In this document: positions 1 to 64,000 of the stretch, one piece after another
How positions within the stretch are numbered: position 1 is the stretch's first letter
Layout of the letters: each line of letters starts with the position of its first letter
Source: a virus
DNA: 64,000 nucleotides
Direction: 5' to 3' (one strand)
IMG/VR virus record: IMGVR_UViG_3300008113_000014
Span: 1 to 64,000 of that record
Made by a program: the position numbers and the translations under genes
The notes under the pieces: model-generated
The model's database searches: none
What the model saw: only the letters and a program-made list of their open reading frames with translations
What the model was told of the DNA's origin: nothing

Positions 1-695
1 GTGATTAATGAGCGTGTTCCAGTTGCTGGAAGTGTTGCAACAAACTTTGCAACTCCAAAATCTGAAAGTGTAGCGCCAGTTGTAACTGTTGCTGTATCCA
101 TAACTGCTGTTGAAGCAAACACTGTTGCAGTGATTGACTTAGCAGATACCTTGTTACCAAATGTATCTGTTGGAGTTACTGAGATGTCTTGCTTTGTACC
201 AGCAGCACCAGCAGAAGGAGCAGATACTGTAAGAGTATTAATCTTTCCAGCAGTTCCCTGTACATAGTATGTAAGTGTTGTACCTTGGTTTGTGATTACA
301 ACTGTACCAATTGCTGTTGTCTTTGTGTAGACATAAAATGTTGCTGTTGTTCCTGTACCAGTTGCAATTGTCAAAGATGATGATCCTGATGTTGCTCCTA
401 CTGGTGCAGCAGTTGTGTGTAGTGCAGACACGATTGTTGCGTTTGTTGCTACGACTGAAACGCTTGTTCCAACATCAACTGTTGCAATAAACTTTAGTGC
501 GTCAGCAGCATCTACTGAGTTGTCTGCAGGTACTGGCAATGATGCAGGCGTTGCGATTGCTGAGTTTGTAGTATTTGCTACATTGTCAAGCGATACAGCG
601 ACTGTCATTACAGCAGCGTTTGCAGGCGTTGCTACGATTGTGCCCAAAGTCATGGCTGCAACCATGGCTAGTGCGATTTTCTTGAATGAATTCAT
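1..695 (-). CDS. Secreted Ig-like/S-layer-like protein, 3' end outside window
   Basis: This reading frame stays open from the ATG at 695 to the left edge, so about 231 residues are seen and the C-terminus is missing. The start has a strong AAGGAG site about ten bases upstream. Residues 1-27 form a clear Sec signal peptide (MNSFKKIALAM..., hydrophobic core, ending TPANA). The rest is rich in Thr, Ala, Val and Ser, almost without Cys or charged clusters, and includes a segment of the type seen in bacterial Ig-like (Big) domains (around D-I-S-V-T-P-T-D-T-F-G-N). It follows the terminase large subunit by 16 bases and is probably co-transcribed. The protein looks like an exported cell-surface or S-layer-like protein rather than a typical virion protein. 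Function is inferred only. Confidence 0.8.
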   Translation of the reverse strand, partial: MNSFKKIALAMVAAMTLGTIVATPANAAVMTVAVSLDNVANTTNSAIATPASLPVPADNSVDAADALKFIATVDVGTSVSVVATNATIVSALHTTAAPVGATSGSSSLTIATGTGTTATFYVYTKTTAIGTVVITNQGTTLTYYVQGTAGKINTLTVSAPSAGAAGTKQDISVTPTDTFGNKVSAKSITATVFASTAVMDTATVTTGATLSDFGVAKFVATLPATGTRSLI

Positions 696-711
696 TCGTT
701 CGTTCTCCTTG

Positions 712-2493
712 TTATATTAGTTTTAAGTTGTCAAGAAAGCTCTTAACATCTTCTGGCATTTGCCTGTCTTCTAAGTCTACCATAGACTCCTGTCTTCGTG
801 CAAGTTTGTCTGATGTTCCCCACGTATGAATATCTATTTCAAGATTCATTTCTTTTGGAGTATGAGAGATAGCACCAAATACCGCCCCACAAACAGCGTC
901 TGCTAGGTCCTTAGATTTTTTTCTAGGGTGATCAACACGATTACCCTTCATGATCTTTAACTCTGACATTTCTTCCAGAAGTAAAGGAATCATGGGCATA
1001 GCAACACGTTCTTCATAGATCATCATTGCTAAATCTTCGTAGTGTTTTTTTGCAACAGAAACAGTATCAGTTCTTATACCAACACCCTTAAGCTCTTGCT
1101 GAATATCAAATGATTGCCAACGGTCAAATGAAACCATTCCAATATTAAAACCTTGCCTTCTAAGGTTTTGAATCCATTGCTTAACCTGAGAAAGATCAAC
1201 TGGTCCTTCTGCTTTTGGTTCCCACCATGCTACTGCATCTACTACAACTATTGGTGCTATTTGTTCGTAATCTTTAATTACCTGAATATTTACCCACTTG
1301 TCTACGTGAGCAATTGCAACTGCACACTTGTCATGCTTTTGTGCAAGGTCAGCGTGAACGTAATAAATTTTATCTGGATCTGGTTTAAAGTTTTCTGAAA
1401 ACCTTCTAAAGCTGTCTACAGGATTAGTTAGTGTCATGCACTTAATAAGTTTATCTTTTTGTTTAAAGAAAGCATCTGATGCATATGTTGGCGTACACAA
1501 GAAACGCATCATTGCATCTCCAAGGTCTGTTAGAAATGCAATTTTAAAGTCATCAATCTTTCTTGTAGGATTGACATCCCACGTTGGGCGCTTTAGTGCA
1601 AGCACCTTTGGAATCTTGTAAGACAAGATGTGATCTTCTTCCCATGCTATTTCAAAAGAATTGTCTGGATGATCTTCTGGTAAATCTTCATTAATAATAA
1701 ACTTATGTGTCTTGTCTACTATTTCTTTTTCAGCAATTACAGCATCATAACGCTGAGAAATAAAGTCTCCTGGATATCTGGGGAACGAAAGAAGAACTAC
1801 CTTACCAAGGTCAGGGAAACGAGAATCTACGGTACCACGAAAAGCTTTATAGATATTATCAGCAGTCTTACCCTGCTCATTCCCTGTGGCTACTTCAGAT
1901 GCAAAACCAGAAATTTCATCAAGTACTGCCATAAAGAGGTTTAAACCTTCGTGTGATTCTCTTTCTGAGTGACCAGAGTAAACTGTAATTGATTTATCAA
2001 ACTCAATTGAGTCTGCTTTTGGGTAATACTTTCCTGCAAACCAAGGTGATCTTTCAATCTTTGATTTAAAACCTTTAAAGAAAACATTCTTTGCTTGTTG
2101 AGCGTTAATCGCAACGTTGATAATATCAATAGCATCTCCAGCAGGCTTTCCATAATACATAGCAGGCTCTTTGAGGCATAGCATTTTATATACTACATAT
2201 GCACAGGCTACTGTTGATACAAAGTCTTTTCCAGATCCCTTGCCAAGTTGCAAAATAATTTCATTCTTGGTATATTTTTTAAAGTATGCTTCACCATCTT
2301 CACCACGAATGTCTACTACATCTTCTTTACGATAAATCTGGCTCATTGCCTCAACGATGTCATATTGAATATCAGACAGCGGTGGTTGCCCAAGATAGTC
2401 TGGAGACTCAACAAATGTCTTTGCATCAACAGGCTTCTCAATAAAATGATTTTCTTTTAGAACCTCAAAGAAATCATTGAACGTCGTGGACAA
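712..2493 (-). CDS. terL: Terminase large subunit (packaging ATPase-nuclease)
   Basis: A 593-residue motor protein that translocates DNA into the prohead and cuts it. The N-terminal ATPase has a Walker A motif (LGKGSGKD, residues 83-90) and a Walker B with catalytic Glu (FMAVLDE, about 187-193). The C-terminal half has the RNase H-like nuclease signature: Asp in YVHADLA, Asp in VSFDRW, and Asp in KSKDLADAV. Length is normal for the family. It overlaps the small terminase gene by 20 bases, a standard terS-terL arrangement. Confidence 0.95.
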   Translation of the reverse strand: MSTTFNDFFEVLKENHFIEKPVDAKTFVESPDYLGQPPLSDIQYDIVEAMSQIYRKEDVVDIRGEDGEAYFKKYTKNEIILQLGKGSGKDFVSTVACAYVVYKMLCLKEPAMYYGKPAGDAIDIINVAINAQQAKNVFFKGFKSKIERSPWFAGKYYPKADSIEFDKSITVYSGHSERESHEGLNLFMAVLDEISGFASEVATGNEQGKTADNIYKAFRGTVDSRFPDLGKVVLLSFPRYPGDFISQRYDAVIAEKEIVDKTHKFIINEDLPEDHPDNSFEIAWEEDHILSYKIPKVLALKRPTWDVNPTRKIDDFKIAFLTDLGDAMMRFLCTPTYASDAFFKQKDKLIKCMTLTNPVDSFRRFSENFKPDPDKIYYVHADLAQKHDKCAVAIAHVDKWVNIQVIKDYEQIAPIVVVDAVAWWEPKAEGPVDLSQVKQWIQNLRRQGFNIGMVSFDRWQSFDIQQELKGVGIRTDTVSVAKKHYEDLAMMIYEERVAMPMIPLLLEEMSELKIMKGNRVDHPRKKSKDLADAVCGAVFGAISHTPKEMNLEIDIHTWGTSDKLARRQESMVDLEDRQMPEDVKSFLDNLKLI

Positions 2494-3010
2494 CTGTAAT
2501 CACTTCTCCCTCTTTTGCAATAACCGAAAGTCTTTGCATAATAATATCTCTAATCTCTGGATGCTCTGATGCAATCTCTCTCAATATTCCAACCAAAACT
2601 TCTTGACGGCGTTCAATTTCAACCATCTCTTCTGCAAGCTCTTTATTTTCAAGCAGTCCAGCTTTTTGTAGCATATCAATGCGCTTAGATTCAATATCCA
2701 TTACAAGTTTAATTGCACCAGTTTTTGCACTAAGATTATTTGTCATTGATGCTTCATCAATAACCTCATATGACTTAAGTATAAGCTTGCTGTAGTGTGC
2801 ATCTGCTCCAGCAAGTGCATCCTTAGCACGAGCACGAATTGCTGTATTGTTAGATGTTTTTTCTTTCCATTCGTCAATATATGCAACTACTCGTGTTCTT
2901 GGAATTGCTAACTCTTTAGATATGGTTGTTGGATCACTACCTTTTAGGTATTCCCCAACAACATCATTCATTATATCAAGATGCTTAATTAACTCTTCCT
3001 CAGTTGACAT
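2474..3010 (-). CDS. terS: Terminase small subunit, DNA-recognition
   Basis: A 178-residue protein with an N-terminal helix-turn-helix of the type 'G..P..IS.EL.IPRTRV..YI.EW' (about residues 19-48), followed by long charged helices suitable for ring oligomerisation. Small terminase subunits bind the packaging site and regulate the large subunit. The assignment rests on the HTH, helical content and position directly before terL. The start has a GAGGGAAAG site. Sequence identity within this family is always low, so the name is contextual. Confidence 0.75.
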   Translation of the reverse strand: MSTEEELIKHLDIMNDVVGEYLKGSDPTTISKELAIPRTRVVAYIDEWKEKTSNNTAIRARAKDALAGADAHYSKLILKSYEVIDEASMTNNLSAKTGAIKLVMDIESKRIDMLQKAGLLENKELAEEMVEIERRQEVLVGILREIASEHPEIRDIIMQRLSVIAKEGEVITVVHDVQ

Positions 3011-3242
3011 ACTTTCCCTCTAACCTATTAATTTCATCTTTAATATAAAAGATTGCTTTTTCAAGATCTTGAATAGTCTTTGACTCATCTTTTATGCCTG
3101 CTCTCCACAAATACTTAAAAGCATTGCCAATATTAAAATTACGATGACGAGTAATTTCTAAACATTCTACTCCAGAAGGGTCTGTTGTATAGTGTGAAGG
3201 ATGATTTACTTGATCTACTGTAATATTTAGATTATCACTCAT
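3000..3242 (-). CDS. DUF3310 small protein
   Basis: About 80 residues, starting at the ATG at 3242, which has GAGGAAAAAAAC upstream; a longer start would overlap the previous gene further. It shows the DUF3310 signature: N-H-P-x-H-Y near the N-terminus, an E-x-L-E-I segment, then G-N-A-F-K-Y-L-W-R-A-G-x-K and a D-L-x-K-A-x-x-Y-I helix. DUF3310 proteins are widespread in phages near replication and packaging genes. They are sometimes called nucleotide kinase-like, but the role is not established. It overlaps terS by 11 bases. Confidence 0.88.
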   Translation of the reverse strand: MSDNLNITVDQVNHPSHYTTDPSGVECLEITRHRNFNIGNAFKYLWRAGIKDESKTIQDLEKAIFYIKDEINRLEGKYVN

Positions 3243-3369
3243 AGTTTTTTTCCTCATCATCTTCCCAGTCAAATGCTTCTGGCATACCCCTTAAAGATGT
3301 AGCAACAAAAGTTATTCCAACAGCTCCTGCAACTGCTAATCCAATTAAAAGTTTTTGCATTCTATTCAT
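3235..3369 (-). CDS. Small single-pass membrane protein (44 aa)
   Basis: A short gene squeezed between DUF3310 and a tiny HTH gene. It begins MNRMQKLLIG and has one hydrophobic segment (about residues 7-25: small and aliphatic residues with an AGAVGI core), then an acidic tail (WEDDEEKNYE). The start overlaps the stop of the upstream gene (CGATGAATAG), and its stop overlaps the DUF3310 start, so the three are translationally coupled. The preserved frame with tight overlaps at both ends supports a real gene. Function unknown; an inner-membrane peptide is likely. Confidence 0.6.
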   Translation of the reverse strand: MNRMQKLLIGLAVAGAVGITFVATSLRGMPEAFDWEDDEEKNYE

Positions 3370-3521
3370 CGTCTGCTCTTTCTTAGTCCAAATTTTGCAA
3401 GGTAAACATATATTGTTTCAATACTGGCACCAGACTCTTTAGCAATTTCTTCTGGTGTTTTTTTATCAACAAGATATCGTTTCCTAAGCCAAACTTCATT
3501 TGTATATAGTTTACCAGCCAT
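3366..3521 (-). CDS. Mini helix-turn-helix DNA-binding protein (51 aa)
   Basis: Begins MAGKLYTNEV after an AAGGA site; an ATG three bases earlier is also possible. The body is a classic homeodomain/sigma-type HTH: an N-terminal helix W-L-R-K-R-Y, then T-P-E-E-I-A-K-E-S-G-A-S as first helix and turn, and I-E-T-I-Y-V-Y-L-A-K-F-G-L as recognition helix, ending in a basic R-K-S-R-R tail. Probably a phage regulator or a DNA-binding accessory. It overlaps the neighbours at both ends by a few bases. Confidence 0.7.
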   Translation of the reverse strand: MAGKLYTNEVWLRKRYLVDKKTPEEIAKESGASIETIYVYLAKFGLRKSRR

Positions 3522-3703
3522 CATAGGTCCTTGTCAATCTTAATGACTGGCTCAAGCCTATCCCAGTGACCCTTTGGGCTTCCCTTATATATTTGACCCG
3601 TTTCTCTATCAATTAGCAACCATTTAGTTGGAGCAAGTGTCCGCACAGTTAAAATAACATCTGCATCTTCCTCTTTAAATGTAAATGCTTCTCTTTCACT
3701 CAT
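3521..3703 (-). CDS. Hypothetical 60-aa protein
   Basis: I use the ATG at 3703, which overlaps the end of the resolvase gene (AATAATGAGTGA), giving a coupled start and a 60-residue acidic-then-basic protein beginning MSEREAFTFK. A longer frame upstream would add a hydrophobic stretch, but that stretch is the out-of-frame shadow of the resolvase C-terminus. The segment with TKWLLIDRETGQIYKG looks like a small beta-rich domain. No family recognised. Confidence 0.6.
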   Translation of the reverse strand: MSEREAFTFKEEDADVILTVRTLAPTKWLLIDRETGQIYKGSPKGHWDRLEPVIKIDKDL

Positions 3704-4265
3704 TATTGCCAACCGCCTTATCCCAATTATTGATAGACCAATGACCAATACCGCAAGCATCAGCCACGTCGTTGTCTGTAATGCTTCTATCATAGTTTAT
3801 ATTAATAAACTTAATAGTTCTTTCTTTTCTTAGGTTTCTTTCATAAGACTTATACCAGGAAACTGATTTGCCTGGGTTTTGAGATCTTATAAAAAGCTGT
3901 TCATCTTTAGATATTTTTTTGTTTCCAATATAGTTCTGCCATGTTATTGGAGAAACTCTTCCTATTTGTTTTGTCCCTGATTGTCCAGCTGCTCCAAGTA
4001 TTGCTCCCTGAACTAATGCAAGATCTGCTGCAGTTTTAGGGCTATTCATAAACACGGTATGCTCAATAACTATTGCTTCAAAGCCACCATGTATATCAAT
4101 AAATGCCTTAACTTTTTTACCAGCATCCATAACTTTTTCATACGTATTTTTTCCTTCAAAAGTAATTTTTCCAACACTAATTATGCTTTTTGTAAAAGTA
4201 TCAAACATTGCAAAAGCAAGGCTGTTTGTGCTAGCATCAATTGCACATATTTTTTTTGGTGTCAT
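3696..4265 (-). CDS. RuvC-like Holliday junction resolvase
   Basis: A 189-residue RNase H-fold nuclease. Acidic residues sit where RuvC places them: Asp10 in CAIDAS at the first strand, Glu68 in IVIEHT, and a cluster D164, D166, D169 in TDNDVADA. The A-I-D-A-S-T opening is typical for phage and mitochondrial-type RuvC relatives. It should cut branched DNA before packaging or during recombination, in line with nearby RecA and nucleases. Start at 4265 is chosen because GGGGA lies six bases upstream; an in-frame ATG at 4298 would overlap the previous gene. Confidence 0.85.
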   Translation of the reverse strand: MTPKKICAIDASTNSLAFAMFDTFTKSIISVGKITFEGKNTYEKVMDAGKKVKAFIDIHGGFEAIVIEHTVFMNSPKTAADLALVQGAILGAAGQSGTKQIGRVSPITWQNYIGNKKISKDEQLFIRSQNPGKSVSWYKSYERNLRKERTIKFININYDRSITDNDVADACGIGHWSINNWDKAVGNNE

Positions 4266-4278
4266 CTCTAATCCCCAT

Positions 4279-4569
4279 TTATTCTTGACCATACTCAAAA
4301 AATCCTTTTATCTGTTTTAACATTTTGTCTACTGCTTTTTTACTAACATTACAATTTGAACAAAAACCAGAATCATTATAGATAGAAAGGGAGGTGTCGC
4401 ATCCGCCTAAACATCTGCGATCCTTTCCCTTTCTTTTTTGTCTACGAGTAATCTGATATCTTTCATGAATTTTTTCTTTTGTAGCAAGGTCACGACATTC
4501 AAGGCTGCAGTAAATCTGATAACTGACCTTTGGATCAAACCTATTGTCACATCTACTACAAAGTTTCAC
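4279..4569 (-). CDS. Zinc-finger protein, recombination region
   Basis: A 96-residue basic protein with two likely zinc-binding knuckles: C-x2-C near the N-terminus (LCSRC) pairing with C-x3-C (YCSLEC), and a second set around CLGGC and FCSNC. The first set resembles short treble-clef fingers found in phage DNA-binding proteins and HNH-type enzymes, but I do not see the H-N-H catalytic residues. It overlaps the end of the Cas4-like gene. Likely nucleic-acid binding; exact role unknown. Confidence 0.65.
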   Translation of the reverse strand: MKLCSRCDNRFDPKVSYQIYCSLECRDLATKEKIHERYQITRRQKRKGKDRRCLGGCDTSLSIYNDSGFCSNCNVSKKAVDKMLKQIKGFFEYGQE

Positions 4570-5341
4570 TCAATTCCTCCAGAGAGGCTATCTTAACTAC
4601 GCCTGCTCCTGCTTCGTCACATGCTTTTCTAATTGGACAGTTTTTGCAAACCTTTGAGTTTGCTCTGTAGTTCTTTGTTGGAAGTTCTTTAACTTCCCAA
4701 GACTTACGAACAACTCTCATCCATTCAAAAGCTTCATCAATCCACTTTCGGTAATGATCATTTACCTCAACTGGAATTACAAGAAGTTCGTGGTTGTTTT
4801 TATTTTCATAAATAAGAACACCCTTTGCTTTTTTAAGAATCTTCATGTAAATCAGTATCTGTACAACGTGACCCATCTTAGGCTTACCTGTACGTTTACG
4901 ATACTCAAACACTTCGTTATTGGTTGTCTTTACTTCAACAACAACCTCTTCGCCTTTCCAATTAATAAAGTTATCTACGTAACCAAAAATTGGAGGATCA
5001 TCATTAAAAATCTTAAACTCTGAATCAATTGAAATACCAGAGTTTTTAAAAGCTTCCTCAATTCTTCCATGCGCCAGAGTTCCGTTGCTCATATTTGCAA
5101 CAGCATATGGATCAGAGTTATCTTCAAAAATAGCACCCTCAAATGCAAGGTACCAGTATCTTGGACATTCTCCATGTCCGTATGCAATAGTAGAAGGACC
5201 AAAAGTCTTCTTCTGTGTATGCTTAGGCTCACGCCCTACAAGATACCCTGCTTCAATAGCTTTTACAAGCTCTCTGGCATCAATAGCTGCTGGGGTCTCA
5301 ACTTCTTTAATCATTATTTGCTTTAGTAAATTTTTTGTCAT
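4556..5341 (-). CDS. Cas4/RecB-like nuclease with Fe-S cluster
   Basis: A 261-residue PD-(D/E)xK exonuclease. Catalytic residues are Asp123 (FGYVDN) and E136-V-K138 (VVVEVKTT), followed by the QxxxY helix (VVQILIY). Four cysteines fit the 4Fe-4S cluster of Cas4/AddB nucleases: C59 in GECPRYWY and C232, C235, C241 in VCKNCPIRKAC. It probably trims DNA ends for RecA-mediated recombination or attacks host DNA; no CRISPR array is present. The ATG at 5341 is chosen because it has AAAGGA upstream and lies just after an extended -10 promoter; the frame is open further upstream without support. Confidence 0.87.
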   Translation of the reverse strand: MTKNLLKQIMIKEVETPAAIDARELVKAIEAGYLVGREPKHTQKKTFGPSTIAYGHGECPRYWYLAFEGAIFEDNSDPYAVANMSNGTLAHGRIEEAFKNSGISIDSEFKIFNDDPPIFGYVDNFINWKGEEVVVEVKTTNNEVFEYRKRTGKPKMGHVVQILIYMKILKKAKGVLIYENKNNHELLVIPVEVNDHYRKWIDEAFEWMRVVRKSWEVKELPTKNYRANSKVCKNCPIRKACDEAGAGVVKIASLEELSETL

Positions 5342-5361
5342 TTCATTCCTTTGTTTATATA

Positions 5362-5367
5362 AGTATA
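5362..5367 (-). promoter_or_regulatory. Extended -10 promoter for the nuclease operon
   Basis: Minus-strand TGGTATACT, with an expected transcript start about 14 bases before the ATG at 5341. No good -35 is seen; the TG extension probably compensates. It matches the other extended -10 elements in this window. Confidence 0.55.
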
Positions 5368-5372
5368 CCAGG

Positions 5373-5681
5373 TTAGCGCATAATGTATTTGAGTGCTGAT
5401 ACCAAGTTGTTGATTGATTCTGCTGCCGTGTAATAAATGTTCTTCTTTGCCCTGTCATTTTTGTCAACATTTGCCATCCAGGTTGCCTTGAATGCCATCT
5501 TTGCTGCAATTGCCTGAAGTCTAACAATCTCTATAGTTGCCACATTAAGAGGAATATCAGGCTTAATAATGATCTTAGCAATAAATGTCAAGGCTGCCGT
5601 CAACTCCTCATCTTTCATATAGTCTGCTATTTCAGATAATCCATCTACCATTTCTATCGTTGTTTGTTGTTGTTCACTCAT
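5373..5681 (-). CDS. Conserved phage protein, helical (102 aa)
   Basis: A 102-residue mostly helical protein with no Cys or known catalytic motif. It starts with a short polar stretch (MSEQQQ) and continues with alternating acidic and aliphatic helices, including IVRLQAIAAKMAFKA. It sits in the recombination operon between the Hjc-like and Cas4-like nucleases and overlaps the upstream gene by eight bases, so it may be an accessory to DNA processing. Family not recognised. Confidence 0.65.
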   Translation of the reverse strand: MSEQQQTTIEMVDGLSEIADYMKDEELTAALTFIAKIIIKPDIPLNVATIEIVRLQAIAAKMAFKATWMANVDKNDRAKKNIYYTAAESINNLVSALKYIMR

Positions 5682-5964
5682 ATTCTTCTCCTGTCATCTG
5701 CTCTATTATTTCAAACTCAGTTATCATCAATCGTACCTTTGAATTTCCATCACCAAGTACTACGAGTATTGCTGGATCGTTGCCATTTCTTATAGCATCT
5801 GTAACAGCCTTAGCCCAAACATCTTTATTTAAAGTAAAAGATTTAGAGCATTCTTTAAAATCTACAGTAAAGTTTTTCCAAGTAGCATCACCCTTGTGTG
5901 TGTTGCGACCAGAGTTCTTGTGCTGCTTGGCACCGATTCTTTTACTTTCCGATCTTTCGCTCAA
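5674..5964 (-). CDS. Small Hjc-like PD-(D/E)xK nuclease
   Basis: A 96-residue basic protein that fits a family of small phage nucleases related to archaeal Hjc. Its layout is a basic N-terminal helix, a loop rich in Gly/His/Lys, then G-D26-A and V-D35-F-K37-E, which matches the metal-binding Asp and D-x-K pair, then a helix and the strand A-I-L-V-V-L. Such proteins cleave branched DNA. The window would then have two different junction-cutting enzymes (this and RuvC-like). The identification is from motif spacing only. Confidence 0.6.
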   Translation of the reverse strand: MSERSESKRIGAKQHKNSGRNTHKGDATWKNFTVDFKECSKSFTLNKDVWAKAVTDAIRNGNDPAILVVLGDGNSKVRLMITEFEIIEQMTGEEYE

Positions 5965-6124
5965 AGTCTTTCCTTGTCATTATAAGTGGAACCTTAGATA
6001 AATGTTTTTGACTACAAAGCCATGTAAGGTCTGCACTATCTAACCAAAGCCTTAAAGATGTAACTTCTTCGCTACATTTTTTACATGGAAACTTTCCAGG
6101 AAATACTTTAAATTTTTCAGACAT
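5942..6124 (-). CDS. Small zinc-binding protein (60 aa)
   Basis: A 60-residue protein with C-x2-C (PCKKC) and a later Cys plus His (WLCSQKH), compatible with a zinc ribbon or knuckle. It overlaps recA at its 5' end and the Hjc-like gene at its 3' end, so it belongs to the recombination operon. A nucleic-acid-binding role is plausible. No family recognised. Confidence 0.55.
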   Translation of the reverse strand: MSEKFKVFPGKFPCKKCSEEVTSLRLWLDSADLTWLCSQKHLSKVPLIMTRKDFERKIGK

Positions 6125-7130
6125 TTAGAATTTTATTCTTTATTGTCTCTTGAAGATCTAGGTCTTCTCTTACCCTGTTTACAAAACCATCACGACCCTG
6201 TACTTTTGAACCGTCTGGCAATACATACCAAGCTCCAGTGCGTTCTACTATGCCCATCATTTCAGCCGTATCAACAAGATCACCAATGCTATCAATACCA
6301 ACATTATCTCCCCTGAAATAAAAGTCATACTCGCCAGACTGAAAGCCAGGAGAAGTCTTAGAAAATTGGAGTTCCCAGCGAATCTTGCGACCAACTTTTT
6401 CTTCAATGAGTTTATCTCCAACATGAATCTTGCCTTTAATTGCTTGATTGTCGGATTCCGATGAAAATAATTTAATAACAGTAGAAGAATAGAACTTAGT
6501 AGCTTGACCACCAGTAGGCTGCTGGCTAGTATACATAGCACTAATGTTGTTACGAGACTGACTAATAAGAACAAGCATTGTAGGCTTAACCTTATTGTTA
6601 GCATAGTTAAGCATTTTCCAAGCGTTGCTAAAGTCTCTAGACTCTGCACCAATTTGTTTGGTATTTTCAAGTTGTTTAAGTTCATCTGAGTCCTTTTCAA
6701 AATAGATTGCTGGTAATAAAGAAGTTATAGAATCAATAACAATAATATCAACTCCTGCATTCATAAGATTAGTTCCAACATCAACCATCTCATTAATTGT
6801 ACGACATTGAGAAACAATAAGCTTTGAAGAGTCTACGCCAAGTCCTTCTGCCCACTTTTTGTCATATGACATTTCAGCATCAATCCATGCACAGATCTTT
6901 CCTTCCTTCTGTGCTAGACCTATCATCTGAAGGCATAGAGAGGACTTTGCAGAGGACTTAGAGCCCCATACCAGTACTTGGCGACCATAAGGTAGACCAC
7001 CGTTTAGAGCACGGTTTAAACCAAAACTAGGTGTCTCTGCATACTGTGTTGCTGGGATAGTATCTCCAGCCATTACTGTCTTTCTAAGCTTTGGACTAAG
7101 CTGAGCCAATACTTCTTCTACTGTTAGCAT
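6117..7130 (-). CDS. recA: RecA-like recombinase
   Basis: A 337-residue strand-exchange ATPase. It has the RecA opening in which a segment P-S-F-G-L-N-R-A-L-N-G-G-L-P-x-G precedes Walker A (GSKSSAKS, residues 56-63; an Ala replaces the usual Gly before Lys). Walker B is VDIIVIDS. The ssDNA-binding loop is seen as the segment around ISQSRNN and PTGGQATKFYSS. The protein lacks the long C-terminal domain of cellular RecA, as many phage versions do. It drives recombination-dependent replication with the polymerase and nucleases around it. Confidence 0.92.
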   Translation of the reverse strand: MLTVEEVLAQLSPKLRKTVMAGDTIPATQYAETPSFGLNRALNGGLPYGRQVLVWGSKSSAKSSLCLQMIGLAQKEGKICAWIDAEMSYDKKWAEGLGVDSSKLIVSQCRTINEMVDVGTNLMNAGVDIIVIDSITSLLPAIYFEKDSDELKQLENTKQIGAESRDFSNAWKMLNYANNKVKPTMLVLISQSRNNISAMYTSQQPTGGQATKFYSSTVIKLFSSESDNQAIKGKIHVGDKLIEEKVGRKIRWELQFSKTSPGFQSGEYDFYFRGDNVGIDSIGDLVDTAEMMGIVERTGAWYVLPDGSKVQGRDGFVNRVREDLDLQETIKNKILNV

Positions 7131-7459
7131 TAGAATCGTACCCCATGCTTCTTTGGTCTATCTTGATTTTTTTCCATCTTTTGTTTGACTGCAGAGTCTA
7201 ATGATTTAGTTACATACCCTGCTTTTAGCATACCTGCATAAAGATCCAGAGTGCGGATAATAATATCTGCAAACTCATCCGACAGCTGGCTTGGCTCCAT
7301 GTCTTTTCTTAGTGCTTCCATTGCTTCAACAACTTCAGACACAATCATCATCATTTGTTTTGTCACAAAGATTTCATCTGCTGGTCTATCCCAAAATCCT
7401 TTTTCTACTGCATTTGCATGTATCTTCTCTGCTAAAACATCAAACACTTTCCACCTCAT
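7130..7459 (-). CDS. MazG-like nucleotide pyrophosphohydrolase
   Basis: A 109-residue all-alpha NTP-PPase. The E-x2-E helix (SEVVEAMEAL) and downstream D-E-x-A-D-I-I-I-R (E-x2-D) are the metal-binding motif of the MazG/dUTPase-beta superfamily. The phage protein may cleanse unusual dNTPs or alter host (p)ppGpp signalling. Its stop overlaps the recA start, and its start overlaps the polymerase 3' end by 20 bases. Confidence 0.85.
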   Translation of the reverse strand: MRWKVFDVLAEKIHANAVEKGFWDRPADEIFVTKQMMMIVSEVVEAMEALRKDMEPSQLSDEFADIIIRTLDLYAGMLKAGYVTKSLDSAVKQKMEKNQDRPKKHGVRF

Positions 7460-10400
7460 TCATTGTAACTGTTCCATCCTTTGTTTTTCCAAAATCAAAT
7501 TTATATACATTTCCTTCTTCAATCTTCATGTAAGCTTTTGCAAACTGCATTGGAAATACAACAATAGAGTGCATCTCTCTTCCAGCATCTGCAACTACCA
7601 GTGAGGCCATCTTCTTCCCAGCCTTGGTTACTCTTGGCTTAAAAGAAACAACAAAGTGCTCTCCTTCTTTGTAAGGCAACATTTTATAATTTAAGAACTT
7701 TACTAAGGAACTCTTAGATCCTTTTATTTCGTCAGCAGGTACTGCAGACACAATCCTATTGTCACTTGCAAGAATAAGATAAGTACGACCACTCTCAATA
7801 TTGGTATTCTCGTCATCAAATACACCGACGCTGCCAGTTTTGTCCAAAATTTCAACTCGTGACCATCCCGTTCCTCGCTTAATTGATTTTACCATACCCA
7901 ACAATACAAAAGATCCAGTCTCTTCATACTCTTCAACATCATCAATATATGCATAATAGTGTTGAGGTATAGATGTATTGAACTCAGGTAGGTTTAAATA
8001 CTCGTAAAGGTTTTCTTTAACTTCCGCTGGGTTTGCTGGATTATCTGGAAATGTAAGTGCACCAATGCATCTCATTGCCTGCAAAGCACGACTGTTTACT
8101 CCGTTTCCTTTTGTAAAGGTAAACTCTTCAAGCTCTTTATATGAACCAAAAGGTCGTGCTGCAAGATATCTCTCTGCAATTTTATCAGATATGAACTTGA
8201 TAGCTGTGAGTCCAAACCTAATACCCTTACCCTCAATTTTAAAATCAATATCCGAATCGTTAATGTGAGGTAGCTTAATGCTAATCCCCATTCTCTTTGC
8301 TTCAATAAGGTACTCAGTTCTTCCATCTTTATCCTTTTCATTTTTAAGTAGTGCAAACATAAACTCTAATGGATAATGATACTTTAACCATGCTGTCCAA
8401 TAAGATAGTGTTGAGTATGCCACTGCGTGAGACTTGTTAAATGAGTACCCTGCGTGGGCCTCAAAGTCATGCCACAGATCTAGTGCATCATTTGGCGAAA
8501 GATATTGCGAAGCACCTTTAACAAACTGATCTTTGAAGACATCAAATTCTTTAGCATCTTTTTTCTTTCCAATGATTTTTCTAACTTTATCTGCTTCCGA
8601 CATGGACATACCGCCAAGCTGTACGCATGCTTGCATAACTTGTTCCTGGTAAAGAATACAACCATATGTTTCCTCCGTAAATGCTTTCATAACTTGATGC
8701 TTATAATCAATATTTTCTCTTCCATGCTTTCGTGCAATATAAGACTTACCAATTGTATTCATAGCACCAGGACGAACAAGTGCATTTGATGCAGCAAGTT
8801 CTGATAGGTTTTTAACACGCATCTTAATTAAAAGGTTTGTGTATGGTGCTGCTTCACACTGAAACACACCCTTAGTGTATCCATCAGATAACATGTTATA
8901 AACGTTTGCATCATCCATATCAATCTTTAGTAGATCAATCTTAGTACCTTCACGCTCTTTAATAATGTCAATGCAGTCCTTAAGAACACTCAAAGTCTTT
9001 AGTCCAAGTGCATCAATCTTAATCAAACCAATGTTTTCTGCTTCGCCCATGTCTACTGCCACTACTGGAATGCGTTCATCTTGTCCAGTTACTGAACGTG
9101 TTTCCAGCGGTGCATATCTAAAAATTGGGTCTTTACTTGTTACAACTCCTGCTGCGTGAATTCCAGTACCACGGATTCTTCCACGAAGCTGATCTCCGTA
9201 ACGCTCTACTTCTGGATACTTTTCTCTGAACCACAAAGTATTCTTAGAGTTACAGTAATCATCCCATGTATCAACAACCTTTAAAACCTTATTGACATCA
9301 GGCAACGGTATGTTTAAACATCTTGCAACATCTCGCACAACACCCTTATCCTTGAACTGCAAGAATGTAGCAATAGATGCAACGTGACGGTACTGACGAA
9401 CTAAATAATCCTTTACTTCATCACGACGAGTATCTTGAATATCTGAGTCAATATCAGGGAAGTCATTACGGTCTGGGTTAATAAAACGGAAGAACAGCAA
9501 CCCATGCTTTATGGGATCAATATCTGTGATACCAAGTGCATAGCACAGTAGGGAACCAGCAGCAGATCCACGACCTGGGCCCACCATAATGCCTTCACTC
9601 TTTGCCCAGTTAAGCATGTTGCGGACAACTAAAAAGTATGGTCCAAAGTTTTTCTCACCAATTATTTTTAGTTCTTCATCAAGTCTTTCAAGATACTCTT
9701 CATTCTTTTCAAGTTTACGTTCTTTTAATCCTTCAATAGCTAGATTCTTAAGCTCTTCCATAGGCTTCTTGTACTGAACTGGAAGCAAGTCTAGATGCTC
9801 TTTAATATCATAGCCTTCAACCTTATCAGAAATTTCATTTGTTGATACAAACATATCTTCACGATCAATGCCTTGCTTAAGCATTGCCTCTTTCATCTCT
9901 TTATATGAAAGAAGATGAATGTCAAACTTATTAAAACTCATTATGCGATCTGCGCCATAAAGATAATCAAGGCGATCCATAAAAGATGCATGCTTTTTTG
10001 ACTTATCATAGCTTACATCTTTTTGTAACTTGGCATGAGTATTTAGAAGAAGCATTAGCTCCTGTACTTCTTTTTGACTTGTGTCAGAGTGATGACAGTC
10101 TGGTGTTACAACAATTTTTACCTTTGCTACATCAGCAAGTTCAATAATCCCCTTGTTAACTTCAGGAGGGTTGTGTGGCATGACTTCAATATAGTAATCA
10201 TCACCAAATTCTTTTTTAAACCACTGTATATGTTTCTTTGCTGTTGCAAGTTCACCCAACTCAACAGCCTTTGCAATCCATCCACTAAGACATGCGGATG
10301 TTACAATAATTCCTTCTTTGTATTTTGCAAGTGTTTCAAAATCAAACCTTGGCTTACTAAAGAAACCATCTGTCCAAGCAATCTCATTAATCTTATTAAG

Positions 10401-10643
10401 GTTTTCTAAACCTAGTTGGTTCTTGGCGAGAAGAACTATATGATGAAAATTTTGGTCAAGAGGATCTGGACGATCTGCCTTTCCTCTCTTGTCCGCCATA
10501 CTCGTAGTCATATAGCCTTCTACACCAAGTATTGGCTTAATTCCATTTGCTTTTGCAATACGGTGCAGTTCCCTATGCCCAGATAAAGTACCGTGGTCAG
10601 TAATGGCAATTGCTGTCATTCCTAACTCAACTGCACGGTTCAC
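7440..10643 (-). CDS. dnaE: DNA polymerase III alpha subunit, PHP start missing
   Basis: A 1067-residue replicative polymerase of the C family. The catalytic palm is seen in PGRGSAAGS and the Asp motif FPDIDSD, with a further region G-V-F-Q-C-E and Y-Q-E-Q-V-M, then HhH and an OB-fold segment near the end. The protein starts at a GTG at 10643 with the sequence aligning to the first helix of the PHP domain (VELGMTAIAITDHG). The usual N-terminal strand with H-x-H is absent, because a TGA lies seven codons upstream. Other PHP residues (ITDHG, TPDCHH) remain. It directly follows the ssDNA-binding protein gene. Confidence 0.93.
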   Translation of the reverse strand: MNRAVELGMTAIAITDHGTLSGHRELHRIAKANGIKPILGVEGYMTTSMADKRGKADRPDPLDQNFHHIVLLAKNQLGLENLNKINEIAWTDGFFSKPRFDFETLAKYKEGIIVTSACLSGWIAKAVELGELATAKKHIQWFKKEFGDDYYIEVMPHNPPEVNKGIIELADVAKVKIVVTPDCHHSDTSQKEVQELMLLLNTHAKLQKDVSYDKSKKHASFMDRLDYLYGADRIMSFNKFDIHLLSYKEMKEAMLKQGIDREDMFVSTNEISDKVEGYDIKEHLDLLPVQYKKPMEELKNLAIEGLKERKLEKNEEYLERLDEELKIIGEKNFGPYFLVVRNMLNWAKSEGIMVGPGRGSAAGSLLCYALGITDIDPIKHGLLFFRFINPDRNDFPDIDSDIQDTRRDEVKDYLVRQYRHVASIATFLQFKDKGVVRDVARCLNIPLPDVNKVLKVVDTWDDYCNSKNTLWFREKYPEVERYGDQLRGRIRGTGIHAAGVVTSKDPIFRYAPLETRSVTGQDERIPVVAVDMGEAENIGLIKIDALGLKTLSVLKDCIDIIKEREGTKIDLLKIDMDDANVYNMLSDGYTKGVFQCEAAPYTNLLIKMRVKNLSELAASNALVRPGAMNTIGKSYIARKHGRENIDYKHQVMKAFTEETYGCILYQEQVMQACVQLGGMSMSEADKVRKIIGKKKDAKEFDVFKDQFVKGASQYLSPNDALDLWHDFEAHAGYSFNKSHAVAYSTLSYWTAWLKYHYPLEFMFALLKNEKDKDGRTEYLIEAKRMGISIKLPHINDSDIDFKIEGKGIRFGLTAIKFISDKIAERYLAARPFGSYKELEEFTFTKGNGVNSRALQAMRCIGALTFPDNPANPAEVKENLYEYLNLPEFNTSIPQHYYAYIDDVEEYEETGSFVLLGMVKSIKRGTGWSRVEILDKTGSVGVFDDENTNIESGRTYLILASDNRIVSAVPADEIKGSKSSLVKFLNYKMLPYKEGEHFVVSFKPRVTKAGKKMASLVVADAGREMHSIVVFPMQFAKAYMKIEEGNVYKFDFGKTKDGTVTMNEVESV

Positions 10644-10651
10644 GTATTCTT

Positions 10652-11278
10652 CTAAGGAGTATCAAAGCCTAAATAAAAGGCTTCTTGTTCTGCGTATGGA
10701 ACCTTGTTTAGTGCCTTCTCCAATGGATAAGGTTCAATTCCTGCCCAATCAAATGGTGCAGCATCTGGAGAACTTGGAATAAGTGTATAGCTTGTTTCAG
10801 TACCTTGACCGTTACGCTTTACTTTCCAAGTAAGGTTTGAGATGCTACCTGTTTCAAGTGCATACTCACGAATAGTATTAAATGCAGATTGCTTGCTAAC
10901 ACCCATGTTCCAAATTGCAACATATGGTGCATCAATGCCATCATCTACAAGAACGTTGCAATAAAAACGAAGACGTGCACGCCAGCCAGCCTTCATATCC
11001 TTGCGGTGCATCTCTTCTGCCCAGTCACGACCTTCTGATTCCATAGTGTCTACAGCCTTACGCTTGTAGTCCTTTGGATTTGTGTGTTCTGACACAACTA
11101 GTGCAAGTCCACGTGCTTCATTATAATTTGCTGAATCTTCATCAAGCTCTTCAATAAAACGAATCTTTACTGCTTGACCGTCTGCGATCTTAAACCAACG
11201 TACCTTTGCACCTGTGCCTTCAAACTTTGGCTTGTCTACTAATGCGTTAATGTTTTTTAATCCTTTTACAATTGCCAT
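10652..11278 (-). CDS. Single-stranded DNA-binding protein, gp32-like
   Basis: A 208-residue acidic-tailed protein matching phage ssDNA-binding proteins of the gp32 type: core strands with KIRFIEELDED, then RARLRFYCNVLVDDG, VAIWNMGVSKQSAFNTI, and KRNGQGTETSYTL. The central zinc Cys set of T4 gp32 is absent. It coats ssDNA for the polymerase and RecA. It has its own near-consensus promoter, so high expression is expected. The start has AAGGAG. Confidence 0.82.
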   Translation of the reverse strand: MAIVKGLKNINALVDKPKFEGTGAKVRWFKIADGQAVKIRFIEELDEDSANYNEARGLALVVSEHTNPKDYKRKAVDTMESEGRDWAEEMHRKDMKAGWRARLRFYCNVLVDDGIDAPYVAIWNMGVSKQSAFNTIREYALETGSISNLTWKVKRNGQGTETSYTLIPSSPDAAPFDWAGIEPYPLEKALNKVPYAEQEAFYLGFDTP

Positions 11279-11308
11279 TTTGTCATGCTCCTTTTTTTGT
11301 TATTGTTT

Positions 11309-12235
11309 TTATTTTAGCATAGATATGATTGAATTGTCAAACTGAAACTCCAGTTTTTTAATCTGATCATCATCCATGTCTCCTATGTCTTTGTATTTTT
11401 TGTCTAAGCTAATTACTGTTACAAGAGATCCTAACTTTTCAATTAGTTTATCTTTCATAATAGCGCCAGCTTCATCGTTGTCTGCAATAAGTACAACATT
11501 GTTGAAGTACTTTTCTAATAGTCTGATCTGAGATACAGACACATTAGCACCCAGCGTTGCAACTGCTGGAAAACCTACTTGATCTAAACGGATTGCATCA
11601 AATGATGATTCCACTACATATACTATACTAGAACTCTTGACTCTGTGCAAGTTAAATAAAACCTTGCTTTTTGGAAGCCCTGGAGTATTCTTAAATTCTT
11701 TGCCTTCAATTGTTCTTGCAACAAAACCAATACACATAGAGTCAGGTGAGTGAACTGGAATAGTTACAGATCCTTGCTTTTCTGAATAGCCAAGATCAAA
11801 CTTAATTACAGAATCTTTTGTTAGTCTGCGACCATTAAAATAATTCATTGCTAGTGGAGAGTCAAGTGCTTGCTTATTTAATCTTTTAATAAGCAATTCA
11901 TCATACTGAACAAAATCAGGTGGTGCGTAGAGTGCTTTTCCAACAATACTTTGAATATCAGACTTCTGTTCTTTGCCTTTAATGTATCTAACAGTTTCAA
12001 AGTATGATCTATTTGAAGTAAACATTATTAGCTCAACAAGATTCTTTGTTACCTGACATCCAAAACAAAAGAATAGTCCACTATCCTTTGCTACTTCTCC
12101 AGCAGGCGTTCTACTGTTGTTATGAAATGGGCAGTAGACAATAAAGTCATTGCCAAACTCAGCTTCAATATCTAATCCTGCGCCATTGAGAACACGACGA
12201 ATCTGTTCTTCTGTATAAATCTCTTTACTTGCCAT
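11309..12235 (-). CDS. dnaG: DnaG-type DNA primase
   Basis: A 308-residue primase. The N-terminal CHC2 zinc finger is C35-x2-H38, C57-x2-C60 (YCPFH and FCFGC). The Toprim domain shows the Glu of VVESSFDA and the acidic LIADNDEAG motif. The protein is shorter than bacterial DnaG because it lacks the C-terminal helicase-binding domain. The ATG at 12235 is chosen; a more upstream ATG would extend into the helicase gene without a family counterpart. It overlaps the helicase gene's end by 11 bases. Confidence 0.92.
   Translation of the reverse strand: MASKEIYTEEQIRRVLNGAGLDIEAEFGNDFIVYCPFHNNSRTPAGEVAKDSGLFFCFGCQVTKNLVELIMFTSNRSYFETVRYIKGKEQKSDIQSIVGKALYAPPDFVQYDELLIKRLNKQALDSPLAMNYFNGRRLTKDSVIKFDLGYSEKQGSVTIPVHSPDSMCIGFVARTIEGKEFKNTPGLPKSKVLFNLHRVKSSSIVYVVESSFDAIRLDQVGFPAVATLGANVSVSQIRLLEKYFNNVVLIADNDEAGAIMKDKLIEKLGSLVTVISLDKKYKDIGDMDDDQIKKLEFQFDNSIISMLK
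11311..11340 (-). promoter_or_regulatory. Strong sigma70-like promoter for ssDNA-binding protein
   Basis: On the minus strand: consensus -35 TTGACA (11335-11340), 18-base spacer, -10 TAAAAT (11311-11316) preceded by TGC. It lies at the 3' end of the primase gene and directs transcription into the ssDNA-binding protein gene after a leader of about 25 bases. Confidence 0.75.
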
Positions 12236-13448
12236 CTTCAAAATCCTTGTAACGATAGTAGCCCTTATCAAAGTCGCACTGTACTAAGAAGTCTCCCATA
12301 AAACCATTACGGTTCTTTCTAAAAGCACACTCAATAATATCGCTATTGGATGCACGGCCAAGTGCCATAACCCAGTCAGCATCATATGCAATCTGTCTTG
12401 ACCAAGCAGTTTGTGCAAGTGTAGGAACACTGGACATATCCTTTACATCATCAGGTGTGGCAGATGATATAGCAATGATAGGTACTTCTTCACTAATAGC
12501 CATAAGCTTTAGTTCACGAGAAAGGTTTTTCATCTTTACCGTTTCGTTATCAGCTTTTTGATTTGGACTCATAAGTTGAAGATAATCAACCACAACAAAG
12601 TCTGGCTTGTACTGATCTAGTTTTCCACGGATTACAGAAGGAGTTACCTCACCGCCAGAGTCGTTAGAGATAATATGAAATGGTGGACGACCATCAATCT
12701 TGTCTATATGCCACTTCTTCATCATCTCTAATTCAACTTCACCGTTAGATAATTTGCGATGAGACCAAAGACCTTCGCCCATAATAGTAAAGACACGGTT
12801 ACGAACCTCTGTCTCACTCATCTCAAGAGAGATAATAAGGGGTGTCTTACCCTGTTTCCAGGCCTGTACAGCAAAGTACAGAGCCATCCATGACTTTCCT
12901 ATACCTGGGTATGCTAAAAAGACTCCTAGCTGGCCTGGCATAATTCCAGATGGTAAGTAGTTATCAAATCCTGGAAGCCCTGTCTTAATGCCACGCTTTC
13001 CTAATGCATTTTGTTCTTTAACATTTTCAAAGTATGCAATGGCAGAATCAATATCTGTTGCATCAATATCACGAATAGATGATGTATTTTTCTTTAGTGT
13101 AGATGTCTTAGTAATTAGTTCTTCAAGTGCTAAAACTCCTTGACCAGACTGAACCTCAGTTGCAGCAGATCGTAGTATATCTTTAAGGGTGTCATTTAAA
13201 TACTCAGTCTGTAATTCTTCAAGGTGGTGTTTTGTTGCACCAATATCTTTGATTATTTCAAAATCTCTAAATCGCTCTAACACCAAAGATGAGGGTGGGA
13301 CTGTTCCATTATTCTCTGCATATAAACGGATAAAATTCCATACGTCGTTATGAGTTCTAAGGAGTGTCTCTACATTTGCTTGTAATAATACATGGAGTTG
13401 CTTGTCTTGTAATACCGCTGAAATTACTTTAGCCTCTGTGTTATTCAC
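12225..13448 (-). CDS. dnaB: DnaB-like replicative helicase
   Basis: A 407-residue hexameric helicase. The RecA-fold motor has Walker A in YPGIGKSW (about residues 180-187), the Walker B area VVVDYLQLM, and the characteristic linker GLPGFDNYLPSG. The N-terminal domain is short relative to bacterial DnaB. It unwinds the fork and works with the downstream primase. It overlaps the upstream 102-aa gene by eight bases. Confidence 0.93.
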   Translation of the reverse strand: MNNTEAKVISAVLQDKQLHVLLQANVETLLRTHNDVWNFIRLYAENNGTVPPSSLVLERFRDFEIIKDIGATKHHLEELQTEYLNDTLKDILRSAATEVQSGQGVLALEELITKTSTLKKNTSSIRDIDATDIDSAIAYFENVKEQNALGKRGIKTGLPGFDNYLPSGIMPGQLGVFLAYPGIGKSWMALYFAVQAWKQGKTPLIISLEMSETEVRNRVFTIMGEGLWSHRKLSNGEVELEMMKKWHIDKIDGRPPFHIISNDSGGEVTPSVIRGKLDQYKPDFVVVDYLQLMSPNQKADNETVKMKNLSRELKLMAISEEVPIIAISSATPDDVKDMSSVPTLAQTAWSRQIAYDADWVMALGRASNSDIIECAFRKNRNGFMGDFLVQCDFDKGYYRYKDFEDGK

Positions 13449-13749
13449 TTAGCCACTCCTTTGCTTTTTCCCTGCGCTGTTTTCTGTCTTTTATATCTTG
13501 TTCTACATCTAGTTTACCATTAAGAATCTTTTCTGCGTTGTAAGCAAAATAGTTCCAGCTTGTTTCTTGTGCAACAGAAAAATAATAATCTAGCAACTCA
13601 TAGCATTGTGACATGCCATATGATTCAACTAGTCCGTCTGCTGCCCACTGTTCAACATTTAAATTTAAAGATGGCTTTTGCTCATATTTTGCTGTATGCA
13701 ATTTTGAGTATCTACTAAGCAAAGCCATTCGGTCTTTGCGTTCTGCCAT
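13441..13749 (-). CDS. Hypothetical protein upstream of helicase (102 aa)
   Basis: A 102-residue protein with a basic N-terminus, aromatic-rich middle (around YELLDYYFSVAQETSWNYF) and a basic C-terminal helix. It is located just before the replicative helicase gene and overlaps it by eight bases. A helicase-loader-type role is possible from position and helical content, but no diagnostic motif is seen. Confidence 0.6.
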   Translation of the reverse strand: MAERKDRMALLSRYSKLHTAKYEQKPSLNLNVEQWAADGLVESYGMSQCYELLDYYFSVAQETSWNYFAYNAEKILNGKLDVEQDIKDRKQRREKAKEWLSE

Positions 13750-13988
13750 TACTCTGAGATTTCAGATTTTGCTTCTTGAATTTTGTCAGTCAGCTTATCT
13801 TCTACAAACTTATATACACGCTCAAAAGCCTGATCAATAGTTTCACCATTTTTCCGTGATTCTACAATTCCTAAATCAAGTCTCAATGATTGAAAATTTC
13901 CTAAGTTAAGCGTGTATCCAAGTGTTACAGATACCTTTGTTGATTCGTTTTCCATTACCCCACCCATTTCTAAATTATATAGACTCAT
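13749..13988 (-). CDS. Hypothetical small protein (about 79 aa)
   Basis: The start is uncertain: ATGs at 14012, 13988 and 13955 are all in frame. The ATG at 13988 overlaps the stop of the MerR-like gene and would be coupled to it. The conserved-looking part begins MENESTKVSV and contains a beta-rich segment (VTLGYTLNLG) and a helix with K-N-G-E-T-I-D-Q-A-F, ending in a charged helix. No family recognised, though it resembles small phage proteins found near replication genes. Confidence 0.5.
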   Translation of the reverse strand: MSLYNLEMGGVMENESTKVSVTLGYTLNLGNFQSLRLDLGIVESRKNGETIDQAFERVYKFVEDKLTDKIQEAKSEISE

Positions 13989-14517
13989 TCCACACTGGAA
14001 TAAATCGTCCATCTTCTGTTCTCGTATATGTAAGTATACCGTCCCCCATACGCCTTGTCAACTCTTGGCTTGTAGGAGTCATGTTGTTTGTTATTAATTT
14101 GTCTTTTCTTGGTTGTCCGATATGTATACTTGCAAGTATAGCACGTATCTCTCTGACATGTGATTCAGAGTAATAGGATCTAATTTTAAATCCTCTTTCT
14201 CCATCAAGCTTTGCACCTATTGGTGGAGGTATAACTCCTCGTTTAATTAAACTTGGAATATATTTTCTATGCCTATTGATAAGTTTAGCAGTTTCTGATA
14301 CACTGTATGCACGCTCACGATTTTTTTTAAAGTCAGAAAGTAGGCATGTCTCTAAACGATCTTTAGTTATATTATAAAACGTAACCATTCCAGTAGAACG
14401 TGAGCTATGATAAACCTTTACAAGGTCGCCATTAATAAACCATACTTTTACTTTACCTTTAATTACAGGTTCGTTATTGTATGCTTGGCTCTGGATTTTT
14501 CCTTTTGAAGTATCCAT
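13975..14517 (-). CDS. MerR/excisionase-like DNA-binding protein
   Basis: A 180-residue protein. Residues about 65-130 form a winged HTH of the MerR/Xis sort: AYSVSETAKLINRHRKYIPS, wing-like region with GVIPPP, then YYSESHVREIRAIL. The N-terminal part has a beta-rich segment (VKVWFINGDLVKVYHS). The start has AGAGGGACG. It probably acts as an early regulator or a replication-origin factor. It overlaps the upstream zinc-ribbon gene by about 55 bases. Confidence 0.65.
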   Translation of the reverse strand: MDTSKGKIQSQAYNNEPVIKGKVKVWFINGDLVKVYHSSRSTGMVTFYNITKDRLETCLLSDFKKNRERAYSVSETAKLINRHRKYIPSLIKRGVIPPPIGAKLDGERGFKIRSYYSESHVREIRAILASIHIGQPRKDKLITNNMTPTSQELTRRMGDGILTYTRTEDGRFIPVWNESI

Positions 14518-14654
14518 CGTCCCTCTTTAGTTGCTGAAGGTGGATGATAGAATTTTCTATCACCACATGTAATACAAGATGTTTCTAAATGTTCAGCAGT
14601 TGTATACTGCCTATCCACAAAGATACGCCCATCGCATCTTTTACAATTTAACAT
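14463..14654 (-). CDS. Zinc-ribbon miniprotein (63 aa)
   Basis: Starts MLNCKRCDGRIF after an AAGGATATA site. Two C-x2-C knuckles (CKRC and CITC) spaced by about 25 residues are typical for a small zinc ribbon. The tail is basic. The long overlap with the next gene is unusual, but both frames look protein-like: this one has the paired Cys, the other has the HTH further downstream. Confidence 0.55.
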   Translation of the reverse strand: MLNCKRCDGRIFVDRQYTTAEHLETSCITCGDRKFYHPPSATKEGRWILQKEKSRAKHTITNL

Positions 14655-14667
14655 TATATCCTTATGG

Positions 14668-14853
14668 TTAGTTGGCTATTTTTTCTTCAAGACTGTTTGA
14701 ATAATTTTCTACTGCTGCTTTCTTTTCTTCTTGTTCCTGAGAATACTGAGTTATCTCTGCTCTTAGAACAGCAATTTGTGTTTCATAGTTAGACACTAAT
14801 TCACCAATACGTTGCTGTAATGCCATAATGATAAGTTCTGCTTTGTTTTCCAT
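14668..14853 (-). CDS. Short coiled-coil protein (61 aa)
   Basis: A 61-residue protein dominated by one amphipathic helix with many Glu, Gln and Leu residues, consistent with a coiled coil. An AAAGGGG site precedes the ATG. It is the third in a run of small helical genes after the fibre gene at 15370-18777. Function unknown. Confidence 0.5.
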   Translation of the reverse strand: MENKAELIIMALQQRIGELVSNYETQIAVLRAEITQYSQEQEEKKAAVENYSNSLEEKIAN

Positions 14854-14871
14854 TTTACACCCCTTTGTTTT

Positions 14872-15084
14872 TTATGATAAAGAATCTAATTCGTCTTGCA
14901 GTATTTGTTTTTGAGCAACAATATCTGATATTTGATTAGTTAAATTTTGCACATTACTTTGATTAGGTTCTGAAAGTGCTTGCTCTTGTGCTAAACTCAG
15001 AATAGCATTGTACTCTGAATATGCGATATTTTTTAAATGCTGTAAAACAATTACAGATTTTTCCTCATTGGTAAGATCTGACAT
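14872..15084 (-). CDS. Small helical protein, paralogue of next gene (70 aa)
   Basis: A 70-residue protein that is clearly related to its neighbour: both begin with a short N-terminus then L-T-N-E-E-K, have an I-x2-Q-H-L-K-N motif followed by Y-S-x-[YF]-N, and end with a glutamine-rich helix and S-L near the C-terminus. They appear to be a tandem duplication. An AGGATAAT site lies at the end of the upstream gene. A role as a fibre chaperone or structural peptide is possible from position only. Confidence 0.6.
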   Translation of the reverse strand: MSDLTNEEKSVIVLQHLKNIAYSEYNAILSLAQEQALSEPNQSNVQNLTNQISDIVAQKQILQDELDSLS

Positions 15085-15091
15085 ATTTATA

Positions 15092-15307
15092 TTATCCTAA
15101 AGATGATATCTTTGATAACAGTGCTTCTTGTTTTGCATTAATGCTATCTATTTGCCCTTGGATCTCATCAATTAAAATTTGCTGTGGTTCAGCTGCTGCT
15201 GACTCCTCAACTAAAGAAATCTCAGAATTAAACTTAGAGTATTCCAGATTTTTAAGGTGTTGATTGATTATATCAATCTTTTCTTCATTGGTTAGCGTGT
15301 ATACCAT
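15092..15307 (-). CDS. Small helical protein, paralogue of previous gene (71 aa)
   Basis: First gene of the leftward operon after the fibre gene. It has AAGGAG upstream of the ATG and an extended -10 element about 30 bases before it. The sequence parallels the 14872-15084 product (T-N-E-E-K, Q-H-L-K-N-L, Y-S-K-F-N, then a helical region). Function unknown. Confidence 0.6.
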   Translation of the reverse strand: MVYTLTNEEKIDIINQHLKNLEYSKFNSEISLVEESAAAEPQQILIDEIQGQIDSINAKQEALLSKISSLG

Positions 15308-15334
15308 TGCTGCTCCTTATTATAGTATATATTA

Positions 15335-15340
15335 AGTATA
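15335..15340 (-). promoter_or_regulatory. Extended -10 promoter for early/replication operon
   Basis: Minus-strand TGATATACT, followed by an AT-rich leader and AAGGAG before the ATG at 15307. A second TATACT lies eleven bases downstream. It sits at the boundary between the late fibre genes and the replication module. Confidence 0.5.
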
Positions 15341-15369
15341 TCATATAAACAATTTAGCATGTTTATATT

Positions 15370-18300
15370 TTATTCTGCTCCTGGAATAGTAAAGTATGGG
15401 AAGTAAGGCCCAGCAAAATAAGGTGGGAAGAATGGTCCAAAAGTAGGTGGGAAGAATGGTGGGAAGAATGGTGGGAAGAATGGTCCAAAAGTAGGTGGGA
15501 AGAATGGTGGGAAGAATGGTGCAGCCACACCCGTAGCTTGATTAACAACAGCCTGTGTTCCTGAAACGGTATTTTGATTTAATCCAACTACACTGATAGT
15601 ATATTGAGCATTAGAAACTAAACCAGTCAAAGCTCCAGAAGTGGTTGTTGTGGTAAATTTTGGGTATCCCGTAATTGAGACTGCACTACTAGTCCTAAAA
15701 ATATCAACATAAAATTGTGTAGCATTTGTTGATGACCAACTTGCTGTAAAACCATTTGAAGTAACATTTGTAATAGTAATAGCTGCTGGGCCTGATAATG
15801 TACAAAAAGACGTTGAAGAAGATACAGTATCACTAGCACTTGATATTACAGAAAGAGATGGTGAATAAATTGTATTTGCAGTCAAACCAGTTATTGATCT
15901 AGTAACCGCACTTGTTCCTGTATAAGGTGTAGATGGTGCTCCTGGAATTGATATAGAATAAGTTGATTGGTTTGTAGATCCCCACGAAAGTGTAGCAGAG
16001 GTAGCAGCAACTGCAGAAGATGAAAGTGCTGTAGATATTGTTGGAATAACCATTGATATTGATGATGCAGATCCAGTTCCTGTTGAGTTCTTTGCTCTAA
16101 CAAAAAAGTTGTTACTTCCAGATAAACCAGTTACGCTATATGTTCTTACATTTCCAATATCTGTATATCCAAGATTATTAATTTGAACTTCATAAGAAGT
16201 AACTGTGCCAGCAGGTGCGTCCCATGTAAATGTTTTTGATCCACCATTACCAGCAGATTTTGCTAAATTTGGTGGGGGCCCTGGAACTGCTGCTGATGTA
16301 GTAAATGATGACCCAGTAGTTGTTGCAGTATCTCCATTAGGTCCAGTTATTGTAAGAGTTGGGTTATAGGTTGTGCTTGGTGTTAATGCATTATTAACAG
16401 CATAAGTTGTTGCTGTAGTTCCAGTAAATGGACTTCCTGTAGCTCCTGGTATTGATAAAGAAAATGTAGATTGATTACTAGTATTATTTGTCCAGTTAAA
16501 TGCTGCACTGACTGATGTTACTGGATTTGCTGCTGGGAAAGAAGAAATAACTGGTGGAGTGAACTGTCCAGTGCTTGCTGATGAGCCTGCTCCTGAACCA
16601 TTATAAGCTCTTACCTGAAAAGTGTTTGCTCCATTAACAACTGTTAAAGCAACTGAGGTTGTTAAACCAATATCAATAAATCCAAGGTTATTAAGTTGAT
16701 ATTCATAACCAGTTGGTGTTGATCCTCCAGATGGTGCAGACCAAGTAAATGTTTTTGCTAGACCATTTCCAGTTGTTCTTTGAAGATTTGTTGGGGTTCC
16801 TGGTACTGGCGCTGCTGTAGTAAATGTTTGAGATGCTGATACAGTATCTCCAGTGCTAGATGCTACAGTCATTGTTGCCGTATAAGTTGTACTTCCAACA
16901 AACGCATTATTTATTGCATAAAATGTTCCAGAATCATTTCCAGTAAATGGTGTACCAGTAGCTCCTGGTATTGATAAAGAATAGCTTGACTGATAATTAG
17001 ATGTCCAATTAAATAAAGCTGATGTTGATGTTACTGGGCTTGGTGCTGGAAAAGTAAGAGTTGGTATAGTAAATTGTCCAGTGCTTACAGACGTTCCTGG
17101 TCCTGCTGCAGATCTTGCTCTTACTAAAAATGTTAAATTTTGCCCAGCTATATTTGTAAAAGATACAGACCTTGTTAGTCCTGTGCTTACCCAGCCTGCC
17201 CCACTTAAGTTATATTCATATGATGTAGGAGTTGTTCCAGATGATGGTGCGTCCCATGTAAATGTTTTATTTGTTCCATTGCCCAAAGTTCTTTGAAGAT
17301 TGGTTGGTGGGCCTGGTACTGGAGCAAGAGTAGTGAATGCAGTTCCTGTAACAGTGTGGGTATCTCCAGTACTAGAAGTAATTGTTAGTGTGGGAGTATA
17401 TGTTGTGCTTCCAACCAAATCTGTTGGTGGGGTAGTTGTTAGAGATTCCGTTGTTCCTGTATATGGAGAAGTTGCTCCTGCGGGAGATAAAGATAGAGAC
17501 CATGTTGCTTGATCATTAGATGCCCAATCAATTTCTGCTGCAGTAGAATTTCGTGTAAGCATAAATGGCGATGTTGTAACTCTTGGCACAGTAAATGATG
17601 GAGTTAATACAGCTGAGCTTTCAGCAGTTGGACCAACAGACTTTACTGAAAAAACATTTTGTGATCCATAGACTGTTGTTATTGAAACACTAGTTAGCAA
17701 GTTATTGCTTATCCATCCTGAATCACCAAATGGACTAGTATATCTATACTCATACCGTGTAATTGTTCCACCACCTACTGGATCTACCCAGCTAAATGTC
17801 TTTGATGTGCCATTTCCTAACGTTCTTTGTAGGTTTGTAGGTGGATTTGGAGGTGTCTGTAGTGGACCCCTAACAGCAAATTGCTTAATTCCGTAATCCA
17901 CTCCTATACTATAATCTGTTCCACTATTTTTTTGTGTGTCAACAGCATAGTAGTATGTATTTTCTGGAAGAGTAGATGGTGTAACTACAGAAGATGTTAC
18001 GGTATATATTCCTGATGATAATGTTGGAGTTGAAGTGGTTACTCCAGAAGTTACCTCTGTTCCATATGTTGCTATATTTGAAGTATTGTATGTTCCAGAT
18101 GTTGCTGTATACCACTTTACAGAGCTTCTTGTTGAGTCTGGAAGGTATTCTTGTGCACCATTCCAAGATGATGTGTAGTATAGTGTTGTAGGAAGACTAG
18201 TAACTACTCCTATTATAGATGGTGTAGTTCCAGATTTAGGCTCTGGCTCATTTCTTATTACTGGAATTCTATATCCGACACCTGTTTCTGTGTTGTCGGA

Positions 18301-18777
18301 GCTATCTTCTCCATTTGCATTGCTTGATGTTACAGCAGTAACTGTTAATAATAGATACTTACCGTCAAAGTTTGCTTGATCACACACAACAGATGCGTAT
18401 GAACCAGACATAGTTCTTTCAGATACTAAAGTTGTGTATGGACCAGTATCTAAGATCCCTGAAGTAGACCCCTCAACTTTATATCTATAAGAAGATATTG
18501 TTTCTCCATTGCCAACCCAAACACCCCTTTGTGCATAAACTGTTTCACCAAATATAATTGGATAAACAAGAGGTGAATTACCTGCAGTGTCTGATGAAAA
18601 AAATGGAGCTGTTGTTGTGTATGGTCCAGACTTTGGCCAGAATTGAACCCAGCCAGAAACCTTTTTAATAAATCCCTTTTTTACCTGTGCCCAGGTACCA
18701 CTAGTACCCCCTGGTTTTTTTACATCAAATCTTTTTACTTTGGTCCACCCAGATGGCTTCTTTGCATAAAATGGCAT
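15370..18777 (-). CDS. Fibronectin-repeat tail fibre with proline-aromatic tail
   Basis: An 1135-residue fibre-like protein. The N-terminus (MPFYAKKPSGW) has repeated basic W-x-x-V-K elements. From about residue 310 four repeating modules of roughly 170-180 residues follow, each starting P-P-x-N-L-x-[RK] with F-[ST]-W, typical of fibronectin type III-like beta sandwiches alternating with a second beta domain. The last 50 residues are a low-complexity proline-aromatic tract (FFPP units, PTFGPFF) ending PYFPYFTIPGAE. The same terminal motif ends the gene at the right edge of the window. It is probably exposed on the virion and binds the host surface. Its ATG overlaps the stop of the upstream gene (TAATG). 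Confidence 0.85.
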   Translation of the reverse strand: MPFYAKKPSGWTKVKRFDVKKPGGTSGTWAQVKKGFIKKVSGWVQFWPKSGPYTTTAPFFSSDTAGNSPLVYPIIFGETVYAQRGVWVGNGETISSYRYKVEGSTSGILDTGPYTTLVSERTMSGSYASVVCDQANFDGKYLLLTVTAVTSSNANGEDSSDNTETGVGYRIPVIRNEPEPKSGTTPSIIGVVTSLPTTLYYTSSWNGAQEYLPDSTRSSVKWYTATSGTYNTSNIATYGTEVTSGVTTSTPTLSSGIYTVTSSVVTPSTLPENTYYYAVDTQKNSGTDYSIGVDYGIKQFAVRGPLQTPPNPPTNLQRTLGNGTSKTFSWVDPVGGGTITRYEYRYTSPFGDSGWISNNLLTSVSITTVYGSQNVFSVKSVGPTAESSAVLTPSFTVPRVTTSPFMLTRNSTAAEIDWASNDQATWSLSLSPAGATSPYTGTTESLTTTPPTDLVGSTTYTPTLTITSSTGDTHTVTGTAFTTLAPVPGPPTNLQRTLGNGTNKTFTWDAPSSGTTPTSYEYNLSGAGWVSTGLTRSVSFTNIAGQNLTFLVRARSAAGPGTSVSTGQFTIPTLTFPAPSPVTSTSALFNWTSNYQSSYSLSIPGATGTPFTGNDSGTFYAINNAFVGSTTYTATMTVASSTGDTVSASQTFTTAAPVPGTPTNLQRTTGNGLAKTFTWSAPSGGSTPTGYEYQLNNLGFIDIGLTTSVALTVVNGANTFQVRAYNGSGAGSSASTGQFTPPVISSFPAANPVTSVSAAFNWTNNTSNQSTFSLSIPGATGSPFTGTTATTYAVNNALTPSTTYNPTLTITGPNGDTATTTGSSFTTSAAVPGPPPNLAKSAGNGGSKTFTWDAPAGTVTSYEVQINNLGYTDIGNVRTYSVTGLSGSNNFFVRAKNSTGTGSASSISMVIPTISTALSSSAVAATSATLSWGSTNQSTYSISIPGAPSTPYTGTSAVTRSITGLTANTIYSPSLSVISSASDTVSSSTSFCTLSGPAAITITNVTSNGFTASWSSTNATQFYVDIFRTSSAVSITGYPKFTTTTTSGALTGLVSNAQYTISVVGLNQNTVSGTQAVVNQATGVAAPFFPPFFPPTFGPFFPPFFPPFFPPTFGPFFPPYFAGPYFPYFTIPGAE
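15409..15522 (-). repeat. Tandem repeats coding FFPP units
   Basis: Near-perfect direct repeats of a 12-base unit (GGTGGGAAGAAT on the plus strand) interrupted by copies of TGGTCCAAAAGTA. They encode the FFPP/PTFGPFF tract. Such repeats can change copy number by slippage. Confidence 0.8.
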
Positions 18778-21700
18778 TAGAACATCACCGCAAGATCTCC
18801 TTGCACACCCATAGTATCTGAAGGTCCGCTAGTAAGGGTCACATTAACCTTGGTTAAATCTAAGTAGTAAACTGCCATTCCAAGCTGTGCTTCACCGCTT
18901 ACAGGATCTTCAATAATCATTCTTTGTCTTGGTGGATAACCAAGTGGGCTAACCCCTCTGTAATAAGGGTTGCTTCTGTAATCAGCCATGTCAAAAGCTA
19001 ATGCTCTTGGAATACCAGTAATTGAAACCTTGGTATCATTAATTACTATTTTTGATGCTCCACCATACGCACTTACTTCACTTGTTGTGTTAGATGTTTT
19101 TCCAGATGCTAGAGTGATTGATGTTGAGTCAAATGTTTGGTAAATAGAATCTGTTGACTGTAGTCTAATACCAGATGAATTAAAACGCTGCCAAATAGCT
19201 GCTGTTGATTGTATTAAAATTCCATCTGTGTTAAGTGTTTGACTAACAGTGCCAATAGCCTGCAGTTTAATATAGTTATTATTAAATTCTTGATAAGTGT
19301 CAGCATCTATTCTAATTAAAATTCCCTGAGAATTAAATACCGCACCTATATCAGTAGTTGCTTTTATAAGTACTTGGTTTTCATCTGCTGTGCCATCTGT
19401 TCCTGTAATGTTAATAAAAGTATTTGAGTCAGCACTTAATTTAATCTTCTTATTTGTAAAAGATGCCCATGCCCCATATGCTGTAGTTGGTGAGTATGGT
19501 GCTCCAGACTCTTTTGATGTATAAAATAACATTGATGCTGTACCGCTTGGAATTGCAGGATTAAGTTTATTTCCAGTTCGTGTTAAGTCTCCACGATCTA
19601 AAAGTAAACCAAGGTCTGGGCTAACAGAAAGCTGAATACCAGTATCTGTTGCAGTAACAAAAGGCTTGCTTGAACCAGTAGTGAAGTAATCCCATGCTCC
19701 AACAAATATACCAGTTCCAGTTGTTACATTTCCCCAATAATCTTTATAGCTTGATCCTGCAGAAATGTATGGTCCATTTACTGGTCCAGATGGGTTGATT
19801 CCTAATGCAAGATCACCAACTGTCCAAGGAGGAGTTGCACTTGGGCTAGTTAAGTATATGTTATTATTTCTTGGAACAAGGTATGCTGTTGGACCAGACG
19901 CTCCTGTTTTTAATGATATATATCCATGATCTCCATCCAGAGTCATGGCTCCTAGTGGTCCAGTACTAGAAACTGTTCCTTTGATTACTGCTTGATTTGC
20001 ATAAAGCTTTCCACCAATAGTTACTCTAAATGGATTAGTATCAGAGTTTGGATCAGTAGTACCAGCCCAAAAAACTGAATGGTTAAGATCATTTCCTGGA
20101 CTATTAATACCCGCTAAGCTTGATGAGATAGCAGAGTTTGATACAGCAATATAACCATTAGATGAATCAAGAATAATGTTACCCTTGCCAACAATAGAAG
20201 TTTTTTGAATCTTGCTGGAGTCAACTTGCCATCCACCAATATTTGCACTCTTTGTAGTAAATAAACCAGTCTCCGCATTAATTGTTGTTATATCTCTAGT
20301 TGTTGAAGAGTTAAACGCTAGCCCATCTTTATTTAATACAAACCCAGTTCCAGTAATTAATATAACTGATCCAACTGAATCAGTAAGCGCTGCATTGGTT
20401 GTATTTGTTACAGTAAATGTAGTTGGTGTCTGTGCTGTTACTCTAAACTTACCGTTGTATCCTTGAGGAAGTAAGCCAGAGATTAGGACGTCATCTCCTA
20501 CAACGTATCCGTGGTTTGCTGTTGTTGTATAAATTGCTGTTGATGCTGTATATGTAACTGCAGATATTGAAAATACTGTTGGTGGTGTAATAAATGATTG
20601 AAGTGATCCTCCACCAGCAATTGTTACATTACCGCTGAATGTTCCTTTTCTTGCAGATATGTTTCCATCAATTAAAAAATCACTGCCATCCCAAGACAAA
20701 TAGTTAGATGTGCTGCCACCTACTTTTAACCTTGCACTGTTTGTTGCATTGATATACCAATAGTTGCTATCATCAAAGTATAAGCCTTTATTTGTGTTTA
20801 CCCCTCCTACACCAACACCAAATTGAAATGGACCTGCTGTGATGTAGTTTGATACAGAAGGTGTTCCACTTACTGTAACATCGGGACCAACAACATAATT
20901 TGTAGATGTATTGTTGTATTGGTCATAAGTTGCAACTGCTATTTTATATGTTGATCCTACTGCAAGGCCACCAAGTCTATATTTAAGTGCAGTGCCTGGA
21001 GAATCTGCATAAGAAAAGGTTGTACCACCATCATTACTAAATCTAATTCTATATCCACGTATATCTCCTGTGGTAACTGCTCCCCACTGTATATCTGCAT
21101 AAGCATTAAATCCTAAGAATCCGCTTGTATCAATACCGCCAGATACTGTAACTGATCCTGCTGCAACATCAGGTGGTCCTTCATTATCTGCAACTACAGG
21201 ACTTAGTGGTGTAACAACTTTTGGATCACAAAATAAAGTATAAATTCCACCCTCTGATGCAAACCTTGCCATTGCCCAACGCTTGTTAGAATTTTGAGTT
21301 AAAACATTTGCTGGGTTTAAGCTACTAAAATATACTCTGCTATAGTTTGTTGGAGTAATTCCATCTTCTGCAAATATAACAGCAGGAGCAGTTGTTTCTG
21401 TACTTTCTATTTCCCAAACATCTAATGCATCAAATGGACCCTCTGTTGGTGTTGTATAAGCAACACTATACCCATTGCTTATTCCAGTTAGTGTTATTAC
21501 TGGTACTGGCAAGTTTAATACATATGCCCCAACACTTAGAGCACAAATTGTTTGACTAATATTATTTAGTGGATCTGCAACTAAAACACAAACAGACGTT
21601 ATTTTTGTTCTAAACAAACCAAAAGTTAGCTTATTTAGTGCTTTTGTAAAAATAGCTGTTTGTGAAGTTGATGTTTTATTTGGAAGAAAAGAATTCATTG

Positions 21701-22142
21701 GGGTTCTTCTTGTAACACCATCTGCAGTTACTTCTAAAATAAACTGTGATATTGTTACGTTATATTCATTAGCACCATCCCAGTCAAAACTTACAACAAG
21801 GTTGTCTCCAGACCAAGCAGCAGTTACATTTGCTGGATTTGTTGGAACAATAATAAAAGGACCAGATCCTCCAGGGTAAGTTTGAGGCTCTTTGTTATCT
21901 CCAGGCCAAGTTATATTTGCTGGGAAGTATGGAGGAATTACATTCTTATCAGTTGCTGCTGCGCCTGCAAAATCACCACCAAAAAAAATTGCCTTTCCTT
22001 CTGCACCAATAATTTCAATTTCTGATCCAATGCGAGATTGAGTTTGTTTTAAATTTTCCCAAGATACTCTTGGGTCATCAACATCAATGGATACTGTTGG
22101 ATTTTTTGCAACAGATTTATTATTTTTGTATTTTGAGGTCAA
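18777..22142 (-). CDS. Large tail fibre/minor tail protein
   Basis: An 1121-residue protein beginning at a TTG (22142), which is the first possible start after the preceding stop. The N-terminus has a short Lys-rich lead, then V-S-I-D-V-D-D-P-R-V-S-W. Fibronectin-like beta domains are seen in the first 450 residues (for example the segment around FSWDW and the DIRGYRIRFSNDGG part). The middle has a G-x-I-S-A-R-K-G-T-F-S-G-N-V-T motif, common in phage tip and fibre proteins where beta-helix shafts begin, and later sections repeat I-Q-S-T / L-Q-S-T segments. Probably the central fibre or tip protein. Confidence 0.75.
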   Translation of the reverse strand: MTSKYKNNKSVAKNPTVSIDVDDPRVSWENLKQTQSRIGSEIEIIGAEGKAIFFGGDFAGAAATDKNVIPPYFPANITWPGDNKEPQTYPGGSGPFIIVPTNPANVTAAWSGDNLVVSFDWDGANEYNVTISQFILEVTADGVTRRTPMNSFLPNKTSTSQTAIFTKALNKLTFGLFRTKITSVCVLVADPLNNISQTICALSVGAYVLNLPVPVITLTGISNGYSVAYTTPTEGPFDALDVWEIESTETTAPAVIFAEDGITPTNYSRVYFSSLNPANVLTQNSNKRWAMARFASEGGIYTLFCDPKVVTPLSPVVADNEGPPDVAAGSVTVSGGIDTSGFLGFNAYADIQWGAVTTGDIRGYRIRFSNDGGTTFSYADSPGTALKYRLGGLAVGSTYKIAVATYDQYNNTSTNYVVGPDVTVSGTPSVSNYITAGPFQFGVGVGGVNTNKGLYFDDSNYWYINATNSARLKVGGSTSNYLSWDGSDFLIDGNISARKGTFSGNVTIAGGGSLQSFITPPTVFSISAVTYTASTAIYTTTANHGYVVGDDVLISGLLPQGYNGKFRVTAQTPTTFTVTNTTNAALTDSVGSVILITGTGFVLNKDGLAFNSSTTRDITTINAETGLFTTKSANIGGWQVDSSKIQKTSIVGKGNIILDSSNGYIAVSNSAISSSLAGINSPGNDLNHSVFWAGTTDPNSDTNPFRVTIGGKLYANQAVIKGTVSSTGPLGAMTLDGDHGYISLKTGASGPTAYLVPRNNNIYLTSPSATPPWTVGDLALGINPSGPVNGPYISAGSSYKDYWGNVTTGTGIFVGAWDYFTTGSSKPFVTATDTGIQLSVSPDLGLLLDRGDLTRTGNKLNPAIPSGTASMLFYTSKESGAPYSPTTAYGAWASFTNKKIKLSADSNTFINITGTDGTADENQVLIKATTDIGAVFNSQGILIRIDADTYQEFNNNYIKLQAIGTVSQTLNTDGILIQSTAAIWQRFNSSGIRLQSTDSIYQTFDSTSITLASGKTSNTTSEVSAYGGASKIVINDTKVSITGIPRALAFDMADYRSNPYYRGVSPLGYPPRQRMIIEDPVSGEAQLGMAVYYLDLTKVNVTLTSGPSDTMGVQGDLAVMF

Positions 22143-22154
22143 AATGACACCAGA

Positions 22155-22697
22155 TTATCTTGGGCCTAATGCTGACCAATTAAGAAAAAAACTATTGTTT
22201 GCTGGTATTACAAGTGGACGCTTTGTTGAGGTTGCTTCATCTGGAGTAGCTATAGCTCTGTTAATTCTAAAACTAAAATTATTTGGAGTAATATTAAACA
22301 AGCTAAACATTACATCATGGTTTTTATCTCCAAGTGATGCGATGCTTGAATGACCAAACTGTATTGAAGCTGTCATTATTGGCCTTGCATTAAAAACCGT
22401 GCTTCCATCCTGTTGAAAATCTATTGTTTTATAAACTACTTGACCGTAAGAATCTGGAACAGCGCTCATTTCACTCATAAGGACTTTGGTTCTTCCGTAT
22501 AATATTTTTTGTGTTCCTGGATTAAAAGTGTTTACAAAGTCAGCCTCGCCGTTATAGTCAATTTGTGAAGCTGTACCACTACCAACATTATTGGTAAGTG
22601 AAAGAATGCTATCATCATGAGCATTAACAACATTAATGACGCTTTGCCAAGCAGCAAGGTCTATAATCTGTGGGTCTGATATTTTTACATATGGCAT
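22155..22697 (-). CDS. Small tail protein (180 aa)
   Basis: Starts MPYVKISDPQ with an AGGAG site and its own extended -10 element. Its N-terminal helix (IIDLAAWQSVINVVNAHD) is of a type found in short tail-tip connector proteins that trimerise, followed by beta-rich sequence with V-V-Y-K-T-I-D-F. It lies between two very large tail proteins. Role by position only. Confidence 0.65.
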   Translation of the reverse strand: MPYVKISDPQIIDLAAWQSVINVVNAHDDSILSLTNNVGSGTASQIDYNGEADFVNTFNPGTQKILYGRTKVLMSEMSAVPDSYGQVVYKTIDFQQDGSTVFNARPIMTASIQFGHSSIASLGDKNHDVMFSLFNITPNNFSFRINRAIATPDEATSTKRPLVIPANNSFFLNWSALGPR

Positions 22698-22718
22698 TTG
22701 TTATCTCCTATTCTATTA

Positions 22719-22724
22719 ATTATA
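22719..22724 (-). promoter_or_regulatory. Extended -10 promoter before 180-aa tail gene
   Basis: Minus-strand TGGTATAAT in the 43-base gap between tail genes, followed by a short leader with AGGAG and the ATG at 22697. Confidence 0.55.
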
Positions 22725-22740
22725 CCACGCTGAGTGGCCT

Positions 22741-25700
22741 CTATTGCTTGATCCTGCTCAAGGTTAAGCTTGTGCTTAAGCCATTTTCAAAGCTATGGGA
22801 TATCGCAGTTACTACGTGCTTTTGATTTAGCATACCGTTTAAATTATAAGAAAGGGTGACTGTATCTCCAATTTGAACTAATGGATTTCCAAAGATTTCT
22901 AACGTTGTAGTAATGGCAAATCCATCCAGAGATGATTCAACAAGCTTTAGCATTTTTTGACCTGCAAACTTTGACTGTACCCATTCTGAATCAAGTTGAG
23001 CAACATCGTTTTGATTTGCTTCATCAATTAAAGCCTCAAGGATATCTGGCTCAGAAGAAGCAATGATCTCGTTAGTCCAAAGCTTTAGATTTATCTTAGC
23101 CTTAACAACTTCATTTGGTTCGTTAGTTAACAGAACCATGTGAAGTGAGTTATTAGCCAAAGCCATTCTTGCTCTAAATCCTGTATTTAACGGTGTTGAG
23201 TATGCAACTGATTCTTGTGTAACGATCTTTTTTAAAGCAAATGCTTGCTGCTCTTTACTGGTTCCTGGATGGTAAACTACTGCATATTGGATAGGAAGAA
23301 AATCAACTGATACGGCTGCTGGAGTTGAATATTGAACATCGTAAAATGTTATTCCTGAGACTTCTGGAGTAGTCTGCATTATATAGCTTAAAGAGTTTAA
23401 AGACAATGGTTGATTTTGAACAATACCATTTAAAAATTCTGTTTCTTGATAAAAATATCCTGCATTTCTTGACATCAATGGCTTTTCTGTTGCATGTATT
23501 TCTCTTAAGTTAGCAACAACAGAACCAGAACTAGTTAGTCCAGGGTAAGAAACATCTGGTATTGCTCTTGGAACAGATGATGCATAGAATCCAAAACTTT
23601 TTGATTCTCCATACATGTTGGGAACAGTTACCTTTTGTCTAACTCTTGATCTTTTATTTATTTCAGGAGCTTTCCAATCCGCTACACTGGTTGATGTATC
23701 AGGTATTTGCCAAGATGTAATCTCTATATTATTTAAGAAAATAGTTAGAGCTGTATTTGGATCTTCAATAGTTCCATTTTCTCCATCTGAGCCATCTGTT
23801 TTATTAAGAACAACCCTTAGATTAAAAATTGGATCAAAAACATAGCCGTATTTTGGAGCGGGTGCAATAGCATTTGGGTAGTTCTTAAATATTCTTGGTA
23901 GCTTGTTTAATGCATTGTTACACTGAGAAGTCACATCAGAATAACTATACAAGGTTGTTGAATCGTAAATAGCCATTATGTATGTGTAGCGTGGTGGATC
24001 GTATGGTATGCCAAGATTTGGATTAGTAGCACTAAACTTAATCATTTCAACAAATAGTGGCTGTAACGATCCAGTACTGCTTTGATTAATATAAAGGCCA
24101 GCTGCTGCTTGATCCTGATCTGGTATATCAAACTTTACTGAATATGTTTTATAAGATCTAGATGTTTCACTAGATGGGCACACAGCAATCTTAGTGTTGC
24201 TACTACCTTGACTTATTATTCCAAGTTTTGTAACATTTGGAAGGTTTATGTTATCAGCGTTGTCGTGGTTATTTGTTATTGTAGTATTACCAGTAGATGT
24301 AGAAAAAGCAAAAGAGCTACTGATTGTTTTTTCTGTTAGACCTTTACTAGATAAGGATGTTATTCGTGAATGACTTGTAGGCAATGTTCCATACATTCCA
24401 CGTTGAACGTTAGTAATGTTTCCTGTAGGAGTTATTAGTATGTCATCGTTTTGTTCTTGTCTTACTCCTTCAACCAATGATTGGCTATCATTAACTACAA
24501 GTTCTACTGTATTTGTTTTAATGAAATCAGTAATTTCTGATGATAGCTCCAGGCTATTTTTAATAGAAACAGTTTTAGATTGTGTTTCATCTGAAAGAGA
24601 AGATATCTCGTACTCTTTATACTGAAAAGACATAATCTCGCCCTCTACTGCTACATATCCATTAGTATCCATATTAAAAGTGTGGAATATATCCAGTAAA
24701 TCATTTTTATTAATAGTTAAAACATTAGAATCAGAAGACATGCTTTCTTTTAAATAATTAAATCCAAGTGAATCAGCAGACTGCTGCTCCCATACAACGT
24801 CATTGGATGTTGTATAGATAAACGAAGGCGAATCTTTTATTTTAAGATTTTTTACATTTTGTAATGATGGTGATTGTTTAACTCTTGGTGTTTGGTATCT
24901 TAAAGATATTTTTCCTGGTTTTTGTGCATTTGATATTGATACCCCCTTTTGCTGTATGTCTGCTTCTGATATAGTAAGTCCTTCAGATGTGTTAGACAAG
25001 ATGTCAAAGAGACTCAAGAATCTCATTATTCCATACTCATCAATATATGCACCAATTTGATATGCAACAAAGATATCATTAAGAGCATCAATAATTGTTT
25101 TATCTCTTGAGTTAACATAGTAATAAGATATATCAAGTGGTTGTGACTTGTTGTTGCATATTCTATATAATGAGTCATAGTCATAGTCAGTAAATCCTGC
25201 AAGATCAAGAATATCGGTTATTATTTCAAATACCGTTTTTAAATTTGCAACGTAGTCTGGAGAAGGCTTTGACTGCAAATACTTAGATACATCATATGCT
25301 TGGACTGTTACATCTTGAATATCATTTTCTTTCCAAGAATCTGAGTAGAATACTCCTGCTGGTATGTAAACATTTGAATGAGCTGTAGCAGATGCTCCAA
25401 GAACTGCGCTGCTGCGTAAATGAAAATTAACATAAAACTTAATGTTATTTCTTAGCATATTAGAAAGAATAGTTAGCGAGTTATCACTTTGGTTTGAAAA
25501 GATAGGAACAATAGATCCATTCTTAGTTGCTGGTATTCCAGAAAAAGTTATATTAACATCATTTGAGTTCATTGAAGATATAGGCAACACAGTGTTTGAT
25601 CCATCTAAAGATTTTTCTAAATCTAATCCAGTTACAAAGTCTGACAAATCAACTTCAAGTCTAGGAGATACTTCTATCAAATGCATTCTCTTTAAGTCTG

Positions 25701-26952
25701 CAGATGCGGAAGCACTTCTAGAAAGTTCAGTAAATGGAGTATTAACTGATGCACTAACTTGAGTAATTCTAATTTTATTAACTGTTGTTTTTTTAATTAA
25801 AGATCCGTCTGCTTCAAACTTTGGCATATCAGCTTGTGACCAAGGTGTGTTTGTCCATACAGTTCCATTCCAGTACAAAACAATAACACCAGTATTATAG
25901 GAGTCGCTATTTGATAATGGTGATAAGTTTGATACCTGTGATGTCACTGGTGGTGTTGCAGAGTTTGTTATAGTAGCAGTAACTAGTGATTCATTTATAT
26001 AAAGGTTAAAAGTTGGAATAGTCATTAAAGTATTAAATTTAATTACTATCTTATTTGTCATTAACCCCTTTTCATAAATAGCCGTAATGCTTGGACTATA
26101 TGTAGGGTCAGTTGTTACAGGGTCAGATACAAAGTATCTGTATGGGTTAATGTCTGTAGGCAATGCACTCTTTAATACTGGCAATTTGTTATCTACTAAA
26201 AAGAAACTAGGGTTTTGAATAATTGAGGTAATTGGCATATATTTATTTCCAATTTTACTACTATCAAACTTAGATGGTAGTTGTGAAACAATTTTTCTAT
26301 GTCCTGGTGCAAATGAACAACTAGCATTACCTGAAGGAACGTAAGACTCACCTGGTCTAAAATATGAGAAAACACTATCTGTTGGAAACAAAGATGCATT
26401 CTTATAGTCAAAGATGGTTGTTTGATAAACTTCTGGTAAAGTAAAAGATACTAAAGGATTTGTATTTTCTTCAGAAAAACTGCTTGCTACAATTTTATAA
26501 TCAAATGAATTAAATGTTTCTTTTGACCCTACATATGTTACTACTTTTGTCCACGTTAATGATGTGGCTTCAGCTTGTTGAGAACCAGACTGTGAACCAG
26601 ATCCTTTTGCGTATGCGCTAATCATTACTGGTATTGGGCTATTGGTCTTTACGTATGTGATTACTTTATAGGCTGCTCCAGATAGTCCAGATACTGAGTA
26701 TTGTGCTGATCCAGTTCCGCCAGACATTTGAAAGCTTTTTGTTGTAAAGTTTTCTTTGGGCACTATTGCATCTACATATGTAGCAGAAGCTGATATTGTT
26801 TGCTTTGTTCCAGTACCCGCTACGGTAATGTAAGGTGAATTAAATAAATTATGATTCCACTCAGCAGAAACCACTGGAATAAGATCAATAGATTCCGAGT
26901 TTTTAAATATATCAGAACTCTGAGTTTGTGTTAATGCTCCCACATTTAGCAT
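22741..26952 (-). CDS. Large tail tip protein (1403 aa)
   Basis: A 1403-residue protein between the putative distal tail protein and the fibre genes. It is mainly beta-strand in character with several domains. A central part has I-I-T-D-I-L-D-L-A-G-F-T-D-Y, aromatic-rich segments and S-E-A-D-I-Q-Q-K-G-V-S-I, and the C-terminus has beta-rich V-Q-I-G-D-T-V-T-L-S-Y, typical for phage hub/tail-tip proteins whose last domain is an OB-like barrel. Position fits a baseplate hub or tail-associated protein. No peptidase motif was recognised in it. Its start overlaps the upstream stop (ATAATG). Confidence 0.72.
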   Translation of the reverse strand: MLNVGALTQTQSSDIFKNSESIDLIPVVSAEWNHNLFNSPYITVAGTGTKQTISASATYVDAIVPKENFTTKSFQMSGGTGSAQYSVSGLSGAAYKVITYVKTNSPIPVMISAYAKGSGSQSGSQQAEATSLTWTKVVTYVGSKETFNSFDYKIVASSFSEENTNPLVSFTLPEVYQTTIFDYKNASLFPTDSVFSYFRPGESYVPSGNASCSFAPGHRKIVSQLPSKFDSSKIGNKYMPITSIIQNPSFFLVDNKLPVLKSALPTDINPYRYFVSDPVTTDPTYSPSITAIYEKGLMTNKIVIKFNTLMTIPTFNLYINESLVTATITNSATPPVTSQVSNLSPLSNSDSYNTGVIVLYWNGTVWTNTPWSQADMPKFEADGSLIKKTTVNKIRITQVSASVNTPFTELSRSASASADLKRMHLIEVSPRLEVDLSDFVTGLDLEKSLDGSNTVLPISSMNSNDVNITFSGIPATKNGSIVPIFSNQSDNSLTILSNMLRNNIKFYVNFHLRSSAVLGASATAHSNVYIPAGVFYSDSWKENDIQDVTVQAYDVSKYLQSKPSPDYVANLKTVFEIITDILDLAGFTDYDYDSLYRICNNKSQPLDISYYYVNSRDKTIIDALNDIFVAYQIGAYIDEYGIMRFLSLFDILSNTSEGLTISEADIQQKGVSISNAQKPGKISLRYQTPRVKQSPSLQNVKNLKIKDSPSFIYTTSNDVVWEQQSADSLGFNYLKESMSSDSNVLTINKNDLLDIFHTFNMDTNGYVAVEGEIMSFQYKEYEISSLSDETQSKTVSIKNSLELSSEITDFIKTNTVELVVNDSQSLVEGVRQEQNDDILITPTGNITNVQRGMYGTLPTSHSRITSLSSKGLTEKTISSSFAFSTSTGNTTITNNHDNADNINLPNVTKLGIISQGSSNTKIAVCPSSETSRSYKTYSVKFDIPDQDQAAAGLYINQSSTGSLQPLFVEMIKFSATNPNLGIPYDPPRYTYIMAIYDSTTLYSYSDVTSQCNNALNKLPRIFKNYPNAIAPAPKYGYVFDPIFNLRVVLNKTDGSDGENGTIEDPNTALTIFLNNIEITSWQIPDTSTSVADWKAPEINKRSRVRQKVTVPNMYGESKSFGFYASSVPRAIPDVSYPGLTSSGSVVANLREIHATEKPLMSRNAGYFYQETEFLNGIVQNQPLSLNSLSYIMQTTPEVSGITFYDVQYSTPAAVSVDFLPIQYAVVYHPGTSKEQQAFALKKIVTQESVAYSTPLNTGFRARMALANNSLHMVLLTNEPNEVVKAKINLKLWTNEIIASSEPDILEALIDEANQNDVAQLDSEWVQSKFAGQKMLKLVESSLDGFAITTTLEIFGNPLVQIGDTVTLSYNLNGMLNQKHVVTAISHSFENGLSTSLTLSRIKQ

Positions 26953-27425
26953 TATATCTCCGTAAACTCAATGCTCATATCAACATAGTCTGAAACCTTT
27001 GTTCTATTAATAATTGTTTTAGAAAAATCAGTTATAAACACATGATATGTTTTAGACCTGTTCTGTGCTGTAACAAATATTCCTAATGGCTGTGATCCAA
27101 AGCCTGAGTCTACATTAAGTCCTGAAGATACAATCTTTAAGTAAATAGGCAGTCCTGCGTTAGACTTATAAAATGACTCAAGCCAAGCAGCGCTATAAAA
27201 ACCATCAACACACTCAGAATGCTTTGATGGAACATATTTCCAAGAACAAGAAATATTATTTTTTTGAGCAACAACATATTTTCTCATTTTGCCATTGGCC
27301 ATGCGGGATTGTGTTTCAATTAACTCTGTAGAAATATCAATGGCATCTCTATTATGATCTGTTATCTTATACCAAGTGTTACCATCAATAGAGATCTGTA
27401 TTCCTGCATCAATTAAATATGCCAT
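26952..27425 (-). CDS. Putative distal tail protein
   Basis: A 157-residue protein located directly after the tape measure, where distal tail (Dit-like) proteins normally lie. It starts MAYLIDAGIQISIDG, has a W-Y-K-I-T segment and strand-rich sequence, and contains two Cys. It is short for a Dit, so it may be only the ring domain. It is coupled to both neighbours by TAATG-type overlaps. Confidence 0.6.
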   Translation of the reverse strand: MAYLIDAGIQISIDGNTWYKITDHNRDAIDISTELIETQSRMANGKMRKYVVAQKNNISCSWKYVPSKHSECVDGFYSAAWLESFYKSNAGLPIYLKIVSSGLNVDSGFGSQPLGIFVTAQNRSKTYHVFITDFSKTIINRTKVSDYVDMSIEFTEI

Positions 27426-30400
27426 TATCTGCCCACCAAATTCGTTTTATTGTTTTTGCTTTGTATTCTTTCTAATTGTATCATAACCTCTTGTGCTATT
27501 TGCTTAGGGTCTTTATCTGCACCGTTAATTGTAATGTTATTTGTAACAGGTCCAGAAGATGAGAAGTTCTTGTTTTCTTGTGCAGTAAGTACACGCTCAC
27601 CCTTGTGAAGCTGTGCAATTTGATCTTCAGGAATGTATGGTGAACCAACTTCGTAAGATGGAAGTTTGTATTTAGCAAGACCGCCATTAGCAAAACGAGA
27701 ACCTTTGGCAATTTGAATTTTTCTTTCTATGGCTTTTATTTCTTCTTTAGTAAGATCTGTTTTATATTGGTAATAACCCATTTCTTTTCTAATTGACTCT
27801 ATATCTGGATTGCTGACAGTGCCTCCCATGAAACCGTACATATTCATTATGTTGAATGGATTTAATGAATGGCTGCCCTGCACATCGCCTAGGTGCCTGT
27901 CTAACCATGATGATTTACCACTTGGATTGCACATGTCGCAGTTTGCTGACTCACCTAGGTGCCCTTGAAAAGAGTGAATAATCTCATGCATCGCTACGTC
28001 TTTTCCGCCAGCGGTGCTAAAAGGATTTAATCCCATCCAAGTGTCGCTCATTTTTGCTCTAGGCATGGTAATTGTGCCAGAATTCATTGCCCACCAGTTA
28101 GCAGGACCACCGCCTCGCTCTTCTCTTAGAGCATCTCCATCAAGAAATTGTATTGGAATAACTTTAGGGCCTGTATACTTGCTATATGCAGCTTTTGCAA
28201 GTATTTTTTCTCTATTTTCTGGCTTGATAACTCTAAACGGGACTCCTGTTAATCTTGTCAACTCATTTGCAGCCATATAGATAGAGGATAGATTTCTTTT
28301 TCTATCTTCTTTTCCTTCAGAAGTGTAATCTTTTACATCCAGATAAACTGGCCTTAGTTTACCATAACCGCTGTCTCTTTGAGCCTTGTAGTATGGTGTA
28401 CGAATGGAAGCAGGTGAGGTGCCATCATCAGGAGATACGGATTCAGGGACATAAGTGTCAAATCCAGCTCCTGTTTCTCTGGATTGAAATCTTTGAACAA
28501 CATTTTTTAGTACTGAAAATGCAGACAGTGGCGGGATCTTACCGCTAACTAATGTTTTTAATTGATTTAATGCAAACTTTGGAAGAGATTCTGGTTTTTG
28601 GTTATCAGTAAACTTAGGAAGATATGGGTTCCAGTAATCCCAGTCTCTGGCCCACTCTGGCACTTGCTCACCTGTTCTCATTGCCATATCATGTGGGGCT
28701 GTGTTTGATGGACCTGAAGTTGGAAACAGTTTCATTCCCATATCGTGTGGGGCTGATCTAGATGGAATTATTCCTCTCATCATATCGTAAGCATGCTGAG
28801 GTAAATTTGTTTTGTGCTTGTGTCCTACTGGACCAACACCGCCAGGGCTTCCTTTACCAAATTTTTGAATTAGTCCACCCTTAGCGTATCCATCAAGTTG
28901 ATCTTTAAATGATAGGTCTGAAAATCCTACAGCATGCCCAGACTGTCTTTTTCGTAATTCCAACTCTTTAGCTTTTTTAGCAAGTGCTGCTGCAGATGGT
29001 GTTTTTACTGGTGCTGGAACAACGCTTGCTGCCATTGGTTGAAATGGCGACCAATCTACTCCTGGTGCTGCTCCCGCTCTTAGTCTACCTATCAGATTTG
29101 CATAAGATTGTATTTCATCTGGATCAGTGAGATTAAATGATGCTATGGCTTCTTCTACCAATGGAATTTGTCTGTTAATTTCTTTTATAATTGCATCATG
29201 GTATTCTGCTGGTGTCATTGATTGTGCAATTGGTGCTGTTGTTTCAGCAAACCATCTTTTTGCCCCGCCCTTTACACCTAGTAAATTAATAGCAGCCTGC
29301 TCTTGCATTGATGGCATTGAGGTGGAAAGCTTTCTCATTCCAGAAGCTACATCGTATACTCCTGAAGTTCCTGAGTCAACAAGATTTTTTCCAGACAGGT
29401 TTGCTTTTTGTAAATCTTTATCTCCACGCCACAAAGATGCAACCAGTTGTGTTATATATTCACCCTGTGTAAATTCTCCAGATGGGTTTGCAAATTCTGG
29501 ATTATAAGCAGACTTTAATGCTAGCAGTGTTCTTTTTGCTTTTGCATCTGAAGGATCCATTATTTTTATTAAATCTTGAATTGGTGTAGTTAGTCCAACT
29601 TTTCTTGAAATTACATTAGATCTAATTTCAGATAAACCAGATAAAGAATCTGTTACTGGCTTGACAAATTCTTTTGTTCCATCTGCACCCTCATATAGAC
29701 CACCAATTCCTCTAACTGGAAAACTTTTACCAACTGTTGCTTCTAGTTGTTTTCCTAATTGTGTGATTGGAAGATCTTTAAAGATACCGTTTTTAATAGA
29801 GGCATCTATTGCTTTCATTGTTTGTTCAGATGCTCGTGCTTCTTCTAGTGCTTTTATTCCTCGTGGCATACCAAGGAATAAACCTCTACTAGCACCCATT
29901 CCCATAAAGTTAAGTGGCAGCATGGATGCTCCTAGAGCGTCTCCACCTTTACCTTGTCCAGTAATAAGTCTTAATAGTTGTGCTGTTCCAAACATTTCAG
30001 CAGCTGGTGTATTTTTAGAATTAAATCCAGATACATATCTTTGGAACCAATTTTGTTTTTTACCATACTTTGGTCTTGATGCTAATCCGCCTTCTGCAAA
30101 TCTACCCTTCATTTCAATAATCTTAGCTCGCATGGCAGTCTTAGATAAATCGCCAAGAATTTGACTTTCTACTTCACTTGCAGAACCCATGCCAGCATCT
30201 ACATACTTATACTTATCGTGTCTGCTATAACCAATAGTTCCATCACTACCTAGCCATGAGTATGCAGGTCCGTCAGAAACTTTTATTGGCTTAGTAAGTT
30301 TAGCAGCAGTCTTTGCTGCCCCACCCCTTCTAGCCATTTCATATGCATACTTAGCATAGGCAGTAGTACCTTTAGGAGGTGCTTGAATTAGCGTATTTGT

Positions 30401-33400
30401 AAGAGCGTCATGAGGGTGTGGATGTACGTAGCCACCGTCATGATAACCAATCATGTTTCCGCCACCGCCACCTAGTAGCCCGCCAAAAGCTGCAGATGCC
30501 CCAGAGCCAATTAATGGGGGAGTAATCTTATCAATACCCATTCCAGGACCACTAGACTTTCTTAGTTGCTCTGCTAGCTGATGCCAGTAATCAGAGAACT
30601 GACCTACCTTTCCACTAAATGGAAGTCCTGGTATCTCTACTCCGCCCCATGGATCTTTGCCAGCATTATTAAATATAGGCTTTCCATTTTTATCAAAGCC
30701 AATCGGAGAGCCCTGATATAGTCTTTCTAATTCTCCCCAGTATCTTCCATATGGACTTCCAGTAGGCTGGTTATTAGAGTCATAGCTTCTTGCTGGCTTT
30801 TTCCACCAAGGATGGACTGCTCCGCCCTTTGCAAACTTTCCAGCATTCAATGCATCCATTACTCCTGTGCCATACTTCTTTACAGAAGAAGCTTTGACAA
30901 CATACTCTCCATCTGAAAGCATTGCTGGAATAGAGTCAGATGTTGCAGTTCCTGGACCCTTTACTTTTCCACCAGGCTTGAAGTGCTTTATGTATCCACC
31001 TTCTGCTAATTTTTGTGGCTTACCCATTCTAATAAAGTCACCATTTTTTACAACTTTCCACTTATATGTAAGTCCATCTGCACCAATTGTACTAACAACA
31101 ATAAAGTCTGTAGCTTTCTTTAAACGATCAAGATCTGTTTGGATTTGACTTCTAACGTATTTTTCAAATTCATCTCTAGTTTTTCCTGTTACTTGTGATG
31201 TATCCCACCACTGTTTGCTATCATTCCATGCTACTTTTGGATCAAGGTCTGCAGCTGTGACAGGAATAGCTGCATCTGCAGTTGTTGCACCCGCAGGCCA
31301 TATCTTTGGTTTATTTTGTTCAACCCAAGCTTTTCTGCTTGCTGCACTTACATCTACTGGAACCGCAGTAGAAGAGTTTGTGCCTGATTGTGTTGTATCA
31401 AATGTTATAGAACCAATAGCTGCAACAATGCTTGCTGCGTTAGCAGCTGCATCTGCAGATGCATCATTAATAGCAGATACAACATCGTCAGACATTGCTT
31501 GAATTGCATCTATTTGGGCTTGCAGTGCATCAGATTTTGCTTGTAGGTCTGATATTGTTTTTTCTTTATTAAATTCTACTGTATTGTTTTGTTTTTCTTG
31601 TAAAAGGCTTGCAGCTTCAATATACTTTCCTCTAATTTTAGCTTCAAGAATTTGCTGATCAAGGTCTTGTTGTTTTTGTGTATACTCAGATTGTTTTTTT
31701 AACTCATCTGTTATTGCTTGTTCTTTCTTTATTTCATCATCAATAATTTTCTTTTTTGCTTTAAGAAGTTTAATTTGTTCTTTTGTAGATTTTACTTGAG
31801 CATCAGCTAACTCTTTGTATTTTTTTGTTACGCTTCCTGAATTTGTTTTTTCCCATATTTTTGGATCATTTAAAAAATCAAGGGCTGCCTTAGCTAAATC
31901 TTTTCCTTGTGTTGCTGGATTAATTTTTGCTTCAAACCCTTTTCCTACTGCAGCCATAATTAATCCTGTTTGCTCTAACGTTATTCCGTTTACTCTCTTT
32001 AGTGCTTGAATTGCTTGAGCTGCCTGCAAGTTTCCTACTTGAATGTATGCATAATATAGTGCACCCAAACCTTCTGCTGCAGAAAGACCAGATTGTGCAA
32101 CACCATCTAAAATAACATCTAGTTGCTGTAAAGATGATGCATTTGCTGCTGCAGCCATTACTTGCGTTAATGCTGTTCCTAATGTTAGAGAGCTTCCTGA
32201 TGCATCTTTTAGTGTTTGCACAACTGCTTCAGTTTGACTTTTTAAATTCATAAAATTAGATCCAACCATAGCAACCTTACCACTAGATGCTAAGATTAAA
32301 TCAAAAGTTTTTTGTGCTTGATCTGGTTTAATTTGACCCAGAGCAACTTGTGTTGTAACAAAAGCTTGGGCAATTTTATTAATTTTTTCTGGAGATGATT
32401 CTTCTGTTAAACCAGTTATAAGATCTCTTAAAGGATTTCCTTCTGGCAGCTGGCTAACCATTTCATTAAATCTAGCAAGCTCATCTGTTGTATATCCAAA
32501 TGCTTTGCCAATATTTTCTAAGCTACCGCCTACAATTCCAAGAGATACACCAAAGTTACTTATAGAAGTATCTACATTAACTATTTCATTACCAAAATAT
32601 GCAGCTATATCAGCACTAGATTTGAATGCTGCTTCTGTCATTGCTTTTTGAATTCTTTGTTTTTCAATTAATTCACTTATTGCAGATGATACAAGACCTA
32701 TTGCTGCACCAGCTGCAGCTCCCCAAGGACCAAATAGCATACCCATGCTTGCACCAGTCATTGTTGACTGTATTAGATTTTTACCAGCAAAATCAGGCGC
32801 TGCACTAAGAGCCATATTAGCACCCATAAGTCCTACGCTGCCTTGAACGCCACCGAACTTAGCTCCAACTTTTTTAATGTTTGCGTATTTTGCTTTTCTT
32901 GCACGCTGATTTTTTAGTTTCTTTTTTTCCTTCTCAGACATACCGACCATTGGAAGAAGGGTTGTTCCTGATGGCATGCTTGGTCCTATTGGAGCAGGGC
33001 CCTGTTCTCTTGTTGCAATGCGACGAGCCTTACCACTTTGAGTTGATTTTTCTTTTGTTTTATTTATTGCTTCTTCTTTTGCTGTTTGATATGCAATACC
33101 ATCTTCTTTACCGTGGGTAGCAGCCAATCGGTGGGGGCTTCCTCTGTCTAGGCTTGCCTCATAAGGATCTTTTGTTGATGCCTTAACTCCCTTTGTATAC
33201 TCTGTGCCATCTTTAGATCCACGTTTAAATAAAGATTTAATTCTACCTCTGTCGTCATAGTAGTCGTCTCTAACTGATGCATCTACAACAGCACTTTGAT
33301 TTCTTTTAACTCTTTTACCTGAAAGCCCCATAAATGATTTTCCTGAACCAAACACTGCAGCATCCGATGGAACTTGTTGCCCTGGTTTATAAGGAGTGCC

Positions 33401-36382
33401 GAATTGAACTTGGCCCTTTGCCATATCTCTTGGAACTGCATTAAGCTGTGTTCTATTAAATACATTAGTCTTTGTATTTTTTTCGTCATAGCCAGCAACT
33501 GCGCCCATTTCTTTTAGCAATGTTGCTTTGTATGCTGCCTCTTTTATTTTTCTTTTTTCTAAATCTGTTTTTGCTTCTTTTACAAGTTGTAGTGTTGCTT
33601 TTTCTGCTTCTGCAATTTTTTGTTTTGCCAAGGTAGATGCCTCTTCTGCAGACAAACCTTTTTGCATTAATGTATACTCTAATGCTTGAGTAGATTTCAT
33701 TTTTGTAAAATCTGCTTTTTTAGCTTCAACTTCTTGTTGAGACAGACCAACTAAGCTTTTTTCTAAATCTAGTTGTTCTTGAACTAATATTTTTGCTTGT
33801 TCTTTTTGCGCCCTAGTATTATCTGTTTCATTTTTAGATGGTTTATCAATATAGGCTTGAGCTTTTTTACTTGCTTCTTGCGCTTGTTCAAATGTTATTG
33901 GTTCTCCTGCAATGCCAGCGGAATTTAACATAAAGTTTCTATCAGCAGATGTTTTAGTTGTTGTTCCAGCAAATTCACCAGTTCCGATTGCTGTTACATC
34001 TTCAATATTATTTTCTAATAAGCTACTAGACAGACTTCTAAGAGATGTTTCAATAGTTCTACTTACTGTTACCATTCCATCGGCTGTTGTGGACAATCTT
34101 TGAATACTAACACCAACATCTGGCAAAACTGACAAAACTCTTTGCATTGTTGGGTCTGACAGTGTTGTAGTTAATTGTGCTGGAGTAAATCCCTCTATGT
34201 GGCTTGCTACTGTTTTGGCACCTGGCTTTCCAACAGAATACCCAGGAATATTGTCTGCAATCATTCCATTAATGAGTCCACCATACTTCTTGCTCATCTT
34301 TGTTGGAATTACTGTTTCTCCAGGCATGAGTAGTGATAGCTCTGTGTCTTTATTTCCTGTACCGCCAACTACTGCAGGCTTTCCATTTGCTCTCTTTGTA
34401 ACTGGTGCTCTTTTAAATGGAACCTTGGTTGGCATTAATTGTGCCTGTGCTGCAACTGCTCTGTAATATGCTCTTGTTAGTGCATCAACTGCTGAAGCTT
34501 CTACAGTAAAGGTTTGTGCAAGATTTTTGTGCACTTGATCAAGAGATGCTGCAACCGCTGCTGCATTTCTTTGCTCAAGAGTCATATACTTAACTTCAGT
34601 ACCTAGCGTTGCACTAGACTTACCAGCTTTATTAAAAATACTTTTTAGGAATGTAAAGCCTTTAATTATATTTGCTAAACCGTTTGCAAGCAAACCAAAT
34701 GTCATTAATAATACTGGACCAAGGCCTGCAACTATTGCTGTTAATGTAACAATAACCTTTTTTGTTCCATCTCCAAGATTATTAAACTTATCTAAAATTT
34801 TTGTAACAAACTCAGCAATTGGTGTTACTGCTTTTAAAAACTCTTCTCCTACTGGAACTAATGATAGCTTAAGATTTTCAATAGATGCTTTAAATTTGTT
34901 CATTGCAGACTCTGAAGTCATTCCTAATTCTTTTTCTGACAATGCTGCAAGTTCTTGAATTGATGATCCAGCTAGGTCAAGTACACGTGATGCCTGAGTT
35001 CCTTCTTTTGTTACGTTTGCAAATAAAGTAGATAGACGAGCAAACTGAAACTTACCAAACATTTGTTCAATTGCTTGTGCTCTATTTAGTGGATCAAGTT
35101 GATTTAATGCTGTTGCAAAGTCAATAACTGTTTTCTTTAAGTCACCCTTATTGTCTACAACAATCTTTTTTATATTAATACCAAGACTGTTAAGCATTGC
35201 TGCTGCTTTTCCAGTTGGGTTAATCATAGAAGCAAGACCAGACTTGAGTGCGTTAGCACCTTCTGATGCGTTTATTCCACCTTCCTTCATTGCAGTCATA
35301 AAGAATGCTAAATCCTTAACATCTCCGCCAAGCTGTTGAATAACTGGTGCTGCCTTTGGAATTGCAGTTGACATGTCATCAAGTGATAAAACAGTTTGGT
35401 TTTCTACTGCGTTAAGAAAGTCAATATTCGTTGCTAAATCTTGAGATGACATTGAGAATGCATTTTGCAATGCAATGGTAGTTTCAAGTGCCTTTTGGCT
35501 TTCAACTTGTCCTAAAACAGAAAGCTTGGTTGCTGCTGCTGTTTGTCTTTGAAGGTCAACTCCTTTAAAACCTGCTGCTGCAGCTTCTGCTGCTAAACCT
35601 ACTGTATCTTTTACTGCGATGCCATACTTTGTAAACTCTTTTCCAAGAGCCTTTATTTCTTCTAATGCTGCAGTACTTTCTGTCGTTGATGTAAATAGAT
35701 CACCATATACCTTTTTAAAACGTATTGCCTGAGTTTCCATATCCATAAATGTTTTAGCAGCTGCTGCTCCAACAGCCATTAATGGAATTGTAAAACCAAC
35801 CATAAGCTGACGGCCAGCCCATTGTGTATTTTTACCAAAGTTTAAAAGATTAGTTGATCCTTGCTTTAACAGCTGATTAAGAATTGCCTGCTTTTCAGCA
35901 GCAATCATTGTCTTTGTTGCAAGATCATTCATATCAAGAGATAGAGGTCTTACGGCAATTGCCTTCATTGCACCGCTAGCATCACGGCCCATCTTAATAT
36001 ATTGTGTTTGAAGGTCTTTTACATTTTCTCTTGCTACTTTGTTTATTGTATCAAACTCAGTTTTAAATAGTTTTCCAAAAGTTTTTGATGCCCCACCAGC
36101 ATATCTAAAATATTCTTTCATGGAGAACTTGTTTTTTTCTAAAGAGCTTGTAAAAGATTCTGTGGTTGTTTTGATTGTTCTCATTTGGGCAGAGAACTGG
36201 CCTGTAGCATTAATTGAGTTAATTAAGTTTTGCTGCATTTGGGCAGTGACTGCATTTGCTGCAGCACCGCCTTTTGCCATTGAGGTATGAAAGGCTGATA
36301 TCTGTCTTTGTAAGTTTTTGATACTGGCTAGTGCTTCAGTAGTATCAATACTTACTTTAATATTAGACTGAACATCAGCCAT
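27425..36382 (-). CDS. Giant tape measure protein with metzincin-like domain
   Basis: A 2985-residue tape measure that sets tail length and is passed into the cell with the DNA. A TP901-type core lies at about residues 200-480 (M-D-M-E-T-Q-A-I, N-A-V-E-N-Q, G-G-D-V-K-D-L, E-G-G-I-N-A-S-E). Hydrophobic segments occur near 530-580 and 1190-1230. Coiled-coil sequence is found around 1500-1600. Several S-D-G-E-Y-V-V-K / P-G-E-T-V-I-P motifs, common in tape measures, are present. Near the C-terminus is a zinc protease motif H2799-E-I-I-H2803 with G-H following and a downstream N-I-M-N Met-turn-like site. A segment at about 2215-2440 has kinase-like features. A length rule of about 1.5 angstroms per residue predicts a tail near 0.45 micrometres. 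Confidence 0.93.
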   Translation of the reverse strand: MADVQSNIKVSIDTTEALASIKNLQRQISAFHTSMAKGGAAANAVTAQMQQNLINSINATGQFSAQMRTIKTTTESFTSSLEKNKFSMKEYFRYAGGASKTFGKLFKTEFDTINKVARENVKDLQTQYIKMGRDASGAMKAIAVRPLSLDMNDLATKTMIAAEKQAILNQLLKQGSTNLLNFGKNTQWAGRQLMVGFTIPLMAVGAAAAKTFMDMETQAIRFKKVYGDLFTSTTESTAALEEIKALGKEFTKYGIAVKDTVGLAAEAAAAGFKGVDLQRQTAAATKLSVLGQVESQKALETTIALQNAFSMSSQDLATNIDFLNAVENQTVLSLDDMSTAIPKAAPVIQQLGGDVKDLAFFMTAMKEGGINASEGANALKSGLASMINPTGKAAAMLNSLGINIKKIVVDNKGDLKKTVIDFATALNQLDPLNRAQAIEQMFGKFQFARLSTLFANVTKEGTQASRVLDLAGSSIQELAALSEKELGMTSESAMNKFKASIENLKLSLVPVGEEFLKAVTPIAEFVTKILDKFNNLGDGTKKVIVTLTAIVAGLGPVLLMTFGLLANGLANIIKGFTFLKSIFNKAGKSSATLGTEVKYMTLEQRNAAAVAASLDQVHKNLAQTFTVEASAVDALTRAYYRAVAAQAQLMPTKVPFKRAPVTKRANGKPAVVGGTGNKDTELSLLMPGETVIPTKMSKKYGGLINGMIADNIPGYSVGKPGAKTVASHIEGFTPAQLTTTLSDPTMQRVLSVLPDVGVSIQRLSTTADGMVTVSRTIETSLRSLSSSLLENNIEDVTAIGTGEFAGTTTKTSADRNFMLNSAGIAGEPITFEQAQEASKKAQAYIDKPSKNETDNTRAQKEQAKILVQEQLDLEKSLVGLSQQEVEAKKADFTKMKSTQALEYTLMQKGLSAEEASTLAKQKIAEAEKATLQLVKEAKTDLEKRKIKEAAYKATLLKEMGAVAGYDEKNTKTNVFNRTQLNAVPRDMAKGQVQFGTPYKPGQQVPSDAAVFGSGKSFMGLSGKRVKRNQSAVVDASVRDDYYDDRGRIKSLFKRGSKDGTEYTKGVKASTKDPYEASLDRGSPHRLAATHGKEDGIAYQTAKEEAINKTKEKSTQSGKARRIATREQGPAPIGPSMPSGTTLLPMVGMSEKEKKKLKNQRARKAKYANIKKVGAKFGGVQGSVGLMGANMALSAAPDFAGKNLIQSTMTGASMGMLFGPWGAAAGAAIGLVSSAISELIEKQRIQKAMTEAAFKSSADIAAYFGNEIVNVDTSISNFGVSLGIVGGSLENIGKAFGYTTDELARFNEMVSQLPEGNPLRDLITGLTEESSPEKINKIAQAFVTTQVALGQIKPDQAQKTFDLILASSGKVAMVGSNFMNLKSQTEAVVQTLKDASGSSLTLGTALTQVMAAAANASSLQQLDVILDGVAQSGLSAAEGLGALYYAYIQVGNLQAAQAIQALKRVNGITLEQTGLIMAAVGKGFEAKINPATQGKDLAKAALDFLNDPKIWEKTNSGSVTKKYKELADAQVKSTKEQIKLLKAKKKIIDDEIKKEQAITDELKKQSEYTQKQQDLDQQILEAKIRGKYIEAASLLQEKQNNTVEFNKEKTISDLQAKSDALQAQIDAIQAMSDDVVSAINDASADAAANAASIVAAIGSITFDTTQSGTNSSTAVPVDVSAASRKAWVEQNKPKIWPAGATTADAAIPVTAADLDPKVAWNDSKQWWDTSQVTGKTRDEFEKYVRSQIQTDLDRLKKATDFIVVSTIGADGLTYKWKVVKNGDFIRMGKPQKLAEGGYIKHFKPGGKVKGPGTATSDSIPAMLSDGEYVVKASSVKKYGTGVMDALNAGKFAKGGAVHPWWKKPARSYDSNNQPTGSPYGRYWGELERLYQGSPIGFDKNGKPIFNNAGKDPWGGVEIPGLPFSGKVGQFSDYWHQLAEQLRKSSGPGMGIDKITPPLIGSGASAAFGGLLGGGGGNMIGYHDGGYVHPHPHDALTNTLIQAPPKGTTAYAKYAYEMARRGGAAKTAAKLTKPIKVSDGPAYSWLGSDGTIGYSRHDKYKYVDAGMGSASEVESQILGDLSKTAMRAKIIEMKGRFAEGGLASRPKYGKKQNWFQRYVSGFNSKNTPAAEMFGTAQLLRLITGQGKGGDALGASMLPLNFMGMGASRGLFLGMPRGIKALEEARASEQTMKAIDASIKNGIFKDLPITQLGKQLEATVGKSFPVRGIGGLYEGADGTKEFVKPVTDSLSGLSEIRSNVISRKVGLTTPIQDLIKIMDPSDAKAKRTLLALKSAYNPEFANPSGEFTQGEYITQLVASLWRGDKDLQKANLSGKNLVDSGTSGVYDVASGMRKLSTSMPSMQEQAAINLLGVKGGAKRWFAETTAPIAQSMTPAEYHDAIIKEINRQIPLVEEAIASFNLTDPDEIQSYANLIGRLRAGAAPGVDWSPFQPMAASVVPAPVKTPSAAALAKKAKELELRKRQSGHAVGFSDLSFKDQLDGYAKGGLIQKFGKGSPGGVGPVGHKHKTNLPQHAYDMMRGIIPSRSAPHDMGMKLFPTSGPSNTAPHDMAMRTGEQVPEWARDWDYWNPYLPKFTDNQKPESLPKFALNQLKTLVSGKIPPLSAFSVLKNVVQRFQSRETGAGFDTYVPESVSPDDGTSPASIRTPYYKAQRDSGYGKLRPVYLDVKDYTSEGKEDRKRNLSSIYMAANELTRLTGVPFRVIKPENREKILAKAAYSKYTGPKVIPIQFLDGDALREERGGGPANWWAMNSGTITMPRAKMSDTWMGLNPFSTAGGKDVAMHEIIHSFQGHLGESANCDMCNPSGKSSWLDRHLGDVQGSHSLNPFNIMNMYGFMGGTVSNPDIESIRKEMGYYQYKTDLTKEEIKAIERKIQIAKGSRFANGGLAKYKLPSYEVGSPYIPEDQIAQLHKGERVLTAQENKNFSSSGPVTNNITINGADKDPKQIAQEVMIQLERIQSKNNKTNLVGR

Positions 36383-36408
36383 TCAATACACCTCTTTATT
36401 TAGTTATA

Positions 36409-36732
36409 TTATTCTTCAGTATTAAAAATTGATGCTGCTTCAGAAAGTTTAATTCCTGATGCTGTTTCAACAATCTCATATACTGTAGGCAAGTCAATAT
36501 TATCCTCAAGCGCAGCAATGTCAGTTGCTAGCTCTGGCTTATATTGTTCCATTGCGATTAGTACACACTCCATTAGTAGATTGATTGATTTATCATTATC
36601 TTCTACTACTGCTGCAATACCCTCAAACTTTTTCATAAACTTTCGTAAAAGTGAAATCTTAAGCGGTCTTAAGGTTATCTCTGTACCATCAATTAATTTG
36701 ACTTTATGCGCTTCATGCACAGTTGTTGCCAT
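36409..36732 (-). CDS. Tail assembly chaperone, short form (107 aa)
   Basis: A 107-residue protein immediately upstream of the tape measure. It shares an N-terminal domain with the 238-residue product: D-G-T-E-I, P-L-K-I, L-R-x-F-M, E-C-x2-I-A-M-x-Q-Y, and L-E-D-N-I-D-L-P-T-V-x-E-I. Position and pairing match lambda gpG-like chaperones, which coat the tape measure during tail assembly. GGGAGGG precedes the ATG, and a promoter lies at 36760. No slippery site was noticed at its end. Confidence 0.75.
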   Translation of the reverse strand: MATTVHEAHKVKLIDGTEITLRPLKISLLRKFMKKFEGIAAVVEDNDKSINLLMECVLIAMEQYKPELATDIAALEDNIDLPTVYEIVETASGIKLSEAASIFNTEE

Positions 36733-36759
36733 ATTGATCCCTCCCTTGGGTTTAGATTA

Positions 36760-36765
36760 ATTATA
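36760..36765 (-). promoter_or_regulatory. Extended -10 embedded in a stop codon
   Basis: Minus-strand TGGTATAAT, in which the last Met-Val-stop codons of the 238-aa chaperone (ATG GTA TAA) form the element. Transcription would start just before the 107-aa chaperone gene. Confidence 0.55.
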
Positions 36766-37477
36766 CCATGAGAGAGGGGTCTCTTGCGTCTTCATAATCA
36801 AGACCCATGCCAATTCCAAATCCTACTCTTTGAGCATTTTGTCCTTGCAGTGCTAATATGTCATTACTATCATTTGTTGCTCCACCGCTAAATACTCTAG
36901 CCTTTAAATCTTCCCATTCTTTTTGACCTTTTTCAGGTTCAGATCCGCCTTCTAAATCAATACCTTGAATTGATGCAAAGAATTTCTTTTCTTGATAGTC
37001 TAATTCTCTTTTACTTGCTATTATTGATAATAGTTCAGACAATGATATTGATGATTCTAGCTCACTGTAATCTTTCCATATACCCAGCAAAAATACCTCT
37101 GATTCAAGTTTTGCTAAATCAAAGTCTTCCCATGTTGGACCAGCCTCACTACTTTGGGCCTGAGTCTTTATGCTTTCTTCTGAATCTTCACCTATTTTTA
37201 TATTTGCAGCAACCTCTAAAATTTCATGTACTGTTGGTAAATCTATGTTATCTTCAAGATCTTCTAGGTTTTTAGATATTTGAGGATAGTATTGTTTCAT
37301 TGCAATTCTTGCACACTCTAATAAAACCATCATTGATTCATCGTCATTTTGTGCATACTTTATTTTATTAAATACATCCATAAACTCTCTAAGATACTTA
37401 ATCTTAAGAGGCATTATTTCTATTTCTGTACCGTCAAATAAATAGATGTTTTTTGTTTTATATATTGATGTTGCCAT
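36761..37477 (-). CDS. Tail assembly chaperone, long form (238 aa)
   Basis: A 238-residue protein whose first 95 residues are a paralogue of the 107-aa chaperone, with an extra acidic C-terminal domain (W-E-D-F-D-L-A-K-L-E and a helical region with R-E-L-D-Y-Q-E-K). This is the domain layout of gpGT, normally made by ribosomal frameshift. Here it is a separate complete gene upstream of the short form. It follows a terminator after the tail tube gene. Confidence 0.75.
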   Translation of the reverse strand: MATSIYKTKNIYLFDGTEIEIMPLKIKYLREFMDVFNKIKYAQNDDESMMVLLECARIAMKQYYPQISKNLEDLEDNIDLPTVHEILEVAANIKIGEDSEESIKTQAQSSEAGPTWEDFDLAKLESEVFLLGIWKDYSELESSISLSELLSIIASKRELDYQEKKFFASIQGIDLEGGSEPEKGQKEWEDLKARVFSGGATNDSNDILALQGQNAQRVGFGIGMGLDYEDARDPSLMV

Positions 37478-37496
37478 AGTCTACTAAGTCTACCAC

Positions 37497-37532
37497 AAAA
37501 ACAACAAAGCCCACCTCGTTATGAGATGGGCT
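37497..37532 (-). terminator. Intrinsic terminator after tail tube gene
   Basis: On the minus strand a 9-base stem with one mismatch (AGCCCATCTC / GAGGTGGGCT) closes a 5-base loop and is followed by TTGTTGTTTTTG. It lies between the tail tube stop and the chaperone start, and probably limits the highly expressed tube transcript. Confidence 0.75.
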
Positions 37533-37554
37533 GAGCTGTATTATTAAGTTTTTA

Positions 37555-38196
37555 TTATGCTGGTGCAAATGTACGGTCAACGATCTTACCGTATGATCCA
37601 GAACTATCTTCTGGTAGTAGACGGAATGATACTTCAAACATTGAAGCCTCATCACGCTTTGCTGCTACTGTTACATTCTCAATTGAGAGTGCACGGTATG
37701 CTGTGTATACACGTTCTGTTACTGCAGCTGTTGCAGGGTTTCCAGTTCCTGGACCCACGGCAACGATACCACGCTCTAGTGCAACATCGCCAATGTCTCC
37801 TGCTGACATGTCTAAGACCTGTCCTGCAGATGTTGACTTTGTTCCTGATAGCTTTGATTCTGGTGATGCAAGTGCTAGTAGAAGATTTTCTAGAGTAGCT
37901 TCAGCAAAAGCAGTTGCAAGGCTAACCTGCATACCCTGCTTGTATAGCTTAGCAACGTCAAGAACCTGATCTACTTGAACTTCACCAAAATCTGGCTGGA
38001 ACTGTAGTTCAAGACCATTCATAGTGTAACCTACGTTTGTGTAGTCTACAGCATTTAGTGTTGATGTAAGTGTAGTCTTAAAAGACTCTGTTCCAACAAA
38101 CGGCTTTAGTGTTGATGGAGTTAGTGTTGTATCTGCAATAAAAAGTGCTGCTGCGCCAACGATGATGTTGTTGGACGTTCCACGACTATATGGCAT
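37555..38196 (-). CDS. Major tail tube protein
   Basis: A 213-residue protein between connector and chaperone genes. It has the beta-sandwich character of tube proteins: an early V-G-A-A-A-L-F-I-A, a loop, E-L-Q-F-Q-P-D-F-G-E-V and a C-terminal strand A-S-M-F-E-V-S-F-R-L-L-P. It has its own strong promoter and terminator, as expected for an abundant virion protein. It begins MPYSRGTSNN with GAAAAGAGGTAAG upstream. Confidence 0.78.
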   Translation of the reverse strand: MPYSRGTSNNIIVGAAALFIADTTLTPSTLKPFVGTESFKTTLTSTLNAVDYTNVGYTMNGLELQFQPDFGEVQVDQVLDVAKLYKQGMQVSLATAFAEATLENLLLALASPESKLSGTKSTSAGQVLDMSAGDIGDVALERGIVAVGPGTGNPATAAVTERVYTAYRALSIENVTVAAKRDEASMFEVSFRLLPEDSSGSYGKIVDRTFAPA

Positions 38197-38231
38197 ATTC
38201 TTACCTCTTTTCCTTTAAAGATAGATATTAA

Positions 38232-38266
38232 ATTATACGGCGTTCTGTTTCCTCAAGTCAATTATA
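38232..38266 (-). promoter_or_regulatory. Strong tandem promoter for tail tube gene
   Basis: On the minus strand, -35 TTGACT (38256-38261), 18-base spacer, -10 TATAAT (38232-38237). A second TATAAT preceded by TGT overlaps the -35 (38261-38266). The leader is about 30 bases and ends in a ribosome binding site. Confidence 0.75.
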
Positions 38267-38274
38267 ACAGCGTT

Positions 38275-38904
38275 TTAAATGACTAATTTAGTAGCCAAGG
38301 TCTCTGGCTGCCAGGAGTGGGCTGTCAAATCAGGCATCTGGTGATAGTCAAAGTCAATAATGATCTTATTGCCACCATATGTACGGGCTGTACCAAAGTC
38401 TATAATATCTCTGGTCTCCTCAAGCTGGTATACCTTGAAATTATGGAAGTAGAACTGGTTATCTAAAACCTCTGTAGGGCTTACCCTAATCTGACGGTTA
38501 CTACACCAGTTGTTGATTTCTTCTGCTGTTTCATCAAAACGATCCATAAGCCTTAAAACTGACTCTTGAATCATTACCATTTTTTCTACTGGATTTTCTC
38601 CTGTAGCATAAAAATAATACAGCAACTGTTCGCACTTAATATGAGGAAAACCTTTTTTATTCATCTTGATTAGTCTATCCCATGTAGCAGCAACGCCTTG
38701 AGTGCTGCGACCAAAGAACTCTGTTAGATCATCTATTGTTGATGGTGTTGATGGAAAAAATGGAAGTGAAGCACCAAAGCTTTCATCTTCACCAAGCTGT
38801 GCTTTTAAAACCTCTGTAATTTTTTCTTGAAGGTATTTGTTTATCCACAAGACTGGAGTATTAATTACACCAGTCGTTCCTAGCCAAATTTCTCCATACG
38901 TCAT
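38275..38904 (-). CDS. Putative tail terminator/connector (209 aa)
   Basis: A 209-residue protein directly upstream of the tail tube gene. It has an early W-L-G-T-T-G-V, a helical middle with F-H-N-F-K-V-Y and an end with beta character (K-I-I-I-D-F-D-Y-H). Position between the neck-type protein and the tail tube suggests a tail terminator or completion protein. It overlaps its upstream neighbour (TAATG). Confidence 0.58.
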   Translation of the reverse strand: MTYGEIWLGTTGVINTPVLWINKYLQEKITEVLKAQLGEDESFGASLPFFPSTPSTIDDLTEFFGRSTQGVAATWDRLIKMNKKGFPHIKCEQLLYYFYATGENPVEKMVMIQESVLRLMDRFDETAEEINNWCSNRQIRVSPTEVLDNQFYFHNFKVYQLEETRDIIDFGTARTYGGNKIIIDFDYHQMPDLTAHSWQPETLATKLVI

Positions 38905-39575
38905 TATTTAATCCCCGCATTCGCTATCCATCTATATCCTACCTGAACACCCTTTGATCTACCAGAAAGCTTTCCTGATCTTAGATTTCTTGAGTATACA
39001 ACTGGGTTAGATAGGTATGCTTGTACACCACTTATCCTTAAGAATGCTTGTGTAAAGTATCTATTAAAAAATGTATCAACTATATTTTGAAAAGATCCTT
39101 CAACCTGATTTCCACCAGGATTTACTACTACAACCTTGCCTTTAGTGAAGACTGTATCTCCGCCATCTTCAAAAACCAAGACGCTTGCCTTCTTTGGTTT
39201 AATGGTTACTGGAGTTCCTTCTTCCATTATTTTAGCCTTATTATAAAAAGGTACTGACGAGCCATCTTTAATTGATGTTGATTGCTTCATGGTTGACACA
39301 AACGAAAGGCCAAGGTTGCTTATTGTGTAGTTTATATCGTATAGACGTGCATCAGGACTTCCCACTTTATACCATTCATATATATGGTGTAGTGCTTTTG
39401 GATTTACCCTGGCATTTGAGTCTATATATTCTTTCAATATTTCAGATGTTAGTTTACCCATGTTATTTAAAAACTTTGTTTTTCCTGCTTGTGCGCCCTC
39501 TAAAAATCCAACAGAGTAGTCAATTATATTTTTCATTTCTTTTTTAAACATCTTATCATTCATTATAACTCTCAT
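38904..39575 (-). CDS. Putative HK97 gp10-like neck protein (223 aa)
   Basis: A 223-residue protein with a helical N-terminus (F-L-E-G-A-Q-A-G-K-T-K-F-L-N-N-M-G), a strand-rich middle and a C-terminal helix/hydrophobic end. It is in the slot used by HK97 gp10/tail-completion proteins: after head closure, before tail terminator. Basic residues in G-K-L-S-G-R-S-K are notable. Assignment is positional. Confidence 0.55.
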   Translation of the reverse strand: MRVIMNDKMFKKEMKNIIDYSVGFLEGAQAGKTKFLNNMGKLTSEILKEYIDSNARVNPKALHHIYEWYKVGSPDARLYDINYTISNLGLSFVSTMKQSTSIKDGSSVPFYNKAKIMEEGTPVTIKPKKASVLVFEDGGDTVFTKGKVVVVNPGGNQVEGSFQNIVDTFFNRYFTQAFLRISGVQAYLSNPVVYSRNLRSGKLSGRSKGVQVGYRWIANAGIK

Positions 39576-40021
39576 TATAAATCACTTGCCTGATTCTCTG
39601 ATCGTCTTAATACTACCTTATGATATTCAACTGTACCAAATGGACCAACAATAGCTTCTGTTGTAGCAATTTCATAGATAGTGGATTTGCCATCTCTTGG
39701 TCCAGATGTCTCTATATAGATGGAATCTTCTTGGGTTGTTCTTATATTTGTAATAAGCACATTTGTTACTGCATTTCTTGAGTTACCCTTGCCAAACCTT
39801 AAGTCTGACCTTACTCTCCCAATTAAAATATTTTCTTTGGTAATGTTTACATTAGGCTTAACTTCTTCTTTGCCAACTATGCCAACTGGACCAAAATTAC
39901 AAGCTACAGATCTATCAAGAATCCATTGCTTTTTTAAGTTTCCGTAAACACCTTGCTCAACAACTGGATAGTAAACATCTGCAAGTAATGGATATATAAA
40001 GTCTGTTGATTCGCATAGCAT
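39575..40021 (-). CDS. Putative head closure protein (148 aa)
   Basis: A 148-residue beta-rich protein beginning MLCESTDFIYPLLAD, with one likely loop (P-R-D-G-K-S-T) and a final strand H-K-V-V-L-R. Small beta-barrel proteins at this point in HK97-type maps are head closure or stopper proteins. It is coupled to the preceding gene by TAATG. Confidence 0.55.
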   Translation of the reverse strand: MLCESTDFIYPLLADVYYPVVEQGVYGNLKKQWILDRSVACNFGPVGIVGKEEVKPNVNITKENILIGRVRSDLRFGKGNSRNAVTNVLITNIRTTQEDSIYIETSGPRDGKSTIYEIATTEAIVGPFGTVEYHKVVLRRSENQASDL

Positions 40022-40926
40022 TAAATGATGCCAATCTTGGTAATACTCTTTTTATATTTTTCAAGAATTTTATCAACTATCATGTTTCCAGTACCGTTAA
40101 AACTCATCTTATCAAATTGAATTTTGAACTGGTCTGTATTATATGATGTTACATATCGTTTGTAATAATCTAGCTTTCCACACTTAAGGTCATCAATGAG
40201 TACTGTTGTTGCATACTCAATGTCTGCTGGTACTGCTTTATACCCTATATCTAAAACAAGCACATAATCAAATCCTTCTGGAAAGTCTGCACCAGCATAG
40301 CCATAAAATGCTAGATTTCCAGGAGATACTGGAAGTCTTACTGGCCTTGACTCAAACCTATTATATTGATCAGACTCAACTCTTTGAACAGATGAGTTGT
40401 CTAGTGTAACTACATATTGATATTCTCCTACTGTTGTATCGCTAACGTCATAAACAAGCTCATTGTTTTCATAAACCTTTAAAACCTTGTTAACGTTTTC
40501 CCATATTGGAAAAAGATCTGTTCCGAGACCTACTGTTTGAACAATGTGTTTTTCGTTATAAAATCCATCAACCACGTGTGAATCAATAATTGATCTTGCA
40601 ACCAGCTCAAGCATCTTATATTCTGCAATTTCTGATGCAGTGGTTCCAAGTTTTGATGGATCTGTATATGGCCTAACAATGTCTAAGTTGCTATCTACAA
40701 CAAGAACACCTGCCGTGGTCTTAATTTTAAATGAAAACTTTCTATCATACTCTAACTTGCTTTGCGGTATTGTGTAGGTTATTTTTTTGTTTATATTAGA
40801 TGTAGCTGTTACTGTTTCTACAGAATGATCAACTAAGTCCTCAATATAAATAACGTAGCTTGTAGTTGCTAATGGGACATCCCATGTAGTCACAATTGGG
40901 TAAGGTGGTAGTCTTAGAATTTCCAT
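40021..40926 (-). CDS. Putative head-tail adaptor (301 aa)
   Basis: A 301-residue protein. The N-terminal 80 residues look like an Ig/fibronectin-like domain (P-I-V-T-T-W-D-V-P, K-F-S-F-K-I-K-T). The middle has a helical region with M-L-E-L-V-A-R-S-I-I-D and is followed by L-V-L-D-I-G-Y-K-A-V-P-A-D-I-E-Y-A-T and a helical end; this latter part resembles gp6-type adaptor proteins that dock onto the portal. An added N-terminal beta domain would be unusual. Confidence 0.6.
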   Translation of the reverse strand: MEILRLPPYPIVTTWDVPLATTSYVIYIEDLVDHSVETVTATSNINKKITYTIPQSKLEYDRKFSFKIKTTAGVLVVDSNLDIVRPYTDPSKLGTTASEIAEYKMLELVARSIIDSHVVDGFYNEKHIVQTVGLGTDLFPIWENVNKVLKVYENNELVYDVSDTTVGEYQYVVTLDNSSVQRVESDQYNRFESRPVRLPVSPGNLAFYGYAGADFPEGFDYVLVLDIGYKAVPADIEYATTVLIDDLKCGKLDYYKRYVTSYNTDQFKIQFDKMSFNGTGNMIVDKILEKYKKSITKIGII

Positions 40927-40928
40927 TA

Positions 40929-41261
40929 TTAGCTGTATGCTCCCTTTAGTTCTTCTGGGCTAGCTTCACGAACAGATCTATTAGAAATCCATTTGTCAGC
41001 ATGCTCTTTAGTAACTATGTTATATCCAATTTTTAATTCTCCAACACCAACCCAGTTAAGATTTCTTTCAGAGTAAACTGCAACCTTTTCTTCGGGCTTG
41101 TGTTTAAATACTGGCTCTGTTGTTTCTTTAGGTATAAAGTTTAAAATAATTTCTAATATGTCTACTTTTTTACTTACACCAAAAATATCAATATTGTTTT
41201 GCTTTGCATAAGACTTTAGCTCAAAGACAGTTTTGTTGCTTAATTCTTCAACTACAGACAT
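40929..41261 (-). CDS. SAP-like small head protein (110 aa)
   Basis: A 110-residue protein with an N-terminal SAP/Rho-N-like helix-extended loop-helix (T-V-F-E-L-K-S-Y-A-K-Q-N-N-I, K-K-V-D-I-L-E-I-I) and a C-terminal module G-Y-N-I-V-T-K-E-H-A-D, then S-V-R-E-A-S-P-E-E-L. The same C-terminal module is in the next gene. It may bind DNA or the capsid shell as a head-associated protein. Confidence 0.6.
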   Translation of the reverse strand: MSVVEELSNKTVFELKSYAKQNNIDIFGVSKKVDILEIILNFIPKETTEPVFKHKPEEKVAVYSERNLNWVGVGELKIGYNIVTKEHADKWISNRSVREASPEELKGAYS

Positions 41262-41298
41262 CTGTCCTCCTTTGACCTATGCAACAACAAGTAAGTTT

Positions 41299-41607
41299 TT
41301 ACTTGTTAAAGTATGTTTCAATCTCTTCTACGCTTGCTTCACGAACCTTGGTATGGCGAAGGAGCTCTTCTGCATCCTTTTTACTTACTCTTGAATAACC
41401 CTTTGAAGCAGAAGCTCCAGATTCTGTAACAATGTCTTTAAGGGCATAAAGTACAACTGAGTCTGACGAATTAGGTGTTTGCTGGCTTGGCTTTGGAGCT
41501 TCTGGGGCAGGTGCCTTTTGCTCAACTGGTGCTGGCACAACAGTAGGTGTTTCTTTAATTAGTGCGTCAACTGCTGGCACATTTTCTACTTTATTAAAAT
41601 TGTCCAT
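41299..41607 (-). CDS. Proline-rich small head protein (102 aa)
   Basis: The ATG at 41607 follows GGAGG. Residues about 20-50 are proline/alanine rich (PAPVEQKAPAPEAPKPSQ), a flexible linker. The C-terminus carries the module G-Y-S-R-V-S-K-K-D-A-E, then K-V-R-E-A-S-V-E-E-I, shared with the product of 40929-41261. A promoter at 41648 can drive it. Placed right after the capsid gene, it may be a head decoration or connector accessory. Confidence 0.6.
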   Translation of the reverse strand: MDNFNKVENVPAVDALIKETPTVVPAPVEQKAPAPEAPKPSQQTPNSSDSVVLYALKDIVTESGASASKGYSRVSKKDAEELLRHTKVREASVEEIETYFNK

Positions 41608-41647
41608 TTTTTCCTCCAATATTAAATGAATTTAATCATTTTACTAA

Positions 41648-41653
41648 ATTATA
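41648..41653 (-). promoter_or_regulatory. Extended -10 promoter after capsid gene
   Basis: Minus-strand TGGTATAAT between the capsid stop and the 102-aa head gene, right after a long hairpin, so transcription can restart here. Confidence 0.55.
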
Positions 41654-41666
41654 CCACAATATGACT

Positions 41667-41696
41667 GAGGGAGACAGTTGTTACGCTGTCTCCCTC
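41667..41696 (-). terminator. Hairpin after the capsid gene
   Basis: A perfect 11-base stem (GAGGGAGACAG / CTGTCTCCCTC) closing an 8-base loop, about 20 bases beyond the capsid stop. There is no T-run after it, so it could be an mRNA-stabilising or processing structure rather than a true terminator. Confidence 0.6.
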
Positions 41697-41716
41697 GTCA
41701 AGTTAATCAGTGATGA

Positions 41717-42847
41717 TTATGCGTCTGCTGCTGCATCTGCGTAAGCAACTGCATCAAGCTCTTCCCATTGAAGACCGAAACGAACGAATACTGTGTATTC
41801 AATTGTATCCTTCTTTGGCTGGTAAGTACGGTTTACAGTGATATCACGCTGGAATCCCCATACACGGTTTGAAGGGAATGTAAGATCTACATAGCCTGCT
41901 GGGTAGTATGGAACTTCCTGAACGTCAACACCAAGAACACGTGTTGTACGTGCTCCACCAAATGTCTGAGCTGTACCATCAAGGTATGCCTGACGATTTG
42001 CTGGTGTACCTGCTGGGCGGTTAGCAAATGCTTCTGCTACTGCGTCTGCAAGTGTACCGTTGTTCTTGATGATTCCTTGGAATGCATCTGTACCTGCGTA
42101 GAACTTTAGGTTAGACTTGATTGCACGATACTTACGTGGCATTGCAAGAATAATATTCTGCATTACTTCTGTTGTCCATGCGTTGTTTGCAACTGTTACG
42201 ACTGACTCATTTGCGCCTGAGCCTGCTGCCTTAACCTTTGAAACGAAGCCTTCCATGATGTTCAGGAATGCGTCTCCGCCAGTTCCTGTACCATTGATTG
42301 CAAGATCTTCAATGTCGTTAGCAAAAGCATTTGTCATCAAGCGAACTAGATGATCTTCCAATGCTCCGCCTTCAATATTATCTTCAAGTGCTTCTGTTGA
42401 AACTTCCCAGTCAAGACGAATCTTCTTGGTTGTAAGTTCAACCTTAGAGAATGTTGCACCTGCATTTGAGAATGTAGGTTGTGCCTGTGCTGCTGCACGG
42501 ATGACACGCTCTCCAACGTTAACCTTTTCAAGTTCCATTGTGTTTGCACGCATTGTGACTCTACGTCCATCTTGAGCTAGTACAGTTGCATCCCATACAT
42601 AATCAATAAAGCGACGAGCCTGCTCTGGAAGCAGAATACCGCCTGGCGTACCAGATGGATTTACTGCGTTTGGTCCAGAAGTAAGTCCAAAGTTTGCAGT
42701 TGCAATGTTACCCATTACATCTGTTGGAGAAAGATTTCCAAGTGGTCCCTGTGCTACTGCACCGCCGATGCCGCCTGAAACTGCAACGCCGTCACCTGTT
42801 GGATGATTAAAAGACTTTTGAATATCTGTGTTATTTTGTTCTGACAT
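41717..42847 (-). CDS. Major capsid protein, HK97 fold
   Basis: A 376-residue coat protein. The ATG at 42847 with AGGAGG seven bases upstream is chosen rather than an in-frame GTG three codons earlier. After a flexible N-terminus come features of HK97-type capsid proteins: the spine segment I-R-L-D-W-E-V-S-T-E-A-L-E-D-N, the loop around L-A-I-N-G-T-G-T-G-G, and a C-terminal strand P-K-K-D-T-I-E-Y-T-V-F-V-R-F-G-L-Q. It follows the protease-scaffold gene as usual. Confidence 0.93.
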   Translation of the reverse strand: MSEQNNTDIQKSFNHPTGDGVAVSGGIGGAVAQGPLGNLSPTDVMGNIATANFGLTSGPNAVNPSGTPGGILLPEQARRFIDYVWDATVLAQDGRRVTMRANTMELEKVNVGERVIRAAAQAQPTFSNAGATFSKVELTTKKIRLDWEVSTEALEDNIEGGALEDHLVRLMTNAFANDIEDLAINGTGTGGDAFLNIMEGFVSKVKAAGSGANESVVTVANNAWTTEVMQNIILAMPRKYRAIKSNLKFYAGTDAFQGIIKNNGTLADAVAEAFANRPAGTPANRQAYLDGTAQTFGGARTTRVLGVDVQEVPYYPAGYVDLTFPSNRVWGFQRDITVNRTYQPKKDTIEYTVFVRFGLQWEELDAVAYADAAADA

Positions 42848-42873
42848 ATTGTTCACCTCCTAGTGATTTTGTT

Positions 42874-44181
42874 TTAGTTAAATAGGTCGGAATTTTTGAG
42901 GAAACGTCCGCCCCATAGGGATTTCTGAATCACTTTAGGTGATTCCTGTACAATCTCGCCGAGATCGCCAGACTTGCGGAAAGCGGTATCTGCAACTACG
43001 GCATCTACGGTCTTTCCAAACTCGTTAAAGTTTCCCTTAACTTCCTTAACTTCATTTGTTACGGATTCAAGAGACTTTGTGATTGCATCAACATTGGCTT
43101 GCATAGCCTTTACTGTTGCTGCTAGATCGCTCAAGGCATTAGTTACAGAGTTTTGAATTTCAGAAACTGCCTTAGCAACTTCTGCTGTTGCTGATGCAAC
43201 CTCAACAATTGCTTCGTCATTCTTCTCTGTTACTTCTTCAATAGAAGGAGCACTACCCTCTTCAACAACTGCATCTGACTTTTCGGCTACAGTATCTTCT
43301 GTAACCTCTAGTGACTTTGCAACTGCCTCAGCAGGAGCCTCTGGAGCAACCTCAACTTCATTAACTACTTCTGCTGTTGGTGCTTCTAGCACATCAACAG
43401 ACGATGTTGTTTCTTCTGTCATAGGATTATCCTCCTTTGCTATCTTAATTGTTCTAATGCCTTTTGCACTATCAACTAAGAACTTTATCATTGTGGTTTT
43501 TTCTGAATCACTTTTTTCAACAAATCCTATATTTTTCATTTCTTCACCAGACACTGGGCTTAGCTCAGTTTCATTTTCAGATATTGTAACGATGCCAGAC
43601 TCTGAGTCCCAGAATACATTTTCAACAATTAAATCTGCTGAAGATCCAGTAATTGTATTTACACCGTCAACTTTTTCAACTGACATAATGTTTGCGAATT
43701 GATTAGCAGGGGAATCAACAAGACTCAACTCTATTAAATCATATTCTTTAATAATTCTAATTGGCTTATCTGATTTTTCATCATAGCCATCATCCCACTT
43801 ATTCATTCGTCCCCCAATAGAAAAACCAGTATAGGTTCCATCTAGAACTTTTTCCCAGGCATCTTGTGCGCCCTTTGAAATGTAAGCAGAAACAAATACG
43901 CCCTTATAAAACTTCTTTGTTTCTGGATCAAAGTATTTTTCTTCTTTAAATGAAATCATTTTACCAACAGCTGATGGTTGGTGCATTTCACGAATGTTTC
44001 CACGGAACTTAGCAAAAGCATCCATTGAGGCTTCAGTAGTTACAATGTCATCTTGCTTATCTAAGTTATCTAAAGATGCAAAACCAGAGACAATTCTACG
44101 GCCTTCATCAACTTTTGTGAGAGGCATAGATAGGCGAACGTTGTCGCCATTGGTCGTCCAATGTGCTTTATTTATATTCAT
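42874..44181 (-). CDS. Prohead protease fused to scaffold
   Basis: A 435-residue protein. The N-terminal 160 residues are a HK97-type serine protease with catalytic His67 (IREMHQPS) and Ser121 (YTGFSIGG) and the characteristic L-S-L-V-D-S-P-A. After it comes a long acidic, Glu/Val-rich low-complexity region, then a coiled-coil segment (about residues 330-400) with the look of a scaffolding delta domain, and a C-terminal basic tail. The protease trims scaffold and capsid N-termini during maturation. The ATG lies about 3 bases after a predicted transcript start. Confidence 0.9.
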   Translation of the reverse strand: MNINKAHWTTNGDNVRLSMPLTKVDEGRRIVSGFASLDNLDKQDDIVTTEASMDAFAKFRGNIREMHQPSAVGKMISFKEEKYFDPETKKFYKGVFVSAYISKGAQDAWEKVLDGTYTGFSIGGRMNKWDDGYDEKSDKPIRIIKEYDLIELSLVDSPANQFANIMSVEKVDGVNTITGSSADLIVENVFWDSESGIVTISENETELSPVSGEEMKNIGFVEKSDSEKTTMIKFLVDSAKGIRTIKIAKEDNPMTEETTSSVDVLEAPTAEVVNEVEVAPEAPAEAVAKSLEVTEDTVAEKSDAVVEEGSAPSIEEVTEKNDEAIVEVASATAEVAKAVSEIQNSVTNALSDLAATVKAMQANVDAITKSLESVTNEVKEVKGNFNEFGKTVDAVVADTAFRKSGDLGEIVQESPKVIQKSLWGGRFLKNSDLFN

Positions 44182-44190
44182 GACGATTCT

Positions 44191-44196
44191 ATTATA
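44191..44196 (-). promoter_or_regulatory. Extended -10 promoter, near-leaderless protease mRNA
   Basis: Minus-strand TGGTATAAT. The expected transcript start is about three bases before the ATG at 44181, leaving no room for a ribosome binding site. Confidence 0.6.
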
Positions 44197-44221
44197 CCAA
44201 ACCTTTTAAAACATTTCTCAA

Positions 44222-45853
44222 CTATTGAGACGCTCTACCCTCACCCTTTGGATTACGTCCAGTTGTAGTTGCTGGTCCATCAGATTGGCTATTTGTTCGT
44301 TCTGTATTTCTTTCTCTGTTACCTGCAAGGTTAGAGTTTGAATCTGCTGCTTGTCTTGGTGACATTACAAAAGGTGTATCTCCATCTGGATGTTGAGGCA
44401 AACCAATTGCTTCACGTGCCTCGTTAGGCATCATTACTTGAGTTTTAACATAACGCTCAAGAATTTGTGATTGAGTTATTTCGTCCGTAAGTGTAAGCTC
44501 ATTAAACTTTAACTCCAGAATATCTGTCTTTTCCTTAATGATTTTGCTAATTACCTTGTTTAAATGGCCTTGGGCTGGGCGTGAAACCTGTTCCTTAAAT
44601 GTACGATCTTGTGCTATTGATGCTGCAATGGCTGCTGAATCAGTACCGCCAAGCTTTGAAATTGGTACTTGATGGGCAACAAGAATATCATCACGGTTTT
44701 GCTTGCGATACTCTTTAAAGGAACCATCCTGTATACCGTTTTCAATTGGCTCCATCTTAAACTCAACCTTGTTTTGGTCTGTATCTCCAGGAAGTGGGAT
44801 GTAAAGAGTTCTATGTGATTGTGCCTTTAATCCTGTTTGTAGGAATCGGAACATCTTGTCTTCTGCTTCGTTAGAAAGCTTTGCTCCTTTGAGAGTTACA
44901 ACATAGCGTGGAACAGCCTTGTTCTCAAAATAATCAATGTTATATTGAGATGCAAGTTGATCTCCAAGCAATGATGGAATTGCTGCAACAATATCAGGGA
45001 TACCATAATATGTATTTAAGGGTGAGTATTCCTTTATGTGAATAATTTCATTTGGTCGTGGATCTGATGTTACTGGGTTTGCATTAGTTGCACCAAAATT
45101 TCTAAAGTAAACAACTTTTTGACCAATGATCTGCATAAAGCCATCACGTAGGCGACGTATGCGAATTGTTGTTGATGGGATATGTCCTACGTAACCAATA
45201 TCTCCGTTTACTGTACGACCAACCTCAATGAAACCATTTCCAGTTGATTCAAGGTCTGTGTATACCTTTTCCATTGTTTTTGTAAATGAATCATCATCAT
45301 TAAGGCCTTCAAGCCAATCACGCATTTCAAACTTCATTCTTTCAATACGCTTGCGTGCTTTATCTATAGCACTTTGTTCTTTGCCTTCAAAGCTCAACAT
45401 GGTGCGACCTGTTACTTCAAAAGAATATCCAAGTCCAACAATGTTAGCAACCTTGGCATCAATGGCAGCATGATTAGCAAAAGAAGTATCATAAAAATTT
45501 GCAAGTTCATATAGATTAAATGGAGGAGTAATTACATCAAATAGGCCATATCCATTTCGGTATACTGTTCCAGGATTAATTGCTTTTGATGCAGCATCAA
45601 CACCCGTTGGAGTAGAATTAGCAGAATCTGCATAGGCTTCTGTATTTATATCTACGCCTGTTGATCCATATGCATACTCTGCTTTGCCAATACTTCTCGT
45701 TGTTCTACGACGAAAGTTTTGATCAAGTCCAGAAAATTCTTTTATTGTATCCCAAGACTTATTAAATGGATCTTGCTCTTTAAAAACATTTTCCCGTTCT
45801 TCTTGAGTATTTAAACTTGCAGAAATATATGTGTAATCAATATCCTCACTCAT
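44222..45853 (-). CDS. Portal protein
   Basis: A 543-residue portal of the HK97 class. Visible features are a wing region with L-Y-E-L-A-N-F-Y, a strand-rich core E-V-G-R-T-V-N-G-D-I-G-Y-V-G-H-I-P-S, I-I-H-I-K-E-Y-S-P-L-N-T-Y-Y-G-I-P-D, and the stem helices with R-D-D-I-L-V-A-H-Q-V-P. The C-terminal 60 residues are polar and flexible. It forms the dodecameric vertex for packaging. The ATG at 45853 overlaps the end of the previous gene (ATGAGTGA). Confidence 0.93.
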   Translation of the reverse strand: MSEDIDYTYISASLNTQEERENVFKEQDPFNKSWDTIKEFSGLDQNFRRRTTRSIGKAEYAYGSTGVDINTEAYADSANSTPTGVDAASKAINPGTVYRNGYGLFDVITPPFNLYELANFYDTSFANHAAIDAKVANIVGLGYSFEVTGRTMLSFEGKEQSAIDKARKRIERMKFEMRDWLEGLNDDDSFTKTMEKVYTDLESTGNGFIEVGRTVNGDIGYVGHIPSTTIRIRRLRDGFMQIIGQKVVYFRNFGATNANPVTSDPRPNEIIHIKEYSPLNTYYGIPDIVAAIPSLLGDQLASQYNIDYFENKAVPRYVVTLKGAKLSNEAEDKMFRFLQTGLKAQSHRTLYIPLPGDTDQNKVEFKMEPIENGIQDGSFKEYRKQNRDDILVAHQVPISKLGGTDSAAIAASIAQDRTFKEQVSRPAQGHLNKVISKIIKEKTDILELKFNELTLTDEITQSQILERYVKTQVMMPNEAREAIGLPQHPDGDTPFVMSPRQAADSNSNLAGNRERNTERTNSQSDGPATTTGRNPKGEGRASQ

Positions 45854-46253
45854 CAAAGGCCTCTCTTCCAGCAACGTTTAATGTATCCTGTGCTGCTTTC
45901 CATGCCCCAAGGTCATTCATTGAAGGAATCAACCCACTAGACATTCTGTCAAGCTGCTCTGAATGTTGTTCATCAGAAATACGTGTTAGTCCAGGAACAA
46001 AGATCGCTTCACCGTCTCCTGGATCACCATAATGTTTTGCTGCACTTTTAAGTTCCGCAATTTTAGTAAAGTCATTACGCATTGATTCAATGTTTAATAC
46101 ATTGCCACTACCGTCAGTAAACCACTTTCCAGTAGACTTTTTATATACATAAAGTCCCCAATCGTAATTCTTTTCAATGACCTTTTTACGGACATTTCCT
46201 ACAATAGGCAAACCAGTCTTTTGATTAATTAGTGGATTATTTACATTACTCAT
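45846..46253 (-). CDS. Conserved hypothetical before portal (135 aa)
   Basis: A 135-residue protein that begins MSNVNNPLINQ when the ATG at 46253 is used. It has a middle W-G-L-Y-V-Y-K and a C-terminal helical part. The position directly before the portal gene fits a small head protein. The transcript start predicted from the -10 element falls on the ATG, suggesting a leaderless mRNA. Family not recognised. Confidence 0.6.
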   Translation of the reverse strand: MSNVNNPLINQKTGLPIVGNVRKKVIEKNYDWGLYVYKKSTGKWFTDGSGNVLNIESMRNDFTKIAELKSAAKHYGDPGDGEAIFVPGLTRISDEQHSEQLDRMSSGLIPSMNDLGAWKAAQDTLNVAGREAFDE

Positions 46254-46260
46254 AACCATA

Positions 46261-46266
46261 AGTATA
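46261..46266 (-). promoter_or_regulatory. Extended -10 promoter, leaderless head transcript
   Basis: Minus-strand TGGTATACT. The predicted +1 is within one base of the ATG at 46253. This probably starts the head gene operon downstream of the reductase. Confidence 0.6.
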
Positions 46267-46300
46267 CCATAACACTGTTAAAGTGAACAGGCCCTTACCA

Positions 46301-48334
46301 TTAATAGAGTTTAATCTCACAAGCATCTGTTGAGCAATACTGCTCTCCTTCAGCCTCAAGATTTTCTATTCCATCATAAATAGCAGACCAGTCAATCTTA
46401 CCAATTGTGCCTACATATGCGTTGTATTCTTCTCTTGAGATTTCGCTATATGGTTGCTGTGGATAAACCTTATCTCCCATTGGCAAGAAGGATACAGCCT
46501 TTAACTGGCCTTCGTACATATTTAATGCTGGAGCAACAAACTTCTTTTCAGTCTCTTTGTTAAATGAAAGTGTTACAGAAACACCATTATCTGACCAATA
46601 CTTCTGGGCTGTTGCTGCTAGACCAATCTTCTCAAATAGGCTAACATGTTTTTCAGAACGCTTGTGTCCTGAAGCAACTGGGAAATATACTACTGAGGTA
46701 TTTGCTGATACTAAGTCTGGTTCAATCTTATACCCTGCAGCTTTAAAAAGATGAAGCATTGGATCAGTATTTCCAAAACGTATAGCACGAAGATAAAACT
46801 CTCCTCCAGGTCCCCAGTGAACTCCAGGAGTTGCACCAGAAAGTAGTGACACTGATCCTGATGGCTTGACCGTTGTTACACGAACTGATTCACGAACACA
46901 TAGCCACTCTGAATATTGATGATCATAATGACGAATCTTTTTGTATCCTTCATCCATCCATTCACGAGTTGTTGGAAGTCCATATGTGTCTGCAAATGAT
47001 GCAATACCTGTCAATGAGGTTCCAATGCGACGATTACGTTGCATAATACCGTTTGTTTGTGGCCAGTGTGTTGGAAGAAGCGTTACAGTCTTTCCATAAA
47101 GGTACGCAAATTTCAACGTCTTGAGGAAGTCCTCCTTGGATTCATGACGATTTAAGTGCACTTCTACAAGTGTACAAAGTTCGTATGATTCCAATGGCTG
47201 CTCCGCACAAGGGTTGAAGCCCATAATGCGACTGTCCTTATAATCAGGAGCATCCGCAAGACGGCCATAATCACGGGCAACATCAAGCCAGATAAAACCT
47301 GGCTCTCCATTGTCTGCAATTAAATCTACATAGTCTTCATATTTTGTTCCAACTGTTGCTGAAATAGAGTTGTTTGACATCCATGCCCAACCTGGCTTTT
47401 CTGGATCATATGAGTTACGTTCTGGAAATACTTCTGGATTCTTAAGATTAATAAATCCATTATCTTCTGCAGTACCAAGTGCAAGAGTAGCAGAACGACG
47501 AACATTTCCTGATACCACACAGGTACCAATAAGATTAATAATATCAACAATAGCACGGCTATCTAAGAACTCTCCTGCTCTAGAGCCAATTACATTGCGA
47601 ATACGTGTATGGAGATCAATGAGTGGTGCTGGACCGCTTGCAACGCCTCCAAAGCCCTTAATAGGGGCACCTAGTGGACGGATAAGGTCATAGTTAAAAA
47701 GCTGAATTGATTGATTTTGGCGTAAAAATGAGTTAATCAAGATACGAACTGATTCAACCCAGCCTTCACGAGTATCAGGAATATCATATGTTGATTCTGG
47801 CTCTGTTGGTGCGTAGATTGCCATTTTCTTATCTTGGCCAAGAGTATCAAAGCCAACTCCAATACCTAGCATTAATGCATCCATTACCCAAGCAAATAAT
47901 GCACCAGGATCATTGCGGTCAAGGTCTCTAGTTGAAACCATTGCACAATTTTGGAGGGATGAAGAGTTGCGCTTTTCCATAGTCATTGGTGTACCAAATG
48001 CCCAAAGACCACGACCTGGAGGAGTCCACTTTAATTCAAACATTCTTTGAAAGGCTTCCTGTGCAGACTTCTGTGCTTTATTATCATTCCATGGTAGACG
48101 ATTATCTTTAGCATGATTCTTTTGAACTGAATACATACCCTCAATTACACGGCGACAAACCTCATGCCAGCGTTCTTTTGTTCCATCTTCTTTAACACGA
48201 GAATATGTACGAATAAATGTTATCTCTCCCAATGAATTGGACCCTGCATCTGAAAATCCAAATGGAGCTGGAGTAAACTGATATTTATTTACAAACTCTT
48301 CTGATAAACGAAACGAAAATACACTTTCTGACAT
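46301..48334 (-). CDS. nrdJ: Class II (B12-dependent) ribonucleotide reductase
   Basis: A 677-residue monomeric ribonucleoside-triphosphate reductase of the Lactobacillus leichmannii type. Signature sites include the first active-site Cys in S-L-Q-N-C-A-M-V, the N-P-C-A-E-Q-P-L-E-S-Y loop carrying the radical Cys and Glu, and a C-terminal C-S-T-D-A-C pair that passes electrons. It makes dNTPs from NTPs using adenosylcobalamin and needs no oxygen or partner subunit. The gene is alone in its unit, with a terminator before and a promoter at 48396, amid the virion genes. No cobalamin riboswitch was seen upstream. Confidence 0.94.
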   Translation of the reverse strand: MSESVFSFRLSEEFVNKYQFTPAPFGFSDAGSNSLGEITFIRTYSRVKEDGTKERWHEVCRRVIEGMYSVQKNHAKDNRLPWNDNKAQKSAQEAFQRMFELKWTPPGRGLWAFGTPMTMEKRNSSSLQNCAMVSTRDLDRNDPGALFAWVMDALMLGIGVGFDTLGQDKKMAIYAPTEPESTYDIPDTREGWVESVRILINSFLRQNQSIQLFNYDLIRPLGAPIKGFGGVASGPAPLIDLHTRIRNVIGSRAGEFLDSRAIVDIINLIGTCVVSGNVRRSATLALGTAEDNGFINLKNPEVFPERNSYDPEKPGWAWMSNNSISATVGTKYEDYVDLIADNGEPGFIWLDVARDYGRLADAPDYKDSRIMGFNPCAEQPLESYELCTLVEVHLNRHESKEDFLKTLKFAYLYGKTVTLLPTHWPQTNGIMQRNRRIGTSLTGIASFADTYGLPTTREWMDEGYKKIRHYDHQYSEWLCVRESVRVTTVKPSGSVSLLSGATPGVHWGPGGEFYLRAIRFGNTDPMLHLFKAAGYKIEPDLVSANTSVVYFPVASGHKRSEKHVSLFEKIGLAATAQKYWSDNGVSVTLSFNKETEKKFVAPALNMYEGQLKAVSFLPMGDKVYPQQPYSEISREEYNAYVGTIGKIDWSAIYDGIENLEAEGEQYCSTDACEIKLY

Positions 48335-48395
48335 TTTTATATACCTTTCAAAGTAAAATTAACGGAGTGCTTTATGTTCTCTAAAGCAGTACTTA

Positions 48396-48401
48396 AGTAT
48401 A
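48396..48401 (-). promoter_or_regulatory. Extended -10 promoter for the reductase
   Basis: Minus-strand TGTTATACT, directly downstream of the intrinsic terminator that ends the tail fibre unit. The leader is about 55 bases and ends with AAAGG before the ATG. Confidence 0.6.
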
Positions 48402-48410
48402 ACACACTTT

Positions 48411-48441
48411 AAAAAGAAAAACACGCTCATAAAGAGCGTGT
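48411..48441 (-). terminator. Intrinsic terminator after the tail fibre
   Basis: Perfect 8-base stem (ACACGCTC / GAGCGTGT) closing a 5-base loop and followed on the minus strand by TTTTTCTTTTT. It separates the tail-fibre unit from the reductase. Confidence 0.9.
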
Positions 48442-48483
48442 AAATCTTTAGTATAGAGTTAGTACTCTATTATTTAATAAGTA

Positions 48484-51429
48484 CTATGCTTTTATATCTC
48501 CAGATAGTAACCATGCATCTGTTGCTACCTTTGTAAGTGTAGCAGATGAGTAGAGTGCTCTTAGAGTATTTCCTGGTGCTGCATAGATTGTTACTCCAGC
48601 TGCTGCTACAAAGTTTGCTCCACCTGCTCCAGATGATTGCCAGAAACTAATTGATGTTCCTACTGGAAAAGCAGTTGTTGCCATAGTTGGAACCGTTACT
48701 GCATATGCTCCTGAAATTTGAATTAACTGATCTCTCAGAGCAAGCCCACCTGTTGATAAGTTGTAGGCTGCTCCAATTGTAGTTGTTGTAGTTGTTAGTG
48801 ATGGTACACCAGCTTTTGTCTGAGTACCGTCTGTAAACGCTACACCTGAAGCAGAGGCTGTAATTAAACCTGATGCTGTAACTGCTGCTGCATTTACAGT
48901 GCCTGTGAATGTTGGTGATGCTAGAGGTGCTTTATTTCCAAGTGCAGTTGTAATGGTTGCTGCGTAGTTTGCATCATCACCAAGTGCTGCTGCGAGTTCA
49001 TCAAGAGTGTTAAGTGCTGCTGGTGCACCAGTTGTTAAAATAGCAAGTTCTTGCTGAACGAAACTTGTTGTAGCAACTTGTGTTGTATTAGTTCCAGTTG
49101 CTGCAAGTGGTGCAGTTGGTGTTCCAGTAAGAGCTGGAGATGCTAATGGTGCCTTAAGTCCTAGGTCTGTAGTAAGACCTGAAATTTTAGACTGAGCAAT
49201 TCCTGCTGCTGAAGCAATATCTCCATCAACAATTGTTCCATCTGCAATCATTCCTGATGTAACAGTTCCTGCTGGAAGAGTTACAGTGCCTGTAAATGTA
49301 GGTGATGCAAGTGGAGCCTTAAGAGCAAGTGCTGTTGATGTAGCATCTGAAATTGGCTTAAGTGCATCTGATGTATTGTCTGCGTTACCAAGGCCAACCA
49401 TAGACTTGGTTACACCAGAAACGGTGCCAGTAAATGTTGGTGAGGCAATTGGGGCTTTAAGATCAAGTGCTGCTTGTGTAGCGCTTGATATTGGTTTTAG
49501 AGAATCTGTTGTGTTGTCAACGTTAGCAAGACCTACCATTGTCTTAGTTATACCAGCAACGGTGCCAGTAAATGTTGGAGATTCAAGTGTAGCGTAACCT
49601 GAAATTAGTGCTCCTGTAGGTATTGTAACTGTTCCTGTAAATGTTGGTGAGGCAATTGGGGCACGTAGACCAAGAGCAGTTTGTGTTGCTGTTGAAACTG
49701 GCTTTGCAGTATCTGCTGTGTTATCAACGTTTCCAAGACCTACGTGTGCTTTTGTAACACCAGAAACTGTTCCTGTAAATGTTGGTGAAGCTAGTGGAGC
49801 ATATGTAGATGCTGCTGTAGAAGATGCAAGCTTAAGATCAAGCTGTGTTTGTGTAGCAGTTGAGATTGGTTTGTTTGCGTCTGTTGTGTTATCAACATTT
49901 CCAAGGCCAACGTGTGCTTTTGTAACACCAGCAACTGTTCCTGTGAATGTTGGAGAAGAAAGTGGAGCGTATGTTGTGCTAGCAGCTACTGCTCCAAGCT
50001 TTGAAGCAAGTTGTGTTTGAATATTTTCAGTTAATCCATCAAGGTATCCAATTTCAGTATTAGATACTGAACCAACAGTTAATGATGTTGCTTCAAGTGC
50101 ACCAACTGCAAGGTCATCAAGTGATCCTTGTCCAAAATTAACAGTAGTTGTTGGTGCATCAGCAACTCCCTTAAACAGTTTCCATTTTGCATCAGATGAG
50201 TCCTTTACAAAACCTTGATGTTTAGCTGTTCCATCGTTGTATGAGCCTACAAAACCAATATCTACAAGGTTGGCAGCATTACCACTACCAAGATAAATTA
50301 CTGGGTCTTCAACTGTAAGATTTGTTGTGTTTACAGTTGCACTTGTTCCAGAAACTGTTAAGTTACCGTCAACAATTAAATCATTGCTAACTGTAAGGTT
50401 GACTGCAGTTGCTGTACCAGTTAATGCTGGGCTAGCAAGAGGTGCCTTAAGATCAAGTGCTGTTTGTGTAGCGGTTGAAACTGGCTTTGCTGCATCTGAA
50501 GTATTATTTACATCTGCAAGTCCAACATGTGCCTTTGTTACACCGCTTACAGTTCCAGTAAATGTTGGGGATGCGATAGGTGCTTTAAGGTCAAGCGCTG
50601 CTTGTGTGGCTGTTGAGATTTGCTTATTTGCGTCTGATGTATCGTCTACGCTTGTAAGGCCAACCATTGCTTTTGTAATACCAGATACAGTTCCTGTAAA
50701 TGTTGGGGAAGCAATTGTGGCTCTAAGATTAATTTGATTTTGAACATTAGCTGAAAGTCCATTAAGGTATCCAATTTCAGTATCGTCAACGTTTGCAACT
50801 TTTGCCTGGAATGCTGTTGCATCAACGGCAAGTGAAATTGTGTTTCCAGGATCACTGTATGTCTTTAAAAGACCATTTCCAGCAACTATAGCAGTGTCAA
50901 TAGCATCCTGTGAAAGTTCTGCAATGTCTGCTGAGTTTGCCTTTAAATTCAGTGCAGTCTGTGTAGCTGTAGAAACAGGCTTATCAGCATCTGATGTATT
51001 GTCAACATTTCCAAGACCAACATCTCCCTTTACCAATCCTGCTGGAGATGTAATAGTTTTATTTGTTAAAGTTTGTGTTCCTGTTGTTGTAACTAAAAGT
51101 GAAGTATCTGCAATACCGTGGATGGCTGTTGTATCTGCTTGGTGGTTTGAAAGGTTTGTGGCAACTGTTGTAAAGAAAGCTGGATCATCGCCAATTGCTG
51201 CTGCAAGCTCATCAAGAGAGTTGAGTAGTCCTGGCGCACCTGCAATTGTTGTAGCAAGGTCAACGAAGTATGCTAGGTTTACCCAGTGGTTTACTCCATC
51301 ACCAATCTTAAATTTATTTGTGTCTGACTCATAACCAATTTCACCTATTGCTAGAATTGGCCCATTTCCACTATTTGTAGAGATCCACTGCGCTGCAGTG
51401 CCTCTACGTTGTTGCATTCTTGTTGCCAT
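48484..51429 (-). CDS. Repeat-rich long tail fibre (981 aa)
   Basis: A 981-residue fibre. The first 60 residues (M-Q-Q-R-R-G-T-A, then A-I-G-E-I-G-Y-E-S-D-T-N-K-F-K-I-G-D-G) form the common phage N-terminal attachment domain found in many tail hyaluronidase/fibre proteins. It is followed by seven copies of a roughly 45-residue unit containing G-L-x-[NSD]-[VA]-[DN]-[DN]-T-[STA]-D-x-x-K-x-[IV]-S-[TSD]-A and S-P-T-F-T-G-T-V, the Phage_fiber_2 type repeat. The C-terminal 80 residues look like a tip domain. A GGAGGAG site and an extended -10 lie upstream. Confidence 0.88.
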   Translation of the reverse strand: MATRMQQRRGTAAQWISTNSGNGPILAIGEIGYESDTNKFKIGDGVNHWVNLAYFVDLATTIAGAPGLLNSLDELAAAIGDDPAFFTTVATNLSNHQADTTAIHGIADTSLLVTTTGTQTLTNKTITSPAGLVKGDVGLGNVDNTSDADKPVSTATQTALNLKANSADIAELSQDAIDTAIVAGNGLLKTYSDPGNTISLAVDATAFQAKVANVDDTEIGYLNGLSANVQNQINLRATIASPTFTGTVSGITKAMVGLTSVDDTSDANKQISTATQAALDLKAPIASPTFTGTVSGVTKAHVGLADVNNTSDAAKPVSTATQTALDLKAPLASPALTGTATAVNLTVSNDLIVDGNLTVSGTSATVNTTNLTVEDPVIYLGSGNAANLVDIGFVGSYNDGTAKHQGFVKDSSDAKWKLFKGVADAPTTTVNFGQGSLDDLAVGALEATSLTVGSVSNTEIGYLDGLTENIQTQLASKLGAVAASTTYAPLSSPTFTGTVAGVTKAHVGLGNVDNTTDANKPISTATQTQLDLKLASSTAASTYAPLASPTFTGTVSGVTKAHVGLGNVDNTADTAKPVSTATQTALGLRAPIASPTFTGTVTIPTGALISGYATLESPTFTGTVAGITKTMVGLANVDNTTDSLKPISSATQAALDLKAPIASPTFTGTVSGVTKSMVGLGNADNTSDALKPISDATSTALALKAPLASPTFTGTVTLPAGTVTSGMIADGTIVDGDIASAAGIAQSKISGLTTDLGLKAPLASPALTGTPTAPLAATGTNTTQVATTSFVQQELAILTTGAPAALNTLDELAAALGDDANYAATITTALGNKAPLASPTFTGTVNAAAVTASGLITASASGVAFTDGTQTKAGVPSLTTTTTTIGAAYNLSTGGLALRDQLIQISGAYAVTVPTMATTAFPVGTSISFWQSSGAGGANFVAAAGVTIYAAPGNTLRALYSSATLTKVATDAWLLSGDIKA
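48900..50720 (-). repeat. Tandem DNA repeats in tail fibre gene
   Basis: Multiple diverged copies of a module coding A-S-P-T-F-T-G-T-V (for example near 49290, 49440, 49570, 49760, 49940 and 50550). Copy-number change by recombination is plausible here. Confidence 0.75.
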
Positions 51430-51459
51430 TTACTTGCTCCTCCAGGTATCAGTAGTAAT

Positions 51460-51465
51460 ATTATA
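51460..51465 (-). promoter_or_regulatory. Extended -10 promoter for tail fibre gene
   Basis: Minus-strand TGTTATAAT, about 31 bases before the ATG at 51429, with GGAGGAG in the leader. Confidence 0.55.
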
Positions 51466-51472
51466 ACAGATT

Positions 51473-51925
51473 TTAATTGAAGTTATCAATTGAACTTCCG
51501 CCATCCCACGTTTCTGTGAATACAGTAGTATTGTATGCACCAGTTTCTATTAGTGCCCCCACTGTGTCATATGATCCACCCTCAATAAATATACTTGCAA
51601 GCATACCATTTCCATCAATAGATGTATCGTGAATATGCTCCTGCAATAATTCTGCATCTGCCATATTTGCTAAAGCAGCCCACTGATTATTATAATAAAC
51701 ATGTACTCTGTTATAAACAGTATCGTAGTACAACTGTCCATTTGTTGGACTTGCAGGAGCTGTTGATGATACAGCCATACCTCCTGTTAATGAATCTACG
51801 TACTCCTTAGTTGCTGCATGTGTTGCAATAGTAGGAGTTCCTACTGTTACCGCACCGCCGAAAGTTCCACCAAGGCCAACGATTATGCCATTCTTGACTT
51901 TAAAATCTTTGTTAACCGTTGACAC
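51473..51925 (-). CDS. Short fibre-like protein (150 aa)
   Basis: Starts at a GTG with AAGGAG. The N-terminus (V-N-K-D-F-K-V-K-N-G) is the same attachment motif as in the next fibre gene, and the remainder has A-T-K-E-Y-V-D-S-L and a G-Q-L-Y-Y-D-T-V-Y-N-R-V-H-V-Y-Y-N-N-Q-W segment common in fibre and collar proteins. It may be a short fibre or adaptor that joins fibre subunits. Confidence 0.7.
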   Translation of the reverse strand: MSTVNKDFKVKNGIIVGLGGTFGGAVTVGTPTIATHAATKEYVDSLTGGMAVSSTAPASPTNGQLYYDTVYNRVHVYYNNQWAALANMADAELLQEHIHDTSIDGNGMLASIFIEGGSYDTVGALIETGAYNTTVFTETWDGGSSIDNFN

Positions 51926-51945
51926 TTGGTTTCTCCTTTGTTAGA

Positions 51946-53913
51946 TTACTTTAGTAGTGTTCCAACAACAGTGACTGTTGAGGAGTTGTTAGCAGTAGTT
52001 ACTAGAAGTTGTACATTTGATCCGCTGACGCCTGCTGATATAGTCATCGCTGAACCATTTGTTCCAATTGTTCCATACTCTGTTATTGCAATATTGTCAG
52101 CTGTATCAAGTGTTAATAAAACCTTTGATATTTCTGTATGGACTCCATAAGCGGTCTTAACCAAGAACTCTGCTGAACGATAGTCTGCCTTAGCAAAAGC
52201 GTATGCTACATTTGAAGCACTTGCTGTTGGTACAGAAATTGTTGCAGCTACCTGAGTTGCAAGAGAGTTGATATCAACTTCTGTAAAGTTTGGAACAACT
52301 GCTTCAAGAGCAGTTACTGCACGAGCATTTGTGAAGTACTTATTTGTACCTTCTGCAAGGTCAGTTGTTGTAGAATCTGCTACACCGTTTTCTGCGGTAA
52401 TAACAAGACCTGTACCTGAACCAGTGATTGTAATGTTAGTCTTTGTAGCACTAGTCAAAAGATCTGCTGCTGAAGACTTGGCACGAGCATCTGTGAAGTA
52501 TAGGCTTCCTGATTCTGCTACATCAGAAGTAACAAGTGCATCTGCGTGAGCAATTGCAGCTGCTTGTGCAGCGTTAGCCTTTGAAGTAGCGTCAGCTGCT
52601 GCTGTAGAAACTGATGCAGCATCTCCAGAAACTCTTAGTGCTGCTTCTGCAGCAACCTTTGAAGTAGCATCTGCAGCTGCAGTTGATACTGAGGCTGCAT
52701 CTCCAGAAACTCTTAGTGCTGCTTCTGCTGCTACCTTAGATGTTGCATCTGAGGCTGCGGTGCTGACTGATGCAGCATCACCTGATACTCTAAGTGCTGC
52801 TTCTGAAGCAACCTTTGCTGTTGCATCGGCTGATGCTGTTGCCTCTGCTGCTGTCTGGGCTGCGTCTGCTTCTGCCTTAGCAAATGCTGTTGTAGCAATC
52901 TGAGTTGTATCAGTATTTGCTGCTGCAGTCGGTGCTGTTGGTACACCAGTAAGCGCTGGTGAAGCAAGTGGGGCTTTTGTTCCCAAAGCTGTTGTAATAG
53001 TTGTTGTGTAATTAGCGTCATCATTAATTGCTGCTGCTAATTCATTTAATGTATTAAGAAGTGCTGGTGCACCATCAACAAGATTATCTACTGCGGTTCC
53101 AATTGCTGTGTTGCGGTTTGTAACTTCTGTTGCAATTGCTGCTGAGATTGCTGATGCACTTGCTGACGCTGCTGCGTCAATTGCTTCCGTCTTGGCAGTT
53201 GCTACGTTTGCAGTAGTTGCAAGAAGAGCCGTGTTTGCAATTCCATGAACGTTTGTTGTGTCTGATTCGTGTGAAGAAAGTGCTGCTGCAGCTGTTGCCT
53301 CTGCTGCTGCTTGAGCGGCGTTGGCCTTAGATGTTGCATCTGCTGATGCAGTTGCTACTGAGGCTGAGTCGCCTGATACTCTAAGTGCTGCTTCTGCAGC
53401 GACTTTAGATGTAGCGTCTGATGCTGCTGTTGCTTCTGCTGCAGTTTTAGCTGCTGCTGCTGCACCGTATGCGTCATAAGTATTTGCTGTTACAGATACT
53501 GCACCTGTTGAATCATTATATGAAAGACCAGTTCCAACATTGTTTCCAATGGCATCTTGTGCTCTTTCATCTGTGAAGTAAAGGTTTGTTCCTTCTGCAA
53601 GATCTGCAGTGTCATGGTTTGAAAGGCTTGAAACTGTTCCAGTTACGTCACCTGTTACGTTGCCTGTTAAATTACCAGTTACGTTACCTGTTAAGGCTGC
53701 TGTAACTGTTCCTGCTGCAAAGTTACCATTAGCATCACGCTTTACAACTGTGTTTGCAGTGTTAGCAGATGTTGATGTACCGCCAATAAGACCAACTATG
53801 TAGTCTTGATCTGCTTGCTTCTTTGTAAGAATGTCAAAATTGTTGACTGTAGCTGTTGTACCTTCAACAATGAGCCCATTCTTTACCTTAAAGTCTTTAT
53901 TTACTGTTGCCAT
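51946..53913 (-). CDS. Repeat-rich tail fibre (655 aa)
   Basis: Begins M-A-T-V-N-K-D-F-K-V-K-N-G. Its shaft contains beta-prism-like L-T-G-N-V-T-G repeats, the Y-F-T-D-x-R-A fibre motif, and alanine-rich coiled segments with four copies of V-A-x-E-A-A-L-R-V-S-G-D. The C-terminal 110 residues form a compact beta domain. Several blocks (L-N-E-L-A-A-A-I, A-P-L-A-S-P-A-L-T-G) match the fibre at 48484-51429, so these genes share modules. SD is AAGGAG. Confidence 0.85.
   Translation of the reverse strand: MATVNKDFKVKNGLIVEGTTATVNNFDILTKKQADQDYIVGLIGGTSTSANTANTVVKRDANGNFAAGTVTAALTGNVTGNLTGNVTGDVTGTVSSLSNHDTADLAEGTNLYFTDERAQDAIGNNVGTGLSYNDSTGAVSVTANTYDAYGAAAAAKTAAEATAASDATSKVAAEAALRVSGDSASVATASADATSKANAAQAAAEATAAAALSSHESDTTNVHGIANTALLATTANVATAKTEAIDAAASASASAISAAIATEVTNRNTAIGTAVDNLVDGAPALLNTLNELAAAINDDANYTTTITTALGTKAPLASPALTGVPTAPTAAANTDTTQIATTAFAKAEADAAQTAAEATASADATAKVASEAALRVSGDAASVSTAASDATSKVAAEAALRVSGDAASVSTAAADATSKVAAEAALRVSGDAASVSTAAADATSKANAAQAAAIAHADALVTSDVAESGSLYFTDARAKSSAADLLTSATKTNITITGSGTGLVITAENGVADSTTTDLAEGTNKYFTNARAVTALEAVVPNFTEVDINSLATQVAATISVPTASASNVAYAFAKADYRSAEFLVKTAYGVHTEISKVLLTLDTADNIAITEYGTIGTNGSAMTISAGVSGSNVQLLVTTANNSSTVTVVGTLLK
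52590..52850 (-). repeat. Coiled-coil coding tandem repeats
   Basis: Three adjacent near-identical units of about 75-80 bases coding V-A-A-E-A-A-L-R-V-S-G-D-A-A-S-V-S-T-A, with a fourth, more diverged copy near 53370. Confidence 0.75.
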
Positions 53914-53931
53914 TTCTTATCTCCTTGTTGG

Positions 53932-54378
53932 TTAAGCCTTTAAACCCATACGAGCAAATCGTACGGTTATAGGCGTAATACCCACCACTGGCGTTACAGA
54001 AATATTTACTGTATCCGCCACCCTAGAGACGCTAATGGTGCCAATGTTCCCATCGTTGTCTATTGTTCCATATTCGCTGACGTTTACATTTGTACCGTCA
54101 ACAAGTATTGTTAATTCTGTTGCATAAAATTTATTATCTCCAGCAGATGTCTTCTTTATAGAGATTAAGTATTTAACCATTCTCCAGACTGTACCGTCAA
54201 AGTTGTCAATTACTGTTGCATTCTGAATGTCTGAAATAGTATTTTCATTGTTACCAGAAGTACCTAGGTCTGTTGCCTGTGCTGCTGTTGAATCAATTAG
54301 GTTTTCGTAGTCCGTTTGTGATGGACGATCACCTGTTTGAAATGTGGTTTTTACTGTGCTAAGCGGTAGTCTGGACAT
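53932..54378 (-). CDS. Fibre-associated protein (148 aa)
   Basis: A 148-residue protein with an N-terminal helix (K-T-T-F-Q-T-G-D-R-P-S-Q-T-D-Y-E-N-L-I-D) typical of small fibre-attachment proteins and a C-terminal beta domain that resembles the end of the 655-aa fibre (N-V-S-E-Y-G-T-I-D). The ATG coincides with the predicted transcript start. It probably joins fibres to the virion or forms a small tip. Confidence 0.65.
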   Translation of the reverse strand: MSRLPLSTVKTTFQTGDRPSQTDYENLIDSTAAQATDLGTSGNNENTISDIQNATVIDNFDGTVWRMVKYLISIKKTSAGDNKFYATELTILVDGTNVNVSEYGTIDNDGNIGTISVSRVADTVNISVTPVVGITPITVRFARMGLKA

Positions 54379-54384
54379 ATGCCC

Positions 54385-54390
54385 ATTATA
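54385..54390 (-). promoter_or_regulatory. Extended -10 promoter, leaderless
   Basis: Minus-strand TGATATAAT; position +1 falls on the A of the ATG at 54378. Confidence 0.6.
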
Positions 54391-54401
54391 TCATATTTAT
54401 A

Positions 54402-54626
54402 TCAAAGTATATAGTTACTAAAGCCAATAATTTGCAACGGGATTGGTACAACAGTAGATAAACCACTAGCCTCAATCCGTATTGCTGTTAATCTAATTCT
54501 AAAGGGTAAAACAGAGTTAATTGTAACATTTTTACTTGGTGCCCTGACAGATGCTTTTATTGAAAGATCTTGTTCAATTCTTTTTGTAAATACTGGCTGC
54601 TTGTCATAAATCTTAACATTAGCCAT
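54402..54626 (-). CDS. Small structural protein (74 aa)
   Basis: A 74-residue beta-rich protein starting at TAATG overlapping the stop of the previous gene. It includes K-Q-P-V-F-T-K-R-I-E-Q-D-L-S-I and short hydrophobic strands. It lies in a run of fibre-related genes. Function unknown. Confidence 0.55.
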   Translation of the reverse strand: MANVKIYDKQPVFTKRIEQDLSIKASVRAPSKNVTINSVLPFRIRLTAIRIEASGLSTVVPIPLQIIGFSNYIL

Positions 54627-55039
54627 TATGCAGTCACATCTTCAAGGACAATAAGTTTGCCTTGAGCTACCGTCCAAACTATTGCATCTTGCGGTAAAGA
54701 AACCTCAATATCAAAAATATCATTTGTTCGTAGTGTTGCAGTTTGTGCTGGTGATAATGAAACAGTAAACTCACCATCTAGATCATCTGCATCTTGAATT
54801 GGAACTAAGGTTAAAAGAAGTGTTGCTGTGTCTGTTATTTCTCCAGGAACAACTGGTGTTGTAGTAGGACGCTTGATCTGCATAGAAATATTCCAGTCAG
54901 GAATTTCCAATGGTACTTTTGCATCATCTGTTAAATAAACCTTAAATGCTGCACTATCTCCCTTGACAAAAGTCCAATTAACGAATGGTGGAGCTTCTCC
55001 AATATCGTATGTAGACGCTTGTCCTCTATATGTAGCCAT
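54626..55039 (-). CDS. First gene of fibre unit (137 aa)
   Basis: A 137-residue protein when the ATG at 55039 is used; this start lies exactly at the predicted transcript start. It begins MATYRGQAST and has W-x-F-V-K-G-D-S-A-A-F-K-V-Y-L-T-D-D and beta strands of the type seen in phage proteins with a 'BppU-like' N-terminal domain (K-G-D, S-M-Q-I-K-R-P). Such proteins can form baseplate or collar rings. A longer frame upstream lacks support. Confidence 0.65.
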   Translation of the reverse strand: MATYRGQASTYDIGEAPPFVNWTFVKGDSAAFKVYLTDDAKVPLEIPDWNISMQIKRPTTTPVVPGEITDTATLLLTLVPIQDADDLDGEFTVSLSPAQTATLRTNDIFDIEVSLPQDAIVWTVAQGKLIVLEDVTA

Positions 55040-55045
55040 TTTTAT

Positions 55046-55051
55046 ATTATA
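55046..55051 (-). promoter_or_regulatory. Leaderless fibre-unit promoter
   Basis: Minus-strand TGGTATAAT in the divergent region; +1 falls on the ATG at 55039. Confidence 0.65.
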
Positions 55052-55110
55052 CCACGATGAAAATAAGAAATTAAGAGATTTAAAATAATTTAAATAAATA
55101 TCACAAAAAC

Positions 55111-55140
55111 TTGCTTTTTGGGGAATTTGGATGCTATACT
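55111..55140 (+). promoter_or_regulatory. Promoter for the lytic gene
   Basis: Plus-strand TTGCTT (55111-55116), 18-base spacer, extended -10 TGCTATACT ending at 55140. It faces away from the minus-strand promoter at 55046, so 55052-55110 is a shared divergent control region. Confidence 0.65.
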
Positions 55141-55147
55141 TAGAGAG

Positions 55148-55165
55148 TGCTACCAACTGGTAGCA
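55148..55165 (+). promoter_or_regulatory. Hairpin in lytic-gene leader
   Basis: TGCTACC / GGTAGCA with a 4-base loop, between the transcript start and the AGGAGG at 55178-55183. It could be an operator, an attenuator or a stabilising 5' structure. Confidence 0.5.
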
Positions 55166-55191
55166 TCTTTAGTCTCTAGGAGGTTATTATT

Positions 55192-55764
55192 ATGAGAAGA
55201 GATAAGAAGGTTTGGATTGGAATCCTTGCACTACTTGGGTTGGTTGCTCCTTTGAGTAATTCAGCCAATGCTTTAAATACCGAAAATAATCTAAGTAAAA
55301 CAGAAGTTCTTGCTATGCCAACCGCCAAAGCGGTTTTTTTGCTTTCTAAGCCTAAAAGTCTGGTAGCAGTAAAAAAAGACTTAAACGTTCTGCACAAGTA
55401 TCAAGATGCCATTAGTCTGACAGATCGTCAACTAAAGGAACTTCTTCATGCCGTTGGTTTCCGTGGAGAGGGCCTTGTAAAAGCTTGGGCGGTAGCTAAG
55501 AAAGAATCTAATGGTCGTCCAATGGCTTTTAATGGTAATGAAAAGACTGGGGACAATTCTTATGGTATATTCCAGATAAATATGATTGGAATGCTAAAGG
55601 ATGGTCGCAAAGAAAAGTTTGGCATTAACTTTAACAGTGAATTGTTAAACCCTGTTATTAATGCACAGGTTGCCTATCATATGAGTAATGGTGGTAAAGA
55701 TTGGTCTGCTTGGCATGGAATAACGCCAAAGACTAAGGTTTGGATGAAGAAGTTTCCTATTTAA
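55192..55764 (+). CDS. Secreted lysozyme-like transglycosylase
   Basis: A 190-residue protein with a Sec signal peptide (basic start MRRDKK, hydrophobic core, cleavage likely after A27 in SANA). The C-terminal domain is a lysozyme/SLT-fold: catalytic Glu105 in AVAKKESNGRP, then N-G-N..G-D-N-S-Y-G-I-F-Q-I-N and a final W-S-A-W-H-G. It cleaves peptidoglycan, so it could be a signal-exported endolysin or a virion exolysin. It is the only plus-strand gene, has AGGAGG and its own promoter. Its stop overlaps that of the convergent oxygenase gene by three bases. No holin was identified. Confidence 0.88.
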   Translation: MRRDKKVWIGILALLGLVAPLSNSANALNTENNLSKTEVLAMPTAKAVFLLSKPKSLVAVKKDLNVLHKYQDAISLTDRQLKELLHAVGFRGEGLVKAWAVAKKESNGRPMAFNGNEKTGDNSYGIFQINMIGMLKDGRKEKFGINFNSELLNPVINAQVAYHMSNGGKDWSAWHGITPKTKVWMKKFPI

Positions 55765-56336
55765 AAAGGAAGATCTTTATTTAACGTTACTGGGTATTCG
55801 TCATTACCCCTCATAAAGATAGTTGAAAAATATCTTGTAGTATCATTTAGGACTGGTAATGAGCCATGCAGTATTTCTCCTCCGTGAATAAGGGCAGATC
55901 CTGCTTTTGGTTTAATTGTTATTCCTAATTCTGGATAGTCAATCTCTCCACCAAGATAGTCATTATTATAGTAAATTACGATGCCGTATCCAAGATAATA
56001 CCCTTGTGGGGTTGTGTCATTATCACGATGCTGACCAATTGCTTCTTCCTCTTTAAATCTAGATATTTTTATTTCTTTTTCACAGTAATAATATGATGGG
56101 AATATGTAATCAACTTTATCAAAAATAGCAGTCTTGCAAAATTCATTATTTTCACCAAGGAATAAGCTTTTGCCATACCAAAAATCATTCTCATCACCAA
56201 TATAGTTTTTGTCATGCCATTGATCTTCAGTTGCTTGATTAATAATAGCCAAAATTGACTCTAGCTCTAAAGAATCTAAAAAGTTTTCAATTTCATAAAC
56301 ATCTTCAGCAAGTTTGTTAATTTTAAAATTATACAT
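55761..56336 (-). CDS. 2OG-Fe(II) dioxygenase, last in cassette
   Basis: A 191-residue P4H-type enzyme. The Fe ligands H-x-D are in G-Q-H-R-D-N-D and the distal His in I-L-H-G-S; the 2-oxoglutarate-binding residue is the Arg of T-T-R-Y-F. The strand motif Y-Y-N-N-D-Y-L-G-G-E-I lies between. It starts at the ATG 56336 five bases after the dehydrogenase stop; a longer TTG start is less likely. Substrate unknown. Confidence 0.88.
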   Translation of the reverse strand: MYNFKINKLAEDVYEIENFLDSLELESILAIINQATEDQWHDKNYIGDENDFWYGKSLFLGENNEFCKTAIFDKVDYIFPSYYYCEKEIKISRFKEEEAIGQHRDNDTTPQGYYLGYGIVIYYNNDYLGGEIDYPELGITIKPKAGSALIHGGEILHGSLPVLNDTTRYFSTIFMRGNDEYPVTLNKDLPF

Positions 56337-56340
56337 AGGG

Positions 56341-57009
56341 CTAACCAAATTTACTACTATTAATATGATTTAGCTCAATATGATTAATGTTAACATGGCT
56401 TGGTAGATCAGATACCCAGCGAATGCACTCTGCCATATCCTCAGCGGTAATAGCACTATCACGTCTTTCTTCTTGTGTATCAATTGTGCCTGGACAAATT
56501 TCAGTTATTTTAATACCATATTGAGGAAATTCTAGCCTCATTGTATCTACCAATGCCATCTGACCTCTTTTAGCATTAATGTAATTGCCTCCAGAACGGT
56601 ACGGAACCTTACCACCCAATGAGCTAACAAAAATAATGGTTGGGTTAGTGGACTTTTCCATTGCTGGTACAAATAACTGAGAAATATACATTGGCCCTGT
56701 TACATTAATATCATATGCAATTCTAAAGTTTGCTGGTGTTTCATTAATAATCATTGTTGGACTAGATCCACCACCTGCATTATTAACTAGCAAGTCTAAA
56801 GTGATGTCTTTATATTTTTCAGCAAATAGTTTTATTTGGTCAGAGTCTGTAACATCTATCTGATAAATTTCAACATTGTCTGAAACAAGGTCTAACATTT
56901 TAGAGATATTTCTTGATGCTGCGATTACCTTGTATCCACTTTTTTCAAGAAGCTTTACGGTTGCTCTTCCAACACCCTTGCTTGCTCCAGTAACTATTGC
57001 TGTTTTCAA
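56341..57009 (-). CDS. Short-chain dehydrogenase/reductase
   Basis: A 222-residue NAD(P)-dependent SDR. It has the Rossmann Gly motif T-G-A-S-K-G-V-G (residues 7-14), N-N-A-G (76-79), catalytic Ser130 (V-S-S-L-G-G), and Y143-x3-K147 (N-Y-I-N-A-K). It starts at a TTG directly after the previous stop codon (ATGTAATTG), consistent with the usual M-K-T-A-I-V-T-G start. It sits among the oxygenases, so it may reduce or oxidise a product made by them. Confidence 0.92.
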   Translation of the reverse strand: MKTAIVTGASKGVGRATVKLLEKSGYKVIAASRNISKMLDLVSDNVEIYQIDVTDSDQIKLFAEKYKDITLDLLVNNAGGGSSPTMIINETPANFRIAYDINVTGPMYISQLFVPAMEKSTNPTIIFVSSLGGKVPYRSGGNYINAKRGQMALVDTMRLEFPQYGIKITEICPGTIDTQEERRDSAITAEDMAECIRWVSDLPSHVNINHIELNHINSSKFG

Positions 57010-57741
57010 TTACATGCTCTGACTAGAATTAAGGCTCATGTGGTTATGAATCCAGTGACCAGGAACCATAAACTTATACCCAGACTTAACTACGTGTGCT
57101 GTGTGAAAGTATGGAGCGTATGCTGGAAATATAACAACGCTATTTGCTTTAGGTTTTAAACCAAAATCAATAGATTTATCAGCAACTGCAACATCATAGT
57201 CTAAGTCTACTGCTGGAGCACCTCTTACCCATCCATCAGAACTTGTCCATCCTCCATCATAATCTTTTAGCTGGAAAGAGATTTCTCCACCCTCACAGTC
57301 ATCATTGAGGTACATGACTAAAGAATATCTTAGGGTTTGGTCTCCATCTAATTGATCAAAGTGTGCCCCCATGCCCATTCCAGTATTATATTTTTTTATA
57401 TTAAAGGTTGGAAAAAGCCTTGGCTCATCAAAATCCCCCAAAGAAGATGCGTAGTCTTTGCAAACATTGTACATCGTAGTCATAATAGCGTCATATATAT
57501 ATTTACTTTTTTCTGCTACTTCTCCACTAAGGTTGTTTATTGCGTTTACGTCAAATGTTTTTGTTTCTCCATAAATAAAAGTTTTGTCGTTAGAAGATGT
57601 CCAAGGGTTCCAAACATTTACACCTAACTCACTGTATTGCTCAAGAGTATCTAGATCTTTCCAAACCTTTTTAAAGGTATCAAAATCTTCTATTGCATCA
57701 GTATAGTAATAAGTTTTTGGATCTAGTTTTTCTACGTTCAC
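57010..57741 (-). CDS. 2OG-Fe(II) dioxygenase (243 aa)
   Basis: A 243-residue P4H-like enzyme. H-F-D in A-H-F-D-Q-L, distal His in F-H-T-A-H, and the 2OG residue Lys in S-G-Y-K-F-M. The strand M-Y-L-N-D-D-C-E-G-G-E-I is present. It uses GTG with AAGGAG upstream. The C-terminal part differs from the others, with W-I-H-N-H at the end. Confidence 0.88.
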   Translation of the reverse strand: MNVEKLDPKTYYYTDAIEDFDTFKKVWKDLDTLEQYSELGVNVWNPWTSSNDKTFIYGETKTFDVNAINNLSGEVAEKSKYIYDAIMTTMYNVCKDYASSLGDFDEPRLFPTFNIKKYNTGMGMGAHFDQLDGDQTLRYSLVMYLNDDCEGGEISFQLKDYDGGWTSSDGWVRGAPAVDLDYDVAVADKSIDFGLKPKANSVVIFPAYAPYFHTAHVVKSGYKFMVPGHWIHNHMSLNSSQSM

Positions 57742-57750
57742 CTGTTCTCC

Positions 57751-58410
57751 TTAGTATTTGTTGTTTTCATAGTGGTTTTTTTCTTTAATAAATCCTACTA
57801 TAACATATCTTATTGGTCCTTCTCCAACATGCTTTACTCCATGCTCGTGCTTATTGTCCCCTGGAAAAAACAACAAGTCTTTTGGCTTTGGTCTTAATGA
57901 TATTCCAAGATTTGGAAAGAACAGCTCTCCTTCTACATAGTCATCATTTATATATATAATTGTTGCATATTTTATTGATGGGTCTGTATGCTGATCTGTA
58001 TGAGATTTTAGTTCAACTCCTTTTTGCATTCTTTGAATTGTTGCTAATCCACTTAACATTAATAAAGGATCTGAATCATCAACCATTGTTGATAATCTTT
58101 TATAAAAAACTTGCTGCTCTTTATGATGCTTTATGTTTAAATTTTTATCTGCCCAGTTTTGTGTGATTTCAAATTTTCCTTCAGCAACAAGGTTGTCTAC
58201 ATCATCTCTTCCAAACTTTTCCATACAAAATCTAGCAAGATTTGTTGTATATTCTATTTCCCAGTCTGCTTGTGATGCATTATCTATGCATTTTAAAACA
58301 AAGTCTAGATCTTCATTTGTAAAAAAATCTTTAATCCAAAGAATTTCATCTGTAACTTCTTCAAATACAAAATTATTTTCTTTAAGTTTTTCTTTAAACT
58401 TTTCAAGCAT
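57751..58410 (-). CDS. 2OG-Fe(II) dioxygenase (219 aa)
   Basis: Start at the ATG 58410 (M-L-E-K-F-K-E-K), preceded by GAGGTG, overlapping the previous gene. Fe ligands H-x-D in S-H-T-D-Q-H and the His of H-E-H-G-V; 2OG Arg in I-R-Y-V. The strand I-Y-I-N-D-D-Y-V-E-G-E-L is a variant of the common motif. Same family as its neighbours. Confidence 0.88.
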   Translation of the reverse strand: MLEKFKEKLKENNFVFEEVTDEILWIKDFFTNEDLDFVLKCIDNASQADWEIEYTTNLARFCMEKFGRDDVDNLVAEGKFEITQNWADKNLNIKHHKEQQVFYKRLSTMVDDSDPLLMLSGLATIQRMQKGVELKSHTDQHTDPSIKYATIIYINDDYVEGELFFPNLGISLRPKPKDLLFFPGDNKHEHGVKHVGEGPIRYVIVGFIKEKNHYENNKY

Positions 58411-59158
58411 TTGGCACCTCATTAGAGTTATACTTATTTCCGTCCTTGTCTAGCTTCCAGCCTTGCTTAAGCAATTCTTGCCATTCTGCTCTTTCAATTT
58501 CTTGTTTTGCTCTAGTTTCTTTCATTTCTGCAGCCCAGGCATCTCTTAATTCTTGTGGGTATGCATCTTCTTCTCTGTCGTCCCAAAAAGAACCAATTGT
58601 ATATCTAACTCCCTTAGTAATAAGGCTTACCTCGTGCATGTTATTAAATCCACCATCAAAAGCAGCAAGCATTCCAACTTTAGGTTGTAGACTTATCTCT
58701 TGATCTGGGAACTGTAACATTCCACCATCAAAGTCATCGTTCAAATATAAGAATGCTGCATATCTACTTCTTGTAAATGCACCAGAGTGTCCGTGTTCGT
58801 CTGTGTTGTCAGAGTGTTTTCTTGCATACGCTCCTGGCTCCCACTTTTGTGTGTGATAACCAATTTGAGAAATTATTTTTGGATCAAGGTCGTGAACGCT
58901 TGCAACTGCATCAATAATTCCTTGTTTTATTTGTGAAAATATGTCACTTGGCAATCCTTCATTCTTTACATGCTCGTCGTCATCTTGTGGTAAAACAGAA
59001 GAGTATGATTCATAAAAAGATATAGGCATCCAGGTAATCAATTCAAGTTCTGCATGCTTGTCTAAAACTTTTACAAGTTTAGCAGCAGTTTCTGAATCAA
59101 TAAAGTTTTCATAAACAACAATGTCTTTTGTTATTCTAGTTTTATTGGTTAAGTTCAT
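58403..59158 (-). CDS. 2OG-Fe(II) dioxygenase (251 aa)
   Basis: A 251-residue enzyme with H-S-D (A-R-K-H-S-D-N-T), distal His in N-M-H-E-V, 2OG Arg in G-V-R-Y-T-I, and the strand F-L-Y-L-N-D-D-F-D-G-G-M-L. The C-terminal 50 residues are a charged helix not seen in the others. It overlaps both neighbours by a few bases (ATGA). Confidence 0.9.
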   Translation of the reverse strand: MNLTNKTRITKDIVVYENFIDSETAAKLVKVLDKHAELELITWMPISFYESYSSVLPQDDDEHVKNEGLPSDIFSQIKQGIIDAVASVHDLDPKIISQIGYHTQKWEPGAYARKHSDNTDEHGHSGAFTRSRYAAFLYLNDDFDGGMLQFPDQEISLQPKVGMLAAFDGGFNNMHEVSLITKGVRYTIGSFWDDREEDAYPQELRDAWAAEMKETRAKQEIERAEWQELLKQGWKLDKDGNKYNSNEVPNA

Positions 59159-60027
59159 TTTATTCTCACAGCTCCCTCTATCTCATTTCTTTGTGGGTTG
59201 TCTATTCTAAACTGCTCGTTCAGCTTTGGTTGCATGCTAGACCAAACATCTTTTCCAAATTCTTTTTCTTTCTCATACCATTCATCTGTTCCTTTTTGAT
59301 ATTTTTGCCAATACATTCTTGCTAAAAATTTGTTTTTGTTATAAGACGGCATAACCCCATGTAAGTATGGTTTGTCATCCTCTGTTAAGTAATCTGGGTG
59401 TCCTGATGGAAAAACTAAAAGATCTCCAGCTTCTGGCTTGTACTTAACAAGTTTGTCTCCCATAGCAAAGTCAATTTCTCCACCTTCATAGTCATCATTA
59501 AAATAAATTGTACATGTTATTATAAACTTATATCCTGGAGCAGATCCTTGCTCTCTCATATAGTCTGAATGATATCTCATTCCATGTTGTTCTTCTTCGT
59601 TGCTGATATGATACTTTCCTATTGTTCCACCTGTCCATCTCCAGGTTGGAATAAGATCGCCTGATTCGTCTATGGACAATGACTCTAAATCTACATCAAT
59701 GTTATATTTTTTAATATAGTCTTCTGTAACTAAATGAAAGTTTTTCATCATTTCTATACCAAATTGTTTTTGGTTTTCTTCAATTTCTGTTTTTGTTTCA
59801 ATGCTTTCTAAACCTCCATCTTTATAATCCATAGAAAAAGAAGGTGTCATTGGATTTAAATATTCTCCAAAAATAGACCACTTTGTCCAAGGATTAAAAA
59901 GTCTATCTTCTGACTCTATTAAAGAATCTGTTAAAACCTTATAAGATTTTGAAATATCTTTAAACATGTTTTTATAAACAAGAATATGTGGATATATCTC
60001 TACAGATTCAAGAGCTGGAGTAGTCAT
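59155..60027 (-). CDS. 2OG-Fe(II) dioxygenase (290 aa)
   Basis: The largest of the set, 290 residues. H-S-D in R-Y-H-S-D-Y, distal His in Y-L-H-G-V-M, and strand I-Y-F-N-D-D-Y-E-G-G-E-I. The 2OG basic residue is probably Lys or Arg in K-F-L-A-R-M. It has a long N-terminal helical part including an acidic stretch and a C-terminal tail. Start overlaps the previous stop (TAAATG). Confidence 0.88.
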   Translation of the reverse strand: MTTPALESVEIYPHILVYKNMFKDISKSYKVLTDSLIESEDRLFNPWTKWSIFGEYLNPMTPSFSMDYKDGGLESIETKTEIEENQKQFGIEMMKNFHLVTEDYIKKYNIDVDLESLSIDESGDLIPTWRWTGGTIGKYHISNEEEQHGMRYHSDYMREQGSAPGYKFIITCTIYFNDDYEGGEIDFAMGDKLVKYKPEAGDLLVFPSGHPDYLTEDDKPYLHGVMPSYNKNKFLARMYWQKYQKGTDEWYEKEKEFGKDVWSSMQPKLNEQFRIDNPQRNEIEGAVRIK

Positions 60028-60702
60028 TTATGGTTTCCTGTCTCCAGTGTGCTCTGTAATTTCCCAGAAAAATGGGCATGTAAATCTTAATCCACTCTTT
60101 ATCTCAGTCACTCCGTGAATATAGTTTTTGTCTCCTGGGAAGAAGTAAGCTGCACCTTTTTTTGGTTTAAACTGTACACCTTGTAGTGGGAAATACAGTT
60201 CTCCTCCCTCATAGTCTTCATTTAAATAGAACAAACTAGATAAATCATAATTAGGAAAATCGTTTGGAAGTCCAGCGTCTGGGCCATCGTGAAGTTCTTT
60301 GTCTGCGTGAGGTTTTTGAAATTGTCCTGGAAGCCACTTTACTATAGTGGTACCTGTAGGGATAACCTTTACTTTGTAAAACTCTTCTACTATTGGTTGT
60401 AGTCTTTGAAATAGTCCAGCAATGACTGGGGAAATGTTTGGATCGTTTTTATCTAGGCTTGGTTGAGTTGCTACTCTATCTTTCCAATAATCAGAATCAT
60501 AAACAACCGTTCCATTTTCATTAACATGACTTTGTGTTACATCCCAAATTGTCAAAGATTTTGCAGATTTTTCTAAAAACTCTATTTCTTCTTGAGTCAT
60601 AAAGTTTTCTAGCTCAACGATCATGTCTTTGCTATCACCAAACCAGCCAGATGGTGTGAGTGAAGCCTTTCTAACTACAACAGAAGCATCCATTTTATCC
60701 AT
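60028..60702 (-). CDS. 2OG-Fe(II) dioxygenase, leaderless (224 aa)
   Basis: A 224-residue enzyme. H-A-D in K-P-H-A-D-K, distal His in Y-I-H-G-V-T, 2OG Arg in G-L-R-F-T, and strand F-Y-L-N-E-D-Y-E-G-G-E-L. An extended -10 within the end of the preceding gene would start transcription on this ATG, so it may be made separately as well as from the main operon. Confidence 0.9.
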   Translation of the reverse strand: MDKMDASVVVRKASLTPSGWFGDSKDMIVELENFMTQEEIEFLEKSAKSLTIWDVTQSHVNENGTVVYDSDYWKDRVATQPSLDKNDPNISPVIAGLFQRLQPIVEEFYKVKVIPTGTTIVKWLPGQFQKPHADKELHDGPDAGLPNDFPNYDLSSLFYLNEDYEGGELYFPLQGVQFKPKKGAAYFFPGDKNYIHGVTEIKSGLRFTCPFFWEITEHTGDRKP

Positions 60703-60704
60703 AA

Positions 60705-61433
60705 TTAGATTATACCATTTCCCTTGTTTGATGTATTATCAGTAACAGAAAGACGTAAAACCTTAGTTTCGTGAGAACCCGTACTTTCACCTTTTTCATT
60801 TACTGCATCTCTATACCAGTCAGTCCATTGTCCAGACTTGTTGATTTCTTGTGCAGCTTCACCATACGACTGATGAGCCATCTGCCTTTTTCTATCTACA
60901 TCTGAATAATCAATTATTTGAATTGATGTATTGTCCATTGCCGTCAAAGAAATTGGAATTATTGTAGCAATTGGGGTTCCTGCTTTTATAGTAATTTCCT
61001 TGTTTGCAGATCTTGCTTTAATTGCTAATGGAAAACCAGTATCAAGCCAAGATGTAGATATTAAAGATGACATTGTTTCAAAATCATCATTAAAGTAATT
61101 AACTGGATTAATTGTAAGCATGCTAACGTTTTGCTCAGATCTAAAAGTTAGGCCAGTATGTAGGCTAACTGTAGACTGCCCTCTTCCAGTATATGTAAAG
61201 TCTGAACCTTCTAGTATAGTTACATTCTCTGAACTTGTATCATTTATACCGTTCCAAATAAACTTAATGTCTTCAGTACATGAAAGACTCCAGCCAACCA
61301 TATTCGCTTGTGTAACTGGAAAACATCTATAGGCATGCTTTTCTGGAGTTACATCCATCCAATCTCTTTTAATTGACATTGGAGAAAGTATGATTTTTGA
61401 ATCTGGAAATCTTTCAGCTGATATATTAAGCAT
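60705..61433 (-). CDS. DUF6065-family protein (242 aa)
   Basis: A 242-residue beta-rich protein fitting DUF6065: the opening R-D-W-M-D-V-T-P, then A-Y-R-C-F-P, A-N-M-V-G-W, F-I-W-N-G, and H-T-G-L-T-F-R. No H-x-D iron motif. Proteins of this family are found next to dioxygenases and cupin-like enzymes; their activity is not established. It is coupled to the upstream gene by TAATG. The C-terminus contains the promoter for the next gene. Confidence 0.82.
   Translation of the reverse strand: MLNISAERFPDSKIILSPMSIKRDWMDVTPEKHAYRCFPVTQANMVGWSLSCTEDIKFIWNGINDTSSENVTILEGSDFTYTGRGQSTVSLHTGLTFRSEQNVSMLTINPVNYFNDDFETMSSLISTSWLDTGFPLAIKARSANKEITIKAGTPIATIIPISLTAMDNTSIQIIDYSDVDRKRQMAHQSYGEAAQEINKSGQWTDWYRDAVNEKGESTGSHETKVLRLSVTDNTSNKGNGII
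60709..60714 (-). promoter_or_regulatory. Internal extended -10 promoter
   Basis: Minus-strand TGGTATAAT formed by the last codons (Asn-Gly-Ile-Ile-stop) of the DUF6065 gene. The +1 lies on the ATG at 60702. Confidence 0.6.
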
Positions 61434-62089
61434 TAGTCTTTGTCTACCATATACATTTCGTTAGTGTGAAACTTTTTGTTATAATCAAGCATTGTTACAA
61501 TAGAATACTTTGTTCCTGAAATAACTGGCATTGCACGATGAGGATACATGAAGTTTGATGGAAAAATAAATAAATCTCCTGCATCTGCCTTAATGTCTAG
61601 GTTCTGGAGTCTAAAGAAAAGTGAACCGCCTTCATAGTCATCATTTGGGTATGCAACAAGTGACACTGTGCAGTTATAAGAAAAACCATGATCATGGTGT
61701 TCTTGAAAGTGTTGTCCTGGTCCATATTTAATAAAATTAAAAGCTTCCCAATACTTTAAATCCATTATGTTGTAGTCTTTTCTGTAATCATCAACACATG
61801 GAGACTTAACATCATATAGATCTTGCCAAAGCTCTTGTAGTTTTATTGAGTCTGGTGTTTTGTTTTGTTCAATATCAGTTTTCTTATACTTAAAATCTAC
61901 ACAGTCTCTGTAGTCTGGAATTAGCTGCTGGTATCCAACATATGCTGGTTGCCAAGTAAATTGTTCTTTTGAACCTAGTGGCTTTACAACAGATTCAATT
62001 CTGTTTATCACATCAATATCTTTATTAATGACACCTTTATAGCATACAATACCATTACCATAGTTAACCTTTTCTGTCCAAGTTTGCAT
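61433..62089 (-). CDS. 2OG-Fe(II) dioxygenase (218 aa)
   Basis: A 218-residue enzyme with H-x-D in E-H-H-D-H-G, distal His in Y-P-H-R-A, and 2OG Lys in G-T-K-Y-S. The strand A-Y-P-N-D-D-Y-E-G-G-S-L replaces the common E by S. It is a close paralogue of the first enzyme in the cassette (shared E-A-F-N-F-[IV]-K-Y and the I-S-G-T-K-Y end). GGGAG precedes the ATG. Confidence 0.9.
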   Translation of the reverse strand: MQTWTEKVNYGNGIVCYKGVINKDIDVINRIESVVKPLGSKEQFTWQPAYVGYQQLIPDYRDCVDFKYKKTDIEQNKTPDSIKLQELWQDLYDVKSPCVDDYRKDYNIMDLKYWEAFNFIKYGPGQHFQEHHDHGFSYNCTVSLVAYPNDDYEGGSLFFRLQNLDIKADAGDLFIFPSNFMYPHRAMPVISGTKYSIVTMLDYNKKFHTNEMYMVDKD

Positions 62090-62097
62090 TTTTCTCC

Positions 62098-62874
62098 CTA
62101 TTTATATTCTCTTCTAGACCAAACTTTATTTTTATAAATACCGCCGTCTGGTTGGCGATAAAAATTTGCATTGGCTATCATTTTAGCATATATCTTTTCT
62201 TGATTTTGAAACTCTATCTCATGGCTCCAGTTTTCTCTTTTAAATGGTAAAATTTGGACATATGGAGTCCCTGCTGGTATTGTTCCTTCCCAGCCTTCTG
62301 CAATAAAAAATGGAAAGGTACCAAGCAGGTGAACACTGTCATTATCAACAACACCAGTTGTATTAATAAATGGAAGATCAAATCTATTCATAGGTGTCAT
62401 AAATAATGCACTATATCCTTCTGGAAGTTCAAATCCCCAATCTGGATACCAGGCAAAATGATCTTTGTAAAATCCTTTTGGGTGCTCAAACTGTGGCATA
62501 GCAAGTCTTTTTCCACAAAAATCTTGATGTCTTTTATCTTCTATCTTAACATCTATTGATCCTGTCTCAGTTTTAAAAAAAGTAAGGTCACAAGGAGTTC
62601 TTAATACATATCCTGTTGAAAACCCATCCATAATTGCTGGACAAGCTTTCCATGTAGGTATTTTTCCATAGTCATCTGTAGTTCCTTCTTTTGGAAAAGG
62701 ACAAACTTCTTTTGGTGCTTTGTAGTATTCACCAGTTGGCATTTTTGCAAATCTGTCGGCATCTTTATACCATTGTGGTATTTCAGACTGTGTTGTTTTA
62801 GGCACTGATTTACTATCCTTGTTTAACCAAGGCCTAAAAGATCTAAAGATTACTAAATTATCTTTTAGACTCAT
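62098..62874 (-). CDS. DUF6065-like protein (258 aa)
   Basis: A 258-residue protein related in layout to the product of 60705-61433, with segments such as W-K-A-C-P-A-I-M-D-G-F-S-T-G-Y, F-F-I-A-E-G-W-E-G-T-I-P-A-G-T-P-Y. Aromatic-rich throughout. The start overlaps the preceding oxygenase gene by 17 bases. Probably a beta-sandwich partner for the oxygenases; similarity to the DUF6065 family is less clear than for its paralogue. Confidence 0.7.
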   Translation of the reverse strand: MSLKDNLVIFRSFRPWLNKDSKSVPKTTQSEIPQWYKDADRFAKMPTGEYYKAPKEVCPFPKEGTTDDYGKIPTWKACPAIMDGFSTGYVLRTPCDLTFFKTETGSIDVKIEDKRHQDFCGKRLAMPQFEHPKGFYKDHFAWYPDWGFELPEGYSALFMTPMNRFDLPFINTTGVVDNDSVHLLGTFPFFIAEGWEGTIPAGTPYVQILPFKRENWSHEIEFQNQEKIYAKMIANANFYRQPDGGIYKNKVWSRREYK

Positions 62875-63586
62875 GATGATGCCCTAATAAATTAATATCT
62901 GTCATAATTACAACACAATATTTTGTTCCAGATATCATTGGAAGAGATGCATGTTCATATATATAGTTTGATGGGAAAATTGCTATGTCTCCAACTTTTG
63001 GTGTTAGTGTGTATCCATCTAATCTTGGAAATTTAATTTCTCCACCTTCGTAGTCGTCATTTATATATATAACTGCAGAAACTGTAGTATTGTATGCTGG
63101 TCCATGGTCGGCATGAATATTAAAGTGCTTACCCTGTCCCTCATACTTTACAAAATTAAAAGCTTCATAGTATATAACATTTATTCCCCAATATTTTGCA
63201 TAGTCATCTATGCATAGTTTTAATTTTTGATAAATCTCTTCGTGTAAATCAATTAGTTCACCATTAAACTCATCTCGTGGACCAAGATTTTCTTGCTTAT
63301 ATCTAAAATCTACAGCATCTCTTGCTTTTTTTATTGGTGTAGTAGCATTGGTTACTTGTGCTTCTGACCACTTATACTTTCTACCATTAGACAAATTGGA
63401 CTCAAGAATATTGATGTATCTTTTAGAGTCCTCCAAAGAAAACGTATTTCTGTATATATTTAATCCAAGTCCTGGATTTTCTATTACAATATTTTTTTCA
63501 GATATATCTCTATTAACCCTATTTGATACAGTCTCAGATCTATCTTTAGTAAACCATGGGTTTTCATTTTCATCATAAGTGTTCAT
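62858..63586 (-). CDS. 2OG-Fe(II) dioxygenase, first in cassette
   Basis: A 242-residue enzyme. H-A-D in I-H-A-D-H-G, distal His in Y-E-H-A-S, 2OG Lys in G-T-K-Y-C, and strand Y-I-N-D-D-Y-E-G-G-E-I. A long polar N-terminus precedes the catalytic part. AAAGGGG lies before the ATG, about 13 bases from the predicted transcript start of the strong cassette promoter. Confidence 0.9.
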   Translation of the reverse strand: MNTYDENENPWFTKDRSETVSNRVNRDISEKNIVIENPGLGLNIYRNTFSLEDSKRYINILESNLSNGRKYKWSEAQVTNATTPIKKARDAVDFRYKQENLGPRDEFNGELIDLHEEIYQKLKLCIDDYAKYWGINVIYYEAFNFVKYEGQGKHFNIHADHGPAYNTTVSAVIYINDDYEGGEIKFPRLDGYTLTPKVGDIAIFPSNYIYEHASLPMISGTKYCVVIMTDINLLGHHHESKR

Positions 63587-63605
63587 CTTTATCCCCTTTT
63601 TATTT

Positions 63606-63634
63606 ATTATACACTACCTTTATCTTTTTGTAAA
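63606..63634 (-). promoter_or_regulatory. Main promoter of the oxygenase cassette
   Basis: On the minus strand: -35 TTTACA (63629-63634), 17-base spacer, -10 TATAAT (63606-63611). This is one of the best sigma70-like promoters in the window and probably drives 63586 down to 55761. Confidence 0.8.
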
Positions 63635-63694
63635 CAAAAACAACCCTTGTTGCAAGTATTTTGCAAGACATGAATGATAGCACTCATAAAACAC

Positions 63695-63716
63695 AAAAGG
63701 CCAAACAATGTTGGCC
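63695..63716 (-). terminator. Intrinsic terminator after P-[FY]-F gene
   Basis: Minus-strand GGCCAA / TTGGCC stem with a 6-base loop followed by TTTT, located about 25 bases past the stop of the repeat protein. It insulates that gene from the oxygenase cassette. Confidence 0.7.
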
Positions 63717-63739
63717 AATTGTATTACTTCTTTTTTATT

Positions 63740-64000
63740 TTACTGTACACCTGGAAGTGTAAAGTATGGGAAGTAAGGGTTATTTGCAGGGAAGTATGGG
63801 AAGTACGGTGGGAAGAATGGGAAGTAAGGGAAGTAAGGGAAGAATGGAGGGAAGAATGGGAAGAACGGGAAGTAAGGGAAGAAAGGTGGGAAGAACGGGA
63901 AGTATGGGAAGAACGGGAAGAAAGGTGGGAAGAACGGGAAGAATGGGAAGAACGGAAAGAAAGGTGGGAAAAATGGTGGGAAGAATGGGAAGAACGGTGG
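63740..64000 (-). CDS. Proline-aromatic repeat protein, 5' end outside window
   Basis: The last 86 residues of a protein whose start lies beyond the right edge. Residues come almost only as P-F-F, P-Y-F and P-P-F-F units (about 25 units in a row), with one break (P-A-N-N-P) near the end, then P-Y-F-P-Y-F-T-L-P-G-V-Q. The reading frame is unmistakable because every third codon is Pro. The same ending P-Y-F-P-Y-F-T-[IL]-P-G terminates the fibre at 15370-18777, so this is probably the tail of a second fibre. Confidence 0.85.
   Translation of the reverse strand, partial: PPFFPFFPPFFPPFFPFFPFFPFFPPFFPFFPYFPFFPPFFPYFPFFPFFPPFFPYFPYFPFFPPYFPYFPANNPYFPYFTLPGVQ
63767..64000 (-). repeat. 9-base tandem repeats (P-[FY]-F codons)
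   Basis: Repeated GGGAAGAAC / GGGAAGTAN units on the plus strand continue to the edge of the window. The 9-base period and 12-base GGTGGGAAGAAN variants correspond to PFF and PPFF. Confidence 0.85.

Follow-up and report, generated by a model that had tools for sequence, protein, structure and literature searches.

Among the closest described counterparts of the locus analysed here are systems from two groups of viruses. The algal virus PBCV-1 encodes a prolyl 4-hydroxylase, vCPH, which has viral peptide substrates (Eriksson 1999, as cited in PMC9301287), while T-even phages exchange the distal tips of their tail fibres (Tetart 1998, as cited in PMC7468147). A survey of Baltic Sea viruses counts prolyl 4-hydroxylase as one of their abundant auxiliary genes and states that its use by viruses "remains cryptic" (PMC9301287). 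The DNA studied here, which we call the window, comprises positions 1 to 64,000 of the IMG/VR record IMGVR_UViG_3300008113_000014, which is 108,863 bp in full. By analogy, its system resembles both hydroxylase action in PBCV-1 and tip exchange in T-even phages, a likeness that assigns it to neither. The window enzyme is virus-encoded, has the same predicted fold as vCPH (5c5t), its best structural match, and as in PBCV-1 is proposed to act on a proline-rich protein that the virus itself encodes. Unlike PBCV-1, the carriers here are bacteriophages with up to 13 PF13640 copies per record, the candidate substrate gene heads the same cluster as the enzymes, and identity in the structural alignment is 17%. 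As in T-even phages, tips change while the shaft stays, repeats are conserved, and adhesin switching is the proposed benefit. In contrast to the T-even case, the joint here is a Phe/Pro repeat, Hint, Cys-rich and short-tag ends occur among the tips, a single tag can be found on two unrelated genes of one genome, and exchange is deduced from sequence comparison. The literature searched holds no description of the tails, the enzyme cassette or the common tag, and the arrangement is apparently undescribed. The linkage of tails to enzymes names a concrete candidate substrate class for viral prolyl 4-hydroxylase, and the tip-exchange architecture concerns phages that in our searches occur only in metagenomes.

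Two genes of the record share a C-terminus. The fibre gene at 15370-18777 (minus strand) translates to a protein ending in ...GVAAPFFPPFFPPTFGPFFPPFFPPFFPPTFGPFFPPYFAGPYFPYFTIPGAE, and the gene cut by the right edge of the window, complete in the record at 63740-64705 (minus strand, 321 aa; L003 2741-3706), to one ending in ...FPPYFPYFPANNPYFPYFTLPGVQ. In both, a Phe/Pro tail closes with PYFPYFT[IL]PGxx; the tail of the 321-aa protein spans about 118 residues and is closed by PYFPYFTLPGVQ. Translation of both genes thus bears out the proline-aromatic terminus that a first, sequence-only reading had noticed on them, with the correction that the termini lie about 48 kb apart and not 45 kb as it stated. 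The full record contains two matches to the PYFPYFT pattern, one at each of these termini and none elsewhere, and 9 of the last 12 residues are identical, while BLASTP finds no similarity between the two bodies. Each tail is more than 70% Phe, Tyr and Pro (proline 35–38%), a composition that lends some credit to a chance resemblance between two low-complexity sequences. Yet a 9/12 match arises in only 289 of 200,000 shuffles of the two tails (0.14%); it is therefore more than an effect of composition, and other phage genomes carry the tag in precisely this C-terminal position. On these grounds we reject chance similarity, which we consider extremely improbable. The six PYFPYF codons are the same in both genes, but this has a chance of about 6% given codon usage and the flanking codons differ, so the identical codons do not establish a recent copy. 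The tails consist of FFPP/FFP repeats with almost no Gly and do not show the Gly at every third position of collagen-like Gly-X-Y sequences, and Pfam finds no Peptidase_S74 domain in either gene. An open frame at 63674-64000 (plus strand) runs antisense to the Phe/Pro repeats and translates in the record to a Trp/Glu/Arg repeat; it is most likely spurious.

Table 1. Features of the window, with coordinates, strand and supporting evidence.
Feature	Position	Strand	Evidence or remark
1135-aa fibre-like protein: Fn3 domains, Phe/Pro tail, PYFPYFTIPGAE terminus	15370..18777	-	in tail gene module; translation; Pfam fn3 9e-12; orthologues at same place, same downstream gene
Phe/Pro tail of fibre, 48 aa	15373..15516	-	last 12 codons, 15373-15408, are the common terminal tag
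2OG-Fe(II) oxygenase, last of array	55761..56348	-	PF13640 1e-4, 23.3 bits; below Pfam cut-off of 27
Short-chain dehydrogenase/reductase inside array	56341..57009	-	PF00106 1.5e-39
2OG-Fe(II) oxygenase	57010..57741	-	PF13640 8e-9
2OG-Fe(II) oxygenase	57751..58422	-	PF13640 2e-9
2OG-Fe(II) oxygenase	58403..59158	-	PF13640 5e-9
2OG-Fe(II) oxygenase	59155..60027	-	PF13640 1e-9
2OG-Fe(II) oxygenase	60028..60702	-	PF13640 9e-9
DUF6065 protein, constant cassette member	60705..61433	-	PF19541 2e-31
2OG-Fe(II) oxygenase, modelled, predicted prolyl-hydroxylase fold	61433..62089	-	PF13640 3e-12; H131, D133, H184, K194; AlphaFold and Foldseek
258-aa protein inside oxygenase array	62098..62874	-	no Pfam match
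2OG-Fe(II) oxygenase, first gene after tail gene	62858..63586	-	PF13640 4e-11
C-terminal part of 321-aa Fn3 and Phe/Pro-tail protein, tag PYFPYFTLPGVQ at end	63740..64000	-	Pfam fn3 7e-8

Directly downstream of the 321-aa gene, eight 2OG-Fe(II) oxygenase genes, a short-chain dehydrogenase/reductase gene and a DUF6065 gene are tightly packed on the same strand. Among PDB sequences, the enzyme profile matches B. anthracis prolyl 4-hydroxylase, PKHD-type hydroxylases, LH3, prolyl 3-hydroxylase and a viral prolyl 4-hydroxylase. One of the eight paralogues (61433-62089) was modelled. Its H131, D133 and H184 are invariant and its K194 nearly so across 30 relatives, as predicted for an HxD...H triad with a basic 2OG-binding residue. 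The AlphaFold model (pLDDT 91) predicts a prolyl-hydroxylase fold, with the PBCV-1 viral prolyl hydroxylase 5c5t, P. putida P4H 4iw3, HIF PHD2 and algal P4H 3gze as best Foldseek matches, and marks the protein as a putative peptidyl-proline hydroxylase. Relatives in cultured phages are confined to distant cyanophage genes (at most 35% identity), which can adjoin fibre genes. In the cultured Synechococcus phage S-SCSM1 (L542), annotated tail-fibre genes have 2OG-Fe(II) oxygenase genes on either side; these fibre genes lack a Phe/Pro tail, unlike the present loci with their Phe/Pro-tailed genes and DUF6065. The DUF6065 gene is present in 52 of the 53 cassette loci that combine tail and 2OG genes. 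Its model has a weak dUTPase-like fold; the family has no match in any phage record and is mentioned nowhere in the literature searched. Relatives have, at the position of the 258-aa protein, a gene of similar size whose product ends much alike (..KVWTRREYK / ..KVWSRREYR in L441, L442). Immediately upstream of the 321-aa gene there is a collagen-like gene (record 64746-65456; L003 3747-4457).

The tail module is widespread in uncultivated phages. The FFPPFFPPFFP pattern occurs in at least 120 IMG/VR loci, and in 257 Gb of prokaryotic genomes it yields 17 stretches, mostly chance frames, among which only L158, L162, L169, L170 and perhaps L167 hold real-looking tails. The last of these, from Marinithermofilum abyssi, is a bacterial 108-aa frame ending in FFPPFFPPFFPIFPFFGPPFFGPFWW, a Phe/Pro tail outside phages. 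Neither the tail proteins nor the enzyme have a close match in 50,697 phage records, a search in which tail-only queries may be masked, and named phages gave no tblastn match to the tail proteins, with low-complexity filtering that may hide tails. The body that precedes the tail is mostly Fn3-like and in other proteins small and apparently PASTA-like, a label we read from the sequence; Pfam finds no domain in one such protein (L081). Repeat number varies freely and the unit itself differs (FFPP, PPGFF, PPHFPPFF), with proline and aromatics kept throughout. What follows the tail is equally diverse: PPxFK alone, Cys-rich ends, extra Fn3-like or other domains, S74, intein-like Hint domains or short tags. 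Peptidase_S74 (endosialidase-type) is an intramolecular, trimerising fibre chaperone. In L077 it directly follows ...FFPPAFK (Pfam 4e-11), in contrast to the window genes and most tail proteins, which have no S74 end. Hint-like ends, absent from both window genes, follow the tail in L436 (11088-12431), L074, L101, L116 and L143, and those of L436, L074, L116 and others match the BIL domain 2lwy (1e-9 as a profile). Some copies keep the N-terminal Cys and the C-terminal HN and others lack one or both; as several are without the final HN, not all copies need be active. A relative of the 15370 fibre (L517; G001 45000-48500) has Cys repeats, WSAWSTCVNSSQSRTRTC, before its tail, which we take to be thrombospondin-like.

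The terminal tag itself, in the form [FY]FP[FY]FT[ILV]xGxx, forms the very C-terminus at about 29 IMG/VR loci and closes several protein architectures, namely tail proteins of about 280–380 aa, the 1135-aa fibre, and proteins of 494–730 aa with APVA-, VTPA- or TPxP-rich tails. Matches away from the terminus fall in unrelated or junk frames. This recurrence supports a common terminal module well, and is stronger evidence than the shuffling test.

Ends vary independently of bodies. Tail-protein bodies that are 82–92% identical carry unrelated end classes, and the orthologues of the 15370 fibre differ too: L174 has PYFPYFTIPGAE at its end and L176-L178 have GSDPV, whereas L175 (85% identity in the aligned region) closes with an additional Fn3-like domain and L179 stops after a PPGFF repeat. 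The C-termini of relatives, with different ends on near-identical bodies and on orthologues, show that the module moves independently of the upstream fibre domains, and the tip varies while the shaft is conserved, as in adhesin tips of the T-even type. Moreover, the same tag can sit on two genes of one genome, as in the window phage, G001 (...FRGY), G022 (PFFPGFGY) and G029 (GCPPRC), and likewise in G032, L086 and L497. In seven of 20 within-genome tail-gene pairs, three or more of the final six residues agree, and none of 100,000 permutations was as good; the list of pairs was compiled manually from the loci collected, and two genomes examined later, G037 and G041, are discordant. Because the pairs in G032, L086 and L497 look related or tandem, the strongest cases are G000, G001 and G029, each with two unrelated bodies in one genome; in G022 the second gene is too short for comparison. 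The expectation that a second PYFPYFT gene would be found wherever one exists failed for G037, G040 and G041. Exchange by recombination, one of the explanations offered by the sequence-only reading, is well supported by swapped ends on near-identical bodies, by the orthologues and by tags common to two genes per genome, and we infer that recombination is the mechanism. The variation, in repeat number and whole-end swaps, does not look like that made by a diversity-generating retroelement.

Tail genes are linked to oxygenase genes in an operon-like manner. Counted with a profile built from the eight window oxygenases, over loci taken from the matches listed, 2OG genes number 3.2 per 10 kb at tail loci (91 of 120 loci) against 0.07 at random loci (5 of 120) and 0.19 at collagen-pattern loci (15 of 119), the control habitats being unmatched; the density near tail genes is about 50 times that of random phage loci. 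Orientation is strongly one-sided, with 336 of the 371 2OG genes near tails lying downstream on the same strand and 11 upstream on the same strand. Over whole records, Pfam finds PF13640 in 43 of 48 tail or tag records and in 9 of 49 controls, again from unmatched habitats, with typically at least six copies in the former and mostly none in the latter. When the search is reversed and started from the enzyme profile alone, an aromatic-proline tail gene lies within 6 kb upstream in 53 of the 55 informative loci, that is, those among the matches listed that have 1.5 kb or more ahead of the first enzyme. These 53 loci also have other genes in common and make up a single network of fairly close relatives; descent from one ancestral cassette could therefore account for part of the linkage. 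The PASTA-like loci, in which the tail occurs close to these enzyme clades but with the genes arranged differently, offer partial independent support. Two control records drawn with a random 15-mer, L435 and L436, themselves hold large arrays with an Fn3 and Phe/Pro gene upstream, in L436 with a Hint end. Several tail loci have no 2OG gene in the stretch covered, which in some is many kb, and none is present in three long partial contigs (34–42 kb) with orthologues of the 15370 fibre. Collagen as the partner linked to the array was not supported, the collagen-pattern control giving 17 times fewer 2OG genes than the tail loci. Our confidence in the Phe/Pro module, its exchange and its linkage to the enzymes is high, and the adjacent prolyl-hydroxylase-like array points to post-translational modification of the tail.

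On balance we think that the tails are exposed tips of fibres, that enzymes encoded by the phage itself hydroxylate their prolines, and that tips are exchanged at the repeats, which serve as the junction. The window genes would then encode fibre-like proteins in which an Fn3 stalk leads into a Phe/Pro repeat tail and this into a short, exchangeable tip at the C-terminus, their place in the virion being suggested by gene position and domains. The tail would be the substrate, or one of several substrates, of the phage prolyl-hydroxylase-type 2OG-Fe(II) oxygenases, and the 15370 fibre, encoded far from the array in the tail module, would be modified in trans; for proline hydroxylation of the tails our confidence is moderate. 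Hydroxylation might render the very hydrophobic repeat soluble and extended, by analogy with hydroxyproline-rich plant and algal proteins, and the tail would hold the tip at the distal fibre end for contact with the host surface. We give adhesion through tails or tips low to moderate confidence, and a role of the terminal module in trimerisation or attachment is plausible. The near-identical repeats would form a joint for tip swaps between genes and between phages, and two fibres of one genome could therefore carry the same tip. The S74 domain in L077 would imply a trimeric fibre, and the Hint ends an autoprocessing that leaves the tail as the mature C-terminus. More tentatively, and with some doubt on our part, the operon may combine a Phe/Pro fibre tip with several prolyl hydroxylases that convert it into a surface polymer rich in hydroxyproline and perhaps glycosylated or adhesive, the phage equivalent of extensins or mussel foot proteins, in which the exchangeable distal tags are common to the fibres of one virion.

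Two other accounts seem to us less probable. The oxygenases might act elsewhere, on collagen-like fibres, on host or virion glycans or on Phe/Tyr of the tail instead of its prolines, with the tail gene being just a neighbour inherited along with them in a host-interaction island. The prolyl-hydroxylase enzyme class classically acts on collagen, and the collagen-like gene just upstream of the 321-aa gene, the other genes that cassette loci have in common and the 2OG genes flanking untailed fibre genes in S-SCSM1 all speak for such a target. We nonetheless regard it as unlikely, given the 17-fold deficit of 2OG genes at collagen-pattern loci relative to tail loci, the regular position of the tail gene before the array, and a repeat whose units vary yet whose proline and aromatics stay. 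That the tail is a passive, unmodified low-complexity linker or recombination site, with the tip alone of importance as in other tip-exchanging phages, seems to us quite improbable. Such a linker would suit the exchange of tips at the tail and the free variation in repeat number, but it leaves unexplained both the one-sided, same-strand linkage to prolyl-hydroxylase-like genes and why the repeat stays proline- and aromatic-rich.

The portal and terminase of the window phage are 46% and 54% identical, respectively, to those of Streptomyces phages of the Stanwilliamsviridae, and its structural gene order resembles theirs; an actinobacterial host is therefore likely. The stretches of Karimac examined hold neither the Phe/Pro tail nor the 2OG enzymes. 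In phage isolates of Nanopelagicales, a variable island contains part of the tail-fibre gene together with collagen-like genes (PMC10202952), which fits a host-recognition island. Near the oxygenase array, the window also holds a 981-aa fibre gene (48484-51429, minus strand) that matches many phage tail-fibre families.

What the first reader, a model, noticed from the sequence alone, without database searches (positions are those of the whole stretch)
27800..28480. Metzincin-like protease domain in the tape measure
The codons at 27974-27988 encode H-E-I-I-H (residues 2799-2803) followed by G-H, and about 40 residues later N-I-M-N, like the Met-turn of metzincins. The region before it (A-N-E-L-T-R-L-T-G-V-P-F-R-V) matches the N-terminal half of matrixin-like enzymes. 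Tape measures with peptidoglycan hydrolases are known; a zinc protease near the end that would reach the host envelope first or last is unusual. It may cut surface proteins or process the tape measure itself.
Basis: partly seen in the sequence, partly recalled or inferred. Interest (0 to 1): 0.7.

Follow-up and report, generated by a model that had tools for sequence, protein, structure and literature searches.

The report
Metzincin protease in phage tape measure
The protein that sets the tail length of this uncultured phage carries, near its end, a zinc-protease domain folded like a small cousin of matrix metalloproteinases; related phages swap this domain in and out with other enzyme-like parts, so the tail protein appears to double as a carrier of interchangeable enzymes.

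Summary
Residues 2673-2873 (27764-28366, minus strand) of a 2985-aa tape measure protein (TMP) form a metzincin-fold domain. AlphaFold models of this domain and of a distant relative match matrix metalloproteinases, karilysin and snapalysin. Seven distinct members, all in TMPs, keep HExxH, one His and a Met-turn Met. The zinc motif is split: His1-His3 spacing is 15-39 instead of 10, as in leishmanolysin. No Pfam, NCBIfam or PHROG profile or solved-structure sequence recognises it.

The wider finding is the setting. Short TMPs (about 1700 aa) have core plus C-tail. Long ones insert up to about 2000 aa of shuffled modules: this protease, a second HExxH family, kinase-, ART- and GNAT-like parts (motif reading only), CHAP-like, OmpA. 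In Streptomyces relatives the slot holds an M23 peptidase.

Most likely an active endopeptidase carried in with the tail that cuts host, probably envelope, protein. Self-processing is the main rival. Fold well supported; activity and target untested. New variant of a known kind.

The parts
27425..36382 (-). Tape measure protein gene, 2985 aa
   Evidence: open frame; Pfam PhageMin_Tail PF10145 at residues 243-443, E 5.4e-26; PHROG tape measure families, best E 4.7e-96
27764..28366 (-). Metzincin-like protease domain, residues 2673-2873
   Evidence: profile of relatives; AF2 models and PDB fold searches
27974..27988 (-). HEIIH, residues 2799-2803: first two zinc ligands and catalytic Glu
   Evidence: HE[IL][ILV]H in all members
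27869..27871 (-). His2838, inferred third zinc ligand
   Evidence: aligns with the only His between HExxH and Met in L033, L044, L068, L070, L118; 8 residues before Met in six of seven members
27845..27847 (-). Met2846, inferred Met-turn methionine (FNIM)
   Evidence: invariant in the alignment
27875..27964 (-). Insertion (about residues 2807-2836) splitting the zinc motif; holds a CxxC (27929-27940) not shared with relatives
   Evidence: spacing comparison; pLDDT below 50
28247..28312 (-). Long 'backing' helix of the metzincin N-terminal subdomain (residues 2691-2712)
   Evidence: model secondary structure H19-40
27695..30832 (-). Variable cargo region, residues 1851-2896, between TMP core/spacer and conserved C-tail
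   Evidence: TMP comparison
29051..29923 (-). Cargo module K (residues 2154-2444), kinase-like by motif only
   Evidence: shared with L010, L015, L098, L100, L112; invariant Lys, Glu, D-x-D-x4-N, Asp; no PDB or Pfam support
30833..30985 (-). Spacer 'SDSIPAMLSDGEYVVKASS' (residues 1800-1850), repeated between modules in related TMPs
27428..27694 (-). Conserved TMP C-tail (residues 2897-2985)
   Evidence: about 50-92% identical in TMPs with quite different cargo
26952..27425 (-). Downstream tail gene (157 aa, phrog_1194-like), used as anchor to fetch related TMPs
   Evidence: same position as the Streptomyces phage gene annotated minor tail protein

Best explanation
The domain is a zinc endopeptidase of metzincin fold, built into the C-terminal cargo region of the tape measure protein. 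Shown by computation: metzincin fold; conserved HExxH, one conserved His and Met; only TMPs found to carry it; a place in an interchangeable slot that, in Streptomyces phage relatives, holds an M23 peptidase. Inferred: zinc is held by His2799, His2803 and His2838, with Glu2800 as general base; the C-end of the TMP lies at the tail tip and leaves first during infection, so the protease is carried into the host envelope and perhaps the cytoplasm; there it cuts one or a few host proteins that would otherwise hinder entry or early infection. The variable insertion beside the active site may tune the substrate.
For: Fold: the model of relative L068 matches MMP-13 at Foldseek E 1.2e-4, probability 1.00, with all 50 top hits matrixins; VIA Z 9.9 (4.3 A, 141 aligned) to karilysin and 9.8 (3.4 A, 123) to snapalysin. 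The window's own model gives MMP-3 first (E 8e-3) and Z 8.8 (4.2 A, 147) to karilysin. Catalytic residues are kept in members 23-49% identical to the window; dN/dS is 0.41-0.44. Position: a conserved C-tail follows it, and in phage lambda the TMP C-end sits in the tail tip (PMC10721106). Envelope link: the slot holds M23 in Streptomyces phages; an OmpA domain (E 3.8e-13) precedes the protease in L070; a CHAP-like module lies in L008. Not only self-directed: in L044 it is the only recognisable enzyme module, and multi-module TMPs such as L009, L010, L011 and L042 have no HExxH in the part held.
Against: No activity, metal or substrate is shown. The loop with His2838 is modelled at pLDDT below 50. 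There are no virion data and no target can be named. If some neighbouring modules are ATP-, NAD- or acetyl-CoA-dependent, they would point to the cytoplasm rather than the envelope. T5 shows that TMPs can be cut next to such a domain, which keeps self-processing open.
Confidence: 0.5

Rival explanations
1. Self-processing: the metzincin cuts the TMP itself, in assembly or after ejection, releasing the C-terminal part or freeing the other cargo modules.
For: In T5 the TMP pb2 is cleaved between its hydrophobic stretch and its C-terminal metallopeptidase motif (PMC10038345). Processing of multidomain phage proteins by zincin-like peptidases is a stated theme for polyvalent proteins (PMC5512222). 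The domain lies between modules and beside low-complexity GG linkers.
Against: Many multi-module TMPs have no HExxH domain of either kind, so release does not need one; L044 has the protease without another recognisable enzyme to release. No conserved cleavage site was noticed, but this was not tested systematically.
Confidence: 0.25
2. Cytoplasmic effector: the domain is delivered into the cytoplasm with the DNA and cuts an intracellular host protein (defence, transcription), as proposed for the peptidases of polyvalent proteins.
For: Co-occurring modules look like kinase, ART and GNAT folds, which need cytoplasmic cofactors (motif reading); the shuffled modular layout resembles polyvalent proteins.
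Against: Those fold readings got no Pfam or PDB support. The envelope-type neighbours (M23 in the homologous slot, OmpA) are the better-supported ones.
Confidence: 0.15
3. Peptidoglycan hydrolase: the domain cuts peptide cross-links and replaces the M23 enzyme of the Streptomyces relatives.
For: Same slot as M23; adjacent OmpA-type domain in L070; the T5 pb2 metallopeptidase motif is muralytic.
Against: The metzincins matched by the fold searches are protein proteases (general knowledge). L008 carries a CHAP-like module as well as the metzincin.
Confidence: 0.06
4. A degenerate, structural domain without activity, kept as filler.
For: The zinc motif is stretched and variable; models are of medium confidence.
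Against: All catalytic residues are kept across members only 23-49% identical to the window, while the rest diverges; dN/dS near 0.4.
Confidence: 0.04

Closest known systems
Matrixin-type metzincins (MMPs, karilysin; also snapalysin; clan MA(M))
   Same: Sheet, backing helix, active-site helix and C-terminal helix in the same order; HExxH, later His, Met 8 residues after that His (as in MMPs by general knowledge); fold search hits
   Different: Third His 15-39 residues after the first instead of 10; no sequence match to Pfam or PDB chains; part of a phage tail protein
Leishmanolysin (M8)
   Same: Metzincin whose HExxHxxG...H motif is split by an insertion (62 residues) without loss of active-site geometry (PMC5572447)
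   Different: Insertion here 5-29 residues; domain of only about 200 residues; no sequence match
Phage T5 TMP pb2 with C-terminal metallopeptidase motif
   Same: Peptidase-type domain at the C-end of a TMP, kept at the tail tip (PMC10038345)
   Different: The T5 domain is muralytic; a metzincin fold or module shuffling is not described there
Stanwilliamsviridae TMPs (Streptomyces phages Moab, Enygma)
   Same: Homologous TMP core and neighbouring gene, C-tail of the same type, enzyme in the same slot
   Different: M23 peptidase instead of metzincin
Polyvalent proteins (Iyer et al. 2017, PMC5512222)
   Same: Large injected phage proteins with combinations of peptidase and other effector domains
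   Different: That paper contains neither 'tape measure' nor 'metzincin'; its zincins use a Glu third ligand; here the scaffold is a tail tape measure

Membership tests
Metzincins (clan MA(M)) | N-terminal sheet with backing helix and active-site helix, C-terminal helix | tested here: met
   two models; top PDB hits are metzincins
Metzincins (clan MA(M)) | HExxH with catalytic Glu | tested here: met
   seven of seven members
Metzincins (clan MA(M)) | Compact HExxHxxGxxH/D spacing | tested here: not met
   third His at +15 to +39; leishmanolysin, an accepted metzincin, also departs from it. I therefore say 'metzincin fold, works like a metzincin' and file it in no named family
Metzincins (clan MA(M)) | Met-turn below the zinc site | tested here: inconclusive
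Matrixins (M10) | Match to the family profile | tested here: not met
   no Pfam or NCBIfam hit at E up to 10
Leishmanolysin (M8) | Match to the family profile | tested here: not met
   no Pfam hit; shares only the idea of a split motif
Tape measure proteins | TMP core domain and place upstream of distal tail genes | tested here: met
   PF10145 and PHROG tape measure hits; gene order parallel to Streptomyces phages
Polyvalent proteins | Delivered into the host with DNA | not testable with these tools
   plausible for a TMP from general knowledge; no virion or infection data
Polyvalent proteins | Multiple unrelated enzymatic domains in one polypeptide | tested here: inconclusive
   module shuffling shown; identity solid only for the metzincin, OmpA and M23, weak for CHAP, by motif for the rest

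The most novel reading that the evidence does not exclude
In this large group of uncultured phages the tape measure protein is a general delivery scaffold: between a fixed tail-length core and a fixed C-tail it carries a polymorphic, recombining set of effector enzymes (metzincin, a second zincin, kinase-like, ART-like, GNAT-like, wall hydrolases), a tail-based counterpart of polyvalent proteins and MuF toxins, with the metzincin as one host-directed protease.
Probability: 0.5. Interest if true: 0.82.

Novelty: new variant of a known kind. Interest (0 to 1): 0.66.

Why it matters
Enzymes in tape measure proteins are known mainly as wall hydrolases. A protein-cutting metzincin there, in a slot where related phages exchange modules, suggests that siphophage tails deliver enzymes against host proteins as well as DNA, and that part of the large size range of TMPs reflects cargo rather than tail length. 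It gives a testable list of candidate effector domains for uncultured phages, and a split-motif metzincin family outside current profile libraries.

Tried and rejected
Chance motif: rejected. Third ligand at the adjacent GH (His2808): rejected, a His there is present in only two of seven members. Membership in M10 or another profiled family: no Pfam, NCBIfam, PHROG or PDB-sequence match. Relatives outside TMPs: none in two scans of 84,980 species' genomes, in annotated phages or convincingly in plasmids; the genome and viral scans rest on short peptide patterns, so distant relatives can be missed. Leishmanolysin is not in the top 50 fold hits, which decides nothing. Profiles of the ART-like, second-zincin and K modules against the PDB gave nothing meaningful. 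Tblastn of four cargo modules against 50,697 phage records gave no match. Literature searches for tape measure plus metzincin, zincin, zinc protease or effector terms found no description of this, but only open-licence papers are held. The window model alone was too weak around the active site, so a second member was modelled.

Full report
What is there. The window belongs to a 108,863-base virus record. The minus-strand frame 27425-36382 encodes a 2985-residue tape measure protein: Pfam PhageMin_Tail at residues 243-443 and PHROG tape measure families. HEIIH lies at 2799-2803, coordinates 27974-27988, exactly as reported. The full TMP is identical in two further IMG/VR records. By shuffling, HExxH is expected 0.0105 times in such a protein, and the extended pattern never appeared in 2000 shuffles.

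Relatives. The domain itself found only the two identical copies at first. I therefore used the gene next door (26952-27425, phrog_1194-like) to fetch TMP C-ends from related phages, first 61 loci, then more, out of 362 stretches that encode a relative of it. Among them L008, L033 and L044 carry a diverged form of the domain. Searches with the growing alignment added L068, L069/L070 and L118. A profile separates members from all other fetched frames: about 200 bits or more for members, 7 bits for the next frame. Seven distinct members are known, all inside TMPs. None was found in the genome collection by two pattern-based scans, nor in annotated phages.

Active site. In L033, L044, L068, L070 and L118 there is exactly one His between HExxH and the conserved Met. 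It lies 8 residues before Met (15 in L044). The matching residue in the window is His2838 in GSHSLNPFNIM, with Met2846. L068 (HEILHQLGSIYGNGGHSKNPFNIM) and L118 (HEILHSLG...FFGHAKNPFNVM) show the link to the classical HExxHxxGxxH: the stretch between Gly and the last His has been lengthened. First-to-third His spacing is 15 to 39, against 10 in the classical motif. Leishmanolysin is a precedent, with 62 residues inserted at the same place and intact geometry (PMC5572447). Metzincins are otherwise described by HExxHxxGxx(H/D) and the Met-turn (PMC3427221).

Fold. AlphaFold2 with six sequences gave the window domain at pLDDT 63.5, pTM 0.68 and the L068 domain at 68.9, 0.75. The order of elements (strand, long helix, strands, active-site helix, C-terminal helix) is that of metzincins. 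Foldseek against the PDB: for the window model MMP-3 comes first at E 8e-3, followed mostly by MMPs and fragilysin; for the L068 model MMP-13 at E 1.2e-4, probability 1.00, with the top 50 all matrixins. VIA-align: Z 8.8 (4.2 A over 147) and Z 9.9 (4.3 A over 141) to karilysin; Z 8.5 and 9.8 to snapalysin. These Z values are only modestly above the level the tool calls common, but the ranking is uniform. Among viral models the hits are again M10-type proteases, including phage proteins such as the Zn-dependent protease of Lactobacillus phage 3-521. The region around the third His is modelled poorly, and I could not measure distances.

Setting. Comparing TMPs shows a core (to about residue 1630), a spacer with SDSIPAMLSDGEYVVKASS (1800-1850), a variable stretch, and a conserved C-tail (2897-2985). 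Of 73 TMP frames of at least 1650 residues, 30 are under 1870 (core plus C-tail) and 43 longer; some frames are cut by the ends of the fetched DNA, so lengths are lower bounds. The variable stretch holds recurring modules in changing order: L008 CHAP-MET-ART-GNAT; L033 ART-MET; L006 ART-KIN-second zincin-GNAT; L007 second zincin-ART-GNAT; window S-K-MET; L118 MET-second zincin-X. How sure the names are differs. OmpA before the metzincin in L070 is firm (E 3.8e-13). CHAP in L008 is sub-threshold (E 0.006). The second zincin has invariant HExxH and a later GxxExxA, with weak Pfam echoes. KIN (DxHxGN...iDFG), K, ART-like and GNAT-like are my reading of motifs, without Pfam or PDB support (KIN and GNAT were not run against the PDB). 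None of the four modules searched (ART, K, KIN, second zincin) has a tblastn match in 50,697 phage records.

Comparison with cultured relatives. The neighbouring gene and TMP core match Streptomyces phages of Stanwilliamsviridae. Their TMPs end with an M23 peptidase (E 5e-23 and 2e-22), followed by a C-tail of the same type (LHKNETVLT versus LHKGERVLT). So the slot is a place for enzymes that meet the cell envelope.

How it probably works. In phage lambda the TMP C-end lies in the tail tip, and the TMP is thought to leave the tail and span the envelope (PMC10721106). A protease there would arrive early. The envelope-type neighbours (M23, OmpA, CHAP-like) favour action on envelope proteins; the possible cofactor-dependent modules favour the cytoplasm. 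Self-processing has precedent in T5 pb2 (PMC10038345) and in the polyvalent-protein literature (PMC5512222), but long TMPs without any HExxH, and L044 with the metzincin as its only recognisable enzyme, speak against it as the sole role. Selection is purifying (dN/dS 0.41 and 0.44). I put host-protein cleavage, with envelope preference, first at 0.5.

Verdict. The domain is real and of metzincin fold, with a split zinc motif, in no profiled family. Its place in a recombining TMP cargo region is the more surprising part. Activity, target and timing are untested.

Noticed in passing
window 29051-29923 (TMP residues 2154-2444): Module K, shared with several other TMPs, has an invariant Lys in FVKP, a Glu, D-x-D-x4-N and a later Asp, which reads like a HipA/PI3K-type kinase fold; no database support.
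   Followed up: partly
L006 TMP residues 2204-2468; also L007, L037, L050 (two copies), L100, L118: A second, unrelated HExxH domain family in TMPs with a later invariant GxxExxA, gluzincin-like; L118 has it together with the metzincin.
   Followed up: partly
L070 TMP residues about 2370-2465: OmpA-family domain (Pfam E 3.8e-13) inside a phage tape measure protein, ahead of the metzincin.
   Followed up: yes
L006, L007, L008, L033, L036, L039, L047, L091 TMPs: A well conserved module of about 180 residues (WHGSQP...GMGFFGTSSKSEAxxYA) that looks like an ADP-ribosyltransferase; no Pfam, PDB or phage-record match.
   Followed up: partly
window 30833-30985 and repeats in L006, L007, L008, L087: Spacer SDSIPAxLSxGEYVxKASS occurs one to three times per TMP between modules and, in diverged form, in Streptomyces phage TMPs; may be where modules recombine.
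   Followed up: partly
window 48484-51429: 981-aa protein with a major tropism determinant (Mtd) N-terminal domain (E 2e-9), a receptor-binding type seen in diversity-generating systems; no reverse transcriptase was looked for.
   Followed up: no
L044 TMP residues about 1690-1850: Two tandem repeats of about 80 residues (YLPDGxEARKxTRQERD...MPQETNKELINR) ahead of the metzincin.
   Followed up: no

Follow-up and report, generated by a model that had tools for sequence, protein, structure and literature searches.

Organization of the oxygenase cassette

The window, a stretch of 64,000 nucleotides of the viral record IMGVR_UViG_3300008113_000014 and part of a contig of 108,863 bases, contains eight contiguous frames for prolyl-hydroxylase-type 2OG-Fe(II) oxygenases on the minus strand at positions 55761–63586. 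The cassette's first gene, H60 (62858–63586; PF13640, 44.2 bits), is followed on the same strand by U59 (62098–62874), encoding a DUF6065-like protein of phrog_7084 (7.6e-31) with a dUTPase-like fold, the H60 sister G58 (61433–62089; 47.6 bits), the DUF6065 protein U57 (60705–61433; PF19541, E = 1.8e-31), F56 (60028–60702; 36.6 bits), the variable member E55 (59155–60027; 39.3 bits), D54 (58403–59158; 37.5 bits), C53 (57751–58422; 39.1 bits), the E55 sister B52 (57010–57741; 36.9 bits), an SDR-family oxidoreductase (56341–57009; PF00106, E = 1.5e-39), which is a conserved cassette member with 48 homologues in related loci, and the variable last oxygenase, A50 (55761–56348). In the Pfam profile search, seven of the eight oxygenase frames passed the PF13640 gathering score (36.6–47.6 bits vs 27); A50 remained under the cut-off (23.3 bits, E = 1.3e-4) and was assigned by its match to phrog_61 ('2OG-Fe(II) oxygenase', 1.6e-13). 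The eight oxygenases, the SDR and the two DUF6065-like genes read from this DNA in an earlier note were all recovered, U59 by way of phrog_7084.

Alignments of 21–81 homologues per family from about 80 related viral loci showed the HxD...H...K/R residues to be at least 97% conserved in each of the eight families, which bears out the iron triad and basic 2OG residue described earlier. The active-site residues are H158/D160/H212/K222 in H60, H131/D133/H184/K194 in G58, H132/D134/H196/R206 in F56, H153/D155/H223/K233 in E55, H115/D117/H175/R185 in D54, H141/D143/H194/R205 in C53, H127/D129/H213/K223 in B52 and H107/D109/H161/R172 in A50, the last set being conserved in 21 sequences. When the eight families were aligned together (45 rows), positions H158, D160, Y174, N176, G182 and H212 (H60 numbering) were invariant. 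The strand motif proposed in the earlier note, [YF]-x-N-[DNE]-[DY]-x-x-G-[GE], fits seven frames, but C53 has YINDDYVEGE. A dN/dS of 0.07–0.15 in every family indicates purifying selection on all of them. In the tree, each family formed its own clade, with the sister pairs H60 + G58 and B52 + E55; recent tandem duplication was ruled out by this tree, as the note had supposed, and judged by their sequences the eight families are old, separate clades. H60 was at least 79% identical among its best 80 relatives, and no relative above 60% identity was found among 50,697 phage records.

On the full contig, further 2OG genes were located at 87701–88474 and 99770–100378, with a weaker one at 102909–103559 and a TauD-type gene at 84046–84873. 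A class II ribonucleotide reductase (RNR) lies close to the cassette, and an RNR was also seen near a U59 relative in haloarchaeal viruses. The phage carrying the cassette encodes WhiB, which points to an actinobacterial host; the viruses with this cassette form a group that is abundant in lakes and uncultured.

Predicted structures of H60 and U59

H60, the one oxygenase of the eight that was modelled (AF2, pLDDT 81), adopts the prolyl-hydroxylase-type double-stranded beta-helix in its model. Its best PDB matches were PHD2–peptide, P4H–EF-Tu and algal P4H–(Ser-Pro)5 complexes, headed by HIF prolyl hydroxylase PHD2–peptide complexes (E = 6e-10), with TMq of ~0.5–0.64 against PHD2, P. putida P4H, algal P4H and viral P4H. 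By sequence, the nearest solved relatives were bacterial/viral collagen P4Hs and lysyl hydroxylases, the E-values against solved P4Hs being weak (1e-4 to 1e-3).

For the AF2 model of U59 (pLDDT 83), nearly all of the best 50 PDB matches were dUTPases, the top one being a moderate match (Foldseek E = 5.8e-4, TMt 0.63). U59 has no Pfam match but shares phrog_7084 with U57. On by-eye inspection, parts of U59 resemble dUTPase motifs III/IV (GVVDxD, GTPxxQ), and dUTPase motifs were absent from U57. In the favoured reading of the cassette, the DUF6065-like proteins with the dUTPase fold probably play an accessory part and are not nucleotide enzymes. No isolated-phage relatives of the DUF6065 gene and, in a literature search, no paper on DUF6065 were found.

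The (P)PxF repeat protein and its linkage with oxygenases

Directly upstream of the cassette, an fn3 protein (fn3 domain, E = 7e-8) is encoded whose C-terminal part, the presumed substrate, is a (P)PxF repeat (PFFPPFFPYF...) with 31 PFF/PYF units, x being mostly Phe or Tyr. The repeat starts 154 bp upstream of H60 and occupies positions 63740–64000 on the minus strand; the gene continues to contig position 64705, and because it runs off the window it was overlooked in the earlier note. Its codons vary (CCA/CCG/CCT for Pro, TTC/TTT for Phe), so that the amino-acid pattern is kept and not the DNA. A second fn3 protein of 1135 aa with a PFF/PTF/PYF tail lies in the tail-gene block (15370–18777, minus strand), and upstream of it, on the same strand, are a minor tail protein and a frame of 2985 aa, presumably the tape measure. 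Its last residues nearly match those of the first (PYFPYFTIPGAE vs PYFPYFTLPGVQ), and paired tails with common terminal residues occur in several genomes. The PFF-repeat fn3 protein is a probable tail-fibre protein, which we infer to be present in the virion. No isolated-phage relatives of it were found in searches in which the low-complexity filter masks the repeat.

The repeat protein was located just 5' of H60 in 72 of 72 related loci with enough upstream DNA, and in the contig of the window; the eight related loci without it have less than 1.6 kb of upstream DNA each. Conserved gene order is in part shared ancestry. For the reverse test, 120 viral loci were picked solely by the DNA pattern for PFFPPFFPPFF, and an oxygenase was present within 3 kb downstream of the repeat in 60 of the 72 loci with enough sequence, compared with 1/53 collagen-like control loci (p = 5e-22) and 4/58 PTPT-repeat control loci (p = 7e-20). 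On the upstream side of the repeat, an oxygenase was found in 2/50. The nearest oxygenases at the repeat loci fell into 11 clusters at 50% identity. Some repeat loci without a nearby oxygenase sit on oxygenase-free contigs (e.g. 36.8 and 38.4 kb), all of which may be fragments. PFF-repeat DNA was absent from S-SCSM1, S-SSM7 and S-SCSM2R, cyanophages with many oxygenases; oxygenases therefore do not imply the repeat, and the repeat mostly implies oxygenases.

Repeat spacing was found to vary with enzyme content. PxF and PPxF units occur together in tails that neighbour an H60-type oxygenase, whereas tails without this type are almost pure PPxF; the single-Pro fraction was 0.21–0.71 with and at most 0.11 without the H type in 36/36 dereplicated loci. 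The formal significance of this co-variation is overstated, since it emerged from an exploration of several families and features. On the G58 tree, five changes of each state (H type, spacing) were counted, and monophyly of the H loci was rejected (p-AU = 1.7e-4). Locus L187, which has kept the B, D, E, F and G types but not H, has a tail of pure PPxF; L171 is an exception to the rule, and L212 violates it only via a weak H call (41 bits). Beside pure PPxF tails, F56 is the type most frequently encountered singly or together with a G-type gene. Comparison of the Y-fraction and S/T-fraction of the repeats with the enzyme set gave trends only.

Putative function of the cassette

Since oxygenases usually follow the repeat wherever it is found in viruses, they probably modify it chemically. 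We consider it likely that the cassette is a phage post-translational modification system, putatively one that hydroxylates Pro (or Phe/Tyr) in the repeats of tail proteins. The role of the repeat as the oxygenases' substrate is inferred from this linkage, and which residue is modified, and why, is our guess. The adjacent fn3 protein, together with the second one in the tail block, would supply the C-terminal PxF/PPxF repeat, which the prolyl-hydroxylase-fold oxygenases would most likely hydroxylate, probably at Pro and possibly at Phe/Tyr, before or during virion assembly. PPxF units may be served by F- and G-type enzymes, the H type being required once single-Pro PxF units occur. Further modifications could be added or elaborated by the SDR and the remaining oxygenases, and in some relatives also by radical-SAM/SPASM or other enzymes. 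The product might serve as a soluble or adhesive tail extension contacting the host surface. Of the expanded oxidative pathway suggested earlier, proteins are favoured as targets, and glycans, nucleotides and host metabolites are unsupported; different substrates are possible, but different positions or spacings within one repeat fit better, at least for H60 vs F56/G58. Other enzymes have been added to the cassette in some relatives (e.g. radical SAM/SPASM in L081). With regard to a RiPP-like maturation system, in which a precursor bearing a recognition sequence sits beside multiple tailoring enzymes, the observations were the terminal residues common to paired tails and the radical SAM/SPASM enzyme of L081; no recognition domain was found.

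Up to eight enzymes for a single repeat are lavish, which counts against repeat modification. The cassette might instead alter host metabolites, glycans or lipids as auxiliary metabolism and stand beside the repeat protein because the late operon has an insertion hot spot at its tail-fibre end. 2OG oxygenases often occur as accessory genes in phages (PMC3037559, PMC9602691), and an SDR and, in some relatives, the further enzymes belong to the cassette; this is nevertheless unlikely given that the neighbouring-fibre controls are almost free of oxygenases (1/53, 4/58), that the oxygenase–repeat link is almost strictly downstream and that repeat spacing tracks the presence of one enzyme type. It is quite improbable that the PFF repeat is a bystander and that the true substrate is the collagen-like tail protein encoded one gene further upstream (contig 64746–65456; PF01391, 2.9e-7), as for viral collagen prolyl/lysyl hydroxylases. 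This protein has GXY repeats with Pro at the Y position, and collagen hydroxylases are among the nearest solved relatives, but no more than 19 homologues of its gene are present in the 80 loci, whereas the PFF protein is present in all testable loci, and phage collagen-like genes are generally without a nearby oxygenase (1/53); it was dropped as not conserved alongside the cassette.

Action on nucleotides or DNA, in one pathway with the partner proteins of dUTPase fold and with the class II RNR encoded nearby, would agree with the U59 fold, with the RNR genes near the cassette and near the haloarchaeal virus relative, and with weak Tet_JBP matches. These matches reached 14.7–20.3 bits, far under the cut-off of 34.9, by which TET/JBP DNA modification was rejected; moreover, dUTPase motifs are only partly recognizable in U59 and missing in U57, and the cassette within the window holds no methyltransferase or base glucosyltransferase, which makes this reading very improbable. 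That the oxygenases mainly drain or sense 2-oxoglutarate in infection, as proposed for cyanophages (PMC3037559), is scarcely credible, as this needs neither eight conserved divergent families nor tight linkage to one structural gene, and the proposed target NtcA is cyanobacterial, whereas WhiB points to an actinobacterial host here.

Among known systems, the prolyl 4-hydroxylase of Paramecium bursaria chlorella virus 1 (PDB 5c5t), found among the structural and sequence matches, likewise combines a virus-encoded prolyl-hydroxylase fold with Pro-rich repeat substrates, but is a single enzyme of a eukaryotic virus acting on other repeats, whereas the phage cassette is tied to PxF/PPxF repeats. 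Collagen prolyl/lysyl hydroxylases, including LH3 and another procollagen lysyl hydroxylase (6ax6), are weak sequence matches to H60 and are similarly dedicated to a periodic structural protein; their substrate is a GXY triple helix, whereas PxF has no triple-helix pattern and the cassette no fused glycosyltransferase. Plant extensins and mussel adhesive proteins also have Pro/aromatic repeats and depend on hydroxylation for function; being unrelated to PFF proteins, they are alike by analogy only. Multi-oxygenase cyanophages share many diverged PF13640 genes per phage and the PHROG 61 family, but in the stretches read their 2OG genes are mostly dispersed, the host group differs and PFF-repeat DNA is lacking in S-SCSM1, S-SSM7 and S-SCSM2R. 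T4-like cyanophages have 1–5 2OG genes and S-SCSM1 has 24 (PMC9602691), so that sheer oxygenase number is not new and the earlier statement of one or a few per phage genome is outdated. Freshwater actinophages including Planktophila phages E7/F5 share whiB and a fibre region with collagen-like genes; the isolated phages have a length of 39 kb, and no oxygenase is mentioned in the text of the paper (PMC10202952).

Genes for 2OG oxygenases rank with the most common accessory genes in aquatic phages that lack an explanation, and a metabolic role is the usual guess; the locus offers a concrete, testable candidate substrate for them. A phage cassette of several enzymes dedicated to hydroxylating a tail repeat would, as far as we know, be without precedent, and it might bring to light a new repetitive biomaterial, a way in which lake phages attach to their hosts and hydroxylases with distinct spacing preferences. 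It is about as likely as not that, more widely, (P)PxF is an undescribed, widespread phage tail extension matured by its own hydroxylases and dUTPase-fold helpers, with co-evolving enzymes and spacing, giving a polyhydroxylated Pro-Phe fibre without a known biological counterpart. The repeat–enzyme system appears to be undescribed so far; the literature search returned no paper for the repeat string. In one scan of 84,980 cellular genomes, the repeat was detected on eight contigs, of which four were credible and came from three MAGs, possibly as viral contigs.

The oxygenase cassette

The window covers positions 1-64,000 of an IMG/VR virus record 108,863 bases long; genes were called as simple ORFs, and the contigs are metagenomic and often partial. 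The eight 2OG-Fe(II) oxygenase frames proposed in the earlier note at 55761-63586 on the minus strand (A50, B52, C53, D54, E55, F56, G58 and H60, the last being the first gene of the cassette) were borne out, with 7/8 passing the PF13640 cut-off. A50 (55761-56348) scored 23.3 bits, under the cut-off, and matched phrog_61 at 1.6e-13. The HxD...H triad and a Lys/Arg 10 or 11 residues past the second His were conserved within each oxygenase family; six residues, including the triad, were invariant in an alignment across all eight families. In the phylogeny that had been called for, every family formed its own clade, with H60 + G58 and B52 + E55 as sister groups. Median dN/dS was 0.07-0.15 for every cassette gene, and thus none is decaying. 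Among the interspersed genes, the SDR (56341-57009) and the DUF6065 protein U57 (60705-61433) held, and the second DUF6065-like frame, U59 (62098-62874), was matched by phrog_7084 only.

The AF2 model of H60 (pLDDT 81), for which an alignment of mixed paralogues was used, best matched PHD2 with HIF peptides (E 6e-10), followed by P. putida P4H with EF-Tu, an algal P4H with (Ser-Pro)5 and a chlorella-virus P4H. In profile searches, the matches were to lysyl hydroxylase and to P4H of bacteria and viruses. A resemblance between phage proteins and human EGLN3 was noted previously (PMC12774648). The U59 model (pLDDT 83) matched dUTPases; a partial motif III/IV-like sequence is present in U59 and lost in U57, and U59 relatives occur in haloarchaeal HF1/HF2-type viruses, close to tail-fibre genes and a class II RNR.

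Linkage of oxygenases to PFF-repeat proteins

Omitted from the earlier reading of the cassette was its neighbour, a PFF protein (63740-64705) encoded directly upstream of H60 and extending past the window end, in which fn3-like sequence is followed by approximately 100 residues of PFF/PPFF/PYF units. A second repeat protein in the tail block (15370-18777) has fn3 domains, a similar tail and nearly identical last residues. A PFF-type protein was located 5' of H60 in 72/72 related loci with enough upstream sequence. The repeat codons vary synonymously and the amino acids are constant; in the runs counted from related loci, the middle residue of a unit was F, Y, S, T, A or W and the last always F.

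Viral loci were picked, blind to oxygenases, with a degenerate DNA motif encoding PFFPPFFPPFF. Where ≥3 kb of downstream sequence was available, an oxygenase was found there in 60/72 loci and a DUF6065-like gene in 49/72, compared with 1/53 and 0/53 for collagen-like phage genes and 4/58 and 0/58 for PTPT-repeat genes. Upstream of the repeat, an oxygenase was present in 2/50. For the 26 repeat genes with 3 kb on each side, the counts were 21/26 downstream and 1/26 upstream; this contrast served as the habitat-free control, the control loci being unmatched in habitat. The clustering of oxygenase genes is not due to chance: repeat-bearing viral loci contain 345 of them in 1,084 kb, and control loci 2 in 1,048 kb and 10 in 1,146 kb. 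Clustered at 50% identity, the oxygenases nearest the repeat gave 11 groups; a 40% threshold gave 5. Sixteen records lacked an oxygenase near the repeat (12 misses and 4 with little downstream sequence): eight carry PF13640 genes elsewhere, and none were found on the remaining eight, which may be fragments.

Repeat spacing and enzyme content

Tabulated against cassette content, the repeat tails were of two kinds: mixed PxF/PPxF (single- and double-Pro units), accompanying the H60 type, and nearly pure PPxF, accompanying F- or G-type genes without H. In 36 thinned loci, single-Pro units made up 21-71% in all with H and ≤11% in all without H, where such units hardly occur beyond the first position of the run. 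This is an exploratory test, H having been chosen after the table was inspected. On the G58-type protein tree, five H-state changes and five spacing-state changes were counted with identical labels, and forcing the H loci into a single clade was rejected (p-AU 1.7e-4). L187, a natural near-deletion, keeps B, D, E, F and G without H and has a pure PPxF tail. Two members of the 149-tail set depart from the pattern: L212, whose 'H' call is weak at 41 bits, and L171, from a lineage with Cys in its repeats.

The cassette oxygenases most likely act as hydroxylases on the (P)PxF repeats carried by tail proteins; the F and G types would appear sufficient for PPxF, with the H type presumably added where single-Pro units are present. 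Beyond the observed gene content, conservation, fold, linkage and co-variation, we infer that the virion carries the repeat and that the enzymes act on it; the choice of target residue is a guess, as is a function in solubility or adhesion. Neither the enzyme type nor viral collagen hydroxylation is new. Multi-oxygenase phages have likewise been described, with 24 genes in S-SCSM1 and 1-5 in others (PMC9602691). PFF DNA was absent from S-SCSM1, S-SSM7, S-SCSM2R and HF2, and the literature search found no paper mentioning the repeat string or DUF6065. The PFF repeat, the dedicated cassette and their co-variation appear to be new.

Relatives, host and accompanying genes

The IMG/VR scan gave 461 H60 relatives, the best 80 loci of which were read. 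The recurring order was PFF protein - (small genes) - H60 - U59 - G58 - U57 - F56 - (E55) - D54 - C53 - B52 - SDR - (A50), and larger relatives have 6-13 PF13640 genes each. The variable members include E55 and A50, a gene that by eye looks FkbM-like and another resembling glutathione peroxidases. A class II (B12-dependent) ribonucleotide reductase, at 46301-48334 in the window, adjoins the cassette in many relatives. The closest matches to H60 in 50,697 phage records were cyanophage and marine-virus proteins of only ~25-41% identity, and hence no isolate of the H60 clade is among these records. The host assignment, probably an actinobacterium, comes from a WhiB transcription factor (contig 94909-95196; PF02467, 1.2e-10), the usual marker of lake actinobacterial phages (PMC6802176). 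Repeats of the PFF type, next to oxygenase or DUF6065-like genes, were also seen in the MAG contigs L097, L099/L102 and L103 (Verrucomicrobiales, gammaproteobacterial and Chitinophagaceae), perhaps viral sequences that were binned together with host genomes.

Beyond the window, further 2OG oxygenase genes were located at contig 84046-84873, 87701-88474, 99770-100378 and 102909-103559; one is of the TauD type and the other three are P4H-like, including a weak one. The gene at 87701-88474 lies in a block with apparent glycosyltransferase, nucleotidyltransferase and sulfotransferase genes, and a signal-peptide frame at 89478-90602 was assigned by eye as a putative phage-borne PstS phosphate-binding protein.

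Paired PFF proteins of one genome often end alike (e.g. FDPYAW, PSFYYFR, Cys-rich caps), as in window 15370-18777 and contig 63740-64705 and in L069, L079, L083, L141 and L178, as if a common factor recognised the C-terminus. Some PFF proteins end in Hint/intein-like domains (L186:3040-5559, L213:3566-6481, L171:2140-3861, L074:6915-8297 and L179; weak Pfam or by eye), which suggests self-processing after the repeat; two of these are embedded in Thr-rich, mucin-like sequence. A radical SAM/SPASM gene stands between PFF protein and cassette in L081 (6515-7516) and also in L085, and together with the Hint/intein fusions fits a protein-maturation theme in some relatives.
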